NCBI GenBank assembly: GCA_017625775.1
Contig: JAGAKE010000014.1
Span: 62,001 to 126,000 of the forward strand
DNA: 64,000 nt
Reading direction: 5' to 3'
Source: Fibrobacteraceae bacterium
Lineage (GTDB): Bacteria; Fibrobacterota; Fibrobacteria; Fibrobacterales; Fibrobacteraceae
Part shown: piece by piece, positions 1-64,000 of the stretch
Position numbering within the stretch: position 1 is the first letter of the stretch
Layout of the letters: every line of letters begins with the position of its first letter
The notes under the pieces: model-generated
The model's input: the letters and a program-made list of their open reading frames with translations, nothing else
Told to the model about the DNA's origin: nothing
The model's database searches: none
Program-made: the position numbers and the translations under genes

Positions 1-21
1 AAACGAAAACCCTTCACAAAA

Positions 22-147
22 CACAATTTTCAAAAATCAAAGTTCACTTAAAATTAAAACACAAGAGCGTCTGCCAAGGAAGGGGAGGCAGGGAGGGGAC
101 CGTGCGGCCTTCGCAATTCCGAGTTTGAATCCCATCCAAAGAAAAAA
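22..147 (+). repeat. Composite intergenic repeat, copy 1 (core only)
   Basis: The stretch shares long identical blocks with 48977-49130 and 57174-57310: an AT-rich lead-in containing CACTTAAAATTAA, then CAAGAGCGTC, GCCAAGGAA and GGAGGGGACCGTGCG. The core is GC-rich against AT-rich surroundings. The left arm GGAGGGGACC (92-101) faces only a degraded right arm (about 127-137) in this copy, while the inner TGCG/CGCA hairpin remains. The rest of 1-310 holds no gene: 150-249 shows nothing I recognise, and 250-292 is the cellulase terminator. Confidence 0.75.
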
Positions 148-249
148 TGGTAAAAGAAATACGATGAAATCGCTTCATTTGCTATGATATTTTTTAGAAT
201 CGGTGGGGTATTCCTGCGTGTGAAAAACATCGGTATAGCACTTTTTCTG

Positions 250-292
250 TAAAAAAAAACATCGCCTTGGCGCTAAGCCAAGGCGATGTTTT
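250..292 (-). terminator. Rho-independent terminator of the GH51 cellulase gene
   Basis: A perfect stem of about 15 bp (257-271 with 278-292; core CATCGCCTTGGC) closes a loop of about 6 bases. On the minus strand it is followed by a run of nine T. It sits 19 bases past the cellulase stop codon. Confidence 0.9.
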
Positions 293-310
293 AGTTAGAA
301 AGCTAACAGA

Positions 311-3300
311 TTATTCAATCGTAATGAGAGTAAGTGTACGTTTACCAACTTTAATTGGTTTAGATACATCTACACCCTTCTTAGCCTTCTTAGAAGGATC
401 GTTTGCCCAACCTTCTTTGAGCTTTTCAGAACTGCGATCCAAAGTTTGGACAGTTGCTTTACCCTTGAAGCCAGGAATATCAAGCTTCAATTCATAATCG
501 CTATAAGGGCTCTTGTTTACAACGAGCAAAGATTTCTTCTTACCATTTTCTGTGTAGTAAGTGGTAAGTAAGGATTCATTGTCGCCGGTAATTTCTGTTT
601 TCAAGAGTTTTCCGCGAAGAGCGTCAGAAGCCATTTGGAATGCCCAGTAGCTTGGACGTGGGCAGTTCATGCATTCTTCAGCAGAACGAGTTAAGTAACC
701 ATAGTCACCGCCTTCTGGAGTAATATCGTTGTGGATATCCCAATATTGTGCGTTGTCAACATTTTCAGTTGCAAGCATTGCGAGGTAATCTGCAACGAAC
801 AAACCGTTTTCAAGAGCGATGGTTTGTGGGCCTGGGTTGAAGTCAACAGAGTTCCATTCTGTGAGCCACAATTCAAACTTCTTTTCTTTATTGAAGTGTT
901 TGGTCCACTTGTCAACGAGCTTATGGAGACGGCTGTAGATAGGAACCAAGTCTTGTGGTGCAGAAAGGAGAGCAAAGTCGTTTTCTTCACCGAAGTGTTG
1001 TGGGTAGTGGTGAACGATAATACCATCGGCAATGTCACCAGTTTCACGGAGAACGTTGTCATTCCATTCACCATCTAGCACACCAAGAACAGCAACCTTA
1101 ATAGTTGGGTCAACTTTCTTCATTGCTTCGATGAACTTGCGAGCACGTTTACCGTAAATGGTTCCACCATCTTTACCATATTTTTCGTAGTATGGGTGCC
1201 AGTTACCATAAACTTCGTTACCAATTTCCCAATACTTGATGCCAGCTTTCTTATCTACGTTGGTGTGTTTTACCCAAGCAGCAGCTTCTTGTTCTGTACC
1301 AGAACCGAAGTTTACTGTGAACATAGCATTAGAGCCAGTCTTCTTCAACCATTCTAAGAATTCATCAGTATCCACCATCCAATCCTTATTGTCAAGGATT
1401 TCTTTCCAGTGGTCGTCATCAGCACGAAGACCGCCTGGGTAACGGATAATGCCGTGATTGATACGTTTTACGTATTCAGATGTTTGAACTTTGAATTTCT
1501 TGTTGTCGAGCATATCGCCATCCCAAAGGGCAGCGTTAATACCGAAGAGACCGCCAGAAATTTCTGGGTTCAAAACTTCGCTTGTGCCTTTAACATTTAC
1601 TTTTACAACAGCTGGACGAGCAGCTTGTTTTACTTCGCGGAGGTTAGTAAGCTTGATGTTATCAACTTCGAAGCTACCGTTAGAACCTTCTCCACCTGGT
1701 TTGAAGTCAAGAGAAACAACGCCCTTCAAGTCGAATACGCCGTTTTCCTTTGCTCCAGGAGGTTGATAGTAAGGGAATTTTGCGAAGTTACGGAATGGAA
1801 CGATTACAGTGTTACGGCCACGAGGAACACCTGTGTTAGAAACGAAGAGTTCGTTTCCAGCATCGCCAATTTGAACAGTAATGGACTGCCATGCACGTTC
1901 AGAGTAAACGTCGAACATGATACCCCAGTGATTAGTCCAATCGCGGTCCTTAGCAGGACGATTGTTCTTAGCCATATCAAATACAACGTCAACCCAGTCA
2001 GACATTTCGAAATGCTTTACGTTGAGAGAATTACCGTCGAGCTTAGAAGTCTTGAACGGAACTTCAACTTCAACTTTGGACTTAGGACCTTTAGATGGTT
2101 CCCAAATATCCTTTGAATACTTGCTTTCGAAGTCTGTAATCACCATATCTGGAGCTTTGGATTTCCAGTTATCCCACTTGATGTCTGGGTCAACCCAGTC
2201 AATATTTTCAGTGAAGGTGATTTGGTCAACAAAGATAGTTACAGGAGCTGGTTTGCCTGGTTCGCCCTGGTTTTCACCCTTGCCAACAGAGAAGCGGATT
2301 TCTTGGATTTTATTCCATTGAATGTCCTTAGCGACTTCGGCCTGCTTGGTAGCGTCCCAAGCTTTACCTTTATCTACGAACTTCTTCAAAGGAATCTTGA
2401 CAAGTTTCCAATCGGTACCAACTTTAGAACCTTCAATCCAGTCGTTTAAGCTGATTTTGGTTTGGCTCTTGATGTCGTTACCTTGGTTGTCCAAAAGACC
2501 TACATAGACCTTTTCACCACCAAGTTTACCCTTGATCCAGAAGTAGAGACCTCCCTTGTTGCGAACTTTAGAGAGATCAACATACTTACCTTCACCAAGA
2601 GAGTAGGTAACACCAGACCAATCGTTGTTATCAATGTACATAGCAAGCACATTGGAGTTGCCGGCGGTCTTGGATTGAGCTTCACGTTGAGCGGTTAAAC
2701 CACCATAAACGTAGCTGAATTTTCCGTTTGCGAGCACATTGTCGTAGAAAGTAGCGAGTGTCTTAGCCTTGCCATCCAATTTTTCTGGAGTCTTAGGGCC
2801 ATCGATCACATCGTTATTTTCGTCCCAGTAAACAATTTTTGCTTTAGGCTTAGCCTTCTTGTTACCCTTAACGATTTCAATATTATCTACAAATACTTCA
2901 AATGCAGGGTTTGTTCCTTTATCAATAGAGAAACGAATTTCTGCGATTTTATCCCAGTCGATACGAGAAGGGAATTCTGCTTTGCGAGTGTTATCCCAAT
3001 AAAGACCACGGTCAGGGAAATCAACCAAAGGAATCGTTACCTTTTTCCATTCTGTGGTAACTGCGCCGCCTTGGATGTACTTGTTCATAGGAAGAACAAC
3101 TTGAGTTTTCTTTCCGTCGCCAGTTTCATCGTCCAAGAGACCAATTTTTAATTGTTCGCCACCCTTAGCGCCCTTAATCATAAATTCAATTCTTGAATCA
3201 AGCATATACTTGTTCAAATCAAAGAATTCATTGTAAAGACAAACGGATGCCCCAGAATAATCAGTTGGGTCAAGACTAATTTTTAGTGCTGATTTTGATT

Positions 3301-3490
3301 TATAACCACCATCTTTAGTCTTTTCGATGCCTTTTGATTTTCCACCATAGGCGTAGTCAAAACCACCTTGACGATATTGATCGTCAAAGAATTTATAAAC
3401 TACAAGACGTGGTGGTTTTTGCTGAGCCATGGAGGCGGTCGCCGTCATTCCCAAAAGGAACAAGGACGCTGCTTTCAAGGTTTGCTTCAT
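311..3490 (-). CDS. cel51A: Secreted GH51 endoglucanase with tandem CBM11-like modules
   Basis: This is a cellulase (endo-1,4-beta-glucanase class) of 1,059 residues. A signal peptide ends near ASMA-QQ (about residue 22). Two homologous beta-sandwich modules follow (about 28-208 and 243-430; both carry IKG..GGE, GLLD, a W-K-x-V-x-IPL strand and EIRFS), as expected for CBM11. A third, divergent carbohydrate-binding-like sandwich lies at about 448-625, and the GH51 barrel with its C-terminal sandwich fills about 640-1059. The GH51 acid/base is E759 in WEIGNE and the nucleophile is E878 in LTEWN. Length and architecture match my recollection of Fibrobacter succinogenes endoglucanase F/Cel51A. 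The ATG has an AAGAGGT ribosome site 8 bases upstream. The gene appears richer in C-ending codons (AAC, TTC) than its neighbours, suggesting high expression. It is monocistronic between two terminators. Confidence 0.93.
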   Translation of the reverse strand: MKQTLKAASLFLLGMTATASMAQQKPPRLVVYKFFDDQYRQGGFDYAYGGKSKGIEKTKDGGYKSKSALKISLDPTDYSGASVCLYNEFFDLNKYMLDSRIEFMIKGAKGGEQLKIGLLDDETGDGKKTQVVLPMNKYIQGGAVTTEWKKVTIPLVDFPDRGLYWDNTRKAEFPSRIDWDKIAEIRFSIDKGTNPAFEVFVDNIEIVKGNKKAKPKAKIVYWDENNDVIDGPKTPEKLDGKAKTLATFYDNVLANGKFSYVYGGLTAQREAQSKTAGNSNVLAMYIDNNDWSGVTYSLGEGKYVDLSKVRNKGGLYFWIKGKLGGEKVYVGLLDNQGNDIKSQTKISLNDWIEGSKVGTDWKLVKIPLKKFVDKGKAWDATKQAEVAKDIQWNKIQEIRFSVGKGENQGEPGKPAPVTIFVDQITFTENIDWVDPDIKWDNWKSKAPDMVITDFESKYSKDIWEPSKGPKSKVEVEVPFKTSKLDGNSLNVKHFEMSDWVDVVFDMAKNNRPAKDRDWTNHWGIMFDVYSERAWQSITVQIGDAGNELFVSNTGVPRGRNTVIVPFRNFAKFPYYQPPGAKENGVFDLKGVVSLDFKPGGEGSNGSFEVDNIKLTNLREVKQAARPAVVKVNVKGTSEVLNPEISGGLFGINAALWDGDMLDNKKFKVQTSEYVKRINHGIIRYPGGLRADDDHWKEILDNKDWMVDTDEFLEWLKKTGSNAMFTVNFGSGTEQEAAAWVKHTNVDKKAGIKYWEIGNEVYGNWHPYYEKYGKDGGTIYGKRARKFIEAMKKVDPTIKVAVLGVLDGEWNDNVLRETGDIADGIIVHHYPQHFGEENDFALLSAPQDLVPIYSRLHKLVDKWTKHFNKEKKFELWLTEWNSVDFNPGPQTIALENGLFVADYLAMLATENVDNAQYWDIHNDITPEGGDYGYLTRSAEECMNCPRPSYWAFQMASDALRGKLLKTEITGDNESLLTTYYTENGKKKSLLVVNKSPYSDYELKLDIPGFKGKATVQTLDRSSEKLKEGWANDPSKKAKKGVDVSKPIKVGKRTLTLITIE

Positions 3491-3583
3491 TATACGTACC
3501 TCTTGTTTAGAGTTAGATTGTGATGACTAGAATTTAAGATATTTTTCATGAAAAGGGTTAAAAAAAAAGCATTTCTGTTTACG

Positions 3584-3621
3584 AAAAAGGCGTTCCTAGT
3601 TTTAATTAAGAACGTCTTTTT
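3584..3621 (-). terminator. Terminator of the DsbA-like lipoprotein gene
   Basis: A 12-bp stem with one G-T pair (3584-3595 with 3610-3621, AAAAAGGCGTTC against GAACGTCTTTTT) has A/T runs on both sides, so it could act in both directions. It lies 36 bases after the stop codon of the gene at 3657-4394. Confidence 0.8.
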
Positions 3622-3656
3622 AAGAATGTTAATTTTTTTTAATATTCATGTAAAAT

Positions 3657-4394
3657 TTATTTTTCGTTTAGCATTTTTTCCACAAGTTGTGGGGAGAAAC
3701 GATCTTGACGTTTGCCATTGATGTAGAAGTTTGGAGTGCCTTGAACGCCGACTTTTACACCGAGTTGGAAATCTTTATCAATAATTTCATTCATTGCTGA
3801 ATCAAGTACCATATCTTTTTTGAATTGATCAATATTCAAGCCAACTTCTTTAGCAACTTTGAGGAATGTTTCTTCAGTGAGTTCTTTGAAGTGTGGAGCA
3901 AGTGCATAGCGGAATTCCCAGAATTTACCTTGCTTTAAGGCAGCTACGCTAGCTGCTGCGGCTGGTTTTGCGTTCGTATGGAAGCTAAGTGGGAAATGCT
4001 TGTAAACAAATTTGATTTTGTCTGGGTATTTATCCATTAACTTTTTGATTTCTGGAGCGATACGTGAACAATAAGGGCATTGGAATTCAGTAAATTCAAC
4101 AATGGTCAATTTTGGATTCTTGGTGTTGCCGAAAACAGGAGAACCGTCGTCAGGAATGTCCCAAACTTTGTTATCCATTTCCATTTCCAATTTCATTTGT
4201 TCTAAAGAAATTCCTCTTTTATCAAGACCGTATTTAACGATTTCGAATTCTTCTTTAATTTTAGCGAGTTCTGTGGAAACGCTGTCAAGTTTTGCTGCTA
4301 AAGCTTGGTTAGAACCATTTTGGGCAGATGCTTGATTGCAGGCGCTTAGAGAAATAAGAAATACTGCTGGAAGCAGAAGGGATAACGATTTCAT
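3657..4394 (-). CDS. DsbA-like thioredoxin-fold lipoprotein
   Basis: This 245-residue envelope disulfide oxidoreductase is probably anchored by lipid: the lipobox LSAC puts the modified Cys at residue 19. A coiled-coil-like stretch (about 30-75) is followed by a DsbA/thioredoxin_4 fold with active site C106-P-Y-C109 in FTEFQCPYC and the cis-Pro segment VQGTPNFYING near the C-terminus. CPYC is typical of this family of thiol oxidases, often called DsbA or 2-hydroxychromene-isomerase-like. An AAAGGA site precedes the ATG. It likely forms or reshuffles disulfides in exported proteins; no partner DsbB or DsbD is visible nearby. It is transcribed alone. Confidence 0.85.
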   Translation of the reverse strand: MKSLSLLLPAVFLISLSACNQASAQNGSNQALAAKLDSVSTELAKIKEEFEIVKYGLDKRGISLEQMKLEMEMDNKVWDIPDDGSPVFGNTKNPKLTIVEFTEFQCPYCSRIAPEIKKLMDKYPDKIKFVYKHFPLSFHTNAKPAAAASVAALKQGKFWEFRYALAPHFKELTEETFLKVAKEVGLNIDQFKKDMVLDSAMNEIIDKDFQLGVKVGVQGTPNFYINGKRQDRFSPQLVEKMLNEK

Positions 4395-4575
4395 AAAAAA
4401 TCCTTTTTATAATGATTGTATAATATAAAAAATATTAAAGAAATAATATGGAAAAAATGGATTAAAGTTAATTGGCTGCTTTATCAGGGCATGATAACGA
4501 GATTTTTAGTTAGCTATGGCAAAAAAAATACAAGTCATCGTGAATGCTGTGTGAATTGACTTGGCTAGGTGTATT

Positions 4576-5493
4576 TTAAAGACTGTTTGACTGATTTCTG
4601 GAGGAAATTTTATAAGAGCCGCCATTATTTTCAATAAATCTTTTAAACGCCTGCTCAGAAAAGACTATTTGTATGATTTTTGCTATCCGAGCAAATTGTA
4701 ATCGTTTAATTCTGAGAATCAGGCTTATAGCCAGGCTGATAAAGCGGCCTGTTGTTGGAAAACCATTTTTTTTTGCGAAGTGGATTCTGTTCCGAATCAT
4801 GAGACAGTCTATGAAAAAGGGAACATTACCTTTACCATTTTCGCTACCAGTGGAAGAGCCGATGTCGTGAATAATAATGCTATCAGTTGCCCAACCAATT
4901 TTGAACCCCTTGCGTTTAGCTCTGACGCAATAGTCGCTTTCTTCAAAATACAGAAAATAGTCTTCACTTAAATAACCGACTGACTGAATGCATTCTGGTG
5001 ATATTAGAAAAGAAGAACCTTCAACGTAATTAAAATTTTTTTCGTTTGAGGAATGTGGTCTGCGAACTGATGCGAGCCTAGGATGAATAAATCCCACTCC
5101 GCCAGAGAATGAGCCTGAGTTGTCTTTGATGAGTGAGCCAGTTATGCCTGTTTTTAATTTTTTTGCTGTATTAATAAGTTTTTCAAGTGCAGTTTCCGTT
5201 GGAAGGGTATCATTATTCAGTAACCAGATGTAGGCATTCTTGTCTTTTTCCTGGGCAATTCTGATTCCTTGATTGCAGGCTACTGCAAAACCGAAATTTT
5301 GCTGATTGTAAATCCATGTAACAGGAAAAGAAAATGTATTATTTTTAAAGTAATTTCTGCTTTCTTCTGTAGAGGCATTATCAATAACATAGGCTGTGTT
5401 TGGCTTAACATTCCCTTTTTCAAGCGCCCGAAGACAACGTATAGTTTTTTCGTGATTCTTGTAATTAACTAAAATAACGTGGACTGAGAGCAT
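4576..5493 (-). CDS. Family 2 glycosyltransferase, rhamnosyltransferase-like
   Basis: This cytoplasmic GT-A glycosyltransferase has 305 residues from the chosen ATG. It shows the N-terminal nucleotide-binding strand VHVILVNYKN, the metal-binding-region motif LLNNDT, and the later YFLYFEESDYCVRAK signature typical of the WbbL/rhamnosyltransferase branch of GT2. An in-frame upstream start exists, but ATG at 5493 overlaps the stop of the preceding glycosyltransferase gene (TAATG) and begins exactly at the GT2 fold, so I prefer it. It is translationally coupled to the gene at 5493-6443. Sugar donor and acceptor cannot be read from sequence; a role in surface glycan or O-antigen synthesis is inferred from the family. 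Confidence 0.85.
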   Translation of the reverse strand: MLSVHVILVNYKNHEKTIRCLRALEKGNVKPNTAYVIDNASTEESRNYFKNNTFSFPVTWIYNQQNFGFAVACNQGIRIAQEKDKNAYIWLLNNDTLPTETALEKLINTAKKLKTGITGSLIKDNSGSFSGGVGFIHPRLASVRRPHSSNEKNFNYVEGSSFLISPECIQSVGYLSEDYFLYFEESDYCVRAKRKGFKIGWATDSIIIHDIGSSTGSENGKGNVPFFIDCLMIRNRIHFAKKNGFPTTGRFISLAISLILRIKRLQFARIAKIIQIVFSEQAFKRFIENNGGSYKISSRNQSNSL

Positions 5494-6443
5494 TATTTCT
5501 TTCCACCAAAACGAGTGATGATTGGCGCTCCGAGTATGCCGTAGGCTATAACGGGAATGAATTTGGTACAATTCGAAATGTGCGGATAGATGCTATGCAT
5601 ATTGCGAATAACCCAAAAAAGGTAACTCGGGATGAAAGGTTTTTCAAGACGAGCCTGAATGTAAGATATATAACGATTCAAGAATTTTTTTTCTTCTGCG
5701 GACAAAGAGTTGTAAATCGCGGCACCTTGAATAGTTTTTGCCCATTGCAGATTTAATTTTAGGTTCCCGGTCCAAGAATGTGTATGGCCGATACCTATTG
5801 CGTTTTGGTCGTGAATGCGGTATTGAATGACTGGCTTATCAATGGCGGCTATTCCGTTTTCAATGCTTGCGCATAAAGCAATCCATTGATCATGTACAGG
5901 AACTCCTTCGGGAATGGGGAGAAGCCGTTTGAGAAGTTCTGCCCGAAAAAGGGTCATGCAGCCGGTGACATTTGTAAACCCAGTCAGAAGAGATTTCAGG
6001 GAAAGTTTTTTTTGAATGGACCCTAATTTACGCCAGGATTGTTCGATAATGTTTCCTTGAGCGTCAATTACTTGGGCATCGCCAAAAACCAGACTGGCTT
6101 TTTGAGATTCAATTTCTTTTTCAAGCGTTTCTATTTTTTGTGGTAGCCAGATGTCATCTTGATCGGCTAGAGCTATTAAATCGTTGTCGCATAATTGCGG
6201 TTGCGCTAATTCCAGAGCTTTTGAAAATGCAGCTCGGTGCCCAGAATTTTTTTCAAGAAAGGTGAGTTTTATAGGTAAACGATCTTGATAGCTTTTTAAA
6301 ATAGCCGGCGTATTGTCTTTTGAACCATCATCAACGGCGATTATAAAATCTGCTTTTCTGGTCTGAGCCACAAGTGAATCAAGCATCTGAGACAGATACT
6401 TTTCTCCGTTGTAGGTTGCAAGGACTATGCCAATTTTAGCCAT
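5493..6443 (-). CDS. Family 2 glycosyltransferase
   Basis: The 316-residue protein is a GT2 enzyme with IGIVLATYNGE at the N-terminus, VDDGSKDNT, and the donor/metal motif ADQDDIWLP, followed by an acceptor-side region with HDQW. Such enzymes commonly transfer rhamnose or similar sugars in O-antigen and capsule synthesis. Its C-terminus is hydrophobic and may associate with the membrane. It is the first gene of a two-gene unit; its stop overlaps the start of the next glycosyltransferase. No clear Shine-Dalgarno precedes the ATG. No polysaccharide cluster flanks this pair, so the target is unknown. Confidence 0.85.
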   Translation of the reverse strand: MAKIGIVLATYNGEKYLSQMLDSLVAQTRKADFIIAVDDGSKDNTPAILKSYQDRLPIKLTFLEKNSGHRAAFSKALELAQPQLCDNDLIALADQDDIWLPQKIETLEKEIESQKASLVFGDAQVIDAQGNIIEQSWRKLGSIQKKLSLKSLLTGFTNVTGCMTLFRAELLKRLLPIPEGVPVHDQWIALCASIENGIAAIDKPVIQYRIHDQNAIGIGHTHSWTGNLKLNLQWAKTIQGAAIYNSLSAEEKKFLNRYISYIQARLEKPFIPSYLFWVIRNMHSIYPHISNCTKFIPVIAYGILGAPIITRFGGKK

Positions 6444-6576
6444 ATAGAGAATATAGCAAAATGCGAGCTATCACAAAAAATGGGTGTAATTACTTCTTGG
6501 AATTTCTTACACGACAGGATTAGGAACGTGGAGAAAAAATGAGTGATGTAAGTGTGAGTACCAGAGAGGATAGCGG

Positions 6577-6600
6577 AAAATAGCTTTGTTCACAAAGCTA
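6577..6600 (-). terminator. Possible terminator after nuoN
   Basis: A perfect 8-bp stem TAGCTTTG/CAAAGCTA with a 4-base loop is followed on the minus strand by TTTT. A second short hairpin (GGGAGA/TCTCCC, 6611-6626) sits right after the nuoN stop without a T-run. Both are weaker than the other terminators in this window. Confidence 0.4.
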
Positions 6601-6628
6601 GTTGAAGCGAGGGAGAGACTTCTCCCTT

Positions 6629-8044
6629 TTATAAAAAAGCAATTGATAAGTTGTTGCTTAAAAAAGGTAAAAAGCCTAGCAAGAGAACGCTTAATGTAAG
6701 TATAAGGATTATAATTTTTTGCTTTGTTGGTATGGATAAAGCTATTTCTTTTTCGGGTTTGTCTATCCACGCGCTTTTTAAAACTTGAATGTAATAGTAA
6801 AGGGCGAGAACGTTGTTCAGTACCGCAAAGAGAATCAAGAAAAAATGTCCGTTTTCTGCTGCCGTTGTGAATATTTGTAACTTGCCAAAGAAGCCTGCAA
6901 GTGGAGGAATTCCTGCAAGACTCATGAGGGCGATTAAAAGAGAAATTGCTAGGAATTTGTTTTTTTCTGATAAACCACGTAGGGCGGAAAATGTTTCGGC
7001 TTGATTTTTCCCGACCACCGAGAAAATAAAGAAGGCGAGATAATTTGAAAAAGTGTACAAGAACAAGTAGTAAACGATTGAATATTTTGCGTTTGGAGTA
7101 TTTCCAAGCAGGGCGATTAGAATATAACCAGCTTGTGAAATGGAACTAAATGCCATGAACCGACGCAATTTGCTTTGAGAAAGAGCTCCTAAGTTTCCTA
7201 CAAATAAAGTAGCACCGGCTAATAATGCTAGAAATGGAGAAATTTCTTTTTGAACAGAATGAAGTGGTCCTAAAACGAGAACCGTCAAGAATGTGATAGC
7301 AACTGCTTTTGAGGTAACGGATAAGATCGCCGTGACTGGAGTTGGAGCTCCTTCGTAAATATCTGGAGCCCATAAATGGAATGGAAATAAGGTCATTTTG
7401 AATCCGATTCCAGAAATAATAAATAGAAGCGAAATCCAAAGGAGCGGAGAAACTTGAGCTGTGGCGACTGCATTTGTTATTTCAGGAAAAGTTATAAAAC
7501 CAGAAAAACCATATAAGTAACTGAAACCAAAGAGTTCAAAAGCTGTAGCTACAGAGCCAGTTAATATAAATTTGATAGCAGCTTCTGTTCCTTCTGAATC
7601 GCGTTTATTCCATGCGACAAGTGCATACATTGGAATTGTGGCTAGTTCTAAACCAATGAAGAGAGTGAGTAAGTCGTTTGCTGAAACAACAACGATTCCG
7701 CCGAAGGCGGCGAAGCCAACTGAGGCGGAAAATTCAGAAAAATTTAAAAGTTTTGGCTTTAAAGAAACAGATGAATTAAAGTAGTTATGAGAAAGTGAAA
7801 TAGCAAGTAAACTAGAAAGCACAAAAATCTCGCGCATAAAAATGCCGAAAGAATCAATTTTCCAATTAGATAAATAGAAATGATTTTGTCCAAGCAAGAT
7901 AAAATTCAAGGTAACAAAGACTACTAGAAAATAGCCTACGGCAAAATTTTCTTGCGTTTTAAGAGAAACTTTTAAAAAAAGCTTTAAGGAAAGCATTACA
8001 AAAGGAAAAAGTAAAATAAGAATGTCTGGAAAAATCGTTATCAT
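6629..8044 (-). CDS. nuoN: NADH-quinone oxidoreductase (complex I) subunit N
   Basis: NuoN is one of three antiporter-like proton-pumping membrane subunits of complex I. The 471-residue protein is almost entirely transmembrane helix (about 14). It carries the conserved proton-channel segments: an E in the TM5-like region (FIGLELATIP), the TM7 K region (GIGFKMTLFPFHLWAPDIYEGAPTPVTA) and the broken-helix region AFSSISQAGY. Length is usual for the family. It is the last gene of the nuo run, 4 bases after nuoM. Confidence 0.95.
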   Translation of the reverse strand: MITIFPDILILLFPFVMLSLKLFLKVSLKTQENFAVGYFLVVFVTLNFILLGQNHFYLSNWKIDSFGIFMREIFVLSSLLAISLSHNYFNSSVSLKPKLLNFSEFSASVGFAAFGGIVVVSANDLLTLFIGLELATIPMYALVAWNKRDSEGTEAAIKFILTGSVATAFELFGFSYLYGFSGFITFPEITNAVATAQVSPLLWISLLFIISGIGFKMTLFPFHLWAPDIYEGAPTPVTAILSVTSKAVAITFLTVLVLGPLHSVQKEISPFLALLAGATLFVGNLGALSQSKLRRFMAFSSISQAGYILIALLGNTPNAKYSIVYYLFLYTFSNYLAFFIFSVVGKNQAETFSALRGLSEKNKFLAISLLIALMSLAGIPPLAGFFGKLQIFTTAAENGHFFLILFAVLNNVLALYYYIQVLKSAWIDKPEKEIALSIPTKQKIIILILTLSVLLLGFLPFLSNNLSIAFL

Positions 8045-8048
8045 AAAA

Positions 8049-9539
8049 TTACCGTATTAAGTTCATGTAAATGGGATAAATGGAAGAATCGAGAAGTTTT
8101 GCAAAAGGCATTGGGAATATTCCTAAAATAATTAAGCAAATCACATAAGAAACGATAATGAATTTTTCTTCAGGAAGTGTTTTAGGAAGAAGTTCTTTTG
8201 AAATTACAAGAGGGCCATGTAACATTTTATTGGCACATCTCAAAATATAAATGGCTGTAGCTGTAATTGAGAGAATCGCAAGAATAGTAATCACTCGGCA
8301 TAAAGGTGAAGGATTTTCAAAACTTCCAATAAAAATAGTGGCCTCTGCTACAAAACCGGAAAGTCCAGGCAAACCAAGACCAGCAAAACCAGCGATAACA
8401 AAACCCACGCCGATAAAAGGAATTGCTTTCATTAAGCCGCCCATTTGAGTAATATCTCTGGTGTGAGTTCTTGAATAAATCATACCGATGGTTGCAAAGA
8501 AAAGTCCTGTTAAAAATCCGTGGCTAATCATTTGAAGAGCAGCTCCACGAAAAGCAAGTGGAGTCATGGCAGCTAGTCCTAAAAAAATTAAACCGAGATG
8601 AGAAATAGAACTATAAGCAGTAATAAATTTTAAATCTTTGTGCCGCATTGCGATGAAAGGTCCAATAATCACATTAAACGCAATGAAAATAAGCAAATAA
8701 GGAAGCCAAATTTTAGCACCTTCTGGCATAAGATAAATTGCTATTCTTAAACAACCATAAGCTCCCATTTTCATCATAACGCCAGCAGCAAACATAGAAA
8801 CAGCTGTCGGTGCCGCTGAATGACCCGCCGGTGACCAGAAATGGAATGGAAATAGAGAACTTGAAACAGCAAATCCTAAAAATAAAATAGGAAACGCATA
8901 ATATTGGAAACTTTCAGGCAAGGCGATTTTAGAAAGTTCTATAAGATTCCAAGTTCCTGTTTCTGCATAAATTCCAAGGAATACAGCTAAAATCATTGAA
9001 GAGCCAATTGCTAATGTTAAGGTAAGTTTTTTTGCTCCGTAATCCTTATTGCCAGAACCATAGCCAGCAATTAAAAGATACATGCAGAGAGCTTCCATTT
9101 CGTAAAAGACAAAGAATAAAACTAAATCAAAACTAATGAAAACACCATAGACGCTTGCTGCTAAAATTTGAAAAAATCCGAGGAAAACTTTTTGACCTTT
9201 TTCAAGTCGCCAAGTAGCAAGAATTCCTGTAAAAATAATAATGGCCGCTAAAACCAACATCATTGAACTTAGAGCATCTATTCCAATAAAATATTTTGCT
9301 GAAATAGCATTTAACCAATTCAGTTTAGTTTCATATAAGAGTTGAATTTGGGAAGATGGATTTGTAATTGTATTTTGAAAAACTTGAATTAAAAGGTAAA
9401 TAGAAGACAATAAAACGACGCCCGCAGAAGCGAGATGAAAACGTTTTAAGTTAGGCGAATTTTCTTTGATTGGAATGCTAAATAACACCGTTAAAAAAGG
9501 TAAAATCCACAAAAGATTTAATAAATTTTTTTCAAACAT
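8049..9539 (-). CDS. nuoM: NADH-quinone oxidoreductase (complex I) subunit M
   Basis: NuoM is an antiporter-like subunit of the complex I membrane arm (496 residues). Key segments include the E in FYEMEALCMYLL, the FPFHFWSPAGHSAAPTAVS helix preceding the channel Lys region (MMKMGAY), and the AYSSISHLG broken-helix motif. A longer reading frame exists upstream, but ATG at 9539 has GGGAG just before it and begins the hydrophobic N-terminus, so I chose it. It follows the nuoL stop by one base. Confidence 0.95.
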   Translation of the reverse strand: MFEKNLLNLLWILPFLTVLFSIPIKENSPNLKRFHLASAGVVLLSSIYLLIQVFQNTITNPSSQIQLLYETKLNWLNAISAKYFIGIDALSSMMLVLAAIIIFTGILATWRLEKGQKVFLGFFQILAASVYGVFISFDLVLFFVFYEMEALCMYLLIAGYGSGNKDYGAKKLTLTLAIGSSMILAVFLGIYAETGTWNLIELSKIALPESFQYYAFPILFLGFAVSSSLFPFHFWSPAGHSAAPTAVSMFAAGVMMKMGAYGCLRIAIYLMPEGAKIWLPYLLIFIAFNVIIGPFIAMRHKDLKFITAYSSISHLGLIFLGLAAMTPLAFRGAALQMISHGFLTGLFFATIGMIYSRTHTRDITQMGGLMKAIPFIGVGFVIAGFAGLGLPGLSGFVAEATIFIGSFENPSPLCRVITILAILSITATAIYILRCANKMLHGPLVISKELLPKTLPEEKFIIVSYVICLIILGIFPMPFAKLLDSSIYPIYMNLIR

Positions 9540-9540
9540 A

Positions 9541-11490
9541 TTACGCTCCCTGAAGAGGAAGATTAGACGCAAAATACCAGAATAAAAGTCCAATAATCAT
9601 GATGGCTATGTAAAAAGGTAGTGATCCCGCGTGAGCTTTTCGAACAAGAACTCCCATTTTTTGAATTAGTGTTGTGGCAAAGGTTACGAGAGTACCGAAG
9701 ATTTTTTCTTCAAAGAATCGAGCAAAACTAGCAAGACCGCCCAATATAAATTGACGAACAAAGGCGTAATAAATTTCATCGAAATAAAATTTGTGATAAA
9801 TTATTTTGTAGAAAGCATTTCGGTTATCTGAATCTAATGCTTTAGCTGGGTTTGATTTTTTACTTGCATAGAATAAAAATGAAAGTAAAATACCCAAAAC
9901 AGAAAATGTAATCGCTAATGGTGGAATAAATGTAGCTGACGGTAAATTCTTTGCTAAAGAAAGAGGAACTTCCGGAGAAAAATTATGGAAAATTCCTTTG
10001 AATAAAAATCCAGAAAATAAGGTTGGAATGGTTAGCAAAAGAATAGGAAGTGTCATTAAGAGTGATTCATGCACAGGGTGTTTGGGGATTGAACGCATCT
10101 TTCCGTGAAAAGCCAAAAAGAATAAACGGAACATGTAAAATGCAGTTAAGAAACTAGTGAAAAGAGCGCAAGCAAAAATAATCGGGTGACCTGCTTGATA
10201 AGCGGAAATTAAGATTTCATCTTTGGAATAAAAACCAGAAAATGGTGGGATTCCAGCAATGGCAAGACATGCAATCAAAGAAGCGGCGTAAGTCCAGGGC
10301 ATTTTCTTTCTAAGGCCGCCCATTGCATTTAAATCGTTAGAATGAACTTGGTGAATAAGAGCACCTGCAATTAAAAAGAGCATGCATTTAAAGAATGCAT
10401 GGGTAAAAATATGGAAAGTCGCTGCTGAATAACCAAGAATATGAATGGAAGAATCGGCAACTCGAGCAGAACCAAGTGCAAGCATCATATAGCCCAGTTG
10501 CGATAAAGTCGAATAGGCGAGAATTCTTTTAATATCTTTTTGAGTACAAGCGATTACAGCCGCAAAAACCATGGTGAAGGCTCCGACAATCATAACAATT
10601 TCAAGAACATTTCCTGAAATGGCAAAGAGAGGGAAAAGACGCGCGACAAGATAAACGCCTGCAACAACCATCGTAGCACTGTGAATGATTGAAGAAACTG
10701 GTGTTGGTCCTTCCATGGCGTTAGGAAGCCAAATATGGAGTGGGAACATGGCACTTTTTCCCCAGCCACCGATAAAAATTAAAAGAGTTGAAAAAATCAA
10801 AGCATCACTTGTCGGAATTTCAATAATTCCAAGAGAAATCATTTGCCCAGCAAAATTTTCTAAGCGAAGAGCATTGATGTCTGAAAAGACGAATGATTTA
10901 GTGATATAAGACAGTAAAATAATACCTAACAAGAAAAAGCTATCAGCAAATCTAGTGAGTATAAATGCTTGTTTAGAAGCGCTCACTGCAGAAGGTCTAT
11001 CATACCAAAAACCAATCAAAAGGTAACTAGATACTCCAACTAATTCCCAAAAGATAAATGTTTGGAAAATATTAGGTGCAATAACAAGTCCAAGCATGGA
11101 AAATACGAAAAGAGAAAGTAATGCAAAAAATCTACCGGATGCTTGATCTGATTCCATGTATCCGATGCTATAAATATGTACGGCAAAAGAGATTAAACTT
11201 ACTGTTAGAATCATCATTGCCGAAAGAGAATCTAGTAAACACCCAATGGTTGCAACTAATGTTCCGGTAAATGGTAAAAATTCGTAATTAAATGCAAGAA
11301 TCGGTTTGGCGCCTGAAATGAAAAAATTAACCGAAATAATTGTGGCGAATACGGCACCAAGAAAAGAAAGGCTAGTTGATAAAATTGCCGCCATTTTTCT
11401 GTGACGAAAGCACAAGAATAATCCGTTGATAATAAAAGAAAGAAGCGGAAGTAATAAAATCAGGTAGGAATGAGAAATAAGATTATTCAT
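9541..11490 (-). CDS. nuoL: NADH-quinone oxidoreductase (complex I) subunit L
   Basis: NuoL is the distal antiporter-like subunit (649 residues), with the long C-terminal lateral helix region expected for L. Motifs include FWELVGVSSYLLIGFWY, the MFPLHIWLPNAMEGPTPVSS channel segment and ILAYSTLSQLGYMM. The start at 11490 has an AGGAG site 7 bases upstream; an upstream in-frame start inside nuoK lacks one. It overlaps the nuoK 3' end by 8 bases. Confidence 0.95.
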   Translation of the reverse strand: MNNLISHSYLILLLPLLSFIINGLFLCFRHRKMAAILSTSLSFLGAVFATIISVNFFISGAKPILAFNYEFLPFTGTLVATIGCLLDSLSAMMILTVSLISFAVHIYSIGYMESDQASGRFFALLSLFVFSMLGLVIAPNIFQTFIFWELVGVSSYLLIGFWYDRPSAVSASKQAFILTRFADSFFLLGIILLSYITKSFVFSDINALRLENFAGQMISLGIIEIPTSDALIFSTLLIFIGGWGKSAMFPLHIWLPNAMEGPTPVSSIIHSATMVVAGVYLVARLFPLFAISGNVLEIVMIVGAFTMVFAAVIACTQKDIKRILAYSTLSQLGYMMLALGSARVADSSIHILGYSAATFHIFTHAFFKCMLFLIAGALIHQVHSNDLNAMGGLRKKMPWTYAASLIACLAIAGIPPFSGFYSKDEILISAYQAGHPIIFACALFTSFLTAFYMFRLFFLAFHGKMRSIPKHPVHESLLMTLPILLLTIPTLFSGFLFKGIFHNFSPEVPLSLAKNLPSATFIPPLAITFSVLGILLSFLFYASKKSNPAKALDSDNRNAFYKIIYHKFYFDEIYYAFVRQFILGGLASFARFFEEKIFGTLVTFATTLIQKMGVLVRKAHAGSLPFYIAIMIIGLLFWYFASNLPLQGA

Positions 11491-11788
11491 GGTTTTTCTC
11501 CTGATTATTAACATCTAGTGAATGATGTTTTCTATACATTGCAATTAATATAGCTAGTGCTACAGCCATTTCGCACGCGGTAATAGCAATTGAAAAAATG
11601 CTGAATAACGTGCCGGCAGTTGGATCTTGAGCTTTGAAATAAGCAAATGCAACAAAATTTATGTTGGCTGCGTTTAACATGATTTCAATAGAAATTAGCA
11701 TACCAATTAAATGTCTGTTGGTTAGAACACCATAAATGCCTATAGAAAAAAGAATGAACGCTAAAATTAAACAATGAAGTAAAGTCAT
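11483..11788 (-). CDS. nuoK: NADH-quinone oxidoreductase (complex I) subunit K
   Basis: NuoK is a 101-residue, three-helix membrane subunit at the junction of the membrane arm. The conserved Glu residues are in SIEIMLNAANINFVAF (TM2) and ITACEMAVALAI (TM3), both part of the proton path. The length is typical. It overlaps nuoJ by 4 bases (ATGA-type) and nuoL by 8. Confidence 0.95.
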   Translation of the reverse strand: MTLLHCLILAFILFSIGIYGVLTNRHLIGMLISIEIMLNAANINFVAFAYFKAQDPTAGTLFSIFSIAITACEMAVALAILIAMYRKHHSLDVNNQEKNHE

Positions 11789-12324
11789 TTTTCCTCCTTA
11801 TCATCTTTTTTGGCAATAGTAATTGCGATTACTAAAGTCATAAAGAGCAAAATGCTTATGATTTCAAAGGGAAGTAAAAAACCATCGGGTGCATAAGAGA
11901 GAAGTCGTATGCCATAAGCAGAAAGGGAAGAATCGGCTGGAGTAGCGTTTGAAACGTTTTTTAGTAAATTACTATTTTGGATTAAAAAATTTAGAGTAAT
12001 TGCTAAAAATGTCATCGCTAAAAATAGTGCGCCAATTTTTTGAGATTTTGGTGTAGAAAGGTAATCTTCTCCAAGTCGGCTTGTTAATAAAATGGCGAAA
12101 ATAATGAAAACGACAACACCGCCAACATAAAGCATAATTTGAGCCATTGCCATAAATTCAGCTTGAAGCATTAAGTACAAAACAGCTGTACCGATAAAAG
12201 TCGCTATTAAGAAAATGGCGTTTCTTAAAATATTTTTAGATACCACTGCAAGAAGAGCAGCAAAAATCATAAACACAGCTACTATATAAAAGAGGATGTC
12301 AGAAAATGGAATATTGAAAATCAT
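11785..12324 (-). CDS. nuoJ: NADH-quinone oxidoreductase (complex I) subunit J
   Basis: NuoJ is a five-helix membrane subunit (179 residues). The TM3 segment AQIMLYVGGVVVFIIFAILL corresponds to the helix whose pi-bulge is linked to coupling in complex I. It overlaps nuoI and nuoK by 4 bases on each side, a sign of translational coupling in an operon. Confidence 0.93.
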   Translation of the reverse strand: MIFNIPFSDILFYIVAVFMIFAALLAVVSKNILRNAIFLIATFIGTAVLYLMLQAEFMAMAQIMLYVGGVVVFIIFAILLTSRLGEDYLSTPKSQKIGALFLAMTFLAITLNFLIQNSNLLKNVSNATPADSSLSAYGIRLLSYAPDGFLLPFEIISILLFMTLVIAITIAKKDDKEEK

Positions 12325-12797
12325 CCACGTCCCTCCTTTTTGTTGAGAACGAGTTCGAACGCCTCGGGTGAAAAATCGGCAAATTCAAAACCTTGCCCCA
12401 TTTTAATTGCTCCAAAAGGACACGCTTCTACACAAAGGCCACATTGCGTGCAACTTCCAAAATGATAAAGGTATTTTCCTAGGACTTTTTTTCCGGCAAT
12501 GTTTTTTGTGGCAAGAACATTTATTGAGGCATTTGGACAAGCCCTTTCACACATGCCGCAGGCAGTACAAAGATTTTCACCATTTTCATCTTCGACCATC
12601 ACTAAATGCCCACGAAAACGTTCGTGCATTTTTAACGTTTTTTTATTTTCTGGGTATTGTTCTGTGACGATTCTTTTTGGATTGAAGAAATATCGTAAAG
12701 TAACAGAAAGTCCGCACAAAAGGCTGTAAGGGCCGGTAATGCAGCGCTTAAAATACCGCTTGATATAATCTTTTGTGTTCATGTTTTCGTTTTTCAT
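12321..12797 (-). CDS. nuoI: NADH-quinone oxidoreductase (complex I) subunit I, 2x[4Fe-4S]
   Basis: NuoI is the peripheral-arm ferredoxin-like subunit carrying clusters N6a and N6b. Two CxxCxxCxxxCP motifs are present: CTACGMCERACP and CTQCGLCVEACP. An amphipathic N-terminus (YIKRYFKRCITGPYSLL) docks it to the membrane arm. The frame stays open further upstream into nuoH, but the ATG at 12797 overlaps the nuoH stop as TAATG and gives the usual length (158 residues). A second ATG at 12782 is also possible. Confidence 0.94.
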   Translation of the reverse strand: MKNENMNTKDYIKRYFKRCITGPYSLLCGLSVTLRYFFNPKRIVTEQYPENKKTLKMHERFRGHLVMVEDENGENLCTACGMCERACPNASINVLATKNIAGKKVLGKYLYHFGSCTQCGLCVEACPFGAIKMGQGFEFADFSPEAFELVLNKKEGRG

Positions 12798-13927
12798 TAG
12801 GGCAAAATCCATCCAAAGGCTAAAAATACGACTCCAAGAATTAAAAGCAACAAGTTCGCTGGGAGCAAAAATTTCCATTCAAGAGCCATTAATTGATCAA
12901 CGCGCGGACGAACAAAAGTCCAGCGGAACATCATATAAATCCACACCACAAAGAAAGCTTTTCCTAAAAACCATACAATTCCTGGTACGTAATTCAAAAT
13001 ATTATCAATGGCTAGAATTCCAATGGTCGGGGCGTGGTAACCACCTAAAAAGCAAACTGTAGCTATGCAGGATGTTGTAAACAAGTTAATGTATTCAGCA
13101 AGATAGAACATGGCAAATGCCATTCCATTGTATTCGGTGTGAAAACCTCCGGTAAGTTCTTGTTCTGCTTCTGCAATATCAAATGGAGCTCGGTTGAGTT
13201 CTGCTGTAGAAGAAACTAAGAACATCAAAAAGGCTAAAATTCCAAGACCAGGAGCTTTGAAAATCCACCAATCCCAAAAGTGCCCGCTTTGGCTTGCTGT
13301 GATTTCTCCTAAACTAGCAGAACCAGCAAGCATTACAACTAACAAAAGAATCATAGCAAAGGAAATTTCATAGCTAATGATTTGAGCGCCACTTCTTAAA
13401 GAGCTAATGAGAGAATATTTATTGTTAGAAGCCCAACCTCCAAGAAGCGTGCTTAAAATTCCAAATCCATTCATTGCAAGAATAAATGGAATGGCTACGC
13501 TTAAATCAGCAACTTGCAAATTTTTATCAAAAGGAATAACGCAAAGATTTAAGAATGGGGCAGTCAATACAAAAATCGGAGCTAAGTAAAACAGAAATTT
13601 ATCGGCTCCTATTGGGGCATAGACTTCTTTGAATAGTAATTTGGCAATGTCTGCAACAAGTTGTAAAACGCCATGTGGACCAAGTCGCATAGGGCCTAAT
13701 CTGCATTGAATATGCGCACAAACTTTTCGTTCCATATAAATTAAAACAGGAACAGGCGCAATACCAATAATTGCAATAGCCACCATACAAATATTGATGT
13801 TTATAAAAGTTGCAATTTCTGCGGAAGGAATATATGGCTGTATAAATTCGGGTAAATATCCCAAAATATTTGGAACATTTTCTCTAACAAAATCGCCAAT
13901 GGGGTGAGTTACGGAAGGAAGAATCAT
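12797..13927 (-). CDS. nuoH: NADH-quinone oxidoreductase (complex I) subunit H
   Basis: NuoH forms the quinone chamber and the link to the proton channels (376 residues, about 8 helices). Family landmarks are MERKVCAHIQCRLGPMRLGPHGVLQLVADIAK in pieces: MERK, RLGP, GPHG and DIAKLLFKE; the EISFAM segment; and the acidic loop FDIAEAEQELTGGFHTEYNG. It is followed directly by nuoI (stop/start overlap) and preceded by nuoD with a 9-base gap. Confidence 0.95.
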   Translation of the reverse strand: MILPSVTHPIGDFVRENVPNILGYLPEFIQPYIPSAEIATFININICMVAIAIIGIAPVPVLIYMERKVCAHIQCRLGPMRLGPHGVLQLVADIAKLLFKEVYAPIGADKFLFYLAPIFVLTAPFLNLCVIPFDKNLQVADLSVAIPFILAMNGFGILSTLLGGWASNNKYSLISSLRSGAQIISYEISFAMILLLVVMLAGSASLGEITASQSGHFWDWWIFKAPGLGILAFLMFLVSSTAELNRAPFDIAEAEQELTGGFHTEYNGMAFAMFYLAEYINLFTTSCIATVCFLGGYHAPTIGILAIDNILNYVPGIVWFLGKAFFVVWIYMMFRWTFVRPRVDQLMALEWKFLLPANLLLLILGVVFLAFGWILP

Positions 13928-13936
13928 AATAAACCT

Positions 13937-15079
13937 TTAGCGATCAATTTCTGGAATAACAGGGTCAATGGTGGCAAGAATGGTAACTAGGTCAGAAAGT
14001 CTTTGGCCTTTTGCCATTGTGTTTAAAGCGGCTAAATTTCCAAAACTTGGACTTCGCGTGTGAATGCGATAAGGTGAATTTCCGCCTGTAGAAACTACAT
14101 AAGTTCCATAAAGTCCTTTAGCAGTTTCTGTGGCAGCATAAAAACTGCCATTCGGTAATTTGAATATAGGTTTTTCTTTACTGCGATATGGTCCGCTAGG
14201 AATTTTATCTATACATTGTTTAATGATTTTTATGGATTCATACATTTCTTCAAATCGAATCAAGTAACGGTCGTAGCAATCGCCATTATAAAAAACAGGA
14301 ACTTTGAAATCTAAAGAAGCGTAAATGCTGTATGGATCATTTTTACGAACATCATAAGAAACGCCTGATGCTCGTAATACAGGACCAGAACAACCATAAG
14401 CAATAGCATCTTCTTTAGAAAGAACGCCTACGCCAACAGACCTATCCATGGCTGCAATATTTTTAGTGAGCAAGCGATCGTAATCAGAAAGAGCACTTTC
14501 TAAATGTTTCAATAATGCTTTAACTCTTGGAACGAAAGTATCTGGAATATCTTTGTTTGAACCGCCTGGTCTAAAAAAGTTTGTGGTTAGGCGCGAACCA
14601 GTTACTTCTTCAAAAATATCATGAATCATTTCACGCTCTTTAAAGCCATAAAGAAGAACGGTTTGGCCTCCAAGATCGCCACCAAAGCAAGCATAAAAAA
14701 CCAGGTGGGAAGCTATTCGAGAAAGTTCTGCAAGAATTACCCGAATGTATTCTGCGCGTTCAGGAACGCCAATTTTTGTGCCCTTTTCTAAAGCAAGACA
14801 TACTCCCAGATTATTTTGAATTGCCGTTAAATAATCTTGTCTGTCAGACATCATGATGTATTGAATGTAGTTTAGCTTTTCTGCCTGTTTTTCCATACCT
14901 CGGTGAATGTATCCAAGGTGAGGAACTACTTCAATAATTTTTTCACCATCTAATCGAAGAACTAAACGAAGCGCTCCATGAGTGCTTGGGTGTTGTGGCC
15001 CCATATTGATGTAAAATTCTTCGAAATCTTCATCTAAAGGAGCTTCACGAAATCCTGGAAGTAAAACATTCGTACTCAT
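13937..15079 (-). CDS. nuoD: NADH-quinone oxidoreductase (complex I) subunit D
   Basis: NuoD (380 residues) is the 49-kDa-type subunit that forms the quinone-binding site with NuoB and descends from the hydrogenase large subunit. The quinone-site loop MGPQHPSTHGALR is intact at the N-terminus, as are PHLGYIHRGMEK and the C-terminal SPSFGNLAALN and DPVIPEIDR. The NiFe-site Cys pairs of hydrogenases are absent, as expected for true NuoD. It is a stand-alone subunit here, because NuoC is fused to NuoB instead of NuoD. The gap to nuoBC is two bases. Confidence 0.95.
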   Translation of the reverse strand: MSTNVLLPGFREAPLDEDFEEFYINMGPQHPSTHGALRLVLRLDGEKIIEVVPHLGYIHRGMEKQAEKLNYIQYIMMSDRQDYLTAIQNNLGVCLALEKGTKIGVPERAEYIRVILAELSRIASHLVFYACFGGDLGGQTVLLYGFKEREMIHDIFEEVTGSRLTTNFFRPGGSNKDIPDTFVPRVKALLKHLESALSDYDRLLTKNIAAMDRSVGVGVLSKEDAIAYGCSGPVLRASGVSYDVRKNDPYSIYASLDFKVPVFYNGDCYDRYLIRFEEMYESIKIIKQCIDKIPSGPYRSKEKPIFKLPNGSFYAATETAKGLYGTYVVSTGGNSPYRIHTRSPSFGNLAALNTMAKGQRLSDLVTILATIDPVIPEIDR

Positions 15080-15081
15080 GG

Positions 15082-16299
15082 TTATACCGGCTTTGGAATA
15101 ATATGAGGGTGTTTGAAATCTTTGCGCAACGGAAATCCTTTGAAATCTTCATCTAAAAATAAATGACGTAAATCAGGATGAGATTCAAAGTGAATCCCGA
15201 ACATTTCAAAGACTTCGCGTTCTTTAAATTCGGCCGCAGGGTAGAGCGGAACTAAAGATGATACAGACGCAAGCAAGGCGTTATCTTTTGTTTCTTCAGG
15301 GACATTTTCTTTTAGTAAATCCACATGAATAAAAACTTTATGCCCCAAAGTAATACTCATAAGCTGAGCGACTAATTCAAAATGATTTTCGTAATCTACT
15401 GCAGTAACATCAATTAGATAATCCAAATTCATTTCAGAATCTTTTTTTAAGGATTCTACCAAAGAAAAATATTGTTCTTTAGAAACAGAAAGATGAAGAA
15501 TTTCATTATTTTCTGTGTGAATTTGAATTTCTGGGCTGTATTTCTTTGCGATTTCAAAAAGAGACTCAGTTGATTTTCCGACTTGTAAATTCTCTTTTAG
15601 AGGAATATCTGGGAAGGTTTCTTTTTGAACGCGAATGGCCTTATAGGGAACATAATTTTCTGGCGGATTTGATTTAAATTGTTCGCGAGCAATAGCCATT
15701 TCTTCATCTTTAATTTTTTCTAGTTCTGCCCAAGCGGCCGCTGCTTCTTTGTAGCGATTTCGTTCTTCAGATTCGCTTAAAGCACCTTCTTTCCATGGGT
15801 TTCTGCTTGATTCTTTCATGATTTTTTCGCGCAATTTCAATAAACCATGAAATAAAGCTTCTGGTCTTGGTGGACAGCCCGGAATAAAAACATCTACTGG
15901 AATTACTTGTTCCGCTCCACGAACTACAGCATAATTGTCGTAGCGGAAAGGTCCTCCAGATATGGTGCACGCTCCCATAGCTATTGAATATTTTGGCCCA
16001 GGAATTTGTTCCCAAAGCATTTGCACGGCAGGGGCCATTCTTTTTGTAATGGTGCCTGCAATGATAAATAAATCAGCTTGTCTTGGAGAATCTCTAAACA
16101 CTTCAGAACCAAAACGAGCAATGTCATAACGCGCCATAGAACTAGACATCATTTCAATAGCACAACAACTTGTGCCATAAGTTAATGGCCATAGAGAATT
16201 AGCACGAGCCCAATTCACCACATAATCAACCATATTGACAATGGTTTTTCCACCAGGAACTGGGTCTAAAATTTTTGGAATGAAAGGCATTATTCCCAT
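15082..16299 (-). CDS. nuoBC: Fused complex I subunits NuoB and NuoC
   Basis: One continuous frame (405 residues from the chosen start) encodes NuoB followed by NuoC. The NuoB part (about 1-170) has the N2-cluster ligand motifs [17 protein letters not shown] and [11 protein letters not shown] charged linker (about 170-240) leads into the 30-kDa-type NuoC domain with [28 protein letters not shown] and the ending [11 protein letters not shown]. Starts: a TTG at 16320 is weak; ATG 16299 has AAGGA 8 bases upstream and is preferred; ATG 16290 overlaps the nuoA stop (TAATG) and is also possible. More familiar fusions join C and D; a B-C fusion is less usual. Confidence 0.93.
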
Positions 16300-16673
16300 T
16301 TTAAAAATCCTTTTTTCCAAGCGTAAACCAAACCAGAAAATAGAATAGAAACAAAAACGATTAAATCAAGCACAACAATCATTGGGGTAATAACCATAGG
16401 TTCGCCCGCAAGAATTTCTTTTAAGTTTGCCGCAATAGGAAAAAGAAATAAAGCTTCAATATCAAAAATAAGGAAAAGCAAAGCGAAAATATAATATTCT
16501 ACTTTGAACTGGATTCTGGCAGTACCAAATGAAGGCATGCCACATTCATAAGGTGCAAATTTATTTTTTGTGTTTTTACTTTGGTATCCTAAAATTTTCC
16601 CAACGAGAATAGCGCCAATCGCAATAATCGAACCGAGAAACAAAATAAATAACAGTGGAAGGTATTCTGTCAT
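16290..16673 (-). CDS. nuoA: NADH-quinone oxidoreductase (complex I) subunit A
   Basis: NuoA is a 127-residue, three-helix membrane subunit next to NuoH. The conserved TM1-TM2 loop contains [19 protein letters not shown] with its quinone-cavity Cys, followed by [20 protein letters not shown] with the conserved acidic residues. It opens the nuo gene set, 10 bases after the unknown gene at 16684-17274 and overlapping nuoBC. Confidence 0.95.
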
Positions 16674-16683
16674 ATTTTAACCA

Positions 16684-17274
16684 TTAGTAGAAATGCTGAA
16701 GTTCTTGTAGAGTGCCAAATACTGAATTTCCTGTTTGAAAACGTTCTTGAATATGTTTACATAAATCCTGAAATTCTTTGATGGTGGTGTGGTTTAATAT
16801 TTCAAGATTTTTTTGAAGGTTCCGCCAAAATCCAGAAACATGCTCGGTTTCTGTTTGCCCGCTTTTCGCTTTATGTTCCATTTCTCTAAGCAATGTATCA
16901 GTTTCTATTCGAGAAATAATATAGCGTGTGGTTGCGAGAAGTTCTTGCAAAAAATAAACCAAGAAAAATTCTTCTTGTAAAATTCCGTAGCGCCGATCTT
17001 TAGAAAACAAAGTCATTTTATTTGTTTTTCCGAAAAAAACAGAGGCTTGCGCATATTCTAAACATTTTTCTAGAATCTGTTCGTAACGCCTAATTTCTTG
17101 ATCTATGGTATAAAAGCGTTCCTGATTATCTGTATCTTGATTTTCATAATTTTTTAAGCGTTGTTCTAAGGAACGAAAAGCATAGTAAACCTCTTCGTAA
17201 TAACGATTACGCATACGGCAATTAAACGCTCGATTTTTTAAAGTATAATCGAAAAGGTGGGGTAGCGATTTCAT
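16684..17274 (-). CDS. Unknown protein between rsh and nuoA
   Basis: I do not recognise this 196-residue protein. It is charged, has no signal peptide or membrane helix, and appears alpha-helical with coiled-coil tendency (for example SLEQRLKNYENQDTDNQE and the stretch around EIRRYEQILEKCLEY). It contains several Tyr-rich segments near the N-terminus. Its start overlaps the rsh stop by 4 bases and its stop lies 10 bases before nuoA, so it is embedded in the rsh-nuo transcript. A role in (p)ppGpp signalling or complex I assembly is conceivable from position alone; nothing in the sequence supports either. Confidence 0.7.
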   Translation of the reverse strand: MKSLPHLFDYTLKNRAFNCRMRNRYYEEVYYAFRSLEQRLKNYENQDTDNQERFYTIDQEIRRYEQILEKCLEYAQASVFFGKTNKMTLFSKDRRYGILQEEFFLVYFLQELLATTRYIISRIETDTLLREMEHKAKSGQTETEHVSGFWRNLQKNLEILNHTTIKEFQDLCKHIQERFQTGNSVFGTLQELQHFY

Positions 17275-19412
17275 TGTTTGCGAACCTCCCGAACGCCGTC
17301 AATTTGTTTTATATTCATTAAAATTTTTTCAACTTGAGTTTTTCTAAATGCTTTAAATGTAAGACGAATTCTTCCAGAATATTTAACTGAAGCAACACTC
17401 ATTCGAACAAGGAAAACATTTGCTTTACTTAATTCATTTAAAATATCAATGGTAATGCCTTTTCTGTTGTCTGTGTCAATAGAAAGGTGGGTATCGAAAG
17501 AACGAGAAGAATCTCCATCCCACGTGACGGCAATGCAACGTTCTTTAGGCATTTCCTTTAATTTTGAACAACTTGTATTATGCACTTCTATGCCTTGGTG
17601 CGGCATGAGAACACCAAGGATTTCTTCTCCAGGAATTGGGGAACAACATTTTGCAAAATGAATTAAGAGAGAGGAAGTTTGAGAAATCGTAAGTGGGTTT
17701 GGATCAGCCATACCATGTTCTTTAGAATAAAGTAAAACGGATGGCTCATAATTTTCACTTACAGGAATATCTGAATATTTTTGAAGAAAAGAGTGTAGTT
17801 GCGAAAGCGACATATCGCCTTGCCCGAGCTTTTCAAAAAATTTGTTAACCGTTTTTATTCCAAAATAAGAGCATAGTTCTTCATCTTTTGGATATTTTTC
17901 TTTTTCTATACGGAACCGACGAAGTTCCCGTTCCCAAATTTCTTTCCCGAGATTTTCCGCTTGTTGAGCAAAACTTGTTTTCATCCAGCGTCGTAATTCT
18001 TGTTTCGCTTTTGCTGTTTTTACAATTTCAAGCCATTCTGGCCCAGGTTCCTGAGAAGGAGATTTTAGAATTTGTATGGTTGCACCATTTGGAACTAAAG
18101 CGTCTATATTGTAAACCTTGTTATTGATTTTTGCTCCAATACAATGTAAACCAAGTTCGGTGTGAACGGCGAAAGCAAAATCAAGAACGGTAGCCCCCGG
18201 AGGTAATTCAACAGAATCGCCTTTAGGAGTAAATACAGGCATTCCTTTTGTTTTTAAATCAGCTTTCAAGAAGTTTAAGAAATCCATTGAATCAGGAATT
18301 TCTGCTTGAAGTTTTGCCATTTGTTCAAGCCAGCCAAGTTCTTCACCGCCTCGTCCAGTTTCCATTTTATAGGCCCAGTGAGCGGCAAAACCTTTTTCAG
18401 CGGTCATGTCCATATCATGAGTTCGAATTTGAACTTCGACCATTTTGTTTTCTGGCCCGATGACTGTTGTATGAATACTTTGGTATAGGTTTGGCTTAGG
18501 CGTGGCGATATAATCTTTAAAGCGGCTTTGTAAAGGAGCCCAAAGGTTATGTACATAACCAAGAGCTAAATAACATTCTGGGAGGGTGTTCACAATAATT
18601 CGAACTGCAAATATATCGAAAATATCTTCAAAAGAACAATTTCTTCGTTGCATTTTTGAATAAATGCTGTAAATGTTTTTTGTGCGGCCTTGAATGGTGC
18701 AATCTAATTCTTCTAATGCTAGTTTGAATTGTAATGGTCCAATTACTGATTTTACGTAAGCTTCTCTAATAGCTTTCTTTTCAATTAACGCATCTACAAT
18801 TTTTTGGTATTCTACAGGGTTTACATATTTGAAAGACAAATCTTCTAATTCAGATTTGAATTTGTATAAACCAAAACGGTGAGTTAAAGGAACATAAATA
18901 TCAAGTGTTTCTTGAGCAATACTTTGGCGCTTTTCTGGTTTCATATAGCGCATAGTACGCATATTATGCAAGCGGTCGGCAATTTTAATTAATAAAACGC
19001 GTGGGTCTTTAGCCATGGCGTTCACTAATTTTCTATAAGTCTCCGCTTTTTCAGCATCTTTATTTTTTTGTTTTTGTACTGCTGAAATTTTTGTAACCGC
19101 GTCCACCATAAAAGCGGTTTCTTCGCCAAACATATCAGCGAGTTCTGTTAAAGTATGTGGCGTGTCTTCTACTACATCGTGTAAAAGTCCCGCAAGAACT
19201 GTTGCAGTATTTAGTTGTAAATCAGCTAAGATTTTTGCTACTTCAAGAGGATGCTCTGTGTAGGGCATTCCGCTCTTTCTAAACTGACCTTGGTGGGCGT
19301 CAGCAATAAAAAGCACTGCTTTTCTCAAGAGTGTTTCATCTAGAGAAGGATTTTTTCTAATAAGAACTTGAATAATGTGTTCTTGATGACTTGTTAATGC
19401 AGATACTTCCAT
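17271..19412 (-). CDS. rsh: Bifunctional (p)ppGpp synthetase/hydrolase (RelA/SpoT homologue)
   Basis: The 713-residue protein has the full RSH layout. The N-terminal HD hydrolase has H54, H78-D79 and E82-D83 (LLHDVVEDT) plus KIADRLHNMRT. The synthetase domain has GRTKNIYSIYSKM, FKDYIATPKPNLYQSIHTT and EVQIRT. A TGS domain (FTPKGDSVELPPGATVLDFAF), a Cys-containing segment (FAKCCSPIPGE) and a C-terminal ACT domain follow. Both catalytic centres look intact, so it probably makes and destroys (p)ppGpp. AAGGG lies very close to the ATG. It leads the gene run into complex I. Confidence 0.93.
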   Translation of the reverse strand: MEVSALTSHQEHIIQVLIRKNPSLDETLLRKAVLFIADAHQGQFRKSGMPYTEHPLEVAKILADLQLNTATVLAGLLHDVVEDTPHTLTELADMFGEETAFMVDAVTKISAVQKQKNKDAEKAETYRKLVNAMAKDPRVLLIKIADRLHNMRTMRYMKPEKRQSIAQETLDIYVPLTHRFGLYKFKSELEDLSFKYVNPVEYQKIVDALIEKKAIREAYVKSVIGPLQFKLALEELDCTIQGRTKNIYSIYSKMQRRNCSFEDIFDIFAVRIIVNTLPECYLALGYVHNLWAPLQSRFKDYIATPKPNLYQSIHTTVIGPENKMVEVQIRTHDMDMTAEKGFAAHWAYKMETGRGGEELGWLEQMAKLQAEIPDSMDFLNFLKADLKTKGMPVFTPKGDSVELPPGATVLDFAFAVHTELGLHCIGAKINNKVYNIDALVPNGATIQILKSPSQEPGPEWLEIVKTAKAKQELRRWMKTSFAQQAENLGKEIWERELRRFRIEKEKYPKDEELCSYFGIKTVNKFFEKLGQGDMSLSQLHSFLQKYSDIPVSENYEPSVLLYSKEHGMADPNPLTISQTSSLLIHFAKCCSPIPGEEILGVLMPHQGIEVHNTSCSKLKEMPKERCIAVTWDGDSSRSFDTHLSIDTDNRKGITIDILNELSKANVFLVRMSVASVKYSGRIRLTFKAFRKTQVEKILMNIKQIDGVREVRKQ

Positions 19413-19539
19413 GCCCTTTAATCTATCAAAAAACTTGCATTTTAGGAATATTTCAAAGAAAAAAAAACAATTTTTTTGCTTGCAATGAAGAAGGATTCGT
19501 TAAGAAAATAGTTCTATTTTTTAAGAAAGAATTTTAATG

Positions 19540-19568
19540 AAAAAAATCGCCCGTTTCACGGGCGATTT
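19540..19568 (-). terminator. Terminator of the FecR/beta-helix/GLUG operon
   Basis: A perfect 11-bp stem AAATCGCCCGT/ACGGGCGATTT with a TTC loop is followed by a T-run on the minus strand. It lies about 20 bases past the stop of the gene at 19589-25153. Confidence 0.88.
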
Positions 19569-19588
19569 GAAGTACCTAGTCAAATTTT

Positions 19589-22500
19589 TTAGAAGTGAAT
19601 TGGTAGAGTTTTTGATTCATTTCCAACTAAGAGATTCAAGAAGAATGTTCCACTAACTGGCGGCACTTCAAGAGAAATAGAATTTTCTCCGAAGGAAGTT
19701 TTTTCGCTCGTGAATGAAATGATTCTTCCGCGAGAATCTAAGAAGCGAAGAGTAGAAGTTGCTTGGTCTGAATTATTTCTATTAAACGAAACGACAACAG
19801 AAGAACCATTTCTTGTGTAGCGAAGATTCTGAATATTCCCTGGTGAAACAAGATTTGCTTTTGGTAATACTCGGAACAAGGCTTGTTTTGAAGTAGCATT
19901 CAAATTCAAATGAACGCCTTCTTCAGAAACAACATCAATCACTTTCCCTTCAAAAATTAGTTCTGCTCGGTAACCTTTTTCTAACAAGGCATTCAAACCT
20001 TCAACTTTAAACAACGCTTTTCTTGGGCCATCGGCCTTTAAGTTTAAAACCCAAGTCAAAGAATCACTAGATTGCTTAATGGATTTAGCTAATGCACGAT
20101 GAGAACCTTGGGTAGAAAGAGAAAGCATCTGTTTCATACCAACAGGGGGTTCTTCTATAGAAAGGGCTGAAGAAGCTACGCCGATAACATTCCAAAAATC
20201 GCCTGTCTTGCTATTTTCATCTATTAACTTAAGACGTAAACTCCAAGAATTTTTAGAAGCATTTGCTCTTGCATTCTTAGAAAGAACTTTCATTGAGTCA
20301 TTTTCTTGGAAAACAGGTTTGTTAGCCACAGAAAAATCCTTAGACTCTTCTGTATGAATGAAGAAGGCTGAATTCGCTTTCAATGTTTGTACTGGTTCGT
20401 AGTTTTGCACTTGAGCATTCCAAATCCATGCCGGTTCTTCTGCATTTTCTGCATCTAAGAATGCGCTTGTGTGGTTGAGAGCGATATCCCAAGAATAAGG
20501 GTTTGAAAGTAAATTCCAGCCACTATAATGGTTTTCTAGTTTCCAAGTAATGGAATCTTCTTCAGGTTTTGTGAGAGAAGCAAGAAGTGGCAAAACAGTG
20601 GAATCTTCCACGAAGAACCAATATCCTTTCATTTTGTTTATATCACTTGCCTTTTCTAAACGTTCGTATTGCCAATATTCTCCGACAGGTTGAGATTCAT
20701 TCCAAGAATATAGCGTTACGTTTTCATTTTCTTCTGGTTTCCATTTAGAAGTGTCTAAATTCGCAAGAGAAATCATGCTCCAAGATTCGGTCGCCAAGTT
20801 TTCGTTCAAAATATTTGAAACATTTATCGCTACAGAATCTATTTCTTCGTGATTGCTAGTGAATAAAGATGCTTTTGCAGTGTAATTTCCTGCAGGAAGC
20901 GGCCAATATTCGAAAGCATATTCTTTACCAGATTCTGCATTTGCCGTTAGTAATGTATCTTGCAGTAGTGAAGAATCAGCTTTAAATAATTGAACTTTTA
21001 ATTGTATCGGGTGGAATGTTTTTATTTCTTCTGCGGTAATGGTGTAGCGAATTGCACTACCAGACATAGCAAGAATTGCCTTTTGAATCTTGAATAAATC
21101 CTCTTGTTCTTGCACAAATATTTCAAGAACACCATCTTCAGCTAAGTAGAAAATTTCTGGATTTTCAAGACGAATTCCATTTAAAGTTAAGGAATCAACA
21201 GAGAATTCATCGGCGATAGGAGTGTTCTGAATATCAAAACGAATCTTTCCGATTTTTGGGAAGGCTATTTTATTGTTTTGATTAGGTGTTAAAACATTTC
21301 CGTAATGAGAAATAGTCGTTACAATTCCAGAGTCCGGGCTAAGTGTAAGGTAAGCAATTTCTGGAATGCAATTTCTGCTAATTTCAGCGTAAACAGAAAT
21401 ATCACCAGAATCTCTTGGAGTCAAAACAAATTCATTCGTTTGTTCATCGTAATATAATGGCTCGCCATCATAGACATAATTAGAAAGACAATTTTCTAAT
21501 GTAGCGAGATTTGGAAGACGGACATCATTTCCGCGGTATATGTAACTTTCAGGAAAATCTCCGGTTTGGAATAAGGTGGAAGCTACATTCGGAATATCTA
21601 TATGAATGTTGTATTTAACTTTTGGGTAAATGGTAATAAACGCATTCTGTTCTTTCGGTAATGATATTGTATCGCCGAGAGCTACTTCATATTGAATGGA
21701 ATCATTGATTGAGACGATTAGAGAATCAGGAATGGCTTGTTCAGGTATTCCATACGCCTGATGAATAACCATTTTTGAAACTCTTGGCAACTGAATGCGT
21801 TCGACTGTTTGTTCTTGGAAAATTTCAGATTCAAGTGTTTCGTTGAAAATTTGAGTTTCATAAGCAAACCCGTGCATTAAATCTAAACTGATAAAATGTT
21901 GGTACAGTTCGCCTTCTTGTACATACGGTCTAAGTTCAATGTCGTATGTTTGCGTTTCACTAGTGAAGTTAGAAAGGATTTCCCACATACAATCTGTTGA
22001 TGAACAGACGAATCCGCTATTAATATGTTCCCATTGGTTGTAAAGAACAAAATCTTGAGTTTCATTTTGAGTAATGATTTTTGGTGTTGAATCGCCCTTT
22101 AAGAATTGAGCTGAAGTACTTTCAAAGAATACATTTTCTTTCTTTTCAAGTGGTTTAAATTCACCATATTCGTCGTAATCACCAAATACGATTCTTGCGG
22201 AGGTTTCATGGTAAGATACCGAATAAGGGTAAATTAAATTAGAATCGTTTTTCCAAATTTTCAAATCTTGAATGCCTTCTTTTTGCTCTTCAAGATTTTT
22301 ATAGAAAGTGATTAACGCCGAATCTTTAGAATCAAAGAGAATGGATGGTGGAAGTAATTTGAAATCAATAGCCGTTCCATCGTTTTTGTAGGCAAGTTTT
22401 CCGGATTTATTCGTGTAGTAATCGGAAAGAATAAAAGATGATGAAGAATATATCTCTTCTTCTTCGCTAGCAGAACTTGAAGAAGAAACTTCATCTTTTT

Positions 22501-25153
22501 CATAAAAATAAACGCCGACGGTAGGAAGAACATTATGATGGAATGATAATAATTGGGGTAAGCCTTCTTTTGCTTTTGGATCATGGAACCAAACAGGGCT
22601 ATTGCTGTTAAGTTGTGCAGCAAATGCTGGTGTTCCAAGTGCTAATGAATCAAAAGGTTTGCTGTTCGTAATGTAAACAACAGAATCAGCGGAATAGGCT
22701 AGAGCAATGTGTGATTCATCATTATAATTGTTTGGATTATGGTTTGTTAAAAGTTCGGCATTCCCTGCAAAATCAACGGCATAAGCAGCGTCAATTCCAT
22801 CGGAAACATTATTTTCAGTTGAAGAGAAAAGTCCATAAATATCAGAAAACTCTTTTGATGCGAAAAGGTTTCCGCTAAAATAGCCTGCGAACAATCTTGT
22901 TGTTCCTGGATTAAACCCAATTAAACCAGAAAGTATATCAACTTGATCAGTCATTGTCGTAGAAACAATTTCCAAATTACCTTCTACAAATACTTCCTGA
23001 AGAATTAGATTGTCGGTTTCTGATTCGGTTTTTCCGATAAGACCTCCTACAAAAGCAGGCATTGCAAAAACATTATCATTAGAGAATTTTGAAAGAGAAA
23101 TGAGGGTATCGTTTAAATTTTGTGCTTTAGTTTGTCGAATGCTTGTTTGGTGCATGGCAATATCGCCAACAATTCCTCCAAGGGAAATTTCAGGGAAGGC
23201 GTTTAATACTTTAATACTTCCAGTAAATTCAGAAGAGTCAATATATATGGTGTAATAATCGCTAGAAACTTCTGCCATTGAATTTGTGAGTTGTCCTGCA
23301 ACACCACCTAAAAAGGAACCTTCTGTATATCTTGGGAGTATTTCTGCATTTTCAGCAAAAGAAACATCGTAATCAAGTGAAATTTTTGAAGAAACTTTGT
23401 TGTTTAAAAAATTCTGATAAGCAGAACCATTTTTTCCAACAACTCCACCAATAGCAACAGCAGAACTAGCAGAAATTTCACTGTGGCCAGCAGCGTCTGA
23501 AATTATATTAATTGGAGCGGAAACGATATTGTTTTTGAAACTAGAAGTATTGCTAGATATTTCGCCAATTAAACCACCAGTTAAAGTGTAGTAAGAAGTT
23601 ACAGAAATAGGGGCAGATACTTCTGAATTTTGAATGACAAAATCATACGGAGAGTTATTGGAGGCATTTGCGACAATACCGCCAACTTTTACAAATGTAC
23701 CAGGCAAATTAACGGAAATTGAACCATTAACTTTGATTTCGTCAAAGATTAAATCAAAAGGATAAGAATCACTTAATTGACAAGTTCCGAAAACTCCTCC
23801 AACAGAATTATCGTATGATGGATAAAAACCTTCTCCAAAAGAATAAGTAAGGTTTCCGCTCATTTCTAAGTTTTTAAAGTTTGCTGTTGATGAAGAGGAA
23901 ACATAATTTTCATACATGGAGTTGTAAGAACCGACAAATCCGCCAATGGAATAGATATCGCCAAGCAAAGATTCTACGGAAATATCGCCAGAATAAACGA
24001 CATCATGGATAATCATTGAAGGGGAGTTTGCATTTCCGAAAACAGATCCAAGATAAACTTGGCCTGAAACTAATTGATTTAACAATATATCTGTTTTGAT
24101 TTCACTATTTTGAACTTTTATAGAATCATTTGTTTCAACTAAACCCACAAAACCACCGAGCTGTAACATTCCGGCAAAATTATCAGGAGTTGTTTCGCCA
24201 ATGCTTTTGATGAAACCATCAGCTTGAACTTGATTGATTGAAATTCTATTAGAGACTACACCAGCTAAGCCGCCAATAGTAATGGTTTCCATAGGAAGTT
24301 TAGAATTGAGTAGGGTAAATTCAATATTTAATGTATCCTTTTCAAAGATGGTTTTTCCTGATTGGGCAATAAATCCACCAAATGTAAGAGAAGTCGGTTT
24401 TTCGTTTTCTGAATCAATTTGGGTAACGTGTAAATCAAGAGAAGATTCTGTAAATTGAACATTTTTCAAATCATTATAGATTGAGCCAACAAACCCACCA
24501 ATTGTACCTTCCCCTGAAATGAGATAGTTGATGTTTTTGGCTTGAATTGATTTAAAAATTTGAGAACTTGATGTGTCTTCGCTAAAGCCTTCTGCAACAA
24601 GAAGGGCGGCTGTTGCGTAATATTTTGAGATAAGCGTGACGTCTTGAATTTTAATATTTTCTACTTCTAATCCATCATTTAAGTAATTTATTAAAACCGC
24701 TGTATTTCCACCAGATTCTGAATAAGATACAATGTTTTTTAAAGTCAAATTTTTAAATGAGGCTTGATTTACATTATTAAAAATAGCTGGATAAAGAGTC
24801 GCTTCTAATGGATTGGTGTCTTTTAAACATAATCCAGAAATGGTATGATTATTCCCGTCAAATGTTCCACGGAAAGTTTCTATTGGAGAAAAGTTCGCCG
24901 TACAATTTGAATCAAGAATGTCTTCTGAAAAAATCAAATCTTCCGTCAAAGTGACATAGAAGGGAGCGCCTTGACAGAGGTTCATACAACTTGATTGTAT
25001 ATTGGCTAAATTCTGGAATTCCTCTGTCGAGGAAACGTTAATTTCGCAGCGATTCGCTTCACTGTTGAAAAAACAAGCTGGAGCGTCTTGAGCTTGAAGC
25101 CAAGAAATTGCAACGAGAATTATAAATGAAAAAAATGAAAATTTTTGCTTCAT
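19589..25153 (-). CDS. Giant exported GLUG-repeat surface protein with sorting-like C-terminus
   Basis: The 1,854-residue protein starts with a signal peptide ending near WLQA-QD. Residues about 85-830 form a GLUG-type beta-solenoid: FRGTFDGNNHTISGL is followed by repeated blocks such as GGFVGSIYND, GGLAGVVSN, GGVFGTCQ, GGLIGEIS, GGVVGKNG, GGVAGQL and GGIVGDIA. A Ser/Glu-rich linker (about 886-905) separates this from beta-rich modules. The last roughly 70 residues (FLDSRGRI, then ENSISLEVPPVSGTFFLNLL) resemble a type IX secretion sorting domain. Cys pairs near the N-terminus could form disulfides. It is the third gene of an operon, 15 bases after the outer-membrane protein gene. GLUG proteins are mostly adhesins or of unknown role; the ligand is unknown. 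Confidence 0.85.
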   Translation of the reverse strand: MKQKFSFFSFIILVAISWLQAQDAPACFFNSEANRCEINVSSTEEFQNLANIQSSCMNLCQGAPFYVTLTEDLIFSEDILDSNCTANFSPIETFRGTFDGNNHTISGLCLKDTNPLEATLYPAIFNNVNQASFKNLTLKNIVSYSESGGNTAVLINYLNDGLEVENIKIQDVTLISKYYATAALLVAEGFSEDTSSSQIFKSIQAKNINYLISGEGTIGGFVGSIYNDLKNVQFTESSLDLHVTQIDSENEKPTSLTFGGFIAQSGKTIFEKDTLNIEFTLLNSKLPMETITIGGLAGVVSNRISINQVQADGFIKSIGETTPDNFAGMLQLGGFVGLVETNDSIKVQNSEIKTDILLNQLVSGQVYLGSVFGNANSPSMIIHDVVYSGDISVESLLGDIYSIGGFVGSYNSMYENYVSSSSTANFKNLEMSGNLTYSFGEGFYPSYDNSVGGVFGTCQLSDSYPFDLIFDEIKVNGSISVNLPGTFVKVGGIVANASNNSPYDFVIQNSEVSAPISVTSYYTLTGGLIGEISSNTSSFKNNIVSAPINIISDAAGHSEISASSAVAIGGVVGKNGSAYQNFLNNKVSSKISLDYDVSFAENAEILPRYTEGSFLGGVAGQLTNSMAEVSSDYYTIYIDSSEFTGSIKVLNAFPEISLGGIVGDIAMHQTSIRQTKAQNLNDTLISLSKFSNDNVFAMPAFVGGLIGKTESETDNLILQEVFVEGNLEIVSTTMTDQVDILSGLIGFNPGTTRLFAGYFSGNLFASKEFSDIYGLFSSTENNVSDGIDAAYAVDFAGNAELLTNHNPNNYNDESHIALAYSADSVVYITNSKPFDSLALGTPAFAAQLNSNSPVWFHDPKAKEGLPQLLSFHHNVLPTVGVYFYEKDEVSSSSSASEEEEIYSSSSFILSDYYTNKSGKLAYKNDGTAIDFKLLPPSILFDSKDSALITFYKNLEEQKEGIQDLKIWKNDSNLIYPYSVSYHETSARIVFGDYDEYGEFKPLEKKENVFFESTSAQFLKGDSTPKIITQNETQDFVLYNQWEHINSGFVCSSTDCMWEILSNFTSETQTYDIELRPYVQEGELYQHFISLDLMHGFAYETQIFNETLESEIFQEQTVERIQLPRVSKMVIHQAYGIPEQAIPDSLIVSINDSIQYEVALGDTISLPKEQNAFITIYPKVKYNIHIDIPNVASTLFQTGDFPESYIYRGNDVRLPNLATLENCLSNYVYDGEPLYYDEQTNEFVLTPRDSGDISVYAEISRNCIPEIAYLTLSPDSGIVTTISHYGNVLTPNQNNKIAFPKIGKIRFDIQNTPIADEFSVDSLTLNGIRLENPEIFYLAEDGVLEIFVQEQEDLFKIQKAILAMSGSAIRYTITAEEIKTFHPIQLKVQLFKADSSLLQDTLLTANAESGKEYAFEYWPLPAGNYTAKASLFTSNHEEIDSVAINVSNILNENLATESWSMISLANLDTSKWKPEENENVTLYSWNESQPVGEYWQYERLEKASDINKMKGYWFFVEDSTVLPLLASLTKPEEDSITWKLENHYSGWNLLSNPYSWDIALNHTSAFLDAENAEEPAWIWNAQVQNYEPVQTLKANSAFFIHTEESKDFSVANKPVFQENDSMKVLSKNARANASKNSWSLRLKLIDENSKTGDFWNVIGVASSALSIEEPPVGMKQMLSLSTQGSHRALAKSIKQSSDSLTWVLNLKADGPRKALFKVEGLNALLEKGYRAELIFEGKVIDVVSEEGVHLNLNATSKQALFRVLPKANLVSPGNIQNLRYTRNGSSVVVSFNRNNSDQATSTLRFLDSRGRIISFTSEKTSFGENSISLEVPPVSGTFFLNLLVGNESKTLPIHF

Positions 25154-25168
25154 AAAAATTCTCCTTCT

Positions 25169-28100
25169 TTAAAATGCGTAATGAAGGGCTATGGCAGCCC
25201 AAAAATCTCTGTATTCGTCGGCTCGATTGTCTGGACGATAATTATAAGTAGCACCAAGCATCCAATCAGAATAAAGAGCGTTTGTATGATGAACACGCCA
25301 AGTTATTGAACCATCTAAATCAGCTTCAACTTCACGCAGGCGTTCCCCTTCATAATTTCTTTTATAAAATTCCAAACGGTAATTTGCATCAACAAAAGTT
25401 TCCATGAAATTGTTAAACAATGGAATTTCAAAGTGTTCAGAGAAGTTCCATTCTAACTCACGCATTGAAGCAAAGTTATACATTTTGTAGCGAGGTGTTA
25501 CGCTTAAAATATTTTTGAATTTTTTGAATGAAGTATGAAGGGATACAGGATAACGTTGTTCAAAATAATCCGCTCCATGGAAGTAGTAACCAAGAGAGGC
25601 AAAGGTGGAATTTTTAAAATCAAGATTTTCTAGTAGCGAATCATGTTCAAAGTGAGAATAATCACGATAGATATTCCAAATTCCGCCAATTCTTAAAACA
25701 TTAGAAGGGAAGAAAAAGGAAACTTCTGTAGATATAGAATGCTTAAGCAGGCGTTCTTCAAATCGAGACGCTAAATAAGGTTCGTTGGCTAAAGCGTAAT
25801 ATTCAGCAAACCTAGAAGAATCAATTTTAGTAGAATCTCCGTTAGCCACAAGAGTTAGAGTAGGTGAATCTTTTTTCGGAGCAAACCAAGGGTCGTCATA
25901 AATGCCTGATTCTGTAGAATAGTTGGCATAAAGGCGAAGAGGTCTGCTACGAGTTCTGTAATCAGCCGAATAACCAACAGAGAATGCGGCTACTTTACCA
26001 ATCTGGAAATTGTTTTCTAAGCTAGCATTATGTTTATAGTAAGTGCGATTTTCGTCAAGTTCGTGTTTGTCATACCAAGAAGAATTTTTGTCTGGGAAAA
26101 GTCCAAAACGCGTTCCTTCTCCAAATCCGAAAATATTGTATTTATTCCCGTTTGCCGCGTTTTCTATTTTTAAATCATAACCAAGTTCAAAATCGTAGAA
26201 AGAAGAAACTTCTTGTTCAAGGAGTGCAGAAAAAGCTCTTGTGTTATTTAATTGATCCGGAGAACCGGCGCTATAAAAATTTTCACCAACATAGCTGAGT
26301 TTTCCTTCGATCAATGTTTTACCTAAGTCCCAACGAAGTGAAGCGGCAATAGCCAAATTACTACCATCCCAATCAGAAATGTCTGAAGGAGAACTTTCTG
26401 ATTTTTCGGCTTTATCTTTTACTTTATTCGCTTCTTGAATTAGGTAACGAAGTTTTTCGCGCATTTCTGAAGCGGCAAGAAGTGTGTTTTCTCCGAATAT
26501 TTCTAGCAGTTCTTCTCTTGAAAGGGAAGAAACTAAAGAAGGGCTTCGCATTAAATTACGAAGAAGTTTCATGTTTTCTATGGAAAGTCCTGCTTCTGAA
26601 AAAACATGTTGAATGGCTCTTTGTACTAAAACATCGGCAGTATCTGCTGCACCGGCAGCAATTTGACCATTTAATTCAATATCTCCAGGGTAAAATAGCC
26701 AATTTCCATCAGCAAAAAATGTTTTTGAAGTAATCATTGGGTCGATGGTGTTTGTGTTTTCTGAAATACCATCTCTTAAGAATGGATCCTCTAAATAATC
26801 TTTTCTACCAATATAGCCTACAGTGGCGTCAAACCGACGGAGTGGTTTCCAACGTAAAGAAGCTCCCACAACCATTTCTTGCGCTTCTGCTTCATTTGCT
26901 TCAATCCAATCTTTATACACTTCTGGATTTTTTTCATTCGGATATTTCGGAGATTGATGTTCACCTCCAAAAGCAGATAATGTAAACAAAGGATCTTGAT
27001 TTTTATTTTTGAATAGATTCAATGTATAGGAAGCGCCGAGCATACTGATGCCAGATAAGTAAATTTCTCCAGCACTAGCGTAAGTGTCGCCCAATGTAAT
27101 TTGTTGGAATTTATCGGTATAGGTTGTTCTCACATTTTTTGCGGAGAATCGATTCCATGAATTACTTTCTAGCGCTGTATTAAATTCAATGGTTTTTCCG
27201 CTTTGAGTTTCCATACGAATGTAGGCGTCAAGAGTACCAAATAATCCAGGAACTTGGAAATAATTACGGTATCTTTTATTTTGAAGAACAGAATCTTCTC
27301 CAGAAATCCAAGTTTCCCCAGTGTGATTCCTGCGCATGCGAACTAAATGATAACCAACTTGCAATGCTACATTTCCAGAAAGCGTCCATTTTTCATTTTG
27401 ATTATTGGAAATACCTGTGTAAATGGAAGGGGAGTATTGGCTTGCGTTTGGATTTTCGGGAGCGTCTGCAAGAGTGTTTTTTACGGATTCCGTTTCTAAA
27501 GAGAAATTTTTTTCGTTTTGATTGACAGCTTCTTTGATATTTTCTGTCGGAATATTTTCAGAAATAAATCCTACTTTATTTTGTTTAATGTCGCTTTCAA
27601 TCAAATTAAGTTGAGCGCCTAAATCAAGTACGCCAATTTCATTATCTTTTAAAGAAGCTTCACGGAGAGCAATTACTGTATTTGCTTCGGCGACGAGTGC
27701 AATTTTATTTTGCTCAAAGTTGGCTTGTAAAATATCAATGTCAGAACCATTTGAAATTCGTAGTGCGGCGCTCTTATTATTTTTGAAAGAAGCGTTTTCT
27801 ACAGTCAATGCGGAATTTTTACTAAACAAACCAGTCTCTGCAGAATTTTCAATGGAAATGTTTCGTAAGTCGGCTATTCCGTTTTCTATAGCAATACCGA
27901 TTTCAGCATTTTCAATTTTTACATCTTGAAAATCAGCACTCATTTTTCCGGTAATGGAAATTCCATTCCAACGCGAATCACCTGCTGCTTTTAAAACAAC
28001 TGGTTTGTCTTCTTGCCCAGCTACTGCAAATGAACCACCGGCTACATCTATTCCAGACCCTTTTGTAAAAAGAAGAGAAACGCCTGCATCAATAATTAAC

Positions 28101-28276
28101 GCTTTTCCTTCCGGAATAATTAAGGTGGATTCAACTAGATAAGGCGATTTTTCGGCCGTAAGAAATCCTGAAATTTCACCTTGAATCGGTGTTTGTGGTT
28201 TTGCCGATTCCTCACCGCTTGCGTAAAGGGCGGCGCTTAATGCAAGAGGAATAAATAGAAAAAAACTTTTTCGCAT
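25169..28276 (-). CDS. Outer-membrane protein: parallel beta-helix plus beta-barrel
   Basis: The 1,035-residue exported protein has a signal peptide ending near LYASG. Residues about 30-240 are a right-handed parallel beta-helix of the bactofilin/pectate-lyase-like type: GEISGFLT, IPEGKALIIDAGVSLLF, then repeated N-rich rungs such as DLRNISIEN, TVENASFKNN and DILQANFEQN. From about residue 290 to the end, alternating amphipathic strands suggest a large beta-barrel ending in HYAF, a C-terminal Phe signal for BAM insertion. Its start overlaps the FecR-domain gene by one base, and the GLUG gene follows 15 bases later. It could dock or present the GLUG protein; that is inference from the operon. 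No TonB box or plug domain is evident. Confidence 0.82.
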   Translation of the reverse strand: MRKSFFLFIPLALSAALYASGEESAKPQTPIQGEISGFLTAEKSPYLVESTLIIPEGKALIIDAGVSLLFTKGSGIDVAGGSFAVAGQEDKPVVLKAAGDSRWNGISITGKMSADFQDVKIENAEIGIAIENGIADLRNISIENSAETGLFSKNSALTVENASFKNNKSAALRISNGSDIDILQANFEQNKIALVAEANTVIALREASLKDNEIGVLDLGAQLNLIESDIKQNKVGFISENIPTENIKEAVNQNEKNFSLETESVKNTLADAPENPNASQYSPSIYTGISNNQNEKWTLSGNVALQVGYHLVRMRRNHTGETWISGEDSVLQNKRYRNYFQVPGLFGTLDAYIRMETQSGKTIEFNTALESNSWNRFSAKNVRTTYTDKFQQITLGDTYASAGEIYLSGISMLGASYTLNLFKNKNQDPLFTLSAFGGEHQSPKYPNEKNPEVYKDWIEANEAEAQEMVVGASLRWKPLRRFDATVGYIGRKDYLEDPFLRDGISENTNTIDPMITSKTFFADGNWLFYPGDIELNGQIAAGAADTADVLVQRAIQHVFSEAGLSIENMKLLRNLMRSPSLVSSLSREELLEIFGENTLLAASEMREKLRYLIQEANKVKDKAEKSESSPSDISDWDGSNLAIAASLRWDLGKTLIEGKLSYVGENFYSAGSPDQLNNTRAFSALLEQEVSSFYDFELGYDLKIENAANGNKYNIFGFGEGTRFGLFPDKNSSWYDKHELDENRTYYKHNASLENNFQIGKVAAFSVGYSADYRTRSRPLRLYANYSTESGIYDDPWFAPKKDSPTLTLVANGDSTKIDSSRFAEYYALANEPYLASRFEERLLKHSISTEVSFFFPSNVLRIGGIWNIYRDYSHFEHDSLLENLDFKNSTFASLGYYFHGADYFEQRYPVSLHTSFKKFKNILSVTPRYKMYNFASMRELEWNFSEHFEIPLFNNFMETFVDANYRLEFYKRNYEGERLREVEADLDGSITWRVHHTNALYSDWMLGATYNYRPDNRADEYRDFWAAIALHYAF

Positions 28277-30117
28277 TAACGCACCTCATAGATTTTTTTT
28301 GCTTTTACGGTCAGGCCGTTTTTGTGTAATACTTCAATTTCAAATTGATTTAAAGCATTGCGATTGATTTCTACAGGAAGTATGTAATCTAAAGATTGAA
28401 TTTGGTCTAATTTTTCTTGAAGAATAATTTTTCCATTTTTCTTCACGATTACTTTATAGAGGAATGTTGGGTCATTCTCTTGTAATTTAATTTTGAAATG
28501 CAAATTTTTCTGAATTACATCAGCCATACCTTTTGGTGGAGGCGGAATTCTAAGAGATTCTTTTTCTTGACCATCTATTTGAATGGAAAATCTTTTGGCT
28601 GGGTAGCAACCAAGAGTTTTCTTAACGCTGTTTTTATTTTGAGCTTGGTCTTGAATGGTGAATTCATAATCATGAATGCCTGCGTTTAATTTTAAATCTA
28701 TTTTCTTATCTTTTTGAATTGCATTTTCAGAATGGGTTGAACCATCAATGCTCTGAGTTAATATGGCAATATCTCCAGAAATGTTCTTAGTTAAAAGTGA
28801 TGCGACGCAACGGAGTGAATCATAAGAATCGAAATGAACGGTAGGGACAATTGTATTAACTTCTTTACATGTTTTATCGATTTGTAAATTGATTTTCTTT
28901 TTCTCTGTTAAATCTTTAGACGTAAATTCAACGCTTGCTTCTGTGATGTTCCAAAGTCCGTTTTTGTCTGTTGGAGAAAGTTTTTCTGAGAAAGAGTGAA
29001 CTTGATTGTCTGCCAAAATCATCAAGTTTCCAGATTTATAATTTCCAATAGTTACATACAAGGTTGCGGCTGAATCAGAAGTTCTATAACTTCCTTGAAT
29101 CTGAATTCCATTTTTGCAAACTTTAAGTGTTGTTGAAGTATTTAATTTAAATTCTGCGGCAGGAATTTCACTAGAAGGTAAGTAGTAAGTTTCAAATGTT
29201 CCACAGTCAACATTAAGTGAATCAGTTTTGCATTGCATTTTGAATTTTTTCAAGCCAGAACCCGCAGAATCTAATTGAATTTCCATTTCAAAAGAACCAT
29301 CATTTTTAAAGGAAATTTCTTCGCCGTGTAGTGTGGCTGTAATTCCTGTAGAACATTTACCTTTTGCTATAACAGATGCTTCGTTTGTCGTGTCAGGAAG
29401 GGATTCTAAAGAACAATTGATTTTATTTTTAGCTTCTTTCAACTCTTCTTGGAATGTTTGGTCCGCAGATTTTAATTTATTTACAAGTTCATTGAAATTC
29501 TGGGTAGTGTCTTTTAAAATTTCTGTAAGGCGTTTTGCAAAATTTGGATCACCCGAAGATTCAAGTTCAAGAACGACTAGGGAATCACCAACGATAGTGG
29601 TTTGACCAGCTCCTATTTGAACATTCTTCTTTGTTTTAGAATCTTGCACATCTAGCTTTCCGTTTTTTAAACCCGCAAAAAATGGAGAAGAACTAATGAC
29701 GCCTTCTGTTCCTCGTATAGCAGCAACCGCCGTTCCTGTTTTAAATGAAAATGAAGCAGTCTTTTTTTCTTGTTTTTGTGCAGAAAAACTAACGCGTCCT
29801 GATTTGATGTCTATGTTTGTTTTGTAAGCACCATTCTCTTCAAAAAGCTCGGCAAGAGCTATTTCTGATTGTTCTTCAATGGTGATGATACTTCCGTCTG
29901 GAAGTCCTAGTACAAGTTCAGATTCTTGTCCAGTTTTTACCTTGTCGCTTTGATATACTTTTGAACCTACTCGTAAAGGCGACCAAGATGATTGGTTCTT
30001 TTTTTGACGAGAAACTTCACCAAGAGCTGAACGAACTTTACCTGCTGCGGGAGCTGCTTGGCATAGAGATGCGGCCAAAAGAAAAATTAACGAAAAGTAA
30101 ATTTTTGGGTAACGCAT
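28276..30117 (-). CDS. Exported FecR-domain protein
   Basis: The 613-residue protein has a signal peptide ending near LCQA-AP and no other membrane helix, so it is periplasmic or surface-exposed. Residues about 25-165 are a FecR domain (VRSALGEVSRQ, YQSDKVKTGQESELVLGLPDGS, FKTGTAVAAIRGTEG). A helical stretch (about 190-235) and three or more beta-sandwich-like modules with scattered Cys follow. Classical FecR proteins are inner-membrane anti-sigma regulators with a cytoplasmic tail; this one lacks that, so it is more likely a structural or peptidoglycan-associated envelope protein. It leads the three-gene operon and is divergent from pyrD. Confidence 0.82.
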   Translation of the reverse strand: MRYPKIYFSLIFLLAASLCQAAPAAGKVRSALGEVSRQKKNQSSWSPLRVGSKVYQSDKVKTGQESELVLGLPDGSIITIEEQSEIALAELFEENGAYKTNIDIKSGRVSFSAQKQEKKTASFSFKTGTAVAAIRGTEGVISSSPFFAGLKNGKLDVQDSKTKKNVQIGAGQTTIVGDSLVVLELESSGDPNFAKRLTEILKDTTQNFNELVNKLKSADQTFQEELKEAKNKINCSLESLPDTTNEASVIAKGKCSTGITATLHGEEISFKNDGSFEMEIQLDSAGSGLKKFKMQCKTDSLNVDCGTFETYYLPSSEIPAAEFKLNTSTTLKVCKNGIQIQGSYRTSDSAATLYVTIGNYKSGNLMILADNQVHSFSEKLSPTDKNGLWNITEASVEFTSKDLTEKKKINLQIDKTCKEVNTIVPTVHFDSYDSLRCVASLLTKNISGDIAILTQSIDGSTHSENAIQKDKKIDLKLNAGIHDYEFTIQDQAQNKNSVKKTLGCYPAKRFSIQIDGQEKESLRIPPPPKGMADVIQKNLHFKIKLQENDPTFLYKVIVKKNGKIILQEKLDQIQSLDYILPVEINRNALNQFEIEVLHKNGLTVKAKKIYEVR

Positions 30118-30230
30118 AGCGACCTCGTAAAGAATGGATAAATAGAATATAGTTTTTGCAAATAAACTTTTATTTTGCTTTCATTCAAAAAACTTTCTTT
30201 TTTTTGAGAAATTTTTTATGGTTTTTTTGA

Positions 30231-30300
30231 TATAAAATGATTTTTTATCATCTAAAAAACGCTAACTTATTGATAATTAAGGAGTTAGATGATATTTTGT
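30231..30300 (+). promoter_or_regulatory. Candidate pyrD promoter and attenuator-like leader
   Basis: A TATAAA box (30231-30236, weak -35) would start RNA near 30243. A perfect 10-bp inverted repeat follows, TATCATCTAA (30246-30255) with TTAGATGATA (30285-30294), and then a T-rich tract, resembling a terminator. CTAAC (30262-30266) inside the loop can instead pair with GTTAG (30284-30288). An AAGGAG site is followed by a 9-codon mini-frame beginning at 30289. All stems are AT-rich, so this could be chance. Confidence 0.3.
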
Positions 30301-30412
30301 TTTTTGACTGATTTTTGAATTCAAAATATTTGTTATGTTCTGAATTTACTAATTTAAAGTTATGATTTTTTCTTGCGTAGATTACGATTATTCTTTATCG
30401 CGTGGCGATAAA

Positions 30413-31528
30413 ATGTTGGCTTTAATTCGCCGTATTTTTCATAATTCCCCAGAATTTCGCCATGATAGTTTAAAACATGTGGCTCGTTATGCACCAATTA
30501 TTCCTTTTTTTGGAAAGAAACCCGATTTATCACCCACATTACAAAGAGTAGTGAGTTTTGAAGATCACAGTAATTCTCTTTATTTTGGAAACCCAATTAT
30601 TTTAGCCGCAGGCGCTAATAAAACAGCAAAACGCATTGCTGATTACGCTAATTTGGGTTTTGGTGGAATTACTGTTGGAACAGCTACTCGGAATCCTCGT
30701 TTAGGGAATACCCATAAACCAAGAATTGGTTTTTTAGAAAATGAACGCGCCATTCATAATAGTATGGGGCTAAATAATGATGGTATTGAAGCAATTGCAG
30801 CTCGAGTCGATGAACAATTAATTCGTTCTCATAAAAAAGGCTTATGCGTTGGTGTTTCTGTAGCAGAAACTCCTGGCTTAACAAATGAAAATGAAAAAAT
30901 TGACGATATTTTAGATTGTTTTACTCAAGCTTATAAAGTGGGCGATTATATTGAAGTGAATGTAAGTTGTCCAAACACTGGCGAAAATCGTCTTGATTTA
31001 GATACTCGTTTTTCAGAAACAATTTTCTCAGAAATAATGCGTTTACGTAATACGCTAGGTGTGCGTAAAGCTGTTTTTGCCAAATTAAGTCCAGATCTTT
31101 CTTTGCGAGGTTTGCAAACATTGTTAGATGTGATTTCAAAGTATGGAGTCAATGGGGTTGTTTTAGGCAATACGTTCCCAACATCTAAAATGGATGTATT
31201 ACCTGTTAAAGCAACTTGGGATTCATTAACTCCCTTAAGAGCTGATGGAGATAAAGGTGGGCTTTCAGGCCGTCCACTTTACGAGAATATGTTCCAAAAT
31301 GTGGCGTATGTTCGTAAGAACTACCCAAAATTAAAAGTGATGGCTTGCGGTGGAATTGATCACGGATATAAAATTTTTGATCTATTACAATTAGGGGTTT
31401 GTGCTGTTCAATGTTATTCAGTTGTAGCATTCCGCTGGATGGCGGCTCATGCCATGCGTCGAGAATTGCTTGCTGCTTTACAGGGCAATGGTTACAAATC
31501 ATTAAGAGATTATGATGTGGCCTATTAA
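30413..31528 (+). CDS. pyrD: Dihydroorotate dehydrogenase, class 2-like
   Basis: PyrD oxidises dihydroorotate to orotate in pyrimidine synthesis. The 371-residue sequence (from this ATG) has the class 2 layout: N-terminal helices for membrane and quinone contact (ALIRRIFHNSPEFRHDSLKHVARYAP), LAAGANKTAKR, GFGGITVGTATRNPRLGN, and the late FMN motifs GGLSGRPLYENM and ACGGI. The base position reads NVSCPNT with Cys186, where class 2 enzymes usually have Ser. An in-frame ATG at 30362 would add 17 residues; I chose 30413 because the N-terminal helices begin there. Neither start has a good Shine-Dalgarno. It overlaps the next gene by 17 bases. Confidence 0.88.
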   Translation: MLALIRRIFHNSPEFRHDSLKHVARYAPIIPFFGKKPDLSPTLQRVVSFEDHSNSLYFGNPIILAAGANKTAKRIADYANLGFGGITVGTATRNPRLGNTHKPRIGFLENERAIHNSMGLNNDGIEAIAARVDEQLIRSHKKGLCVGVSVAETPGLTNENEKIDDILDCFTQAYKVGDYIEVNVSCPNTGENRLDLDTRFSETIFSEIMRLRNTLGVRKAVFAKLSPDLSLRGLQTLLDVISKYGVNGVVLGNTFPTSKMDVLPVKATWDSLTPLRADGDKGGLSGRPLYENMFQNVAYVRKNYPKLKVMACGGIDHGYKIFDLLQLGVCAVQCYSVVAFRWMAAHAMRRELLAALQGNGYKSLRDYDVAY

Positions 31529-32102
31529 AAGAAAGATTCCTTTTATAGAGGTATTTCTTTTTTTCTGCTTTTTTTGTTTTGCATCTCAAAGTTTTGCTTC
31601 TAGCTATTTTTTAGAATCAAGTGATGCTGCTGAAACTCCTACGGAGATTTCTCAAGGGCTTGTTTTTGGCACGCATGTTGGCGGTTTCTATTATATAAAA
31701 GGAATTGAAGCTATGTTAGAAGGAACGCTTCAGTATCGATTGCATAAAAATCATGCGGCAGGCGTTTTTTTTTCTTTCTCATTTCCAGAGTCGCAAATTG
31801 ATTTAGGAGCTGATTATCGTTTATATCTTTTCAGTTCTTTTTCGAATCTTTCTGAGGATTTTTTGCATTTAGGCATTTCTGGTACTTACTTTGAAAAGTT
31901 CAAAAAAAGTTATTGGGTGCCAAAGCTTTCTCTTTCTTATGGTAAAGATGTGAAAATCGTAAAAAAAGCTCCATTTGCGTTGCGTTTTAGTATTGGCGGA
32001 AGTTATTTATTTGGCGAACCGTTAGCTAGAAAAAATAATTCATTTTCTGTGCAAGAATCTCACATGGTGTTATATGTTAAAACAGGCGTTCTCTTTTTCT
32101 AA
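31512..32102 (+). CDS. Small exported beta-barrel-like protein
   Basis: I do not recognise a family. The 196-residue protein has a signal peptide rich in Phe ending near SQSFAS-SY. The rest alternates short amphipathic strands (GLVFGTHVGGFYYI, AAGVFFSFSF, IDLGADYRLYLF, FLHLGISGTYF, FALRFSIGGSYLF, MVLYVKTGVLFF) and ends in Phe, as expected for an eight- to ten-stranded outer-membrane barrel. ATG codons at 31512 and 31515 are both possible. It overlaps pyrD by 17 bases and the PDZ-thioredoxin gene by 29, so it is within one transcript. Confidence 0.75.
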   Translation: MMWPIKRKIPFIEVFLFFCFFCFASQSFASSYFLESSDAAETPTEISQGLVFGTHVGGFYYIKGIEAMLEGTLQYRLHKNHAAGVFFSFSFPESQIDLGADYRLYLFSSFSNLSEDFLHLGISGTYFEKFKKSYWVPKLSLSYGKDVKIVKKAPFALRFSIGGSYLFGEPLARKNNSFSVQESHMVLYVKTGVLFF

Positions 32103-32856
32103 GGCAGCTACTTTCATTTTCTTATTCACGAGCATGCTTTATGCTGTTCCGTGGCTTGGCGTTTCTTTTAATAAGCAAGTTTATCCCGATAAAATTGAGT
32201 TATTAGTTCGCGGTGTTCATCCAAGTTCTGATGCGATTTCTGCAGGGCTTCAAGCAGGAGACATTATTGATAAGATTGATGGGAAAATAATTAAGGATAA
32301 TCAAACATTAAAAAGTTTGTTAAAAGGAAAGAAGGTTGGCGATAAAGTTCAGATTTCATTTCGTCGAGAAGGAAAATCAAAAAAGGTTGCGCTCAAAATG
32401 ACAGAACGCCCAGATGATATTTCGTCGTTAATGGGGTCTGCTATTGGAAGTAGAGCGCTTGATTTTGGAAAAAATTTTTATGCTAATGCAGAAAAAAGAA
32501 ATTCAAAACCAAAAGCAACGCTTTTAGATTTTTGGGCCACTTGGTGCGGACCTTGTAGAAATACGCTTCCTATGTTAGACAAACTTTATAAAATGCACAA
32601 GGCGGATGGTTTAGAAATTATAGGTGTTTCTTCAGAAACCACAGATGTTTTAAAAAAGTTTTACCAGCAATTTCCTGCTCCATATCCTCTTTATCAAGAC
32701 ATAGGCCAGAAAATGTGGAGCCACTACAATATTCGTTCTGTTCCGACATTAATACTTTTAGATGAAAATGGCTATATTCTAAAAGTGTGGCATGGCGTTC
32801 GCTCAGAAAAAGCATTACAAGAAGCCGTGAAAGCTTCATTAGGAATAAACAAATGA
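32074..32856 (+). CDS. Exported PDZ-thioredoxin (TlpA-like) fusion protein
   Basis: The 260-residue protein has a signal peptide or anchor (about 1-24), a PDZ domain (about 26-110: PWLGVSF, SAGLQAGDIIDKIDGK, VQISFRREGK) and a TlpA/ResA-type thioredoxin domain (about 130-258) with active site C158-G-P-C161 in DFWATWCGPC and cis-Pro in VRSVPTLIL-like IRSVPTLILLDENG. Thioredoxins of this kind reduce disulfides in the periplasm, for example in cytochrome maturation. The PDZ domain may direct it to a client's C-terminus. It overlaps both neighbours (29 and 4 bases). Confidence 0.88.
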   Translation: MLKQAFSFSKAATFIFLFTSMLYAVPWLGVSFNKQVYPDKIELLVRGVHPSSDAISAGLQAGDIIDKIDGKIIKDNQTLKSLLKGKKVGDKVQISFRREGKSKKVALKMTERPDDISSLMGSAIGSRALDFGKNFYANAEKRNSKPKATLLDFWATWCGPCRNTLPMLDKLYKMHKADGLEIIGVSSETTDVLKKFYQQFPAPYPLYQDIGQKMWSHYNIRSVPTLILLDENGYILKVWHGVRSEKALQEAVKASLGINK

Positions 32857-33272
32857 AAAAAGAAATTGATTGGAATGTACCACAAATTCTTGATATTCCC
32901 ATTGCGCATGATCAGCGTGGGAATTTGAGTGTTGTAGAAGGCGGAGAACTGATTCCTTTTGATATTAAGCGGCTGTATTATTTGTACGATGTTCCAGGTG
33001 GTGCAACTCGTGGCGGGCACGCTCACAGAAATCTTCGGCAGTTGATTATTGCGGCCAGTGGAAGTTTTGACGTGATTTTAGATAATGGAGTTTCTCGCCA
33101 GAAATTTTCTTTGAATCGTTCGTATAAAGGCTTGTATATTCCGGTGATGACCTGGCGTGAAATTGAAAATTTTTCTTCAGGTGCAGTTTGTATGGTTCTT
33201 GCGTCTGAACATTTTGACGAAACCGATTACATTTATGAATACGATGCTTTCTTAAAGGAAGTTAAAGAATAA
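32853..33272 (+). CDS. dTDP-4-keto-6-deoxyglucose 3,4-ketoisomerase (FdtA/QdtA family)
   Basis: This 139-residue cupin of the WxcM/FdtA family moves the keto group from C4 to C3 of dTDP-4-keto-6-deoxyglucose, the first committed step towards 3-amino-3,6-dideoxyhexoses. Family motifs are DQRGNLSVVE, GGATRGGHAHRNLRQLIIAASGSFDV in pieces (RGGHAH, SGSFDVILD), GLYIPVMTWREIENFSSGAV and DETDYIYEYD. Whether the product has galacto or gluco configuration cannot be told. The upstream extension overlapping the thioredoxin gene is unlikely; ATG 32853 overlaps its stop (ATGA). The partner aminotransferase lies 5 kb away at 38375-39487. Confidence 0.88.
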   Translation: MKKEIDWNVPQILDIPIAHDQRGNLSVVEGGELIPFDIKRLYYLYDVPGGATRGGHAHRNLRQLIIAASGSFDVILDNGVSRQKFSLNRSYKGLYIPVMTWREIENFSSGAVCMVLASEHFDETDYIYEYDAFLKEVKE

Positions 33273-33301
33273 TCTTTAATTTGTTCGCTTTAAAATTTGC
33301 T

Positions 33302-33799
33302 TTAGAAAAGTTTAGGAATGCCGTAAAAACCTAGACATAAGAGAAGCCCTGCATAAATTCCTCCAAGTAAATCGTCTGCCATAACGCCAAGAGCGCCTGG
33401 CAGAGCCTCCAACTTTTTTATACCAAGCGGTTTTAAAATATCAAAGAAACGGAATAATGCAAATCCAATTAGAATAACCCAAGGGTGTTCTATAATAATT
33501 TCGGGAGCTAGAAAAGCAAAAGCCATCCATTGACCAGATACTTCATCAATGACAATCCAGCCGGGATCGTTTGTATTAGAATCATGCATGGCTTTTTTTA
33601 CGAAGGGAATTCCAATGAAAAATACTGTAATCGCTAAAAGAGCAAAACAGCCAATAAAAGAAACACTGGCAAGTGGATAGACAAAAGCAGCAGCGGCAAG
33701 ACTTCCATAAGTTCCAGGCATTTTAGGGAGCGTGCCAGAACCTAAAAAAGTTGTGATTAAAGCTGTTAATTTATCCGTTTTCTTCCAAGGTTTTTTCAT
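33302..33799 (-). CDS. pgpA: Phosphatidylglycerophosphatase A
   Basis: PgpA removes the phosphate from phosphatidylglycerol phosphate in the inner membrane. The 165-residue protein shows the family signature: GSGTLPKMPGTYGS, DPGWIVIDEVSGQW with the catalytic acidic residues, FDILKPLGIKK and GVMADDLLGGIYAG. Four or so hydrophobic helices are present. It is the last gene of an icd-hflX-pgpA run, 29 bases after hflX. Confidence 0.92.
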   Translation of the reverse strand: MKKPWKKTDKLTALITTFLGSGTLPKMPGTYGSLAAAAFVYPLASVSFIGCFALLAITVFFIGIPFVKKAMHDSNTNDPGWIVIDEVSGQWMAFAFLAPEIIIEHPWVILIGFALFRFFDILKPLGIKKLEALPGALGVMADDLLGGIYAGLLLCLGFYGIPKLF

Positions 33800-33828
33800 T
33801 AGACCATCCTTCGGCGTTTTTTATTTCT

Positions 33829-34956
33829 TCAACTTTTTGAATGTTTCTTTTTTTTTGCCCACGTATTATGAAGTTCAATGAGTTTTAAACGGAGAGCTTC
33901 CATGCCAATGTTTTCTAATGCGCTAATTTGTATAGCGTCTGGATAATTGGCTTTGAGTTCTTCCCGGCGTTCTTTAGTTGCAGTTTCTGATTTGTTAAAT
34001 GCTAGAATTCTTGGAATAGATTCTTCTACAATGCTTGAAAGAACTTTTTGAGTAACTTCTAAATGTTCAGCGTAATCTGGTGCAGAAGCATCTACGACTT
34101 CTAGAATACAATCGGCGTGAGTAGCAATTCCAAGAGTGCTTCTAAAAGTTTCTACAAGATGGTGGGGAAGTTTTCGAATGAATCCTACGGTATCTGAAAG
34201 AATGATTGAAATATCATTTCCGAGATAGAGCTTTCGCGTGGTGGAATCTAATGTGGCGAATAATTTATTTTCTACATAGACATTAGCTCCAGTAAGGCGA
34301 TTAGTGAGAGTGCTTTTGCCTGCGTTTGTATAACCGACAATTCCAACATGAAATGTGTCATATCGTTTTACTGCTAATCGGTCTCTTGCATTCTCAATTT
34401 TTTGAAGTTTCTTTTTTAAATCGCGGATTCTATTTCGAATTAAGCGTCTATCCGTTTCAAGTTGTGTTTCTCCAGGACCTTTTGTTCCAATACCGCCATT
34501 GTGTTGACGACATAAATGTGTCCACGCTCTTGTTAATCGCGGCATAATGTATTGGAGTTGAGCAATTTCTACCATGAGCCTGCTTTCGGCGGTTACGGCA
34601 TGCTTTGCAAAAATATCTAATATCAAACCGGTTCTATCTAAAACCTTAATTCCTGGTAAGCGAGATTCTAAGTTTCTAACTTGAGATCCAGATAAATCTT
34701 CGTCAAAAACGAGCATCTTTGTGCCACTAGATTCTAGTGCATGCCGAATTTCTTCCACTTTTCCTTCGCCAATTAATGTTGAAGGATTATACGTTTGCAA
34801 ATTTTGCATGAACGTTTCTGTGACTTCTGCTCCGGCTGTTTCTGCTAATCGCTTTAGTTCTTCTAAATGTTCTAACGCAAGACGCCCGCGCGATTTCGAG
34901 GTTGATATACCTACGAGAATCGCGCGTTCCTTCAGCTGTTTTTGTTCAATAGACAT
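33829..34956 (-). CDS. hflX: GTPase HflX
   Basis: HflX is a ribosome-associated GTPase that in other bacteria splits stalled or stressed ribosomes. The 375-residue protein has the N-terminal HflX domain (SGSQVRNLE, VLDRTGLILDIFAKHA), the linker signature GGIGTKGPGETQLETDRR, and the G domain with G1 GYTNAGKST, G3 DTVGF and G4 NKSE. The C-terminus is basic (KKKKHSKS). The ATG lies directly next to the icd stop without spacing, suggesting coupled translation. Confidence 0.94.
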   Translation of the reverse strand: MSIEQKQLKERAILVGISTSKSRGRLALEHLEELKRLAETAGAEVTETFMQNLQTYNPSTLIGEGKVEEIRHALESSGTKMLVFDEDLSGSQVRNLESRLPGIKVLDRTGLILDIFAKHAVTAESRLMVEIAQLQYIMPRLTRAWTHLCRQHNGGIGTKGPGETQLETDRRLIRNRIRDLKKKLQKIENARDRLAVKRYDTFHVGIVGYTNAGKSTLTNRLTGANVYVENKLFATLDSTTRKLYLGNDISIILSDTVGFIRKLPHHLVETFRSTLGIATHADCILEVVDASAPDYAEHLEVTQKVLSSIVEESIPRILAFNKSETATKERREELKANYPDAIQISALENIGMEALRLKLIELHNTWAKKKKHSKS

Positions 34957-37173
<2,217 letters not shown>

Positions 37174-37329
37174 TTAAAAAATAAAAATATTCTTTTTGTT
37201 GATAGCTAATTTTTTCTGGAAAACGTCATTAATGGCGTTTCCTTTTTTATAAAAAATTTTAATTGTCTTTTTGGGTGAAATCTAAAAAGCGATTTTAGAT
37301 TTTATTTTGTTTAGATTACAAATTATAAA

Positions 37330-38298
37330 TTAGAAGTTTTTGGTGTAAATTACATTTGCTGAATGTTTTGCTCCAAAAGACTCTTTGAAATGAAGTAACG
37401 AAAGATTTAAAAAATCACCCTGATTTTCTGTTGAAATACCCCAGGAAATATTTTTAAAACCTTCTTTGGCAGCTTCTCGCATCGCATAAATGTAGATGGC
37501 TGTTGCTGGTTGGAAATTTAAGAAATCTGGGTTTGTGGCAATGTATTGAGCATGAATGTTTTTAGTTTCTGGAAAAATAAAAAACATCATACCTGCTACA
37601 AAAATGCCGTTATGCCAAATTCCTCTAAATCTTATATTTTCAGGGATTCTTTTGTTTGTTAATTCTAGTAATTCCTCTAAAGTGTGAACTGGCGCTACGT
37701 TGTATTTTGCCTTCGATAGCTTTAAATATTCATAAAAAATTTCAAAATCGTGGATTGACTGAAAATCGCGATATTCTATTGAAAAATCGCTTGCTTTTCT
37801 AAATATACGACGGCATTCTTTGTCGCAATAAATAAGAGGATCTTCGTTGGAATTTAGTGGAGTGTAAGAACTGAGTTCCGTTTTTCGAATATAACCTAAA
37901 TGTTCCAGTGTGTATTCTAAAAGATCTGGAGATTCTTTTGAAAATATAGCTGGTGTGATTCTAATTTTTGCTTTTTTATAATGGATAGACAGGTAATTAT
38001 CTAAAGTTTTTAGAATGTCTTGAACTCGATTTCCGGTATAGTGGCTCGGAGAAATAATCGGGCCACCAAAGGTCGTTCCTGGATGCGAAATAAATTCATC
38101 ACCAATTTTTGCCCCTAAAATAGCTGCATAAATTATACCAGAATTGTGGCATAATAAAGAGGCGTCTTCAAACCGTGAAGTGGGGTGGTATTCTAAAAAA
38201 TTCTGAGTTTGAAGAAAAGTCCCGTTTATGGAATCATTTAAAACGAAATCATCAAATCGTTTTTTTTGTTCCAGAGTGTACGGTAAAATTTCTAGCAT
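37330..38298 (-). CDS. GNAT/FemAB-like acyltransferase
   Basis: The 322-residue soluble protein looks like a double-GNAT enzyme of the FemAB/BioF2 type (acetyltransferase group 6): an N-terminal half with SINGTFLQTQNFLEYH and GGPIISPSH, and a C-terminal half with GIWHNGIFVAGMMFFIF, YIATNPDFLNFQPATAIYIYAMREAAKEG and WGISTENQG. Such enzymes transfer aminoacyl or acyl groups in peptidoglycan, capsule or lipid synthesis. It is divergent from the sugar aminotransferase with a 76-base gap, so it may acylate an amino sugar of the same pathway; that is inference. Confidence 0.72.
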   Translation of the reverse strand: MLEILPYTLEQKKRFDDFVLNDSINGTFLQTQNFLEYHPTSRFEDASLLCHNSGIIYAAILGAKIGDEFISHPGTTFGGPIISPSHYTGNRVQDILKTLDNYLSIHYKKAKIRITPAIFSKESPDLLEYTLEHLGYIRKTELSSYTPLNSNEDPLIYCDKECRRIFRKASDFSIEYRDFQSIHDFEIFYEYLKLSKAKYNVAPVHTLEELLELTNKRIPENIRFRGIWHNGIFVAGMMFFIFPETKNIHAQYIATNPDFLNFQPATAIYIYAMREAAKEGFKNISWGISTENQGDFLNLSLLHFKESFGAKHSANVIYTKNF

Positions 38299-38374
38299 AC
38301 TTTAATGTTAGAAAAAAACTTGCAAAAAGAAATGAACATTCCTTTTGCTTCATGCATTTTTCTAATTTCGTATC

Positions 38375-39487
38375 ATGCAAAAAATTCCATATTACCCTTT
38401 AGATAGGATTAATGCAGTTTATAGTGATGCCTTTACGACTGCATTTTCTTCAGTTTTGCAATCTGGTTGGTTTATTCGCGGGAAAGAAAATCTTGCATTT
38501 GAGCAAAATTTTGCTTCTTTTTGTGGAGCCAAACATTGCGTTGGGGTAGGAAATGGGTTAGAAGCTCTTTCTTTAATTTTAAAAGCTTATATAGCTCTTG
38601 GTGTTTTGAAAAAAAATGATAAGGTAATAGTTCCTGCGACGACTTTTGTGGCAACATGGCTTGCTGTTCGTGCTGCCGGGTTAGAACCATTACCTGCTGA
38701 AGTTTCAGAAAGTGATTCTTTGCTTACTCGAGAAGGAGTCCTTTCTGTTTGGAACAGTGAAGTGAAAGCTGTAATTGCAGTGCATTTGTATGGAAAACTA
38801 GCACCTATGGAATCTTTGGAACAATTAGCCAAGGAAAAAGGTTTTTTGCTTATTGAAGATGCGGCTCAAGCTCATGGAGCGATACGTAACGGGCGTAAAG
38901 CAGGTTCTTTTGGAAACGCCGCTGCCTTTAGCTTTTATCCAACTAAAAATTTAGGGGCTTTAGGTGATGCTGGTGCTGTAGTTACTTCAGATTCAGAACT
39001 TGCAGAATGTGTAAAAAAAATTGCTAATTATGGTTCTTCAAAAAAATACATTCACGAACTTGAGGGTGAAAATTCAAGATTAGATGAAGTTCAGGCAGCG
39101 ATTCTTTCTAAAAAATTAACACGCTTAGAATGTGATAATAAACGCCGTATTGAAATTGCTAATACCTATTTACAGAAAATAAAAAATCCATTGATTCGTT
39201 TGCCCAAATATGAATTTTTGGGAGAACACGTGTTTCATATTTTTGCCATTCATTCTCCTTATCGAGAAGCATTGCAAAAACATTTAGAACGCCTTGGCAT
39301 AGAAACATTAATCCATTATCCGATTCCACCACATCATCAAGGTGCTTTTAGAAATTTAATTCAAGCGCCATTTCCTATTTCTGAAAAACTCAGCCAGGAA
39401 ACGCTTAGTATTCCTCTTCATCCACAGCTAGAAGATTCTGAAATTTCTCAAATTATAGAAGCCGTGAATAGTTTCTCATTGACTTAA
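38375..39487 (+). CDS. DegT/DnrJ/EryC1 sugar aminotransferase (FdtB/QdtB-like)
   Basis: This PLP-dependent aminotransferase (370 residues) has the family's fold I signature. The PLP Lys is K191 in SFYPTKNLGALGDAGAV, the PLP-facing Asp is in LLIEDAAQAHGA, and the substrate loop is ENSRLDEVQAAIL. This subgroup aminates dTDP-3-keto- or 4-keto-6-deoxyhexoses; the nearby FdtA-type ketoisomerase (32853-33272) argues for the 3-keto substrate. No clear Shine-Dalgarno precedes the ATG. It leads a three-gene unit with a flippase 9 bases downstream and a glycosyltransferase. Confidence 0.88.
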   Translation: MQKIPYYPLDRINAVYSDAFTTAFSSVLQSGWFIRGKENLAFEQNFASFCGAKHCVGVGNGLEALSLILKAYIALGVLKKNDKVIVPATTFVATWLAVRAAGLEPLPAEVSESDSLLTREGVLSVWNSEVKAVIAVHLYGKLAPMESLEQLAKEKGFLLIEDAAQAHGAIRNGRKAGSFGNAAAFSFYPTKNLGALGDAGAVVTSDSELAECVKKIANYGSSKKYIHELEGENSRLDEVQAAILSKKLTRLECDNKRRIEIANTYLQKIKNPLIRLPKYEFLGEHVFHIFAIHSPYREALQKHLERLGIETLIHYPIPPHHQGAFRNLIQAPFPISEKLSQETLSIPLHPQLEDSEISQIIEAVNSFSLT

Positions 39488-39496
39488 CAGGTAAGT

Positions 39497-40774
39497 ATGG
39501 AAAAAGAATCAAAATCATTTTGGAAACTTTTTTGCACTTCAACGTTCATCACTTGTTTTCGTACAGTTTGCTCGTTTTGTCTTCATAAATTTTTAGCTGT
39601 TGTTTTTGGTCCTTCTACATTTGCATTAGTTGGGCAATTTCAAAATTTTATATCTATCGGGCAAGGCGTTTCTTCTTTAGCTTTGCAAAATGGTTGGGTT
39701 AGTTTAAGTGCACGTTATAAAAATGATGAATGCTTAGCTGGAATATGGCGAGGCGGTTTTTGCTTAAGTGTATTTGCCATGTTTGCATTTATGGCTTTAG
39801 CAGTTATCTTTACATTTTTAGCTCCTTTAGAAGAAATGTTTCCAGGTATTTCTCGCCGAGGAATTCAAGCCGCTATTTTATTTGCTCTTCCTGGAATTGC
39901 CGTTTCTAATTTTGTCGCCATTTGCTTATCGGTTTTAAATGGACTTGGACTTTATTATCGTTATGCGATCTTAGCTTTATCTGTTTCATTACTTCAAACA
40001 CTTTGGGTTGTGATTTTAGTTTATACAAAATCTCTTTCTTTACTTTCTGTCATTGCTACTCAATCTCTTTTAACAATAGCAGTTGCTTTGCCTATTGCAT
40101 CGCGAGCAGGATTTTCACTTTCTCAATTAAAAACTAAAAGTGCATTGCATTTTGAAAACAGAAAAATTTGGATTCCATTTATTGCGATGGGGCTTATACC
40201 AATGCTTTTAACACCTATTTCGCTAACATTTATCCGTCAAATGCTTCATGTAACACAAGGTTTAGAAATAGCTGGCTTGTGGCAAGGCGTTTCAAAAATT
40301 TCAGATTTTTTTAATGTTGCCGTTTCTTCTATTCTTGGTATTATTCTTTTGCCTAAAATTTCGGAAAGTATGTCTGAAGAATCATTCAAAAAAACATTTT
40401 ATCCGTTGCTTATTAGAATATTAGGAATTTCTGGATTTGCTGCTTTAGTGCTTTTTTTCCTTCGCGACGAGGTTGTTTATTTATTTCTTTCTGAAAAATT
40501 TGCGGCCGCATCACCTCTACTTTCTTTTCAACTTCTAGGCGATTTTTTACATGCCGGTGGTTGGTGTTGTGGAATGGTTTTAATTGCATTGCGAAAAACA
40601 AAAAAATTTTTATTTCTTGAAATCTTTTTCCAGATTTTCTTAGTGCTTGTGACTTGGCTTTGTCTTTCTAGATTTGGAGCTTATTCGCCTGTAATTACTT
40701 ATGCTTTAGAAAACTTCTTATACTTTATTGTTGCCTTTATATTTGTACGGAAAATTTCATGGAAAAACCTTTAG
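39497..40774 (+). CDS. Polysaccharide/lipid-linked glycan flippase (Wzx/WzxE-like)
   Basis: The 425-residue protein is an inner-membrane MATE/MVF-type transporter with about 12 helices. The N-terminal FCLHKFLAVVFGPSTFALVGQFQNF and later TQGLEIAGLWQGVSKISDFF resemble WzxE, the enterobacterial common antigen lipid III flippase. In that system wzxE also sits beside a sugar aminotransferase gene, as here. It would move undecaprenyl-PP-linked oligosaccharide to the periplasmic face. It overlaps the following glycosyltransferase gene by 16 bases. Confidence 0.86.
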   Translation: MEKESKSFWKLFCTSTFITCFRTVCSFCLHKFLAVVFGPSTFALVGQFQNFISIGQGVSSLALQNGWVSLSARYKNDECLAGIWRGGFCLSVFAMFAFMALAVIFTFLAPLEEMFPGISRRGIQAAILFALPGIAVSNFVAICLSVLNGLGLYYRYAILALSVSLLQTLWVVILVYTKSLSLLSVIATQSLLTIAVALPIASRAGFSLSQLKTKSALHFENRKIWIPFIAMGLIPMLLTPISLTFIRQMLHVTQGLEIAGLWQGVSKISDFFNVAVSSILGIILLPKISESMSEESFKKTFYPLLIRILGISGFAALVLFFLRDEVVYLFLSEKFAAASPLLSFQLLGDFLHAGGWCCGMVLIALRKTKKFLFLEIFFQIFLVLVTWLCLSRFGAYSPVITYALENFLYFIVAFIFVRKISWKNL

Positions 40775-41631
40775 TCTCTGTTCTTCTTGCTAGTTATAAT
40801 CATGAAGCGTATGTAGAAGCTTCAGTGCGTTCTATTATGGCGCAAAAAGGCGTTCCTTTTGAATTGATTGTAATTGATGATGGAAGTAAAGATAATTCAC
40901 CAAAAATTTTAGAAGCTCTTTCTCGAGAATTAGGGTTTGCTTATAAGCATAGAGAAAATAAAGGGGTGATGGCGACCTTAAATGAATTAATAGAACTTGC
41001 ATCGGGGAAGTTTTTCTGCACTTTTGCTTCTGACGACATAATGCCAATGGGACGTTTACAAGCGCAATCTTCTTATTTAATTTCGCATCCAGAAAAAATA
41101 GCGTGTTTTGGTCAAATCGTGAAAATGGATGGAGAAGGGAACAGAGAGTTTGTTCCAGACAAACGGTATTTACGTTCTATTCCAGAAGTAACATTTGAAG
41201 AATTTTTCTTAGGGAAAAAAGAAATTCATGGTTGTACGGAAATGATTGTTTTGGAAAAATTTAAAGAAATGGGGGGCTACGATTCTGAATTTCCATTTGA
41301 AGATTTTCCTCTTTGGCTTTCCATGCTAGAAAAGTGTGGTTCATTACCTGTTTTATCTACGGTTTGTTGTTATTATCGGGAACATGGAAAAAATATGTCT
41401 CTTGATTCTACTTTAATGTATGGAACTTTTCTTCGCGTGATTGATCGATATAACTCGCATCCACTTTACAAGAAAGCTGTTTGTATTTGGAAATCCCACT
41501 GGTTTTCGGCGTTGGCGTATTCGAATCCAAAGGAGGCGATTAAGCGTTTTCCAGAACTTTATTCTTTTTCATTTCCATTTTTTAAACGTTTTTTGAAATT
41601 ATTTATTCCACGTGTTTTTTTAAAACAATAA
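40759..41631 (+). CDS. Family 2 glycosyltransferase
   Basis: The 290-residue protein is a GT2 enzyme with VSVLLASYNHEAYVEASVRS, IDDGSKDNSPKIL and FASDDIMPMGRL. The C-terminal part FPFEDFPLWLSMLEKCG carries the acceptor-side acidic motif of the family. Its C-terminus is basic and aromatic, possibly membrane-associated. It is the last gene of the aminotransferase-flippase unit, overlapping the flippase gene, so it probably builds the oligosaccharide that the flippase exports. Confidence 0.86.
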   Translation: MEKPLVSVLLASYNHEAYVEASVRSIMAQKGVPFELIVIDDGSKDNSPKILEALSRELGFAYKHRENKGVMATLNELIELASGKFFCTFASDDIMPMGRLQAQSSYLISHPEKIACFGQIVKMDGEGNREFVPDKRYLRSIPEVTFEEFFLGKKEIHGCTEMIVLEKFKEMGGYDSEFPFEDFPLWLSMLEKCGSLPVLSTVCCYYREHGKNMSLDSTLMYGTFLRVIDRYNSHPLYKKAVCIWKSHWFSALAYSNPKEAIKRFPELYSFSFPFFKRFLKLFIPRVFLKQ

Positions 41632-41672
41632 TTTTTTAGCAAGGCGTTTTATATTTTTTTTGCAGATATTTT

Positions 41673-41705
41673 TCCTCGCAGGCAAAGCCTGCGAGGATTT
41701 ATTTT
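41673..41705 (+). terminator. Terminator after the aminotransferase-flippase-glycosyltransferase unit
   Basis: A perfect 11-bp stem TCCTCGCAGGC/GCCTGCGAGGA with an AAA loop is followed by a T-rich stretch. It begins 42 bases past the glycosyltransferase stop. Confidence 0.75.
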
Positions 41706-41862
41706 AGGGGAATGCCCGGATAAAACGGCGACTAAAAGGAATGAGATCGCTTGTGGACTGAACTTTTGGTGTCGTTCTAAACCTAGTGCTTGATTTTTTT
41801 TTGCGAGATGCTACTTCAATAACGGACTCTAAATGATTTAAGTTTCATAATATTATATTGGT

Positions 41863-41894
41863 AAAAATGTGCCTGATATTCAAGCACATTTTTG
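41863..41894. terminator. Bidirectional terminator-like hairpin
   Basis: A 10-bp stem AAAAATGTGC/GCACATTTTT closes an 11-base loop. The A/T ends make it usable in both directions. It lies between convergent genes, after the possible small-RNA segment. Confidence 0.5.
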
Positions 41895-41919
41895 TTATAT
41901 AGGCCAAAAATTTTAGCAT

Positions 41920-41952
41920 AAAAAAAGCACGCCCCGCTTCGCGGGGCGTGCT
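41920..41952 (-). terminator. Terminator of the Ala/Pro-rich outer-membrane protein gene
   Basis: A perfect 12-bp GC-rich stem AGCACGCCCCGC/GCGGGGCGTGCT with a 3-base loop is followed by a T-run on the minus strand. It starts 21 bases past the stop at 41973. Confidence 0.9.
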
Positions 41953-41972
41953 CTACTAAAAGAAGACTAAGA

Positions 41973-43571
41973 TTAGAAATTGATAAAGGCGCCTAAAGAA
42001 GAAACAATTCCATCAGTACTAGAGAATGCGCCGAATGGATTTTCTAAGAATGTCTTTTCAAAGGCAAGTTCAAGAGCAGCTCTTCCATATTCAAAGCGAG
42101 CGCCTAAATTCACTGTTGTTGAATTGGTAACGGTTGCAATGATTTCATTCTTTTCGTTATTCAATTCACGAGTGGTGTATTCTGCGGCTACCCAGTTAAA
42201 GCATGCTCCACCAAATGCCATAAAGTATTTGCTGAGCTGAACTTCACCAAGAATGTTTGGAGAAAGCAAAAGGTAAGCATCGTAATGTTTGTCGTTTAAG
42301 CCTTCGATTTCGTCGTACATTACAATGGAACCGCTAGCATTCAATCCAAGATAAACATTAGCATTTTCAGAACTCAAGGCTGCTGCGCCAATGCTAAATT
42401 CAGGAACAACTTCAATATTAGAAAGTGTATCTGAAATAGTGCTCTTTGTGGTTGCTAAATAGTTCTTACCATCCACCACTTTAATTTCGGAAATACTGCT
42501 CTTGAACTTAGAATCATTTCTCATACCGCCGACACCAAAAGTCCAGTAAATGAGATCACCGCTATAAGAAAGTCCTAAATAACCATCGGCAGCCCAAGCT
42601 TCGTGTTCTTGTTCAGAATTAGGAAGACTTAATAAGCTATTTCCGTATGGAGTTTGATAGTGACCAGAAAGCACTACATCAAAAGAACCGAGATTTGTTG
42701 AAACGGTAGCTCCAATCAATGTACCAGGAGCTGTGAATTTTTCCGTTTCTGAAGTTCCGTCAGCGTGGTCTGTATAACGCCAAGCTTTGCTCATAGAATA
42801 ATCAATAGAGAAACCGAATTTTCCAAAAGCCATACCAGCAGTTAAAAGACCAAGTTGATTTTCGTTACTGAAAGAAAGGAAGTATGTCCAATCATTACCA
42901 AAAGCAATAACGCCTTGTTCAGCGAGCGGATCAAAATAAACAAGCTTTGAACCATGCATCTTATGAGGAGAACTCAAATTGCTTCCGATTGTGGCGGCAG
43001 CAGCTTCGTTGCCGACTGAATTGTAAGCGTTACCGTGAACAATGTCACCGAGCTTATTTGCAGGAGCTTTTGCTACTTCAACCTTAGCAGAATCCTTAGT
43101 TGGAAGTGGGGCTGCAGCTACATTAGAATCAGCAGGAGCAGCAGTGGTAGAAGAAGGCTCACCCTTGGCGATTACAGAATCAACAGGAGCTTCAGCTACT
43201 TTTGCAGTATCTGCTGGAGCAACTGCACTATCTTGAGCGGTAACTGGAGCTTGTGCAACAACCGAATCCGTTTTTGCAACAGAAGCGGTGTCTGCAACAG
43301 GAGCTTCAGCTACTTTTGCTGTATCAACTGGAGCAACTGCACTATCTTGAGCAGCAACTGGAGCTGCTACAGCAGAATCAACAACAACGGCTTTAGCTGT
43401 TGAGGAATCAGCAGCAACTGGAGTAGCTGCAAGTGAATCGTTAGCAGTCGCAGCAACAGCAGGTGCAGAACTATCTGCAGGAGCAGTTGTAGATGCGGCT
43501 ACGGGGGCATTTTGAGCTTGGAGGGTAGCAGCCAAGCCTAGAGCGAGGAATAAAAATGTCTTCTTTTTCAT
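41973..43571 (-). CDS. Outer-membrane beta-barrel protein with Ala/Pro/Asp-rich repeat region
   Basis: The 532-residue protein has a signal peptide ending near LQA-QN. Residues about 22-170 are low-complexity (Ala, Pro, Val, Asp, Ser), including two copies of AQDSAVAP.DTAKVAEAPV. The rest is a beta-barrel of the porin/toluene-transporter shape: VYFDPLAEQGVIAFGND region, FGKFGFSIDYSMSK, LGSFDVVLSGHYQTPYG, a run of amphipathic strands and a terminal FINF with C-terminal Phe. The low-complexity segment may cross the periplasm or touch peptidoglycan. It is a single gene between a strong terminator and a divergent cellulase gene. Codon choice suggests good expression. Function is unknown. Confidence 0.8.
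   Translation of the reverse strand: MKKKTFLFLALGLAATLQAQNAPVAASTTAPADSSAPAVAATANDSLAATPVAADSSTAKAVVVDSAVAAPVAAQDSAVAPVDTAKVAEAPVADTASVAKTDSVVAQAPVTAQDSAVAPADTAKVAEAPVDSVIAKGEPSSTTAAPADSNVAAAPLPTKDSAKVEVAKAPANKLGDIVHGNAYNSVGNEAAAATIGSNLSSPHKMHGSKLVYFDPLAEQGVIAFGNDWTYFLSFSNENQLGLLTAGMAFGKFGFSIDYSMSKAWRYTDHADGTSETEKFTAPGTLIGATVSTNLGSFDVVLSGHYQTPYGNSLLSLPNSEQEHEAWAADGYLGLSYSGDLIYWTFGVGGMRNDSKFKSSISEIKVVDGKNYLATTKSTISDTLSNIEVVPEFSIGAAALSSENANVYLGLNASGSIVMYDEIEGLNDKHYDAYLLLSPNILGEVQLSKYFMAFGGACFNWVAAEYTTRELNNEKNEIIATVTNSTTVNLGARFEYGRAALELAFEKTFLENPFGAFSSTDGIVSSLGAFINF
43186..43364 (-). repeat. Internal 114-bp-period repeat in the outer-membrane protein gene
   Basis: About 65 bases at 43186-43250 recur at 43300-43364 with only a few differences, a period of 114 bases (38 codons). 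Both encode AQDSAVAP.DTAKVAEAPV. The in-frame period would allow length change by recombination without breaking the protein. Confidence 0.75.
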
Positions 43572-43607
43572 AATACATAAAGCTAAATAAATTTATTTTA
43601 CAAAGTA

Positions 43608-43646
43608 TTTGTTTGTAACAAAATCTGTAGTCATTTGTAAACAAAT
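43608..43646. promoter_or_regulatory. Pair of inverted repeats between divergent genes
   Basis: TTTGTT-3-AACAAA (43608-43622) and ATTTGT-2-ACAAAT (43633-43646) lie about 24 bp apart centre to centre, between the outer-membrane protein gene and the GH5 gene. They could bind a regulator shared by both. The AT-rich background makes chance occurrence likely. Confidence 0.2.
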
Positions 43647-43719
43647 TTAAGAAAGAACGAATGATTAGTCTCTTTAAATAGAGTAATTTTGTTTTATTGA
43701 CATTAAAATGGAGATTTTT

Positions 43720-44799
43720 ATGAAAATAGGCCAAATGCTCGGCATTGTTTCATTGGGGGCTTTCTTTCTTTTAGGTTGTGAAGGCGACAATGTGACAAAA
43801 GTTTCTATGGAAGAAACTGATATTTCTTTAGCCAACCGCGTTGGCCCAGTTAGTCAATATGGTCAGCTTCAGGCTGGTCAAGTAGATGGTATCGGTCACA
43901 TTTATGGTTCTTGCAATGGGATTTCTGCTGGTAATGAAGTTCAACTTCGTGGTATGAGCCTCTATTGGAGTTTGTTAGAAAGAGCAACCATGTTTTATAG
44001 CGATGCTGGCATTACTTCAATTGTTCGCGATATGAAAGCTGAAATTGTTCGTTTAGCGATAGGCACTACTGAAAACTGGGGTGGAATTTCCGGTTACATT
44101 TATGAACCAGATGCTCAGCGAGAACTCATTAAGAGTGCTGTAGAAGCCGCTGTTAAAAACGATGTTTATGTAATTATCGACTGGCATTCTCATACAGCTA
44201 CCGATCAATTGGCAGAGGCTACTCAATTCTTTGAAGAAGTAGCTTCTGCTTACGGTGGTTACAATAATGTTATTTTCGAAATTTTCAACGAACCAAAGTC
44301 TCAACCATGGAACGAAATTCGTGAATACGCCAATCAAATCATTGCTGTAATTCGTAAGTATTCCGATAACTTGATTCTTGTTGGAAATCCAAACTGGGAT
44401 CAAAAACCTCATGTAGCGATTGGAAACGAAGTTGAAGACCCTGCTAAAAACGTTGCTTATACTTTCCATTATTATGCAGGAACTCATGGCAAATGGGAAC
44501 GCGGAAATGCGGAAAAGGCAATTAAGGCTGGCTTACCTGTATTTGTAAGTGAATGGGGAACAGGTACTGCAGATGGCAAAGGAACGCCTGACCCTGAAAA
44601 GAACCAAGTTTGGCAAGATTGGATGGATGAATACAAATTATCTTCAGCGAACTGGTCGGCATCAAAAATTAACGAAGGTTCTGCAGCATTTGCAAATGAA
44701 AGTACTGTAGATTCTCTTGTGTTTAGCCCCTCTGGAGAACTCGTAAAATCTTTCTTGGCTAAAAACCCTGATTCATACACAGCTTGTAAATCAAAATAA
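43720..44799 (+). CDS. GH5 endoglucanase, lipoprotein
   Basis: The 359-residue family 5 glycoside hydrolase cleaves beta-1,4-glucan. A lipobox FFLLGC puts the lipidated Cys near residue 20, so it is tethered to the envelope. The catalytic barrel follows at about 60-350, with EIVRLAIGT, VIIDWHSH, acid/base E191 in FEIFNEP, FHYYAGTHG and nucleophile E278 in VSEWGT, closest to the GH5_2-type layout. The frame also has an ATG at 43708, but GGAG sits 6 bases before ATG 43720 and fits as the ribosome site. It has no binding module or linker, unlike the GH51 enzyme at the window start. It is a single gene with its own terminator. Confidence 0.92.
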   Translation: MKIGQMLGIVSLGAFFLLGCEGDNVTKVSMEETDISLANRVGPVSQYGQLQAGQVDGIGHIYGSCNGISAGNEVQLRGMSLYWSLLERATMFYSDAGITSIVRDMKAEIVRLAIGTTENWGGISGYIYEPDAQRELIKSAVEAAVKNDVYVIIDWHSHTATDQLAEATQFFEEVASAYGGYNNVIFEIFNEPKSQPWNEIREYANQIIAVIRKYSDNLILVGNPNWDQKPHVAIGNEVEDPAKNVAYTFHYYAGTHGKWERGNAEKAIKAGLPVFVSEWGTGTADGKGTPDPEKNQVWQDWMDEYKLSSANWSASKINEGSAAFANESTVDSLVFSPSGELVKSFLAKNPDSYTACKSK

Positions 44800-44810
44800 G
44801 CAAAAAATCT

Positions 44811-44842
44811 AAAAAAAGGTGGTCTAAAAGCCACCTTTTTTA
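44811..44842 (+). terminator. Terminator of the GH5 gene
   Basis: A 12-bp stem AAAAAAAGGTGG/CCACCTTTTTT-type with an 8-base loop is followed by T-rich sequence, starting 11 bases past the stop. Confidence 0.88.
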
Positions 44843-44877
44843 TTTTCAAAAAACAGAATAATTATATTTGTATTTCT

Positions 44878-45327
44878 ATGGTCGCCGAAAAGATAAAATC
44901 ATTAAAAAATCGATTTCCACGAAAAACTCTTCTTGGACAATTTCTGCGATATTTAGTAACGGGTGGCTTAGCTTTTATTGTTGATTTCGGTTTGTTTGCC
45001 CTTTGTCTTTATGCTTTTAAATGGCATTATTTAGTGGCTAATTTAGTGGCACTTTTGGCTGGGTTAATTTTAAATTATGCTTTGAGTATTTTATGGGTTT
45101 TTACTGCTTGTGAACGAACACTTGAAAAGCAAAAAGTTGCAGAATTTGCGTTGTTTGCTGTTGTTGGTTTTTTCGGAGTAGGAATTAACCAGTTTTTGAT
45201 GTATTTAATGGTTGGGCAGTTTGCTTTAAACGAAATGTTATCTAAAATGTTTTCTGCCATACTTGTGTTGATGTGGAATTTTGGAGCTAGAAAATTAATG
45301 CTATTCCGAAAAAAGAAAGAGGAATAA
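44878..45327 (+). CDS. GtrA-family membrane protein
   Basis: The 149-residue protein has four hydrophobic helices. The N-terminal [24 protein letters not shown] and the [10 protein letters not shown] helix are typical of GtrA. Family members help move undecaprenyl-phosphate-linked sugars across the inner membrane for glycan modification. It starts a three-gene unit (2-base gap to the FAD oxidoreductase, then a GT-C glycosyltransferase). No clear Shine-Dalgarno is present. Confidence 0.85.
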
Positions 45328-45329
45328 TT

Positions 45330-46964
45330 ATGTCAAATGAAACTCCCCCAAAAATTGCAGTAATTGCGGGCGCTGGACCTGCTGGCTTAACGGCCGCATT
45401 AGAGCTTTTGAAAACGACTCATGTGAAACCTATTGTTTTTGAAGCAGAAAACGTAATTGGTGGTATTTCTCGTACGGCTTGTTATAACGGAAACCGCATG
45501 GATATCGGCGGTCATCGTTTTTTCAGCAAAAACGATACTGTAATGGATTGGTGGCAAGAAATTTTACCTCTTCAAGGAGTTGCTAGTAAAGATGATATAG
45601 CCATTGGTCGAAACGTTCCTTTAGCGTCAGGAGGCCCTAATCCAGAAAAATCAGACAAAGTAATGCTTTGTCGCAGTCGTCTTTCCCGAATTTTATTTTT
45701 AAGAAAACTTTTTGATTATCCTGTTTCATTAAATGGAGATACCATTCGCAATCTTGGTTTGAGGCGCATGTTTAAAATAGGCATGAGTTATCTCAAGGTT
45801 AGGCTTTTACCTTCTCGAAAAGAAAATAGTCTTGAAGATTTCATGATTAATCGTTTTGGAGTTGAATTATACCGCACATTCTTTAGAGATTATACGGAAA
45901 AAGTTTGGGGCGTTCCTTGCCATAAAATAAGTCCGGATTGGGGCGGTCAGCGAATCAAAGGGCTTTCTATAACAAAAACGGTTATTCATGCTATCAAGCA
46001 AATATTTGCAAAAAAATCGAATGCTTCAAGTTCGGATATTCGACAAAAAAATACAGAAACTAGTTTAATCGGTCAATTTTTATATCCGAAATTTGGTCCC
46101 GGTCAACTCTGGGAAACTGTTGCTGAAAAAGTTCAGAACATGGGTGGTGAAATTCGAATGAACGCCCGTGTGATAAAACTTAATCAAAGCGAAAATGGAA
46201 AATGCGTCGAAAGCGTTGTGGTGGAATCAAAAAAACAAGACGGCTCTTTTGTTACAGAAACCATTCCTTGCGATTATTTCCTTTCCACAATGCCTGTGAA
46301 AGAATTAGTGGCTGCTATTGATAGTGAAAAGTCAAAAGTTCCGGAAGATGTTCGTCAAATTGCAGATGGTTTAGTGTATCGTGATTTTATTACGGTCGGT
46401 CTTTTATTAGACAAATTACTTATTAAAAACCCAGCAAAGCCAGGAACACCAGAAAGTAAACTTAAGTTTGTGGCCGACAATTGGATTTATGTTCAGGAAT
46501 CCGATGTTAAATTAGGGCGTATTCAAATATTCAACAATTGGAGCCCTTATTTAGTTGCTGATCCAGAAAAAGTTTGGATTGGTCTTGAATATTTTGCTAC
46601 TGAAGGTGATGAATTATGGAACATGCCAGATTCTGAATTTATCAAATTTGCGATAAATGAACTTGATAAAATTGATGTAGCAAGAAAAGATTCTGTTCGA
46701 GATTCTGTCGTTTTCCATATTAAAAAAGCATACCCAGCTTATTTTGGTACTTACGGAGAATTTTACAAAATCCGAGAATATTTAGACCCGATAGAAAACT
46801 TGTTCTTAATGGGACGTAATGGAATGCACAAGTATAATAATATGGATCATAGCATGCTTTCCGCAATGGAAGTTGTTAAATGTATTCGTGAAAATTCTAC
46901 GGATAAAACGGCTCTTTGGAACGTAAATAGTGAAGAAGATTATCACGAAGGGAAAAAATCTTAA
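45330..46964 (+). CDS. FAD-dependent amine-oxidase-fold oxidoreductase
   Basis: The 544-residue protein has a dinucleotide-binding N-terminus ([19 protein letters not shown]), an E at the end of the second strand ([14 protein letters not shown]) and a DIGGHRFFS segment like the UDP-galactopyranose mutase/protoporphyrinogen-oxidase group. The C-terminal FAD motif is [21 protein letters not shown]. Proteins of this group are often annotated protoporphyrinogen oxidase, but placement between GtrA and a GT-C gene suggests work on a sugar or polyprenyl substrate. The exact reaction is unknown. Confidence 0.8.
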
Positions 46965-46973
46965 CGAAAAAAT

Positions 46974-48728
46974 ATGAAGCGCTTTTTTAAAATTTTTAAA
47001 CTTCCTGAGTTCTACATTGCTGTTTTGCTTTTGGCATGTATTGCTTTTATTCTTTTAATGCGTGTAACTGTAGAAAATGTGGTGTTTCATAATAAGAATT
47101 TAGTAGAAGAAACATCGCTTCCTATTTTAAAACAACTTCCTGAAAATTCATATTTTCGAGTTGAATTAGACATTCTAAATCCTTATGCAGAAAATTACGA
47201 TTTGAAAGTGATTCCCGATGATTGTGCTGAAAATATGGTAATCAACGGAGAATCATTAGATTTATCAAAAATAAATGGTCGTTGTGATTATTCAAAAGGA
47301 TTCATTTTACCCGATTCTATTTTAGCGCCGTATAAAGTAGGGGAGAAAACGCATTATTCTTTTACTTTGAAAAATCATGGAGGAAACGCCGGGCTAAACC
47401 TCTTTTTAATTCAAAAATCAGCTCGTATAAAAATTGCGAATTGTTTTGCAATATTCTTTTTTGTTTTGCTTTCGGCAAAGGTAGCTCGTCGTTTGAAATT
47501 TGGAACAGGACTTTTGTTCATTGTTTTTATAGGTGTTTTGCTTCGAACCATTTTCTTTGCCAATATTCCTTATACAACTTATTCTCAAGATGTTGATGGG
47601 CATGTAGCGTATGTGCAGTATATTCTTGAAAATAAAGCTATTCCAAGTGTAGATGATTGTTGGACATGTTATCACCCGCCAGTGTATTACACAACAGCAG
47701 CCCCTTCATTTTTTATAAGCGAAAATTTGGACCTTCCTGGAACGACTGGTTTACAAGTTTTTAGTTTGCTGCTTTCTACAGCAACACTTCTTTTTGGAAT
47801 TTTGTTTTTTAAAACGTTCCTAACAGGAGCTCCACTAGGAATCGCCTCTTTGCTTTTTGCCTTGTGGCCTTTGATGATTCTTGTTTCTCCGCGTATAGGA
47901 AATGATCAAATGTTTTACTTGCTTCACACATTTTGTTTGTTCTGTGGGGCTACTTATTTAAAAGAAGGGCGTGGTAAATTTTTGATTTTAGCAGTTTTGG
48001 CTGCGGCTCTTGCTATATGGACTAAAACAAGCGCTATCGTAACTTTGGGAACATTGTTTTTATTTGTAGTTTTTGGGTATTTAAACAACGCCCGAAAATT
48101 CAAACCGACAAAATCAGAAATAGTTTCCTGGGGATTGTTTTTATTAATATTTATCGGGCTTGGCGTTCAAAAATTACTTGGTGACGGAGGTTTAGTAGGG
48201 AATGCTAGCGGCTTGCATTCTGGGTTGATTGTTGGAAATGAAGCTTTTAACTATCTCTATTTTGATTTGCAATCTTTTATAACACACCCATACACAAGTG
48301 CTTGGAATAATGAATGGGGTAGGAATTTCTTTTGGAATTATGCTTTCAAAACATCTTTGTTTGGAGAATTTGAAATATTAAATACAGAATTAGGGCGTTC
48401 ATTAGCGACTTTTGTTAGTGTTTCATTTCTTGGCTTGCTGATATACGCAATTCGTGGTTTTTGGAAAATAAAATTTCAGGCGATTCATTGGATTTTATTT
48501 TTACATACAGTAGCTTTTTTTGCTGCTTTAGCGTATTTACGAATAAAGTATCCTTATGCTTGCAGCAATGATTTTAGATACATCGCTCCAGTTCTCTTGA
48601 GTTCAATTCCTTTTGTAAGTTATGGTATTTGCTTAGAAGGCAGCTCTCTTAAATGGAAAATTCTAGGAACAAGCATCTTTTTGGTGTTTGTAACTTCTTC
48701 TGTTTTGCTTTACATGCAGGCTATTTAA
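46974..48728 (+). CDS. GT-C membrane glycosyltransferase (ArnT/PMT-like)
   Basis: The 584-residue protein has about 11 transmembrane helices. After the first helix comes a periplasmic beta-rich insert (about 35-145). The catalytic acidic loop is YSQDVDGHVAYVQYILENK in parts (DVDGH), followed by the YHPPVYY motif common in the GT39/GT83 group, which uses polyprenyl-phosphate sugars. It probably moves a sugar from a lipid carrier onto a periplasmic acceptor, with GtrA as the helper. It sits 9 bases after the FAD oxidoreductase gene. Confidence 0.83.
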   Translation: MKRFFKIFKLPEFYIAVLLLACIAFILLMRVTVENVVFHNKNLVEETSLPILKQLPENSYFRVELDILNPYAENYDLKVIPDDCAENMVINGESLDLSKINGRCDYSKGFILPDSILAPYKVGEKTHYSFTLKNHGGNAGLNLFLIQKSARIKIANCFAIFFFVLLSAKVARRLKFGTGLLFIVFIGVLLRTIFFANIPYTTYSQDVDGHVAYVQYILENKAIPSVDDCWTCYHPPVYYTTAAPSFFISENLDLPGTTGLQVFSLLLSTATLLFGILFFKTFLTGAPLGIASLLFALWPLMILVSPRIGNDQMFYLLHTFCLFCGATYLKEGRGKFLILAVLAAALAIWTKTSAIVTLGTLFLFVVFGYLNNARKFKPTKSEIVSWGLFLLIFIGLGVQKLLGDGGLVGNASGLHSGLIVGNEAFNYLYFDLQSFITHPYTSAWNNEWGRNFFWNYAFKTSLFGEFEILNTELGRSLATFVSVSFLGLLIYAIRGFWKIKFQAIHWILFLHTVAFFAALAYLRIKYPYACSNDFRYIAPVLLSSIPFVSYGICLEGSSLKWKILGTSIFLVFVTSSVLLYMQAI

Positions 48729-48843
48729 AAAAAATCATAGTTGGGGAAAAAGTAGTATCCATTTATTTTTTTCTATTTTGGTTGGTTTCGATTCCGAAGT
48801 TTTTTTATAGCCTTGCCCAAAACGACCTGGTCATCTGTTAATA

Positions 48844-49130
48844 AGTTGTCATCGCGAACGTAGTGTGGCGACCTGCTTGCAATGAGATTGCTTCTACCAC
48901 GCCTACTCAAAGCAAGTGTGGCTCGTGGCAGGCTCACATTTAGGCATTGCAAAAAAAATATTTCAGGGCTCGTGAGAGACAAGAACCGCAGACAAAAAGA
49001 AAAATTCCTGCCAAACACTAATTTCAAAAATCAAACTCACTTAAAATTAAGTTGCAAGAGCGTCGGCCAAGGAAGGGGAGGCATGGAGGGGACCGTGCGG
49101 CCTTCGCAACTCCGAGCTGGTCCCCTCCAA
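48844..49130 (+). repeat. Composite intergenic repeat, copy 2 (most complete)
   Basis: Two modules are present. The first (48844-48900) contains GTCATCGCGAACGTAGTGTG and AGATTGCTTCT and is shared with 57099-57150. The second (48977-49130) is the core shared with all three copies. Here the core folds best: GGAGGGGACC (49085-49094) pairs perfectly with GGTCCCCTCC (49119-49128), enclosing TGCG/CGCA (49096-49108). The 48901-48976 interval appears only here. The gap 48729-49524 also holds a transposase remnant (49199-49315) and hairpins (49387-49490). Confidence 0.8.
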
Positions 49131-49198
49131 AGAAAAGAATACCAAAGAAATCAAAAAAACTCCCACTTAAACTAGCAGGAGATTTATGAAGTTAAAAG

Positions 49199-49315
49199 TT
49201 ATAACTTTAGAATTACCTCTTCCGATAATCCAGAAATAATTCTGATTTTATCAATAGGAATACCTTCCATAAGCATCGCTTTTGCCATTTTCGGTTTCCG
49301 CAGCCTTTCTACAGC
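49199..49315 (-). pseudogene. 3' remnant of an Rpn-family (PD-(D/E)XK) transposase/nuclease gene
   Basis: The minus strand reads AKAMLMEGIPIDKI, then ISGLSEEVILKL and a stop codon. This matches the C-terminal pattern of Rpn-type recombination-promoting nucleases: an alpha-helical Lys/Ala stretch, then a helix-turn-helix-like GLSIE-x-I-x-x-x-TGLS-x-EEI. Only about 38 codons survive. Upstream of them the sequence passes into unrelated repeat-like DNA, so the gene is broken. Confidence 0.55.
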
Positions 49316-49386
49316 AATACGACCAGGCATGACAGAGCCTGCCCCCCGAAACCGCAGCCGGAACGCAATGACACCGCAGCCTTGTA

Positions 49387-49423
49387 AAAAAATACGGTCT
49401 GGTCCGACATAGTCGTATTTTTT
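49387..49423. terminator. AT-rich terminator-like hairpin before uvrA
   Basis: A perfect 10-bp stem AAAAAATACG/CGTATTTTTT closes a 17-base loop. A second small hairpin TACTGC/GCAGTA (49423-49442) touches it, and a third, GCGAATTT/AAATTTGC with one wobble followed by nine T (about 49445-49490), lies just upstream of uvrA. These could end upstream transcription or shape the uvrA leader. Confidence 0.4.
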
Positions 49424-49524
49424 ACTGCTTCTTTGTGCAGTAATGCGAATTTTTTTCTAAATTTTACGGAAGAAATTTGCATTTTTTTTTGCAAAGTTGG
49501 TTTATTATATCCTTGTGGGTTTTT

Positions 49525-52500
49525 ATGACGCGTTCTGTTGAAATTCGCGATGCTTATGAAAATAATTTGCAGCATGTAAACTTAACCATTCCCAGAGATT
49601 CTATTGTGGTGGTTACGGGCGTTTCTGGTTCCGGTAAATCAAGTCTTGCTTTTGATACAGTTTTTCAAGAAGGGCAGCGTCGTTTTATAGATTCTCTTTC
49701 AGCGTATGCTCGCCAGTTTATCGGCAGCATGAAACGACCAAATGTTGAATCAGTGCGCGGTATTTCGCCGACGATTTCTATTGATCAAAAAACGGTAAAC
49801 AGAAATCCACGTTCTACCGTTGGAACTGTTGTTGAAATTATGGATCACTATCGGCTTTTGTTTGCTCGTTTAGGTGAAATTCGCTGTCCAAAATGTGGAA
49901 AAAAAATTGAAGCGCAATCAGTTGATCAAGTAGTTGATAATCTCTACATAGAACATGAAGGCAAAAATGTAATTGTTTTAGCTCCAATTGTTCAAGAACG
50001 TAAAGGTGAATACCGCAAAGAACTAGAAGATTTGCAAGCGAAGGGTTTTATGCGCGTTCGGGTAGATGGAACAATTTATCGAACCAATGAAGTTCCTTTG
50101 CTTGTTCGTTATGAAAAACACACTATTGAAGTAGTTATTGATCGCGTTTCTTTAGAATTAAAAAATATTTCAAGAGTTCGAGAAGCTGTTGAGGGAGCTT
50201 TAAAATTAACGGAAGGAAAACTTGTAGCCTTTTTGTACGACGATGGAGCTTACTCTATGCAGGGAACAGAGCGAGCTTGTGTGCGTTGTGGTATTTCAAT
50301 TCCTGAACTAGAACCTCGATTTTTTTCGTTTAATGATGCGCAAGGCCAGTGTGAAGCTTGTAAAGGGCTTGGAGAAAGTTTTGTTTTTGACCCAGCGTTA
50401 ATAATTCCTAATGAATCGCTATCTATTCATGATGGGGCATTAAAGTGTCAAAAGAAAGATACAGGAACTATTATTTTTTCTGATTATGGTTGGAAAGAAC
50501 TTCGCCAAATTGCTTATGAAATGAAATTTTCTCTCTCTACGCCTTGGAAAGAACTTTCAGCAAAAGCGAAAAACGCTGTTTTGTATGGCACTCCATCAGG
50601 AAGTATTTCTGGTGTGATTCCAATTATGCAAGAACTTTGGGATACTTGGCATATAGTTCATTTCAGAAAATTTATGCAAATTGGAGTTTGCCCGAAATGT
50701 AACGGTTCTAGATTGAATCCTGTAGCTAATGCCGTTCGATTTCATGGTCATGGAATACACGAAATGAGTGCCTGGTCTGTGGAATATTCTGCCCAATTTT
50801 TTAACAAATTAAATTTGACTGAAAAAGAACAACGAATCGGTCGTGAAATTTTTAAAGAAATTCGTGGAAGGCTTTCTTTTTTACAATCTGTTGGTTTAGG
50901 TTATTTAACTCTTTCAAGAGGGGCGGCCACACTTTCAGGCGGTGAAGCGCAACGGATTCGCCTAGCGGCAGCGGTGGGGGCTGGGCTACAAGGCGTTCTT
51001 TATGTTTTAGACGAACCAAGTATTGGTTTACATGCTCGCGACAATGAACGCATGCTTTCTATGCTAAAAAAATTGCGTTCTCAAGGGAATAGTTTACTTG
51101 TTGTAGAACATGATGAGGAAACGATGCGCCATGCCGATTGTGTGGTAGATGTCGGACCGGGCGCTGGTGTAGAAGGCGGAAAAATTGTTGCCCTTGGACC
51201 AGTTTCTGAACTTGAAAAATCTAAGGAATCTTTAACAGGAGCTTTTTTAAGTGGACGAGAAAAAATTGAAATTCCTAAAATCAGAAAAAAGATTTCTGCA
51301 AAAACACCTAAATTAAAAGTGGTCGGTGCTCGCGAACATAATTTGAAAAATTTAACGGTTGAAATTCCTTTAGATGGCGCGTTTACAGTTGTTACAGGCG
51401 TTTCTGGTTCAGGAAAAAGCACGCTTGTGAATCATATTTTAAGACGCGAACTTTCTAGGCATTTTTATGGTTCTGAAGAACCTAGAGCTAATTTTGAACG
51501 TTTAGAAGGAATTGAATACATAGACAAAGTAATTGAAATAGATCAAACGCCAATTGGCCGAACGCCTCGTTCAAACCCAGCTACTTACACAAAAATTTTT
51601 GATGATATTCGTGAGTTATTTGCTTCTTTGCCACTTAGTAAAATGCGAGGTTATTCAAAAAGTCGTTTTAGTTTTAATGTTTCTGGCGGTCGTTGTGAAG
51701 CTTGTCAAGGTGCTGGCGTTCAAGTTGTTGATATGCAAATTTTGCCTAGCGTACAAGTAGTTTGTGATGTTTGTGATGGAAAACGCTTTAATGAATCGAC
51801 CTTAGAAGTTTATTATCGTGGAAAAAATATTAAAGATGTTTTGGACATGAGTATTCATGAAGCTTGTGATTTTTTTGCAGATTTGCCAAAAATTTCAAAA
51901 CCTTTGAAAATTTTAAAGAATGTTGGTTTGGGGTATTTAAAACTTGGACAACCTTCAACAACACTTTCTGGCGGTGAAGCACAACGTGTAAAAATTAGCT
52001 CAGAACTTCGTAGGCCGGGTACCGGAAAAACGCTATACCTTCTTGATGAACCGACAACAGGCCTTCATTTCGAAGATATTCGCCGATTAATGGAATGTTT
52101 GAATGAACTTCGGAAATTAGGAAATTCCGTTGTAGTTATTGAGCATAATTTAGATGTTATTAAATGTGCAGATTGGATTATTGATTTAGGCCCAGAAGCT
52201 GGAGAAGAAGGCGGTCGTTTAGTGATTGCAGGAACTCCAGAAAAAGTAGCGAATTCATCTCGCTCCATTACTGGAAAATATTTAGCGCCGGTTTTATCAG
52301 GAAAAAAATTAGAAACAGAAACGCTTTCTTGTCGTGAAAATTCTTCAGAATATTCTTTGGATATTCAAGTGCGCGGGGCGAGAAAACATAATTTGAAAAA
52401 TTTCTCTGTTTCAATTCCTCGACATAAAATGACTGTTGTTACAGGCGTTTCTGGCTCAGGAAAATCAAGTTTAGCCTTTCATACGCTTTTTGCAGAAGGT

Positions 52501-54777
52501 CAACGTCGCTTTGTAGAAACTTTGAGTACTTATGCTCGTCGATTTCTTGGGCGTTTAGATCGAGGAAGTATTGATTCTATTGATGGTCTTGCACCGGCTA
52601 TTGCTATTGATCAAGGAAGTGCGTCAAGAAGTCCACGAAGCACTGTAGCGACTTTAACAGAAATTTATGATTATTTCCGTATTTTATGGGCGCGTGTAGG
52701 AACTTCTCATTGTATTCATTGTGGGCAAACAGTTTCTTCACATAGTGTGGCAGCAATTGTTGCTTATGCATTTACTCATGAAAGAAATAACGAAATAGAT
52801 GTTTTAGTCCCTATTGATACAAAGAAAGCAAAAGGTTTTGAAAAAGTCCTTATCGATAGAGGGTATCGAAAAATATTAGCAAATGGAAAATGGTTAACTC
52901 CTTCTGAAATAGGAAAAGCAAAGGGACCATTTTATGCTTTAGCAGATCATTTGGAAGTAAAAGATGAAACAGCGGCTCGATTATCCGAGGCGTTAGAACG
53001 AGCTTATCGTGATGGCGAAGGAATTTTATTTTTACGAAATAAAAATGGCGTTTTATCTCCGTTCTCTCAATTACCAGGTTGTCCTTCTTGTAATTGGTTC
53101 TTGCCTATGGCGCTTGATCCAAAAAATTTCAGTTTTAATACTCATTGGGGGGCGTGTCCGCATTGTTTAGGTCTTGGCGTAGAAAATAAAAGAGGAAAAG
53201 TTTGTTCAGAATGTAATGGAGAACGCTTAAAAAAAGAATATCGCTTAGTTGAAATCAATGGAAAAAATATCATTCAAATTTCAAATATGAGCATTGCAAA
53301 TGCAAGAGAATGGTTTGCTTCTTTAAAATTATCAAAAGATATTGAAACGGTGGCTGCACCTTTACTTCGTGAAATTATTGGTAGGTTAGATTTTTTAATT
53401 GGTGTTGGTTTAGGTTACCTTGGTCTTTCACGAACCGGAGATACTCTTTCTGGTGGAGAAGCGCAACGCATTCGTCTTTCTGGGCAAATTGGAAGTGGTT
53501 TAGAAGGTGTGCTTTACGTTCTTGATGAACCAACAGTCGGGCTTCACCAAAGCGATACGCAAAAACTTCTCTCAACGCTTTATCGTTTACGAGATTTAGG
53601 AAATACGCTTGTAATCGTAGAACACGATTTGGATATGATTCGTGCGGCAGACCACATTTTAGATTTGGGACCAGGAGCAGGAGAATTTGGTGGAGAAGTG
53701 GTGGCTTCGGGAACGCCTGCCGAACTTTCATTAGCAAGTGCTGAAAAAGAATTTCCAGAAAGTGCTACGGTTCCATACCTTATTGGGAAAAAACCGTTAG
53801 AAAATCCTCCGGGCGTTTCTACGATTTCATCACACGAAAATTTCTTTGAATTTTCAAAAATAAACGTGCATAACTTAAAAAATATTTCGGTTAAAATTCC
53901 AAAAGGAAAAATTACTACAGTTTGCGGTGTGTCTGGCTCAGGCAAAAGTTCTTTAGTGCTAGAAGGAATCTATGAGCGTTTACAAAAGCAATTTGCTGCC
54001 AAAAGTCGCAAGAAACCTTCTGGAAATGTGCTTCTTGTAGATCAATCACCCTTATCTGGAACGCCTCGCTCAACGCCTGCAAGTTATATGGGAATTTTAG
54101 ACCCAATTCGTAAACTTTTTGCTCAAACAGAACAATCTAAAATTAAAGGTTATAATGTAGGTCGTTTTAGTTATAATATGGCTGCTGGTCGTTGCCCTGT
54201 TTGTGAAGGACGAGGTAGTATATCAGTCGCAATGCATTTTTTGTCTGATGTCTGGGAAATTTGTGAAGAATGTAACGGTAGTCGTTATAATAAGGAAACC
54301 CTTGAAGTAACGTTCAAAGGAAAAAATATAGCCGAAGTTTTAGATATGCGTATTCACGAGGCTTTAAAATTTTTTGAAGCGTTCCCCAAAATTTCAAGAC
54401 CCTTAGAAATTTTGAAAAATGTTGGACTTGGTTATTTACGATTAGGCCAATCTGTGACGACATTTTCTGGCGGTGAAGCACAAAGAATGAAATTAGCCGC
54501 CGAGTTATCTGCTCCAATTGGAGAAAATACGGTTTACCTTTTAGATGAACCTACATCAGGGCTTCATTTAAAAGATATTCAAATATTGTGGAATTTATTG
54601 CGAGAACTCTCATCACGCGGAGCGACGCTTGTAATTGTAGAACATCACCCAGATATTATTCGCCTATCAGATTGGATTGTTGAATTAGGTCCATGTGGGG
54701 GCGAAAATGGCGGTTTTTTGATGTATGAAGGAATTTTTTCTGAACGTAATTGCCAAAAAGAAGGTAATTTTAAATAA
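49525..54777 (+). CDS. uvrA: Double-length excinuclease ABC subunit A (tandem UvrA-UvrA)
   Basis: UvrA recognises DNA damage in nucleotide excision repair. This 1,750-residue protein is two complete UvrA units in one chain. Walker A motifs (GVSGSGKS type) start at residues 32, 625, 974 and 1468. Four ABC signatures (LSGGEAQR three times, FSGGEAQR once) and four DEP(S/T).GLH Walker B segments are intact. Each unit also has zinc-finger Cys pairs, including GRCEACQG with VCDVCDGKR and GRCPVCEG with ICEECNGSR. Halves meet near residue 940. Chlamydiae have a UvrA of similar size. ATG 49525 starts the conserved [14 protein letters not shown]-like N-terminus; an upstream in-frame start adds an unconserved hydrophobic stretch. 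Confidence 0.95.
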
Positions 54778-54800
54778 ACGTTCAAAAGGTAGAGAATTTT

Positions 54801-56993
54801 ATGAAAAATTTTTTCCTATTGGTAATCTCTCTTGCAGTTTATGTTTCAGCTGCAAAATATACAATCCAACCAAATGAATTCCGTTTAGGCGAAGAACTTC
54901 GTTTAAATGCTTTGATGGCAATAGGAACGCCCGGCCAAAAAGTTTTATCCACAAAACCTGATTTTTCAAAAAAAGCGGAAATTTATATGCGCCGTAAAAT
55001 TGACGGCACAAATTATGCTTTTTATACGGGTAATTTAAATCCTGATCCATTTCGCTCTTTTTACGCTTTTGATTTAGAAGCGAATAAAATTACTCTAAAG
55101 GAAGCTTTGCAAATGAAATTTTATGCAAAGCGTCGCACCAAACCTTACCGAGATGAAAACGAAATATATTTCAGCGGTCGCTATTTGTATTCTCCACGCC
55201 TTCCAGTTCTTTATTTTATGCGTAACGATGAATGGCATCGTCTTGAATCTGTAGTGGCTCCCGGCGTTCTTCACGTAATCTCTGAAGAAAAAGGTGTTTT
55301 AATTTCTACTACTGAAGAAATAAACCAACCATTGCCAAAACGTTATTTCCCAATTCCAACAGGTCTTTTTTACGCCACCTTTACCGCAGATGGCTATTAT
55401 CCGATGGTTGAAGCGATTGATGTGAAAGCCAATAAGCAAAATACACTTCGTGTTCGCATGATGCCAATACAAGTTTCTGAAATTTCATTTTATCCAGACG
55501 TTCACGAAAATCAAATTGTTGCAGCAGATTCTTTAGAAAAAGTGGAACGTTTTTATGATTTGTATCGTCGTGAATCTTTGAATGTTGCTGATACACTTTC
55601 TTCAAAATGGTTTGATCAGGTTTATCCTTCTATTCAAGTAATTGGAGATACAAATTCAGCAAATTATAAGGCTTATGCCAAATCTTATCAAGAAATTCGA
55701 AAAAATGCTTTAGACTTGTGGACTAAAGCGAGAATGGCTCCAGCGGAAAAATTACGCCAAATGATTTTCAAAAAAATGTCAGAATTTGAATCCAAACCGG
55801 TTTCTATTCCAGTCCATTACTCTGATTTAAAGGTTTATCCGATTGACACAACTGTTCAAAAAACTCCTAATGTTACACAAGATTCTTTAGTCAAAGATTC
55901 CGTTCCTGTAGCAGAAGTTCTTCCTCCTGCAGATTCTATTGCGTTACATTTTTCCACTGAAGATGGTCGTATCTCTGTAGATTGGGTAGGTTCTGTCGAA
56001 GGCTCACTTCCTGCTTTGGTTAAAAATATTAAAGATGGAAACGTTAAAATTCAAGTTATTTTAGAGAAAAATAAACCTGTTTGGCTATATGCTAAAGATA
56101 CGGTTTCTGCAAGAAAACATTATCGATTTGTGAATGTTGAATTTTTTATTGGCGAAGCACTTGTTAAGGGCAAAGGAAATTTCCGCCTTCCAGATTCTTT
56201 ATTAGCCCAAGCGGAAGTTCAAGCTTGGCTCCATCCGGAAAAACAATCAGTTACTCCGAAAAAAGAAGAAGTTCCTAAAGTTGATACTGTAAGTGTTAAA
56301 GAAGAATCGCCTTTAAAAATGGATTCTCTACGCCGCGAATATTTAGTACTTGATTCTTCTAGTTTCCGTTTCCGCGGTAAAATTGTAGGTATTTCTGGTT
56401 TTGCAATTCAAACTCATGAAGTAACTCAAGGCGATTTTGCTCGAATGATTCTTGCTAAAAAATTAGATGTAAAAATGAAAGATCGTTCTAAATTTAAAGG
56501 TGAAAATAAACCAGTTCAAAATATTACTTGGCTAGATGCTCAAGCTTATTGTAAGGCTTTAGGTGGTAATTTACCAACAGAATCTCAGTGGGAATATGCG
56601 GCTCGTGCAGGCGGTAATGATGGTTTTGTTTGGGAAGCTTTAGAAAAAGGAAAGCCTGTAGATTATGCAATTTATTCTAAAAATTCCGGAGATTTGTCTT
56701 CTAAAGATTCTGCTTATGGCCCACAAAATGTAGGTTCTAAGCAACCGAATGCTTGGGGAATTTATGATATGGCAGGGAATGTTGCAGAATGGACTCTTGA
56801 TAATTATTCTTCATTGAATTTTACTCCAGACGATGTAGATCCAACTGGTTCCTGGATGGGGTACACCAAAATTATCAAAGGCGGTTCTTTTGATGATGGC
56901 GTAAAGAAATTAAATGCCTCTGCTCGAGATGACGAAGACCCGCGTTATTGGAGTGAACGTCTTGGATTCCGCTGCGTATTTCCAGTAAAATAA
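54801..56993 (+). CDS. Exported SUMF1/FGE-fold protein lacking catalytic cysteines
   Basis: The 730-residue protein has a signal peptide (about 1-18), an N-terminal beta-rich region with a PEGA-like segment (about 165-230: GLFYATFTADGYYPMVEAID), a helical stretch, a Pro/Val/Lys-rich linker (about 350-380 and 490-520) and a C-terminal SUMF1 domain (about 560-730): ITWLDAQAYCKALGGNLPTESQWEYAAR in parts, WGIYDMAGNVAEWT, IIKGGSFDDG and GFRCVFPV. The Cys pair that makes formylglycine is missing, so sulfatase activation is unlikely; a structural, binding or envelope role fits better. AAGGTAGAG precedes the ATG. It follows uvrA by 23 bases but has its own terminator. Confidence 0.84.
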   Translation: MKNFFLLVISLAVYVSAAKYTIQPNEFRLGEELRLNALMAIGTPGQKVLSTKPDFSKKAEIYMRRKIDGTNYAFYTGNLNPDPFRSFYAFDLEANKITLKEALQMKFYAKRRTKPYRDENEIYFSGRYLYSPRLPVLYFMRNDEWHRLESVVAPGVLHVISEEKGVLISTTEEINQPLPKRYFPIPTGLFYATFTADGYYPMVEAIDVKANKQNTLRVRMMPIQVSEISFYPDVHENQIVAADSLEKVERFYDLYRRESLNVADTLSSKWFDQVYPSIQVIGDTNSANYKAYAKSYQEIRKNALDLWTKARMAPAEKLRQMIFKKMSEFESKPVSIPVHYSDLKVYPIDTTVQKTPNVTQDSLVKDSVPVAEVLPPADSIALHFSTEDGRISVDWVGSVEGSLPALVKNIKDGNVKIQVILEKNKPVWLYAKDTVSARKHYRFVNVEFFIGEALVKGKGNFRLPDSLLAQAEVQAWLHPEKQSVTPKKEEVPKVDTVSVKEESPLKMDSLRREYLVLDSSSFRFRGKIVGISGFAIQTHEVTQGDFARMILAKKLDVKMKDRSKFKGENKPVQNITWLDAQAYCKALGGNLPTESQWEYAARAGGNDGFVWEALEKGKPVDYAIYSKNSGDLSSKDSAYGPQNVGSKQPNAWGIYDMAGNVAEWTLDNYSSLNFTPDDVDPTGSWMGYTKIIKGGSFDDGVKKLNASARDDEDPRYWSERLGFRCVFPVK

Positions 56994-57040
56994 AATAGAA
57001 TAATACTTTATTTCCCTGTTTTAAAAGAGAATCAACTTCA

Positions 57041-57078
57041 TTCGCCATGGCAATTGTCATGGCGAACTTGTTTTTTTT
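57041..57078 (+). terminator. Terminator after the SUMF1-domain gene
   Basis: A perfect 9-bp stem TTCGCCATG/CATGGCGAA with an 8-base loop is followed by CTTGTTTTTTTT. It begins 47 bases past the stop codon. Confidence 0.85.
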
Positions 57079-57098
57079 GTCATTACGAGCGTAGAGAT

Positions 57099-57310
57099 AG
57101 TTGTCATCGCGAACGTAGTGTGGCGATCTGTCAGCAATAAGATTGCTTCTGTCACTACATTCCATCGCGGGTGACAAGAACCGCAGGCAAAAAGAAAAAT
57201 CCCTGCCGAACAATATTTTCAAAAAACAAATCTCACTTAAAATTAAGCAGCAAGAGCGTCGGCCAAGGAAAGGGAGGTTTGGAGGGGACCGTGCGACCTT
57301 CGCAACTCTC
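57099..57310 (+). repeat. Composite intergenic repeat, copy 3
   Basis: Both modules of the repeat occur: GTCATCGCGAACGTAGTGTG and AGATTGCTTCT-like sequence at 57099-57150, then the core at 57174-57310 with CAAGAACCGCAG, CACTTAAAATTAA, CAAGAGCGTCGGCCAAGGAA and GGAGGGGACCGTGCG. The right arm of the outer hairpin is lost here. A related fragment (TCATTACGAGCGTAG) lies at 57080-57095. Together with the terminator this fills the gap 56994-57333; no gene is visible there. Confidence 0.78.
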
Positions 57311-57333
57311 GTTTATAGAGTTATGCAGACAAA

Positions 57334-60204
57334 TTATCTTCCTACAAGTTGTTTTTGAATTTCCCTTTCCATCAATCGTTTTTCAACAGGGTAGAAATAT
57401 TCGTTCGAAAGAATCGCTTCTTTGTAAATTTCCTTAGCAAGTTTTGGTTCTTTAGCAAGCAAAGAAATCAATAAAGCGTTCCTTAAGAAAAATTCATCCA
57501 TATCTTTAATTTCATACATTTCGTAGAAATTAGCAACTAGTAAAGCAGCTTCTGCCCAATTTTTTTGACGAGCTTTTTCCGTAATATCAAATTCCATTTG
57601 GAATGATTTTGGGAAAATATTTTGTTCGGCCAATTCAAGCATTTTTAAATAAACTGGGTGATTTCCTCGAAGTTCTAATGGAATATCTCTAATCCATTCA
57701 ATGTACTGAATTCTAAACTCTTGCCATTCTTTAGAGGTATCAACAATAGCTTCATTTCTTGAGTTAAGATAATTTAAAAGAGAATTTTCTTTATAAGGCG
57801 ATTGAGTGACATTTAACGCATTTAGTTTAGCTCCTCGGCGTCTGTCAAATTCTTCTTTGTCTAAGTATTCTTGCCAACAAACTTCACAACTATCAAATAC
57901 TTCTACAATGTGGGCATCTGAATTAACAAATCTTGCTTTTTCTGCTTTATTATCAACAATTGGAGTGAATGTGCTATTAGGTTCTACTCCTTCTAAAAGA
58001 GATTGAACCATTGATGAAGTGAATAAGAAATTCGCTTCTCCAAAAAATTCTGGAGAACGTTTAATTGATTTAAATTCTTTTATAAGAGTTGAATCTTTGT
58101 AAAAGCGTTGAATTCCTTCTTGATACACCGGCTGATCACTTGCTATAATGATTATATCAGGTTCTTCTGGGGCTTTATAAAGAGAAACATGTGGGAAAAC
58201 GGTATCAAGCGCTTTCAGAATATGAAGGAATAATAAGTCGTTAAATTCATACGTTTGAATCCATTGAACCCAAAGACCGCCTGGCTTCATATAACGACGC
58301 ATTTTACTATAAAATTCATGGCTAAATAAACTAGCAACGCCACTTACCCATGGGTTTGAAGGAACGCTGATAATTAAATCATATTGTTTTTTTCTAGTGT
58401 GGAAAAATGTTCCTGCATCATCAATGTGAATTTCAATTCTAGGGTCATCATAGCCTCGATAATTCCAAGGCAAAAACCCCTTTGCTAAATCCATCATTTC
58501 TTCTTCAATTTCTACACAATCTAAATGTTTTAACAATGGGTCTGCCAATAAGTAATGAGCGCCCATTCCACTTCCAAAACCAACCATTGCTGCGTCGTAT
58601 GGAGTTGTTTTAACAGCCATTGGCATAAAGGCCGTTGCTGCTTGAGTTAATTCGTCTCCTGAAATAGGAGCGTTCCTGTCTTTACTCATACTTGCATCAG
58701 CTTTTCCATTTGTTTTTACATAGTAATGAACTTTAGATTCATGGAAACTAATGGTTGCAGTTTTTCCGTCTCGTATAATTATTTTTTCATCTGGATGTAG
58801 GTTTTTATAAGCGCGGAATGCTCCAGAAGTTATTAAAGATGGGTCAAACTTGATAAATATCGCAGGGAAAATCATTAGGCAACAGATGACATAAAAAGCA
58901 ACACTTCTACGGAATTTTTTTCTGTAGAATACGAGTAAGAAAAATCCGATAGCAAAGTCAGCAATGGCCGCAAATACTAACGCTCCTTTCAATTGAAGAA
59001 GAGGTAGAAGTAAAAGTCCGCCTCCAGCAGAACCTACAATAGAGCCCAATGTGTTCCAACCATAGACTTTTCCAATAGGCGCTTCTGATTTAAAAGCTCT
59101 AGTTAAAATTAATGTAATGATAGGAAGAGTCATTCCAGCAAAGAAACTGGTTGGAATCATCCATAACATAGAAAGTAGATATTTGAATACACTCCACCAA
59201 ACATAACCACTTGCAGTTGGATTAAAAATTTGGTTAGCTTCATTCATCATTGCCCAAAATGGTTGATGGAAATAAAGCGTGCAAAGAGCAAAGAATGCCA
59301 TAAAAATTTGAGCAAATGCTAAAATAATAAGAGAATCTTTTTTTATGAATTTACCACTGACCAAACTTCCAAGCGACAAGCCTAAAATAAATGCAGAAAG
59401 CATTTGGTCAAAACTATGGCTCGAAGATCCCATAAGAAGGCTTAGCAGGCGAATCCATACGATTTCATAAATGAAAGATGTCATTCCTGTAATAGCAGCA
59501 ATCCATAACCATGCTGTTTTGGGAGGCATGTTCTTTTCTTGGAAAATAGGAGATGAGTCTGTAGATTCTTCTTGTTCTGATTTAATGGCTTCTGGAGATG
59601 TAGTCAGTCCAATGAAAGCAAATATTCCCGCTAGTAGGAAGTTAATAGAAGCTGCAATACAAAGAGTAGCGTGGTTTCCAAATATTGGAATCAATGTGTA
59701 ACTTGTTACTAAAATTCCTATAGCACTACCAAAACTATTGGTGAAATAAAGTCTAGGAAGTGAAATTTCTGTTCCGCTTTTTCGCATTAAACCTGCAGCA
59801 ATAAACGGAAACGTCATGCCTACGGCTATAGCTATGGGAAGTGTGCTTGCTGTAGCAAGAATTACTTTGCAAATTTCTGCGCCTCTAGTAGAAAGCGATG
59901 CTGTGAGTTCTGAGTTAAAAAAGAATTCGGTGAGGGTATTATAAAGAGGGTGGTAAAATACACCACCTAAACCAATAATTAGTTCTGTAACAGCGTAACC
60001 TAATAATGGACGCTTCACTTTCATTACAAGTTTACCTGCTAAGAAACTTCCAATAGCAAGTCCTCCCATGTAAATACAAAGAGTCAGAACTTGTCCATAA
60101 CTTGAATGACCTAAAAAAAGTTTTAAATATCTCGCCCAAGATCCTTCATAGATTAGACCAGAAAAACCAGATAAAGCGAAAAGAGCGTAAATAAGAATAT
60201 TCAT
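57334..60204 (-). CDS. Fused MFS-type membrane protein with spermidine-synthase-like domain
   Basis: The 956-residue protein joins about 14 transmembrane helices (residues 1-440; SGFSGLIYEGSWARYLKLFLG and GMTSFIYEIVWIRLLSLLMG mark two similar halves) to a Rossmann methyltransferase-like domain of the spermidine synthase family (about 470-760; VGFGSGMGAHYLL, CVEIEEEM, DDAGTFF). A helical TPR-like tail (about 790-956) follows. In true spermidine synthases an Asp acts after the YD.I strand; here it reads YDLIISVPSNPWVSG, so polyamine synthesis is doubtful. Fused proteins of this type are common but poorly understood. It is a single gene divergent from leuB. Confidence 0.85.
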   Translation of the reverse strand: MNILIYALFALSGFSGLIYEGSWARYLKLFLGHSSYGQVLTLCIYMGGLAIGSFLAGKLVMKVKRPLLGYAVTELIIGLGGVFYHPLYNTLTEFFFNSELTASLSTRGAEICKVILATASTLPIAIAVGMTFPFIAAGLMRKSGTEISLPRLYFTNSFGSAIGILVTSYTLIPIFGNHATLCIAASINFLLAGIFAFIGLTTSPEAIKSEQEESTDSSPIFQEKNMPPKTAWLWIAAITGMTSFIYEIVWIRLLSLLMGSSSHSFDQMLSAFILGLSLGSLVSGKFIKKDSLIILAFAQIFMAFFALCTLYFHQPFWAMMNEANQIFNPTASGYVWWSVFKYLLSMLWMIPTSFFAGMTLPIITLILTRAFKSEAPIGKVYGWNTLGSIVGSAGGGLLLLPLLQLKGALVFAAIADFAIGFFLLVFYRKKFRRSVAFYVICCLMIFPAIFIKFDPSLITSGAFRAYKNLHPDEKIIIRDGKTATISFHESKVHYYVKTNGKADASMSKDRNAPISGDELTQAATAFMPMAVKTTPYDAAMVGFGSGMGAHYLLADPLLKHLDCVEIEEEMMDLAKGFLPWNYRGYDDPRIEIHIDDAGTFFHTRKKQYDLIISVPSNPWVSGVASLFSHEFYSKMRRYMKPGGLWVQWIQTYEFNDLLFLHILKALDTVFPHVSLYKAPEEPDIIIIASDQPVYQEGIQRFYKDSTLIKEFKSIKRSPEFFGEANFLFTSSMVQSLLEGVEPNSTFTPIVDNKAEKARFVNSDAHIVEVFDSCEVCWQEYLDKEEFDRRRGAKLNALNVTQSPYKENSLLNYLNSRNEAIVDTSKEWQEFRIQYIEWIRDIPLELRGNHPVYLKMLELAEQNIFPKSFQMEFDITEKARQKNWAEAALLVANFYEMYEIKDMDEFFLRNALLISLLAKEPKLAKEIYKEAILSNEYFYPVEKRLMEREIQKQLVGR

Positions 60205-60254
60205 AAGACCTCATTTAATTACAAATGAAAAATAAATTTTTATGTTTGCAATAG

Positions 60255-61364
<1,110 letters not shown>

Positions 61365-61385
61365 TTAATCATTTTTATTGAAAGG

Positions 61386-61417
61386 ATTTCGCTAGTTTAA
61401 CTAGCGAAATTTTTTTA
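61386..61417 (+). terminator. leuB terminator
   Basis: A perfect 11-bp stem ATTTCGCTAGT/ACTAGCGAAAT with a TTA loop is followed by seven T. It begins 21 bases past the leuB stop. Confidence 0.9.
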
Positions 61418-61432
61418 TAAAAATTTTTTATA

Positions 61433-61461
61433 AAAAAATCTGGCGGCATACTGCCGCCAGA
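61433..61461 (-). terminator. Distal terminator of the pentapeptide-repeat gene
   Basis: A perfect 10-bp stem TCTGGCGGCA/TGCCGCCAGA with a 3-base loop is followed by seven T on the minus strand. Confidence 0.75.
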
Positions 61462-61464
61462 AAT

Positions 61465-61502
61465 AAAAAAAAGAGTGCTTCGTTGAAAGCACTCTTTTTT
61501 TT
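61465..61502. terminator. Bidirectional terminator between leuB and the pentapeptide gene
   Basis: A 16-bp stem with AAGAGTGCTT/AAGCACTCTT at its heart has A-runs on one side and T-runs on the other, so it works in both directions. It ends 8 bases before the pentapeptide-repeat stop codon. Confidence 0.9.
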
Positions 61503-61509
61503 GTGGATA

Positions 61510-62928
61510 TTAATTCTTTTTCTTACGACGTTTCTTCTTCTGAGGCATTGCGTCATCTGCTACAGAGGAAGATTTTTTCTTTTCTACAACCACTTCAACA
61601 GCTTTTTCGCCTGGCTTTGTGAAGCCGAAAGCTCTTGGATTAAAGCCTTCTGGGAATTTGGTCTTATTGTTGTAGAATACGCGTTTGGCAGTGAACTTTT
61701 CAATTTTTGCATTAGAAAGGTCTGCACCATCAAAAATAACATTATCCATCTTAGTATCAGCGTTGATTTTCATACCGGTCAAATCGGCATTAGTAAAATC
61801 AACTTTAGTAAGAACAGCACCAGAGAAGTTTGCTCCGGTCATCTTTGCACCAGTAAAGGCTGAAGATTCGATGTTAGCACTAGAGAAGTTTGCTTTGGTA
61901 AGTTCTGCGTTATCGAAAATGCTCTTAAAGATGTAAGCACCATCGAAGTCAGCTTTAAGCATTTGAGCGTTCTTGAAGAAGTTTTTAGAAACTTCTGTAT
62001 CAAAGAAAGAAGCTCCATTCAACTTTGCTTTTTCAAAACGGCTTCCAGAAACAGAGCCTTTATCGAAAACCACTTCCGTCAAATCTTGACCATTGAAGTT
62101 CATGTCATCAAGAGTTGATTGAGCAAATTGAGCTTTTTGAAGTCTGGTCTTAGACAAATCTACATCGTCAAATGTAGTCAAAGAAAGGTCTGCACCCACC
62201 ATGTTCACATCGGTAAACTTAGTGCCATTAAAGATGGCTCTTGAAAGACCTGCTTTTTCTAAGTTTACGTTTTTCAATTCAACGCCACTGAAATTAGCAT
62301 TGATGAGGTTACATGCGGTAAAATCGGTCTTTTCAATGGTTGCATCGGAAAGATTCGCACTACCCATCAAAGAACGAGTGAAGTTTGCATTGGTTAGATT
62401 TGCATCGCTAAAGTCGGCTTCCGTCAAGTCAACATCCATAATGGAAGCGCTTGTTAAATCGGCTTTAGAAAAATCAGCACGGTCAGAAACCTTCATAGCA
62501 TCTAAACGTGCATTTTTCAAATTTGTTTTAGGGAAAGCACAATCCAACAAAGTTGCACGATAGAGGTTTGCTTCTTCCATGTTAGCGCCTTCGAAGTTTG
62601 CGCCACGAATATCAGCACCGCTAATAGTTACTTTTCTCAAATCGGCTTTACGGAAATCAGGATTGCTAATAACTGCATTCTGGAAACTTACACCGGATAA
62701 AGTAGCGCCACGGAACGATGGAGCATCACCTGCAGAACGCTGGAAGTCTGTTTGACCTTCTACTGCTTTAGCATTGTCAAAACGGAAACCATCAATACGT
62801 TTATCTCGGAAGGAAGTCTTTAATTCTTTGCCGCGGTAATCACCTGCTTCTTGAGCAAAAGATGCACAGGCCAAAGCGCCAATTAAGAAAAGGCCGACCT
62901 TGGAAGTTTTCTTAAACTGTATATTCAT
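61510..62928 (-). CDS. Exported pentapeptide-repeat protein
   Basis: The 472-residue protein has a signal peptide ending near CASFA-QE. About 70 tandem pentapeptides of the form A(D/N)LXX cover residues about 50-425 (for example DLTEADFSDANLTNANFTRS), predicting a long right-handed quadrilateral beta-helix. The C-terminal 45 residues are basic (QKKKRRKKKN). Most well-studied pentapeptide proteins (such as MfpA and Qnr) are cytoplasmic gyrase mimics; an exported one must do something else, perhaps structural or adhesive. The gene is monocistronic. Many codons end in C, suggesting good expression. Confidence 0.9.
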   Translation of the reverse strand: MNIQFKKTSKVGLFLIGALACASFAQEAGDYRGKELKTSFRDKRIDGFRFDNAKAVEGQTDFQRSAGDAPSFRGATLSGVSFQNAVISNPDFRKADLRKVTISGADIRGANFEGANMEEANLYRATLLDCAFPKTNLKNARLDAMKVSDRADFSKADLTSASIMDVDLTEADFSDANLTNANFTRSLMGSANLSDATIEKTDFTACNLINANFSGVELKNVNLEKAGLSRAIFNGTKFTDVNMVGADLSLTTFDDVDLSKTRLQKAQFAQSTLDDMNFNGQDLTEVVFDKGSVSGSRFEKAKLNGASFFDTEVSKNFFKNAQMLKADFDGAYIFKSIFDNAELTKANFSSANIESSAFTGAKMTGANFSGAVLTKVDFTNADLTGMKINADTKMDNVIFDGADLSNAKIEKFTAKRVFYNNKTKFPEGFNPRAFGFTKPGEKAVEVVVEKKKSSSVADDAMPQKKKRRKKKN

Positions 62929-62976
62929 TAGGGATCCTTTTAGATGAAAGGTTATTTAATACTTTAAACTGCCTCT

Positions 62977-63006
62977 AAAATAAATAAAAAAAATGGGTTT
63001 TGCCAA
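62977..63006 (-). promoter_or_regulatory. Candidate promoter of the pentapeptide-repeat gene
   Basis: On the minus strand TTGGCA (63001-63006) and TATTTT (62977-62982) are 18 bases apart, about 50 bases before the ATG. The sequence is AT-rich, so support is moderate. Confidence 0.35.
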
Positions 63007-63083
63007 AAAAAGATGATTTTTTTTGCAAAAAAAACACTTACAACGCTTTCTTGGCGAAAAATGGATTTTTAAGGGGATTTTTG

Positions 63084-63092
63084 TGCTATAAA
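63084..63092 (+). promoter_or_regulatory. Possible extended -10 before the flavoprotein gene
   Basis: TGCTATAAA preceding AATTCC forms an extended -10-like element 38 bases before ATG 63130. No good -35 is seen. Confidence 0.25.
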
Positions 63093-63129
63093 TTCCTAAA
63101 AAATCTTCTAAATGCTAATTTTGTGCCGT

Positions 63130-64000
63130 ATGTTGGATTTTTCTACTGATACTTTTGATGTAATTGTTTGTGGAGCTGGCCCTGCTGGTCTAAAAACAGC
63201 TCATGATTTGCTTCGTGATTCTAACGGAAAACTCTCCGTGCTTCTTTTAGATAGAAAGGAACCATGGAAAGAACCTGTGATTTGTGCCGAAGCGGTATCT
63301 CTTAAAGCTATTTCAAAGTATTGGGGAGTTAAACAAAGATTTGTGCGTGGCCCACTTTCTGGGGTTTATTTTGTAGCTCCAAATGGAGTGAAAGCTGAAT
63401 TTTATCGAAAAGAATGCGGACTTCAATTAAATCGGGCGGAATTACATCGCGATATTTTTGAAACAGCCAAGGGGTTCGGTTTATCTTTCAATTTTGAAAC
63501 TCGTTGTGCTAGTATTGCCAGAGAAAATTCTGGAATTTGGAAATTAAATGTAGAACATCGGGGTGAAGTCCAAAGTTTTTTTGCTCCTGTTATTGTAGAT
63601 GCTACAGGACCAGGGAATAAACTAACAGCTAAAGTTGAAGAATTAGCAGAACTTGAAGATGGTAAAACTGATTTGGAACCAGCTGCTTTTGCTATAGCAG
63701 AAGGGATTGAACATAGTCGAGAACACATAGAACTACATTTTGGTTCTGAATTTAAAAGCGGTTATGGTTGGGTATTCCCAAGAGATGGTGTTGAAGTAAA
63801 TGTTGGTATTGTTTTAGGAAAAGGATCAAGAGACGAAGGAATCTCCATTCGTAAAGCATTGGAAGAATTTATTGCAAAGCGTTATCCAGAAGCTAAAATT
63901 AAAGGCTATTATGGTGGTTCAATCGCATGCGGGCAATCTATGCGTCCGCTCGCGAAATTAGGCGTTTTCAAAGTAGGTGATGCCGCTAGTTGTGTAAATC
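63130..64000 (+). CDS. Geranylgeranyl-reductase-family flavoprotein (partial, runs off the end)
   Basis: The frame is open to the window edge (290 codons), so the 3' end is missing. The N-terminus has the FAD Rossmann motif DVIVCGAGPAGLKTAHDLL and, on the second strand, LLLDRKE. VICAEAVS, a GPG loop (VDATGPGNK), GYGWVFPRDG and the FAD-binding VGDAAS near the visible end match the geranylgeranyl/digeranylgeranyl reductase group, which saturates isoprenoid chains, for example of quinones or lipids. An in-frame ATG at 63112 would add six residues; neither start has a clear ribosome site. It is divergent from the pentapeptide gene. Confidence 0.85.
   Translation, partial: MLDFSTDTFDVIVCGAGPAGLKTAHDLLRDSNGKLSVLLLDRKEPWKEPVICAEAVSLKAISKYWGVKQRFVRGPLSGVYFVAPNGVKAEFYRKECGLQLNRAELHRDIFETAKGFGLSFNFETRCASIARENSGIWKLNVEHRGEVQSFFAPVIVDATGPGNKLTAKVEELAELEDGKTDLEPAAFAIAEGIEHSREHIELHFGSEFKSGYGWVFPRDGVEVNVGIVLGKGSRDEGISIRKALEEFIAKRYPEAKIKGYYGGSIACGQSMRPLAKLGVFKVGDAASCVN

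Follow-up and report, generated by a model that had tools for sequence, protein, structure and literature searches.

A FecR-Barrel Gene Pair of Fibrobacterota as an Apparent Docking System for Giant Surface Proteins

In this study, we examined a window of 64,000 nucleotides (the whole stretch of DNA under analysis, to which all positions refer) from a fibre-digesting gut bacterium of the Fibrobacteraceae together with related loci across the Fibrobacterota. Our analyses suggested that a gene pair encoding a FecR-domain protein and a large barrel appears to constitute a docking system for giant cell-surface proteins that has not been described before. The pair, rather than the trio that it forms in the window with a giant GLUG-repeat protein, is the ancient unit, and the trio is one context in which it occurs. 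No published description of the trio was found, and a text search on Fibrobacter and FecR returned only articles about gut parasites in farm animals, in which FecR evidently refers to egg counts.

The three open reading frames are encoded on the minus strand in the order FecR-Ig (613 aa, 28276-30117), beta-helix plus barrel (1035 aa, 25169-28276) and GLUG giant (1854 aa, 19589-25153). The first two overlap by one base (28276), the second and third are separated by 15 bases (25154-25168), and a single strong intrinsic terminator with an 11-bp GC-rich stem and a T-run (19568-19544, minus strand) stands 3' of the GLUG gene, followed by relA/spoT on the same strand; pyrD lies divergently at the other flank. 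The layout put forward in the original prediction, three exported proteins with this overlap, this gap and one terminator, was confirmed. Farther along the window, the product of 49477-54777 is UvrA-like, has 1766 aa and two UvrA interaction domains, and resembles a tandem fusion; the usual length of UvrA is little over half of this.

At its N-terminus, the FecR-Ig protein has an apparent Sec signal peptide (residues ∼1-22, judged by eye), followed by a FecR domain (residues 58-139, 29701..29946, minus strand; PF04773, E = 8.3e-13 in the Pfam scan), a modelled two-helix segment (residues 191-232, 29422..29547, minus strand) and roughly four consecutive Ig-like beta domains (residues 235-612, 28282..29415, minus strand) recognized from the model, its folds and homologues. 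The AlphaFold2 model has a mean pLDDT of 88.8, its fold matches in the PDB are mostly generic Ig-type chains, and Pfam recognizes Glucodextran_B and Big domains in distant homologues. The earlier assignment to the FecR-domain proteins stands, with the Ig-like chain added to it. The absence of sigma-regulator parts was also borne out, as the Pfam scan found FecR as the sole regulator part and no anti-sigma N-domain. The proposed role of this protein as a cell-wall tether found no support, since Pfam detected no OmpA-C, LysM or similar peptidoglycan-binding domain in the FecR-Ig protein of the window or three of its distant homologues.

The second protein had been described as a parallel beta-helix joined to a barrel, and AlphaFold2 modelled it as such (mean pLDDT 86.7). 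The N-terminal right-handed beta-helix covers residues 29-240 (27557..28192, minus strand; PF13229, E = 5.4e-7, and model strands), and the barrel, drawn from the model, loops and alignment, covers residues 298-1035 with approximately 25-26 strands (25172..27385, minus strand). Predicted loops are mostly long after odd strands and short after even strands, as expected for a barrel, and the C-terminal F is invariant in the alignment; from these alternating loops and the C-terminal aromatic residue, a BAM-assembled outer-membrane barrel is predicted. A conserved helical insert (residues 549-626, 26399..26632, minus strand; model and conservation) follows strand 11 and would form the sixth outer loop if the N-terminus is periplasmic. 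Long outer loops (2.5-3.5 bits) are about as conserved as the membrane strands (2.68 bits), which suggests a conserved binding partner. The barrel region matched no family in Pfam, NCBIfam or PHROGs. PHROGs yielded only weak matches to families of unknown function, and sequence searches of the PDB with single proteins and profiles returned nothing meaningful. Fold matches in the PDB, including MtrB, the FimD usher and SprA, were all weak and generic for large barrels, so the functional class is not readable from the barrel fold. In seven loci (L040, L110-L112, L115, L125 and L128), the barrel genes mostly lack the beta-helix and the paired FecR proteins are shorter (448-475 aa), suggesting linked domain loss. 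A stand-alone NosD-like beta-helix protein related to the N-terminal domain was also seen in an unrelated neighbourhood (L041:9630-10346).

The third protein contains 12 GLUG-type GGxxG repeats by motif count (residues ∼219-707, 23033..24499, minus strand), a C-terminal module conserved in barrel-linked third proteins (residues 1350-1854, 19592..21106, minus strand) and, within it, a type A-like sorting domain of the type IX secretion system (T9SS) located by TIGR04183 in homologous tails (residues ∼1788-1849, 19607..19792, minus strand). Both assignments had been made before. The GLUG match (PF07581, E = 0.039) is below the Pfam cut-off, but residues 201-760 contain 12 GGxxG-type motifs against 0.05 expected from shuffles, and all 15 third proteins examined, the window's included, carry 5-25 such motifs. 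Likewise, the window giant is sub-threshold for TIGR04183 (14.3 bits for the whole protein and 19.5 bits for the tail alone, cut-off 23), whereas 12 of 12 homologous tails match it at E ≤ 0.1, at best with 2.2e-6.

Parts of the machinery for such a tail occur throughout the phylum. SprA was found in 168 of 168 Fibrobacterota genomes and exceeded the cut-off in 160, the genome of the window among them; the PorV family was present in 12 of 12 genomes searched, and the same genome has PorV-family barrels of its own as well as 22 sorting-domain matches. These findings make the T9SS the simplest candidate route of export for the GLUG giant, as judged from sequence. Being universal in the phylum, SprA could not serve as a discriminator. 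Another window protein (730 aa, 54801-56993) has an FGE-sulfatase domain and could be GldK-like; the T9SS ring protein PorK/GldK is a repurposed FGE-sulfatase fold. Use of the T9SS by F. succinogenes has already been proposed (PMC6851124). The occurrence of SprA throughout Fibrobacterota contrasts with a 2025 paper, in which the T9SS was called exclusive to Bacteroidota (PMC12618676).

The barrel family was detected in 98 of 111 Fibrobacteraceae genomes (E ≤ 0.001), some matches being to the beta-helix region alone, and the barrel profile matched 162 of 168 Fibrobacterota genomes, weakly in many distant ones. Only the scan of genome contigs reached beyond the phylum, and the 80 loci kept from it are titled Fibrobacter or Fibrobacteraceae/Fibrobacterales, except for one that is filed as a Bacteroidia MAG (L131). 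A FecR gene stands directly upstream in 73 of the 75 Fibrobacteraceae loci whose barrel gene could be read; of the two exceptions, one is due to a spurious antisense ORF and the other to a contig edge, and in most loci the two genes overlap or abut. In other families, the pair is kept in five of six distant loci with readable upstream sequence. In the exception (L147), no FecR gene adjoins the barrel homologue, and a separate beta-helix protein is encoded close by. In three loci of horse-faeces Fibrobacter (L043, L109 and L129), the barrel gene is preceded by two FecR genes in tandem. Two distant loci (L146 and L150) share the kinds of divergent neighbours found at many Fibrobacteraceae loci, and a third (L149) shares the first gene, so that the place beside ybeY and corC is likely ancestral; these neighbours were identified by Pfam in L150 and L046 and elsewhere judged by size and sequence. 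The original prediction overlooked this wider pair, of which the trio, itself conserved as a unit, is one context.

In the midpoint-rooted barrel tree, the ybeY/corC context prevails almost throughout one clade, and the other, with 40 rows, holds the window copy, which is thus a member of the duplicated clade. A giant surface protein stands beside the pair in 37 of these 40 loci, five of them judged by size and position only, and it is either a GLUG protein directly downstream, a cadherin protein upstream, or both. The trio with GLUG is also present in F. intestinalis ATCC 43854 (L063). Pfam confirmed cadherin in five upstream giants (E from 2.5e-88 to 5.9e-46), one of which (L111) belongs to a six-locus group of barrel-only proteins in which the end-motif test had registered no giant; the upstream ORFs in the other five loci of that group have the same size and place and were counted by position, and the remaining cadherin loci were assigned from the motif at the end of the giant ORF upstream. 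Since a short gene often intervenes between the cadherin gene and the pair, membership in the operon is plausible for the GLUG gene alone. No sorting domain was found in the one cadherin giant scanned (L090).

Inheritance of the linkage can be read from the tree of C-terminal modules, where all 14 barrel-linked proteins whose C-terminus could be read are separated by a branch of 100/100 support from 20 unlinked paralogous modules that occur in genomes of the same family. The barrel-linked GLUG proteins form one clade, which means that the linkage was inherited and not repeatedly formed; judged from these sequences, the trio has been passed on as a unit. Distances between FecR and barrel proteins (r = 0.82 over 74 loci) and between barrel and third proteins (r = 0.98 over 13 loci) are correlated, which indicates co-inheritance, not contact. 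Conservation of the three genes together in relatives, on which the original prediction had staked its refutation, was thereby upheld.

In Bacteroidota, SprB and other giant T9SS adhesins occur in association with barrels cognate to them (PMC9143113, PMC12618676). Like the trio, SprB-SprF and PG1035-PorP-PorE, whose cargo is of T9SS type B, link a surface cargo gene to a dedicated outer-membrane barrel, and PorP-PorE also has a periplasmic partner, in place of which the trio has FecR-Ig. In contrast, the trio barrel comprises about 740 aa, approximately 25-26 strands and a beta-helix against the 273 positions of the PorP/SprF model, its cargo tail is type A-like, and the gene order differs. 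The window barrel had no PF11751 (PorP/SprF) match at E ≤ 1; the genome search with PF11751 was also empty, but no positive control matched, so absence of PorP/SprF is not implied. By analogy, the trio looks like a counterpart of SprB-SprF that is unrelated in sequence and has an extra FecR-Ig partner. Weak matches of the FecR region, all far below curated cut-offs, were to the LapA-type retention module (E = 8.7e-5) and to the Leptospira FecR-domain surface proteins Lsa33 (9.4e-11) and LipL45 (3e-10); no type I secretion or LapD/LapG genes were seen beside the trio.

Attachment to plant fibre, which had been suggested as the purpose of the assembly, was not supported, as none of the three proteins showed a carbohydrate-binding domain. 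The cadherin protein FSU_2932 of F. succinogenes (318 kDa) was reported only from cellulose-grown cells (PMC4619616); it is similar in size to the cadherin giants beside FecR-barrel pairs in relatives, whereas the window has GLUG, and it provides the only link, an indirect one, to fibre attachment. At 311-3490, the window also encodes a protein with CBM30 and CBM11, a set like that of the F. succinogenes cellulase FSU_0382.

Our preferred reading, adopted tentatively and with slightly less than even confidence, is a T9SS-exported GLUG giant with a dedicated outer-membrane docking barrel and FecR-Ig as the partner of that barrel. FecR-Ig and the large beta-helix/barrel protein would constitute a two-protein outer-membrane module of Fibrobacterota, of which the window copy may be a duplicate that became dedicated to the giant. 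Sec would carry the GLUG protein across the inner membrane; the protein would pass the outer one through the type IX system by virtue of its C-terminal sorting domain, and would then be held at the surface by its cognate barrel, with FecR-Ig as a putative periplasmic or lumenal partner. Anchoring or display of the giant by the barrel, already part of the original prediction, is what we infer from the dedicated linkage, the single partner clade and the conserved outer loops; the physical complex and its orientation are likewise conjectural. Three findings are at odds with docking: giant proteins are missing next to the ancestral ybeY/corC copies, which requires a function of the pair that involves no giant; the GLUG tail resembles type A, and type A tails in Bacteroidota use PorV and need no cognate barrel; and the L090 cadherin giant has no sorting-domain match. 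A bolder version, possible but rather doubtful, would make the FecR-plugged barrel of ∼26 strands, with its beta-helix neck, a phylum-specific machine whose duplicates were repurposed as docking platforms for GLUG and cadherin giants, independently in sequence of PorP/SprF.

The ancestral context without a giant gene, seen in several families, is also what would be expected if the pair were a general unit of outer-membrane transport or envelope maintenance and the giants adjoined its duplicates merely through shared regulation. The apparent loss of the pair in several genomes of one genus (G099-G103, weak matches only) points the same way, but a giant gene is retained at nearly all loci of the duplicated clade and the GLUG partners belong to a single dedicated clade, and we regard this explanation as unlikely, though a serious competitor. 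The barrel could instead be the export pore itself, plugged by FecR, of MtrB size, and passing the Ig chain or the giant without the T9SS. Its many strands, the presence of MtrB, FimD and SprA among the fold matches, and the cadherin giant lacking a sorting domain would fit such a pore; yet the GLUG proteins carry a T9SS-type tail, SprA is universal, and even the closest fold, the large MtrB barrel of the Mtr complex (6r2q_B), gave a TMq of only 0.35 at 8% identity, with no cytochrome gene seen beside the trio. We consider export by the barrel improbable. Far less probable still is a role of FecR-Ig in surface signalling, as a regulator that responds to the condition of the barrel. The PF04773 domain is indeed common to the trio protein and FecR anti-sigma regulators, but the former has an apparent signal peptide and an Ig-like chain, no further FecR regulator domain in the Pfam scan and, beside the trio, pyrD and relA/spoT instead of any sigma factor. 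A sigma-regulator role was rejected on these grounds, and signalling of the classical FecR type is largely refuted.

The way in which Fibrobacter hold on to and digest plant fibre has long been an open question, and the machinery that displays proteins on their surface is mostly unnamed. A barrel family with no match in the profile libraries searched, a phylum-wide distribution, a fixed FecR partner and repeated linkage to giants is a concrete and testable candidate for this machinery. If the bolder reading is true, Fibrobacterota would possess a docking solution of their own, specific to the phylum and independent of PorP/SprF in sequence.
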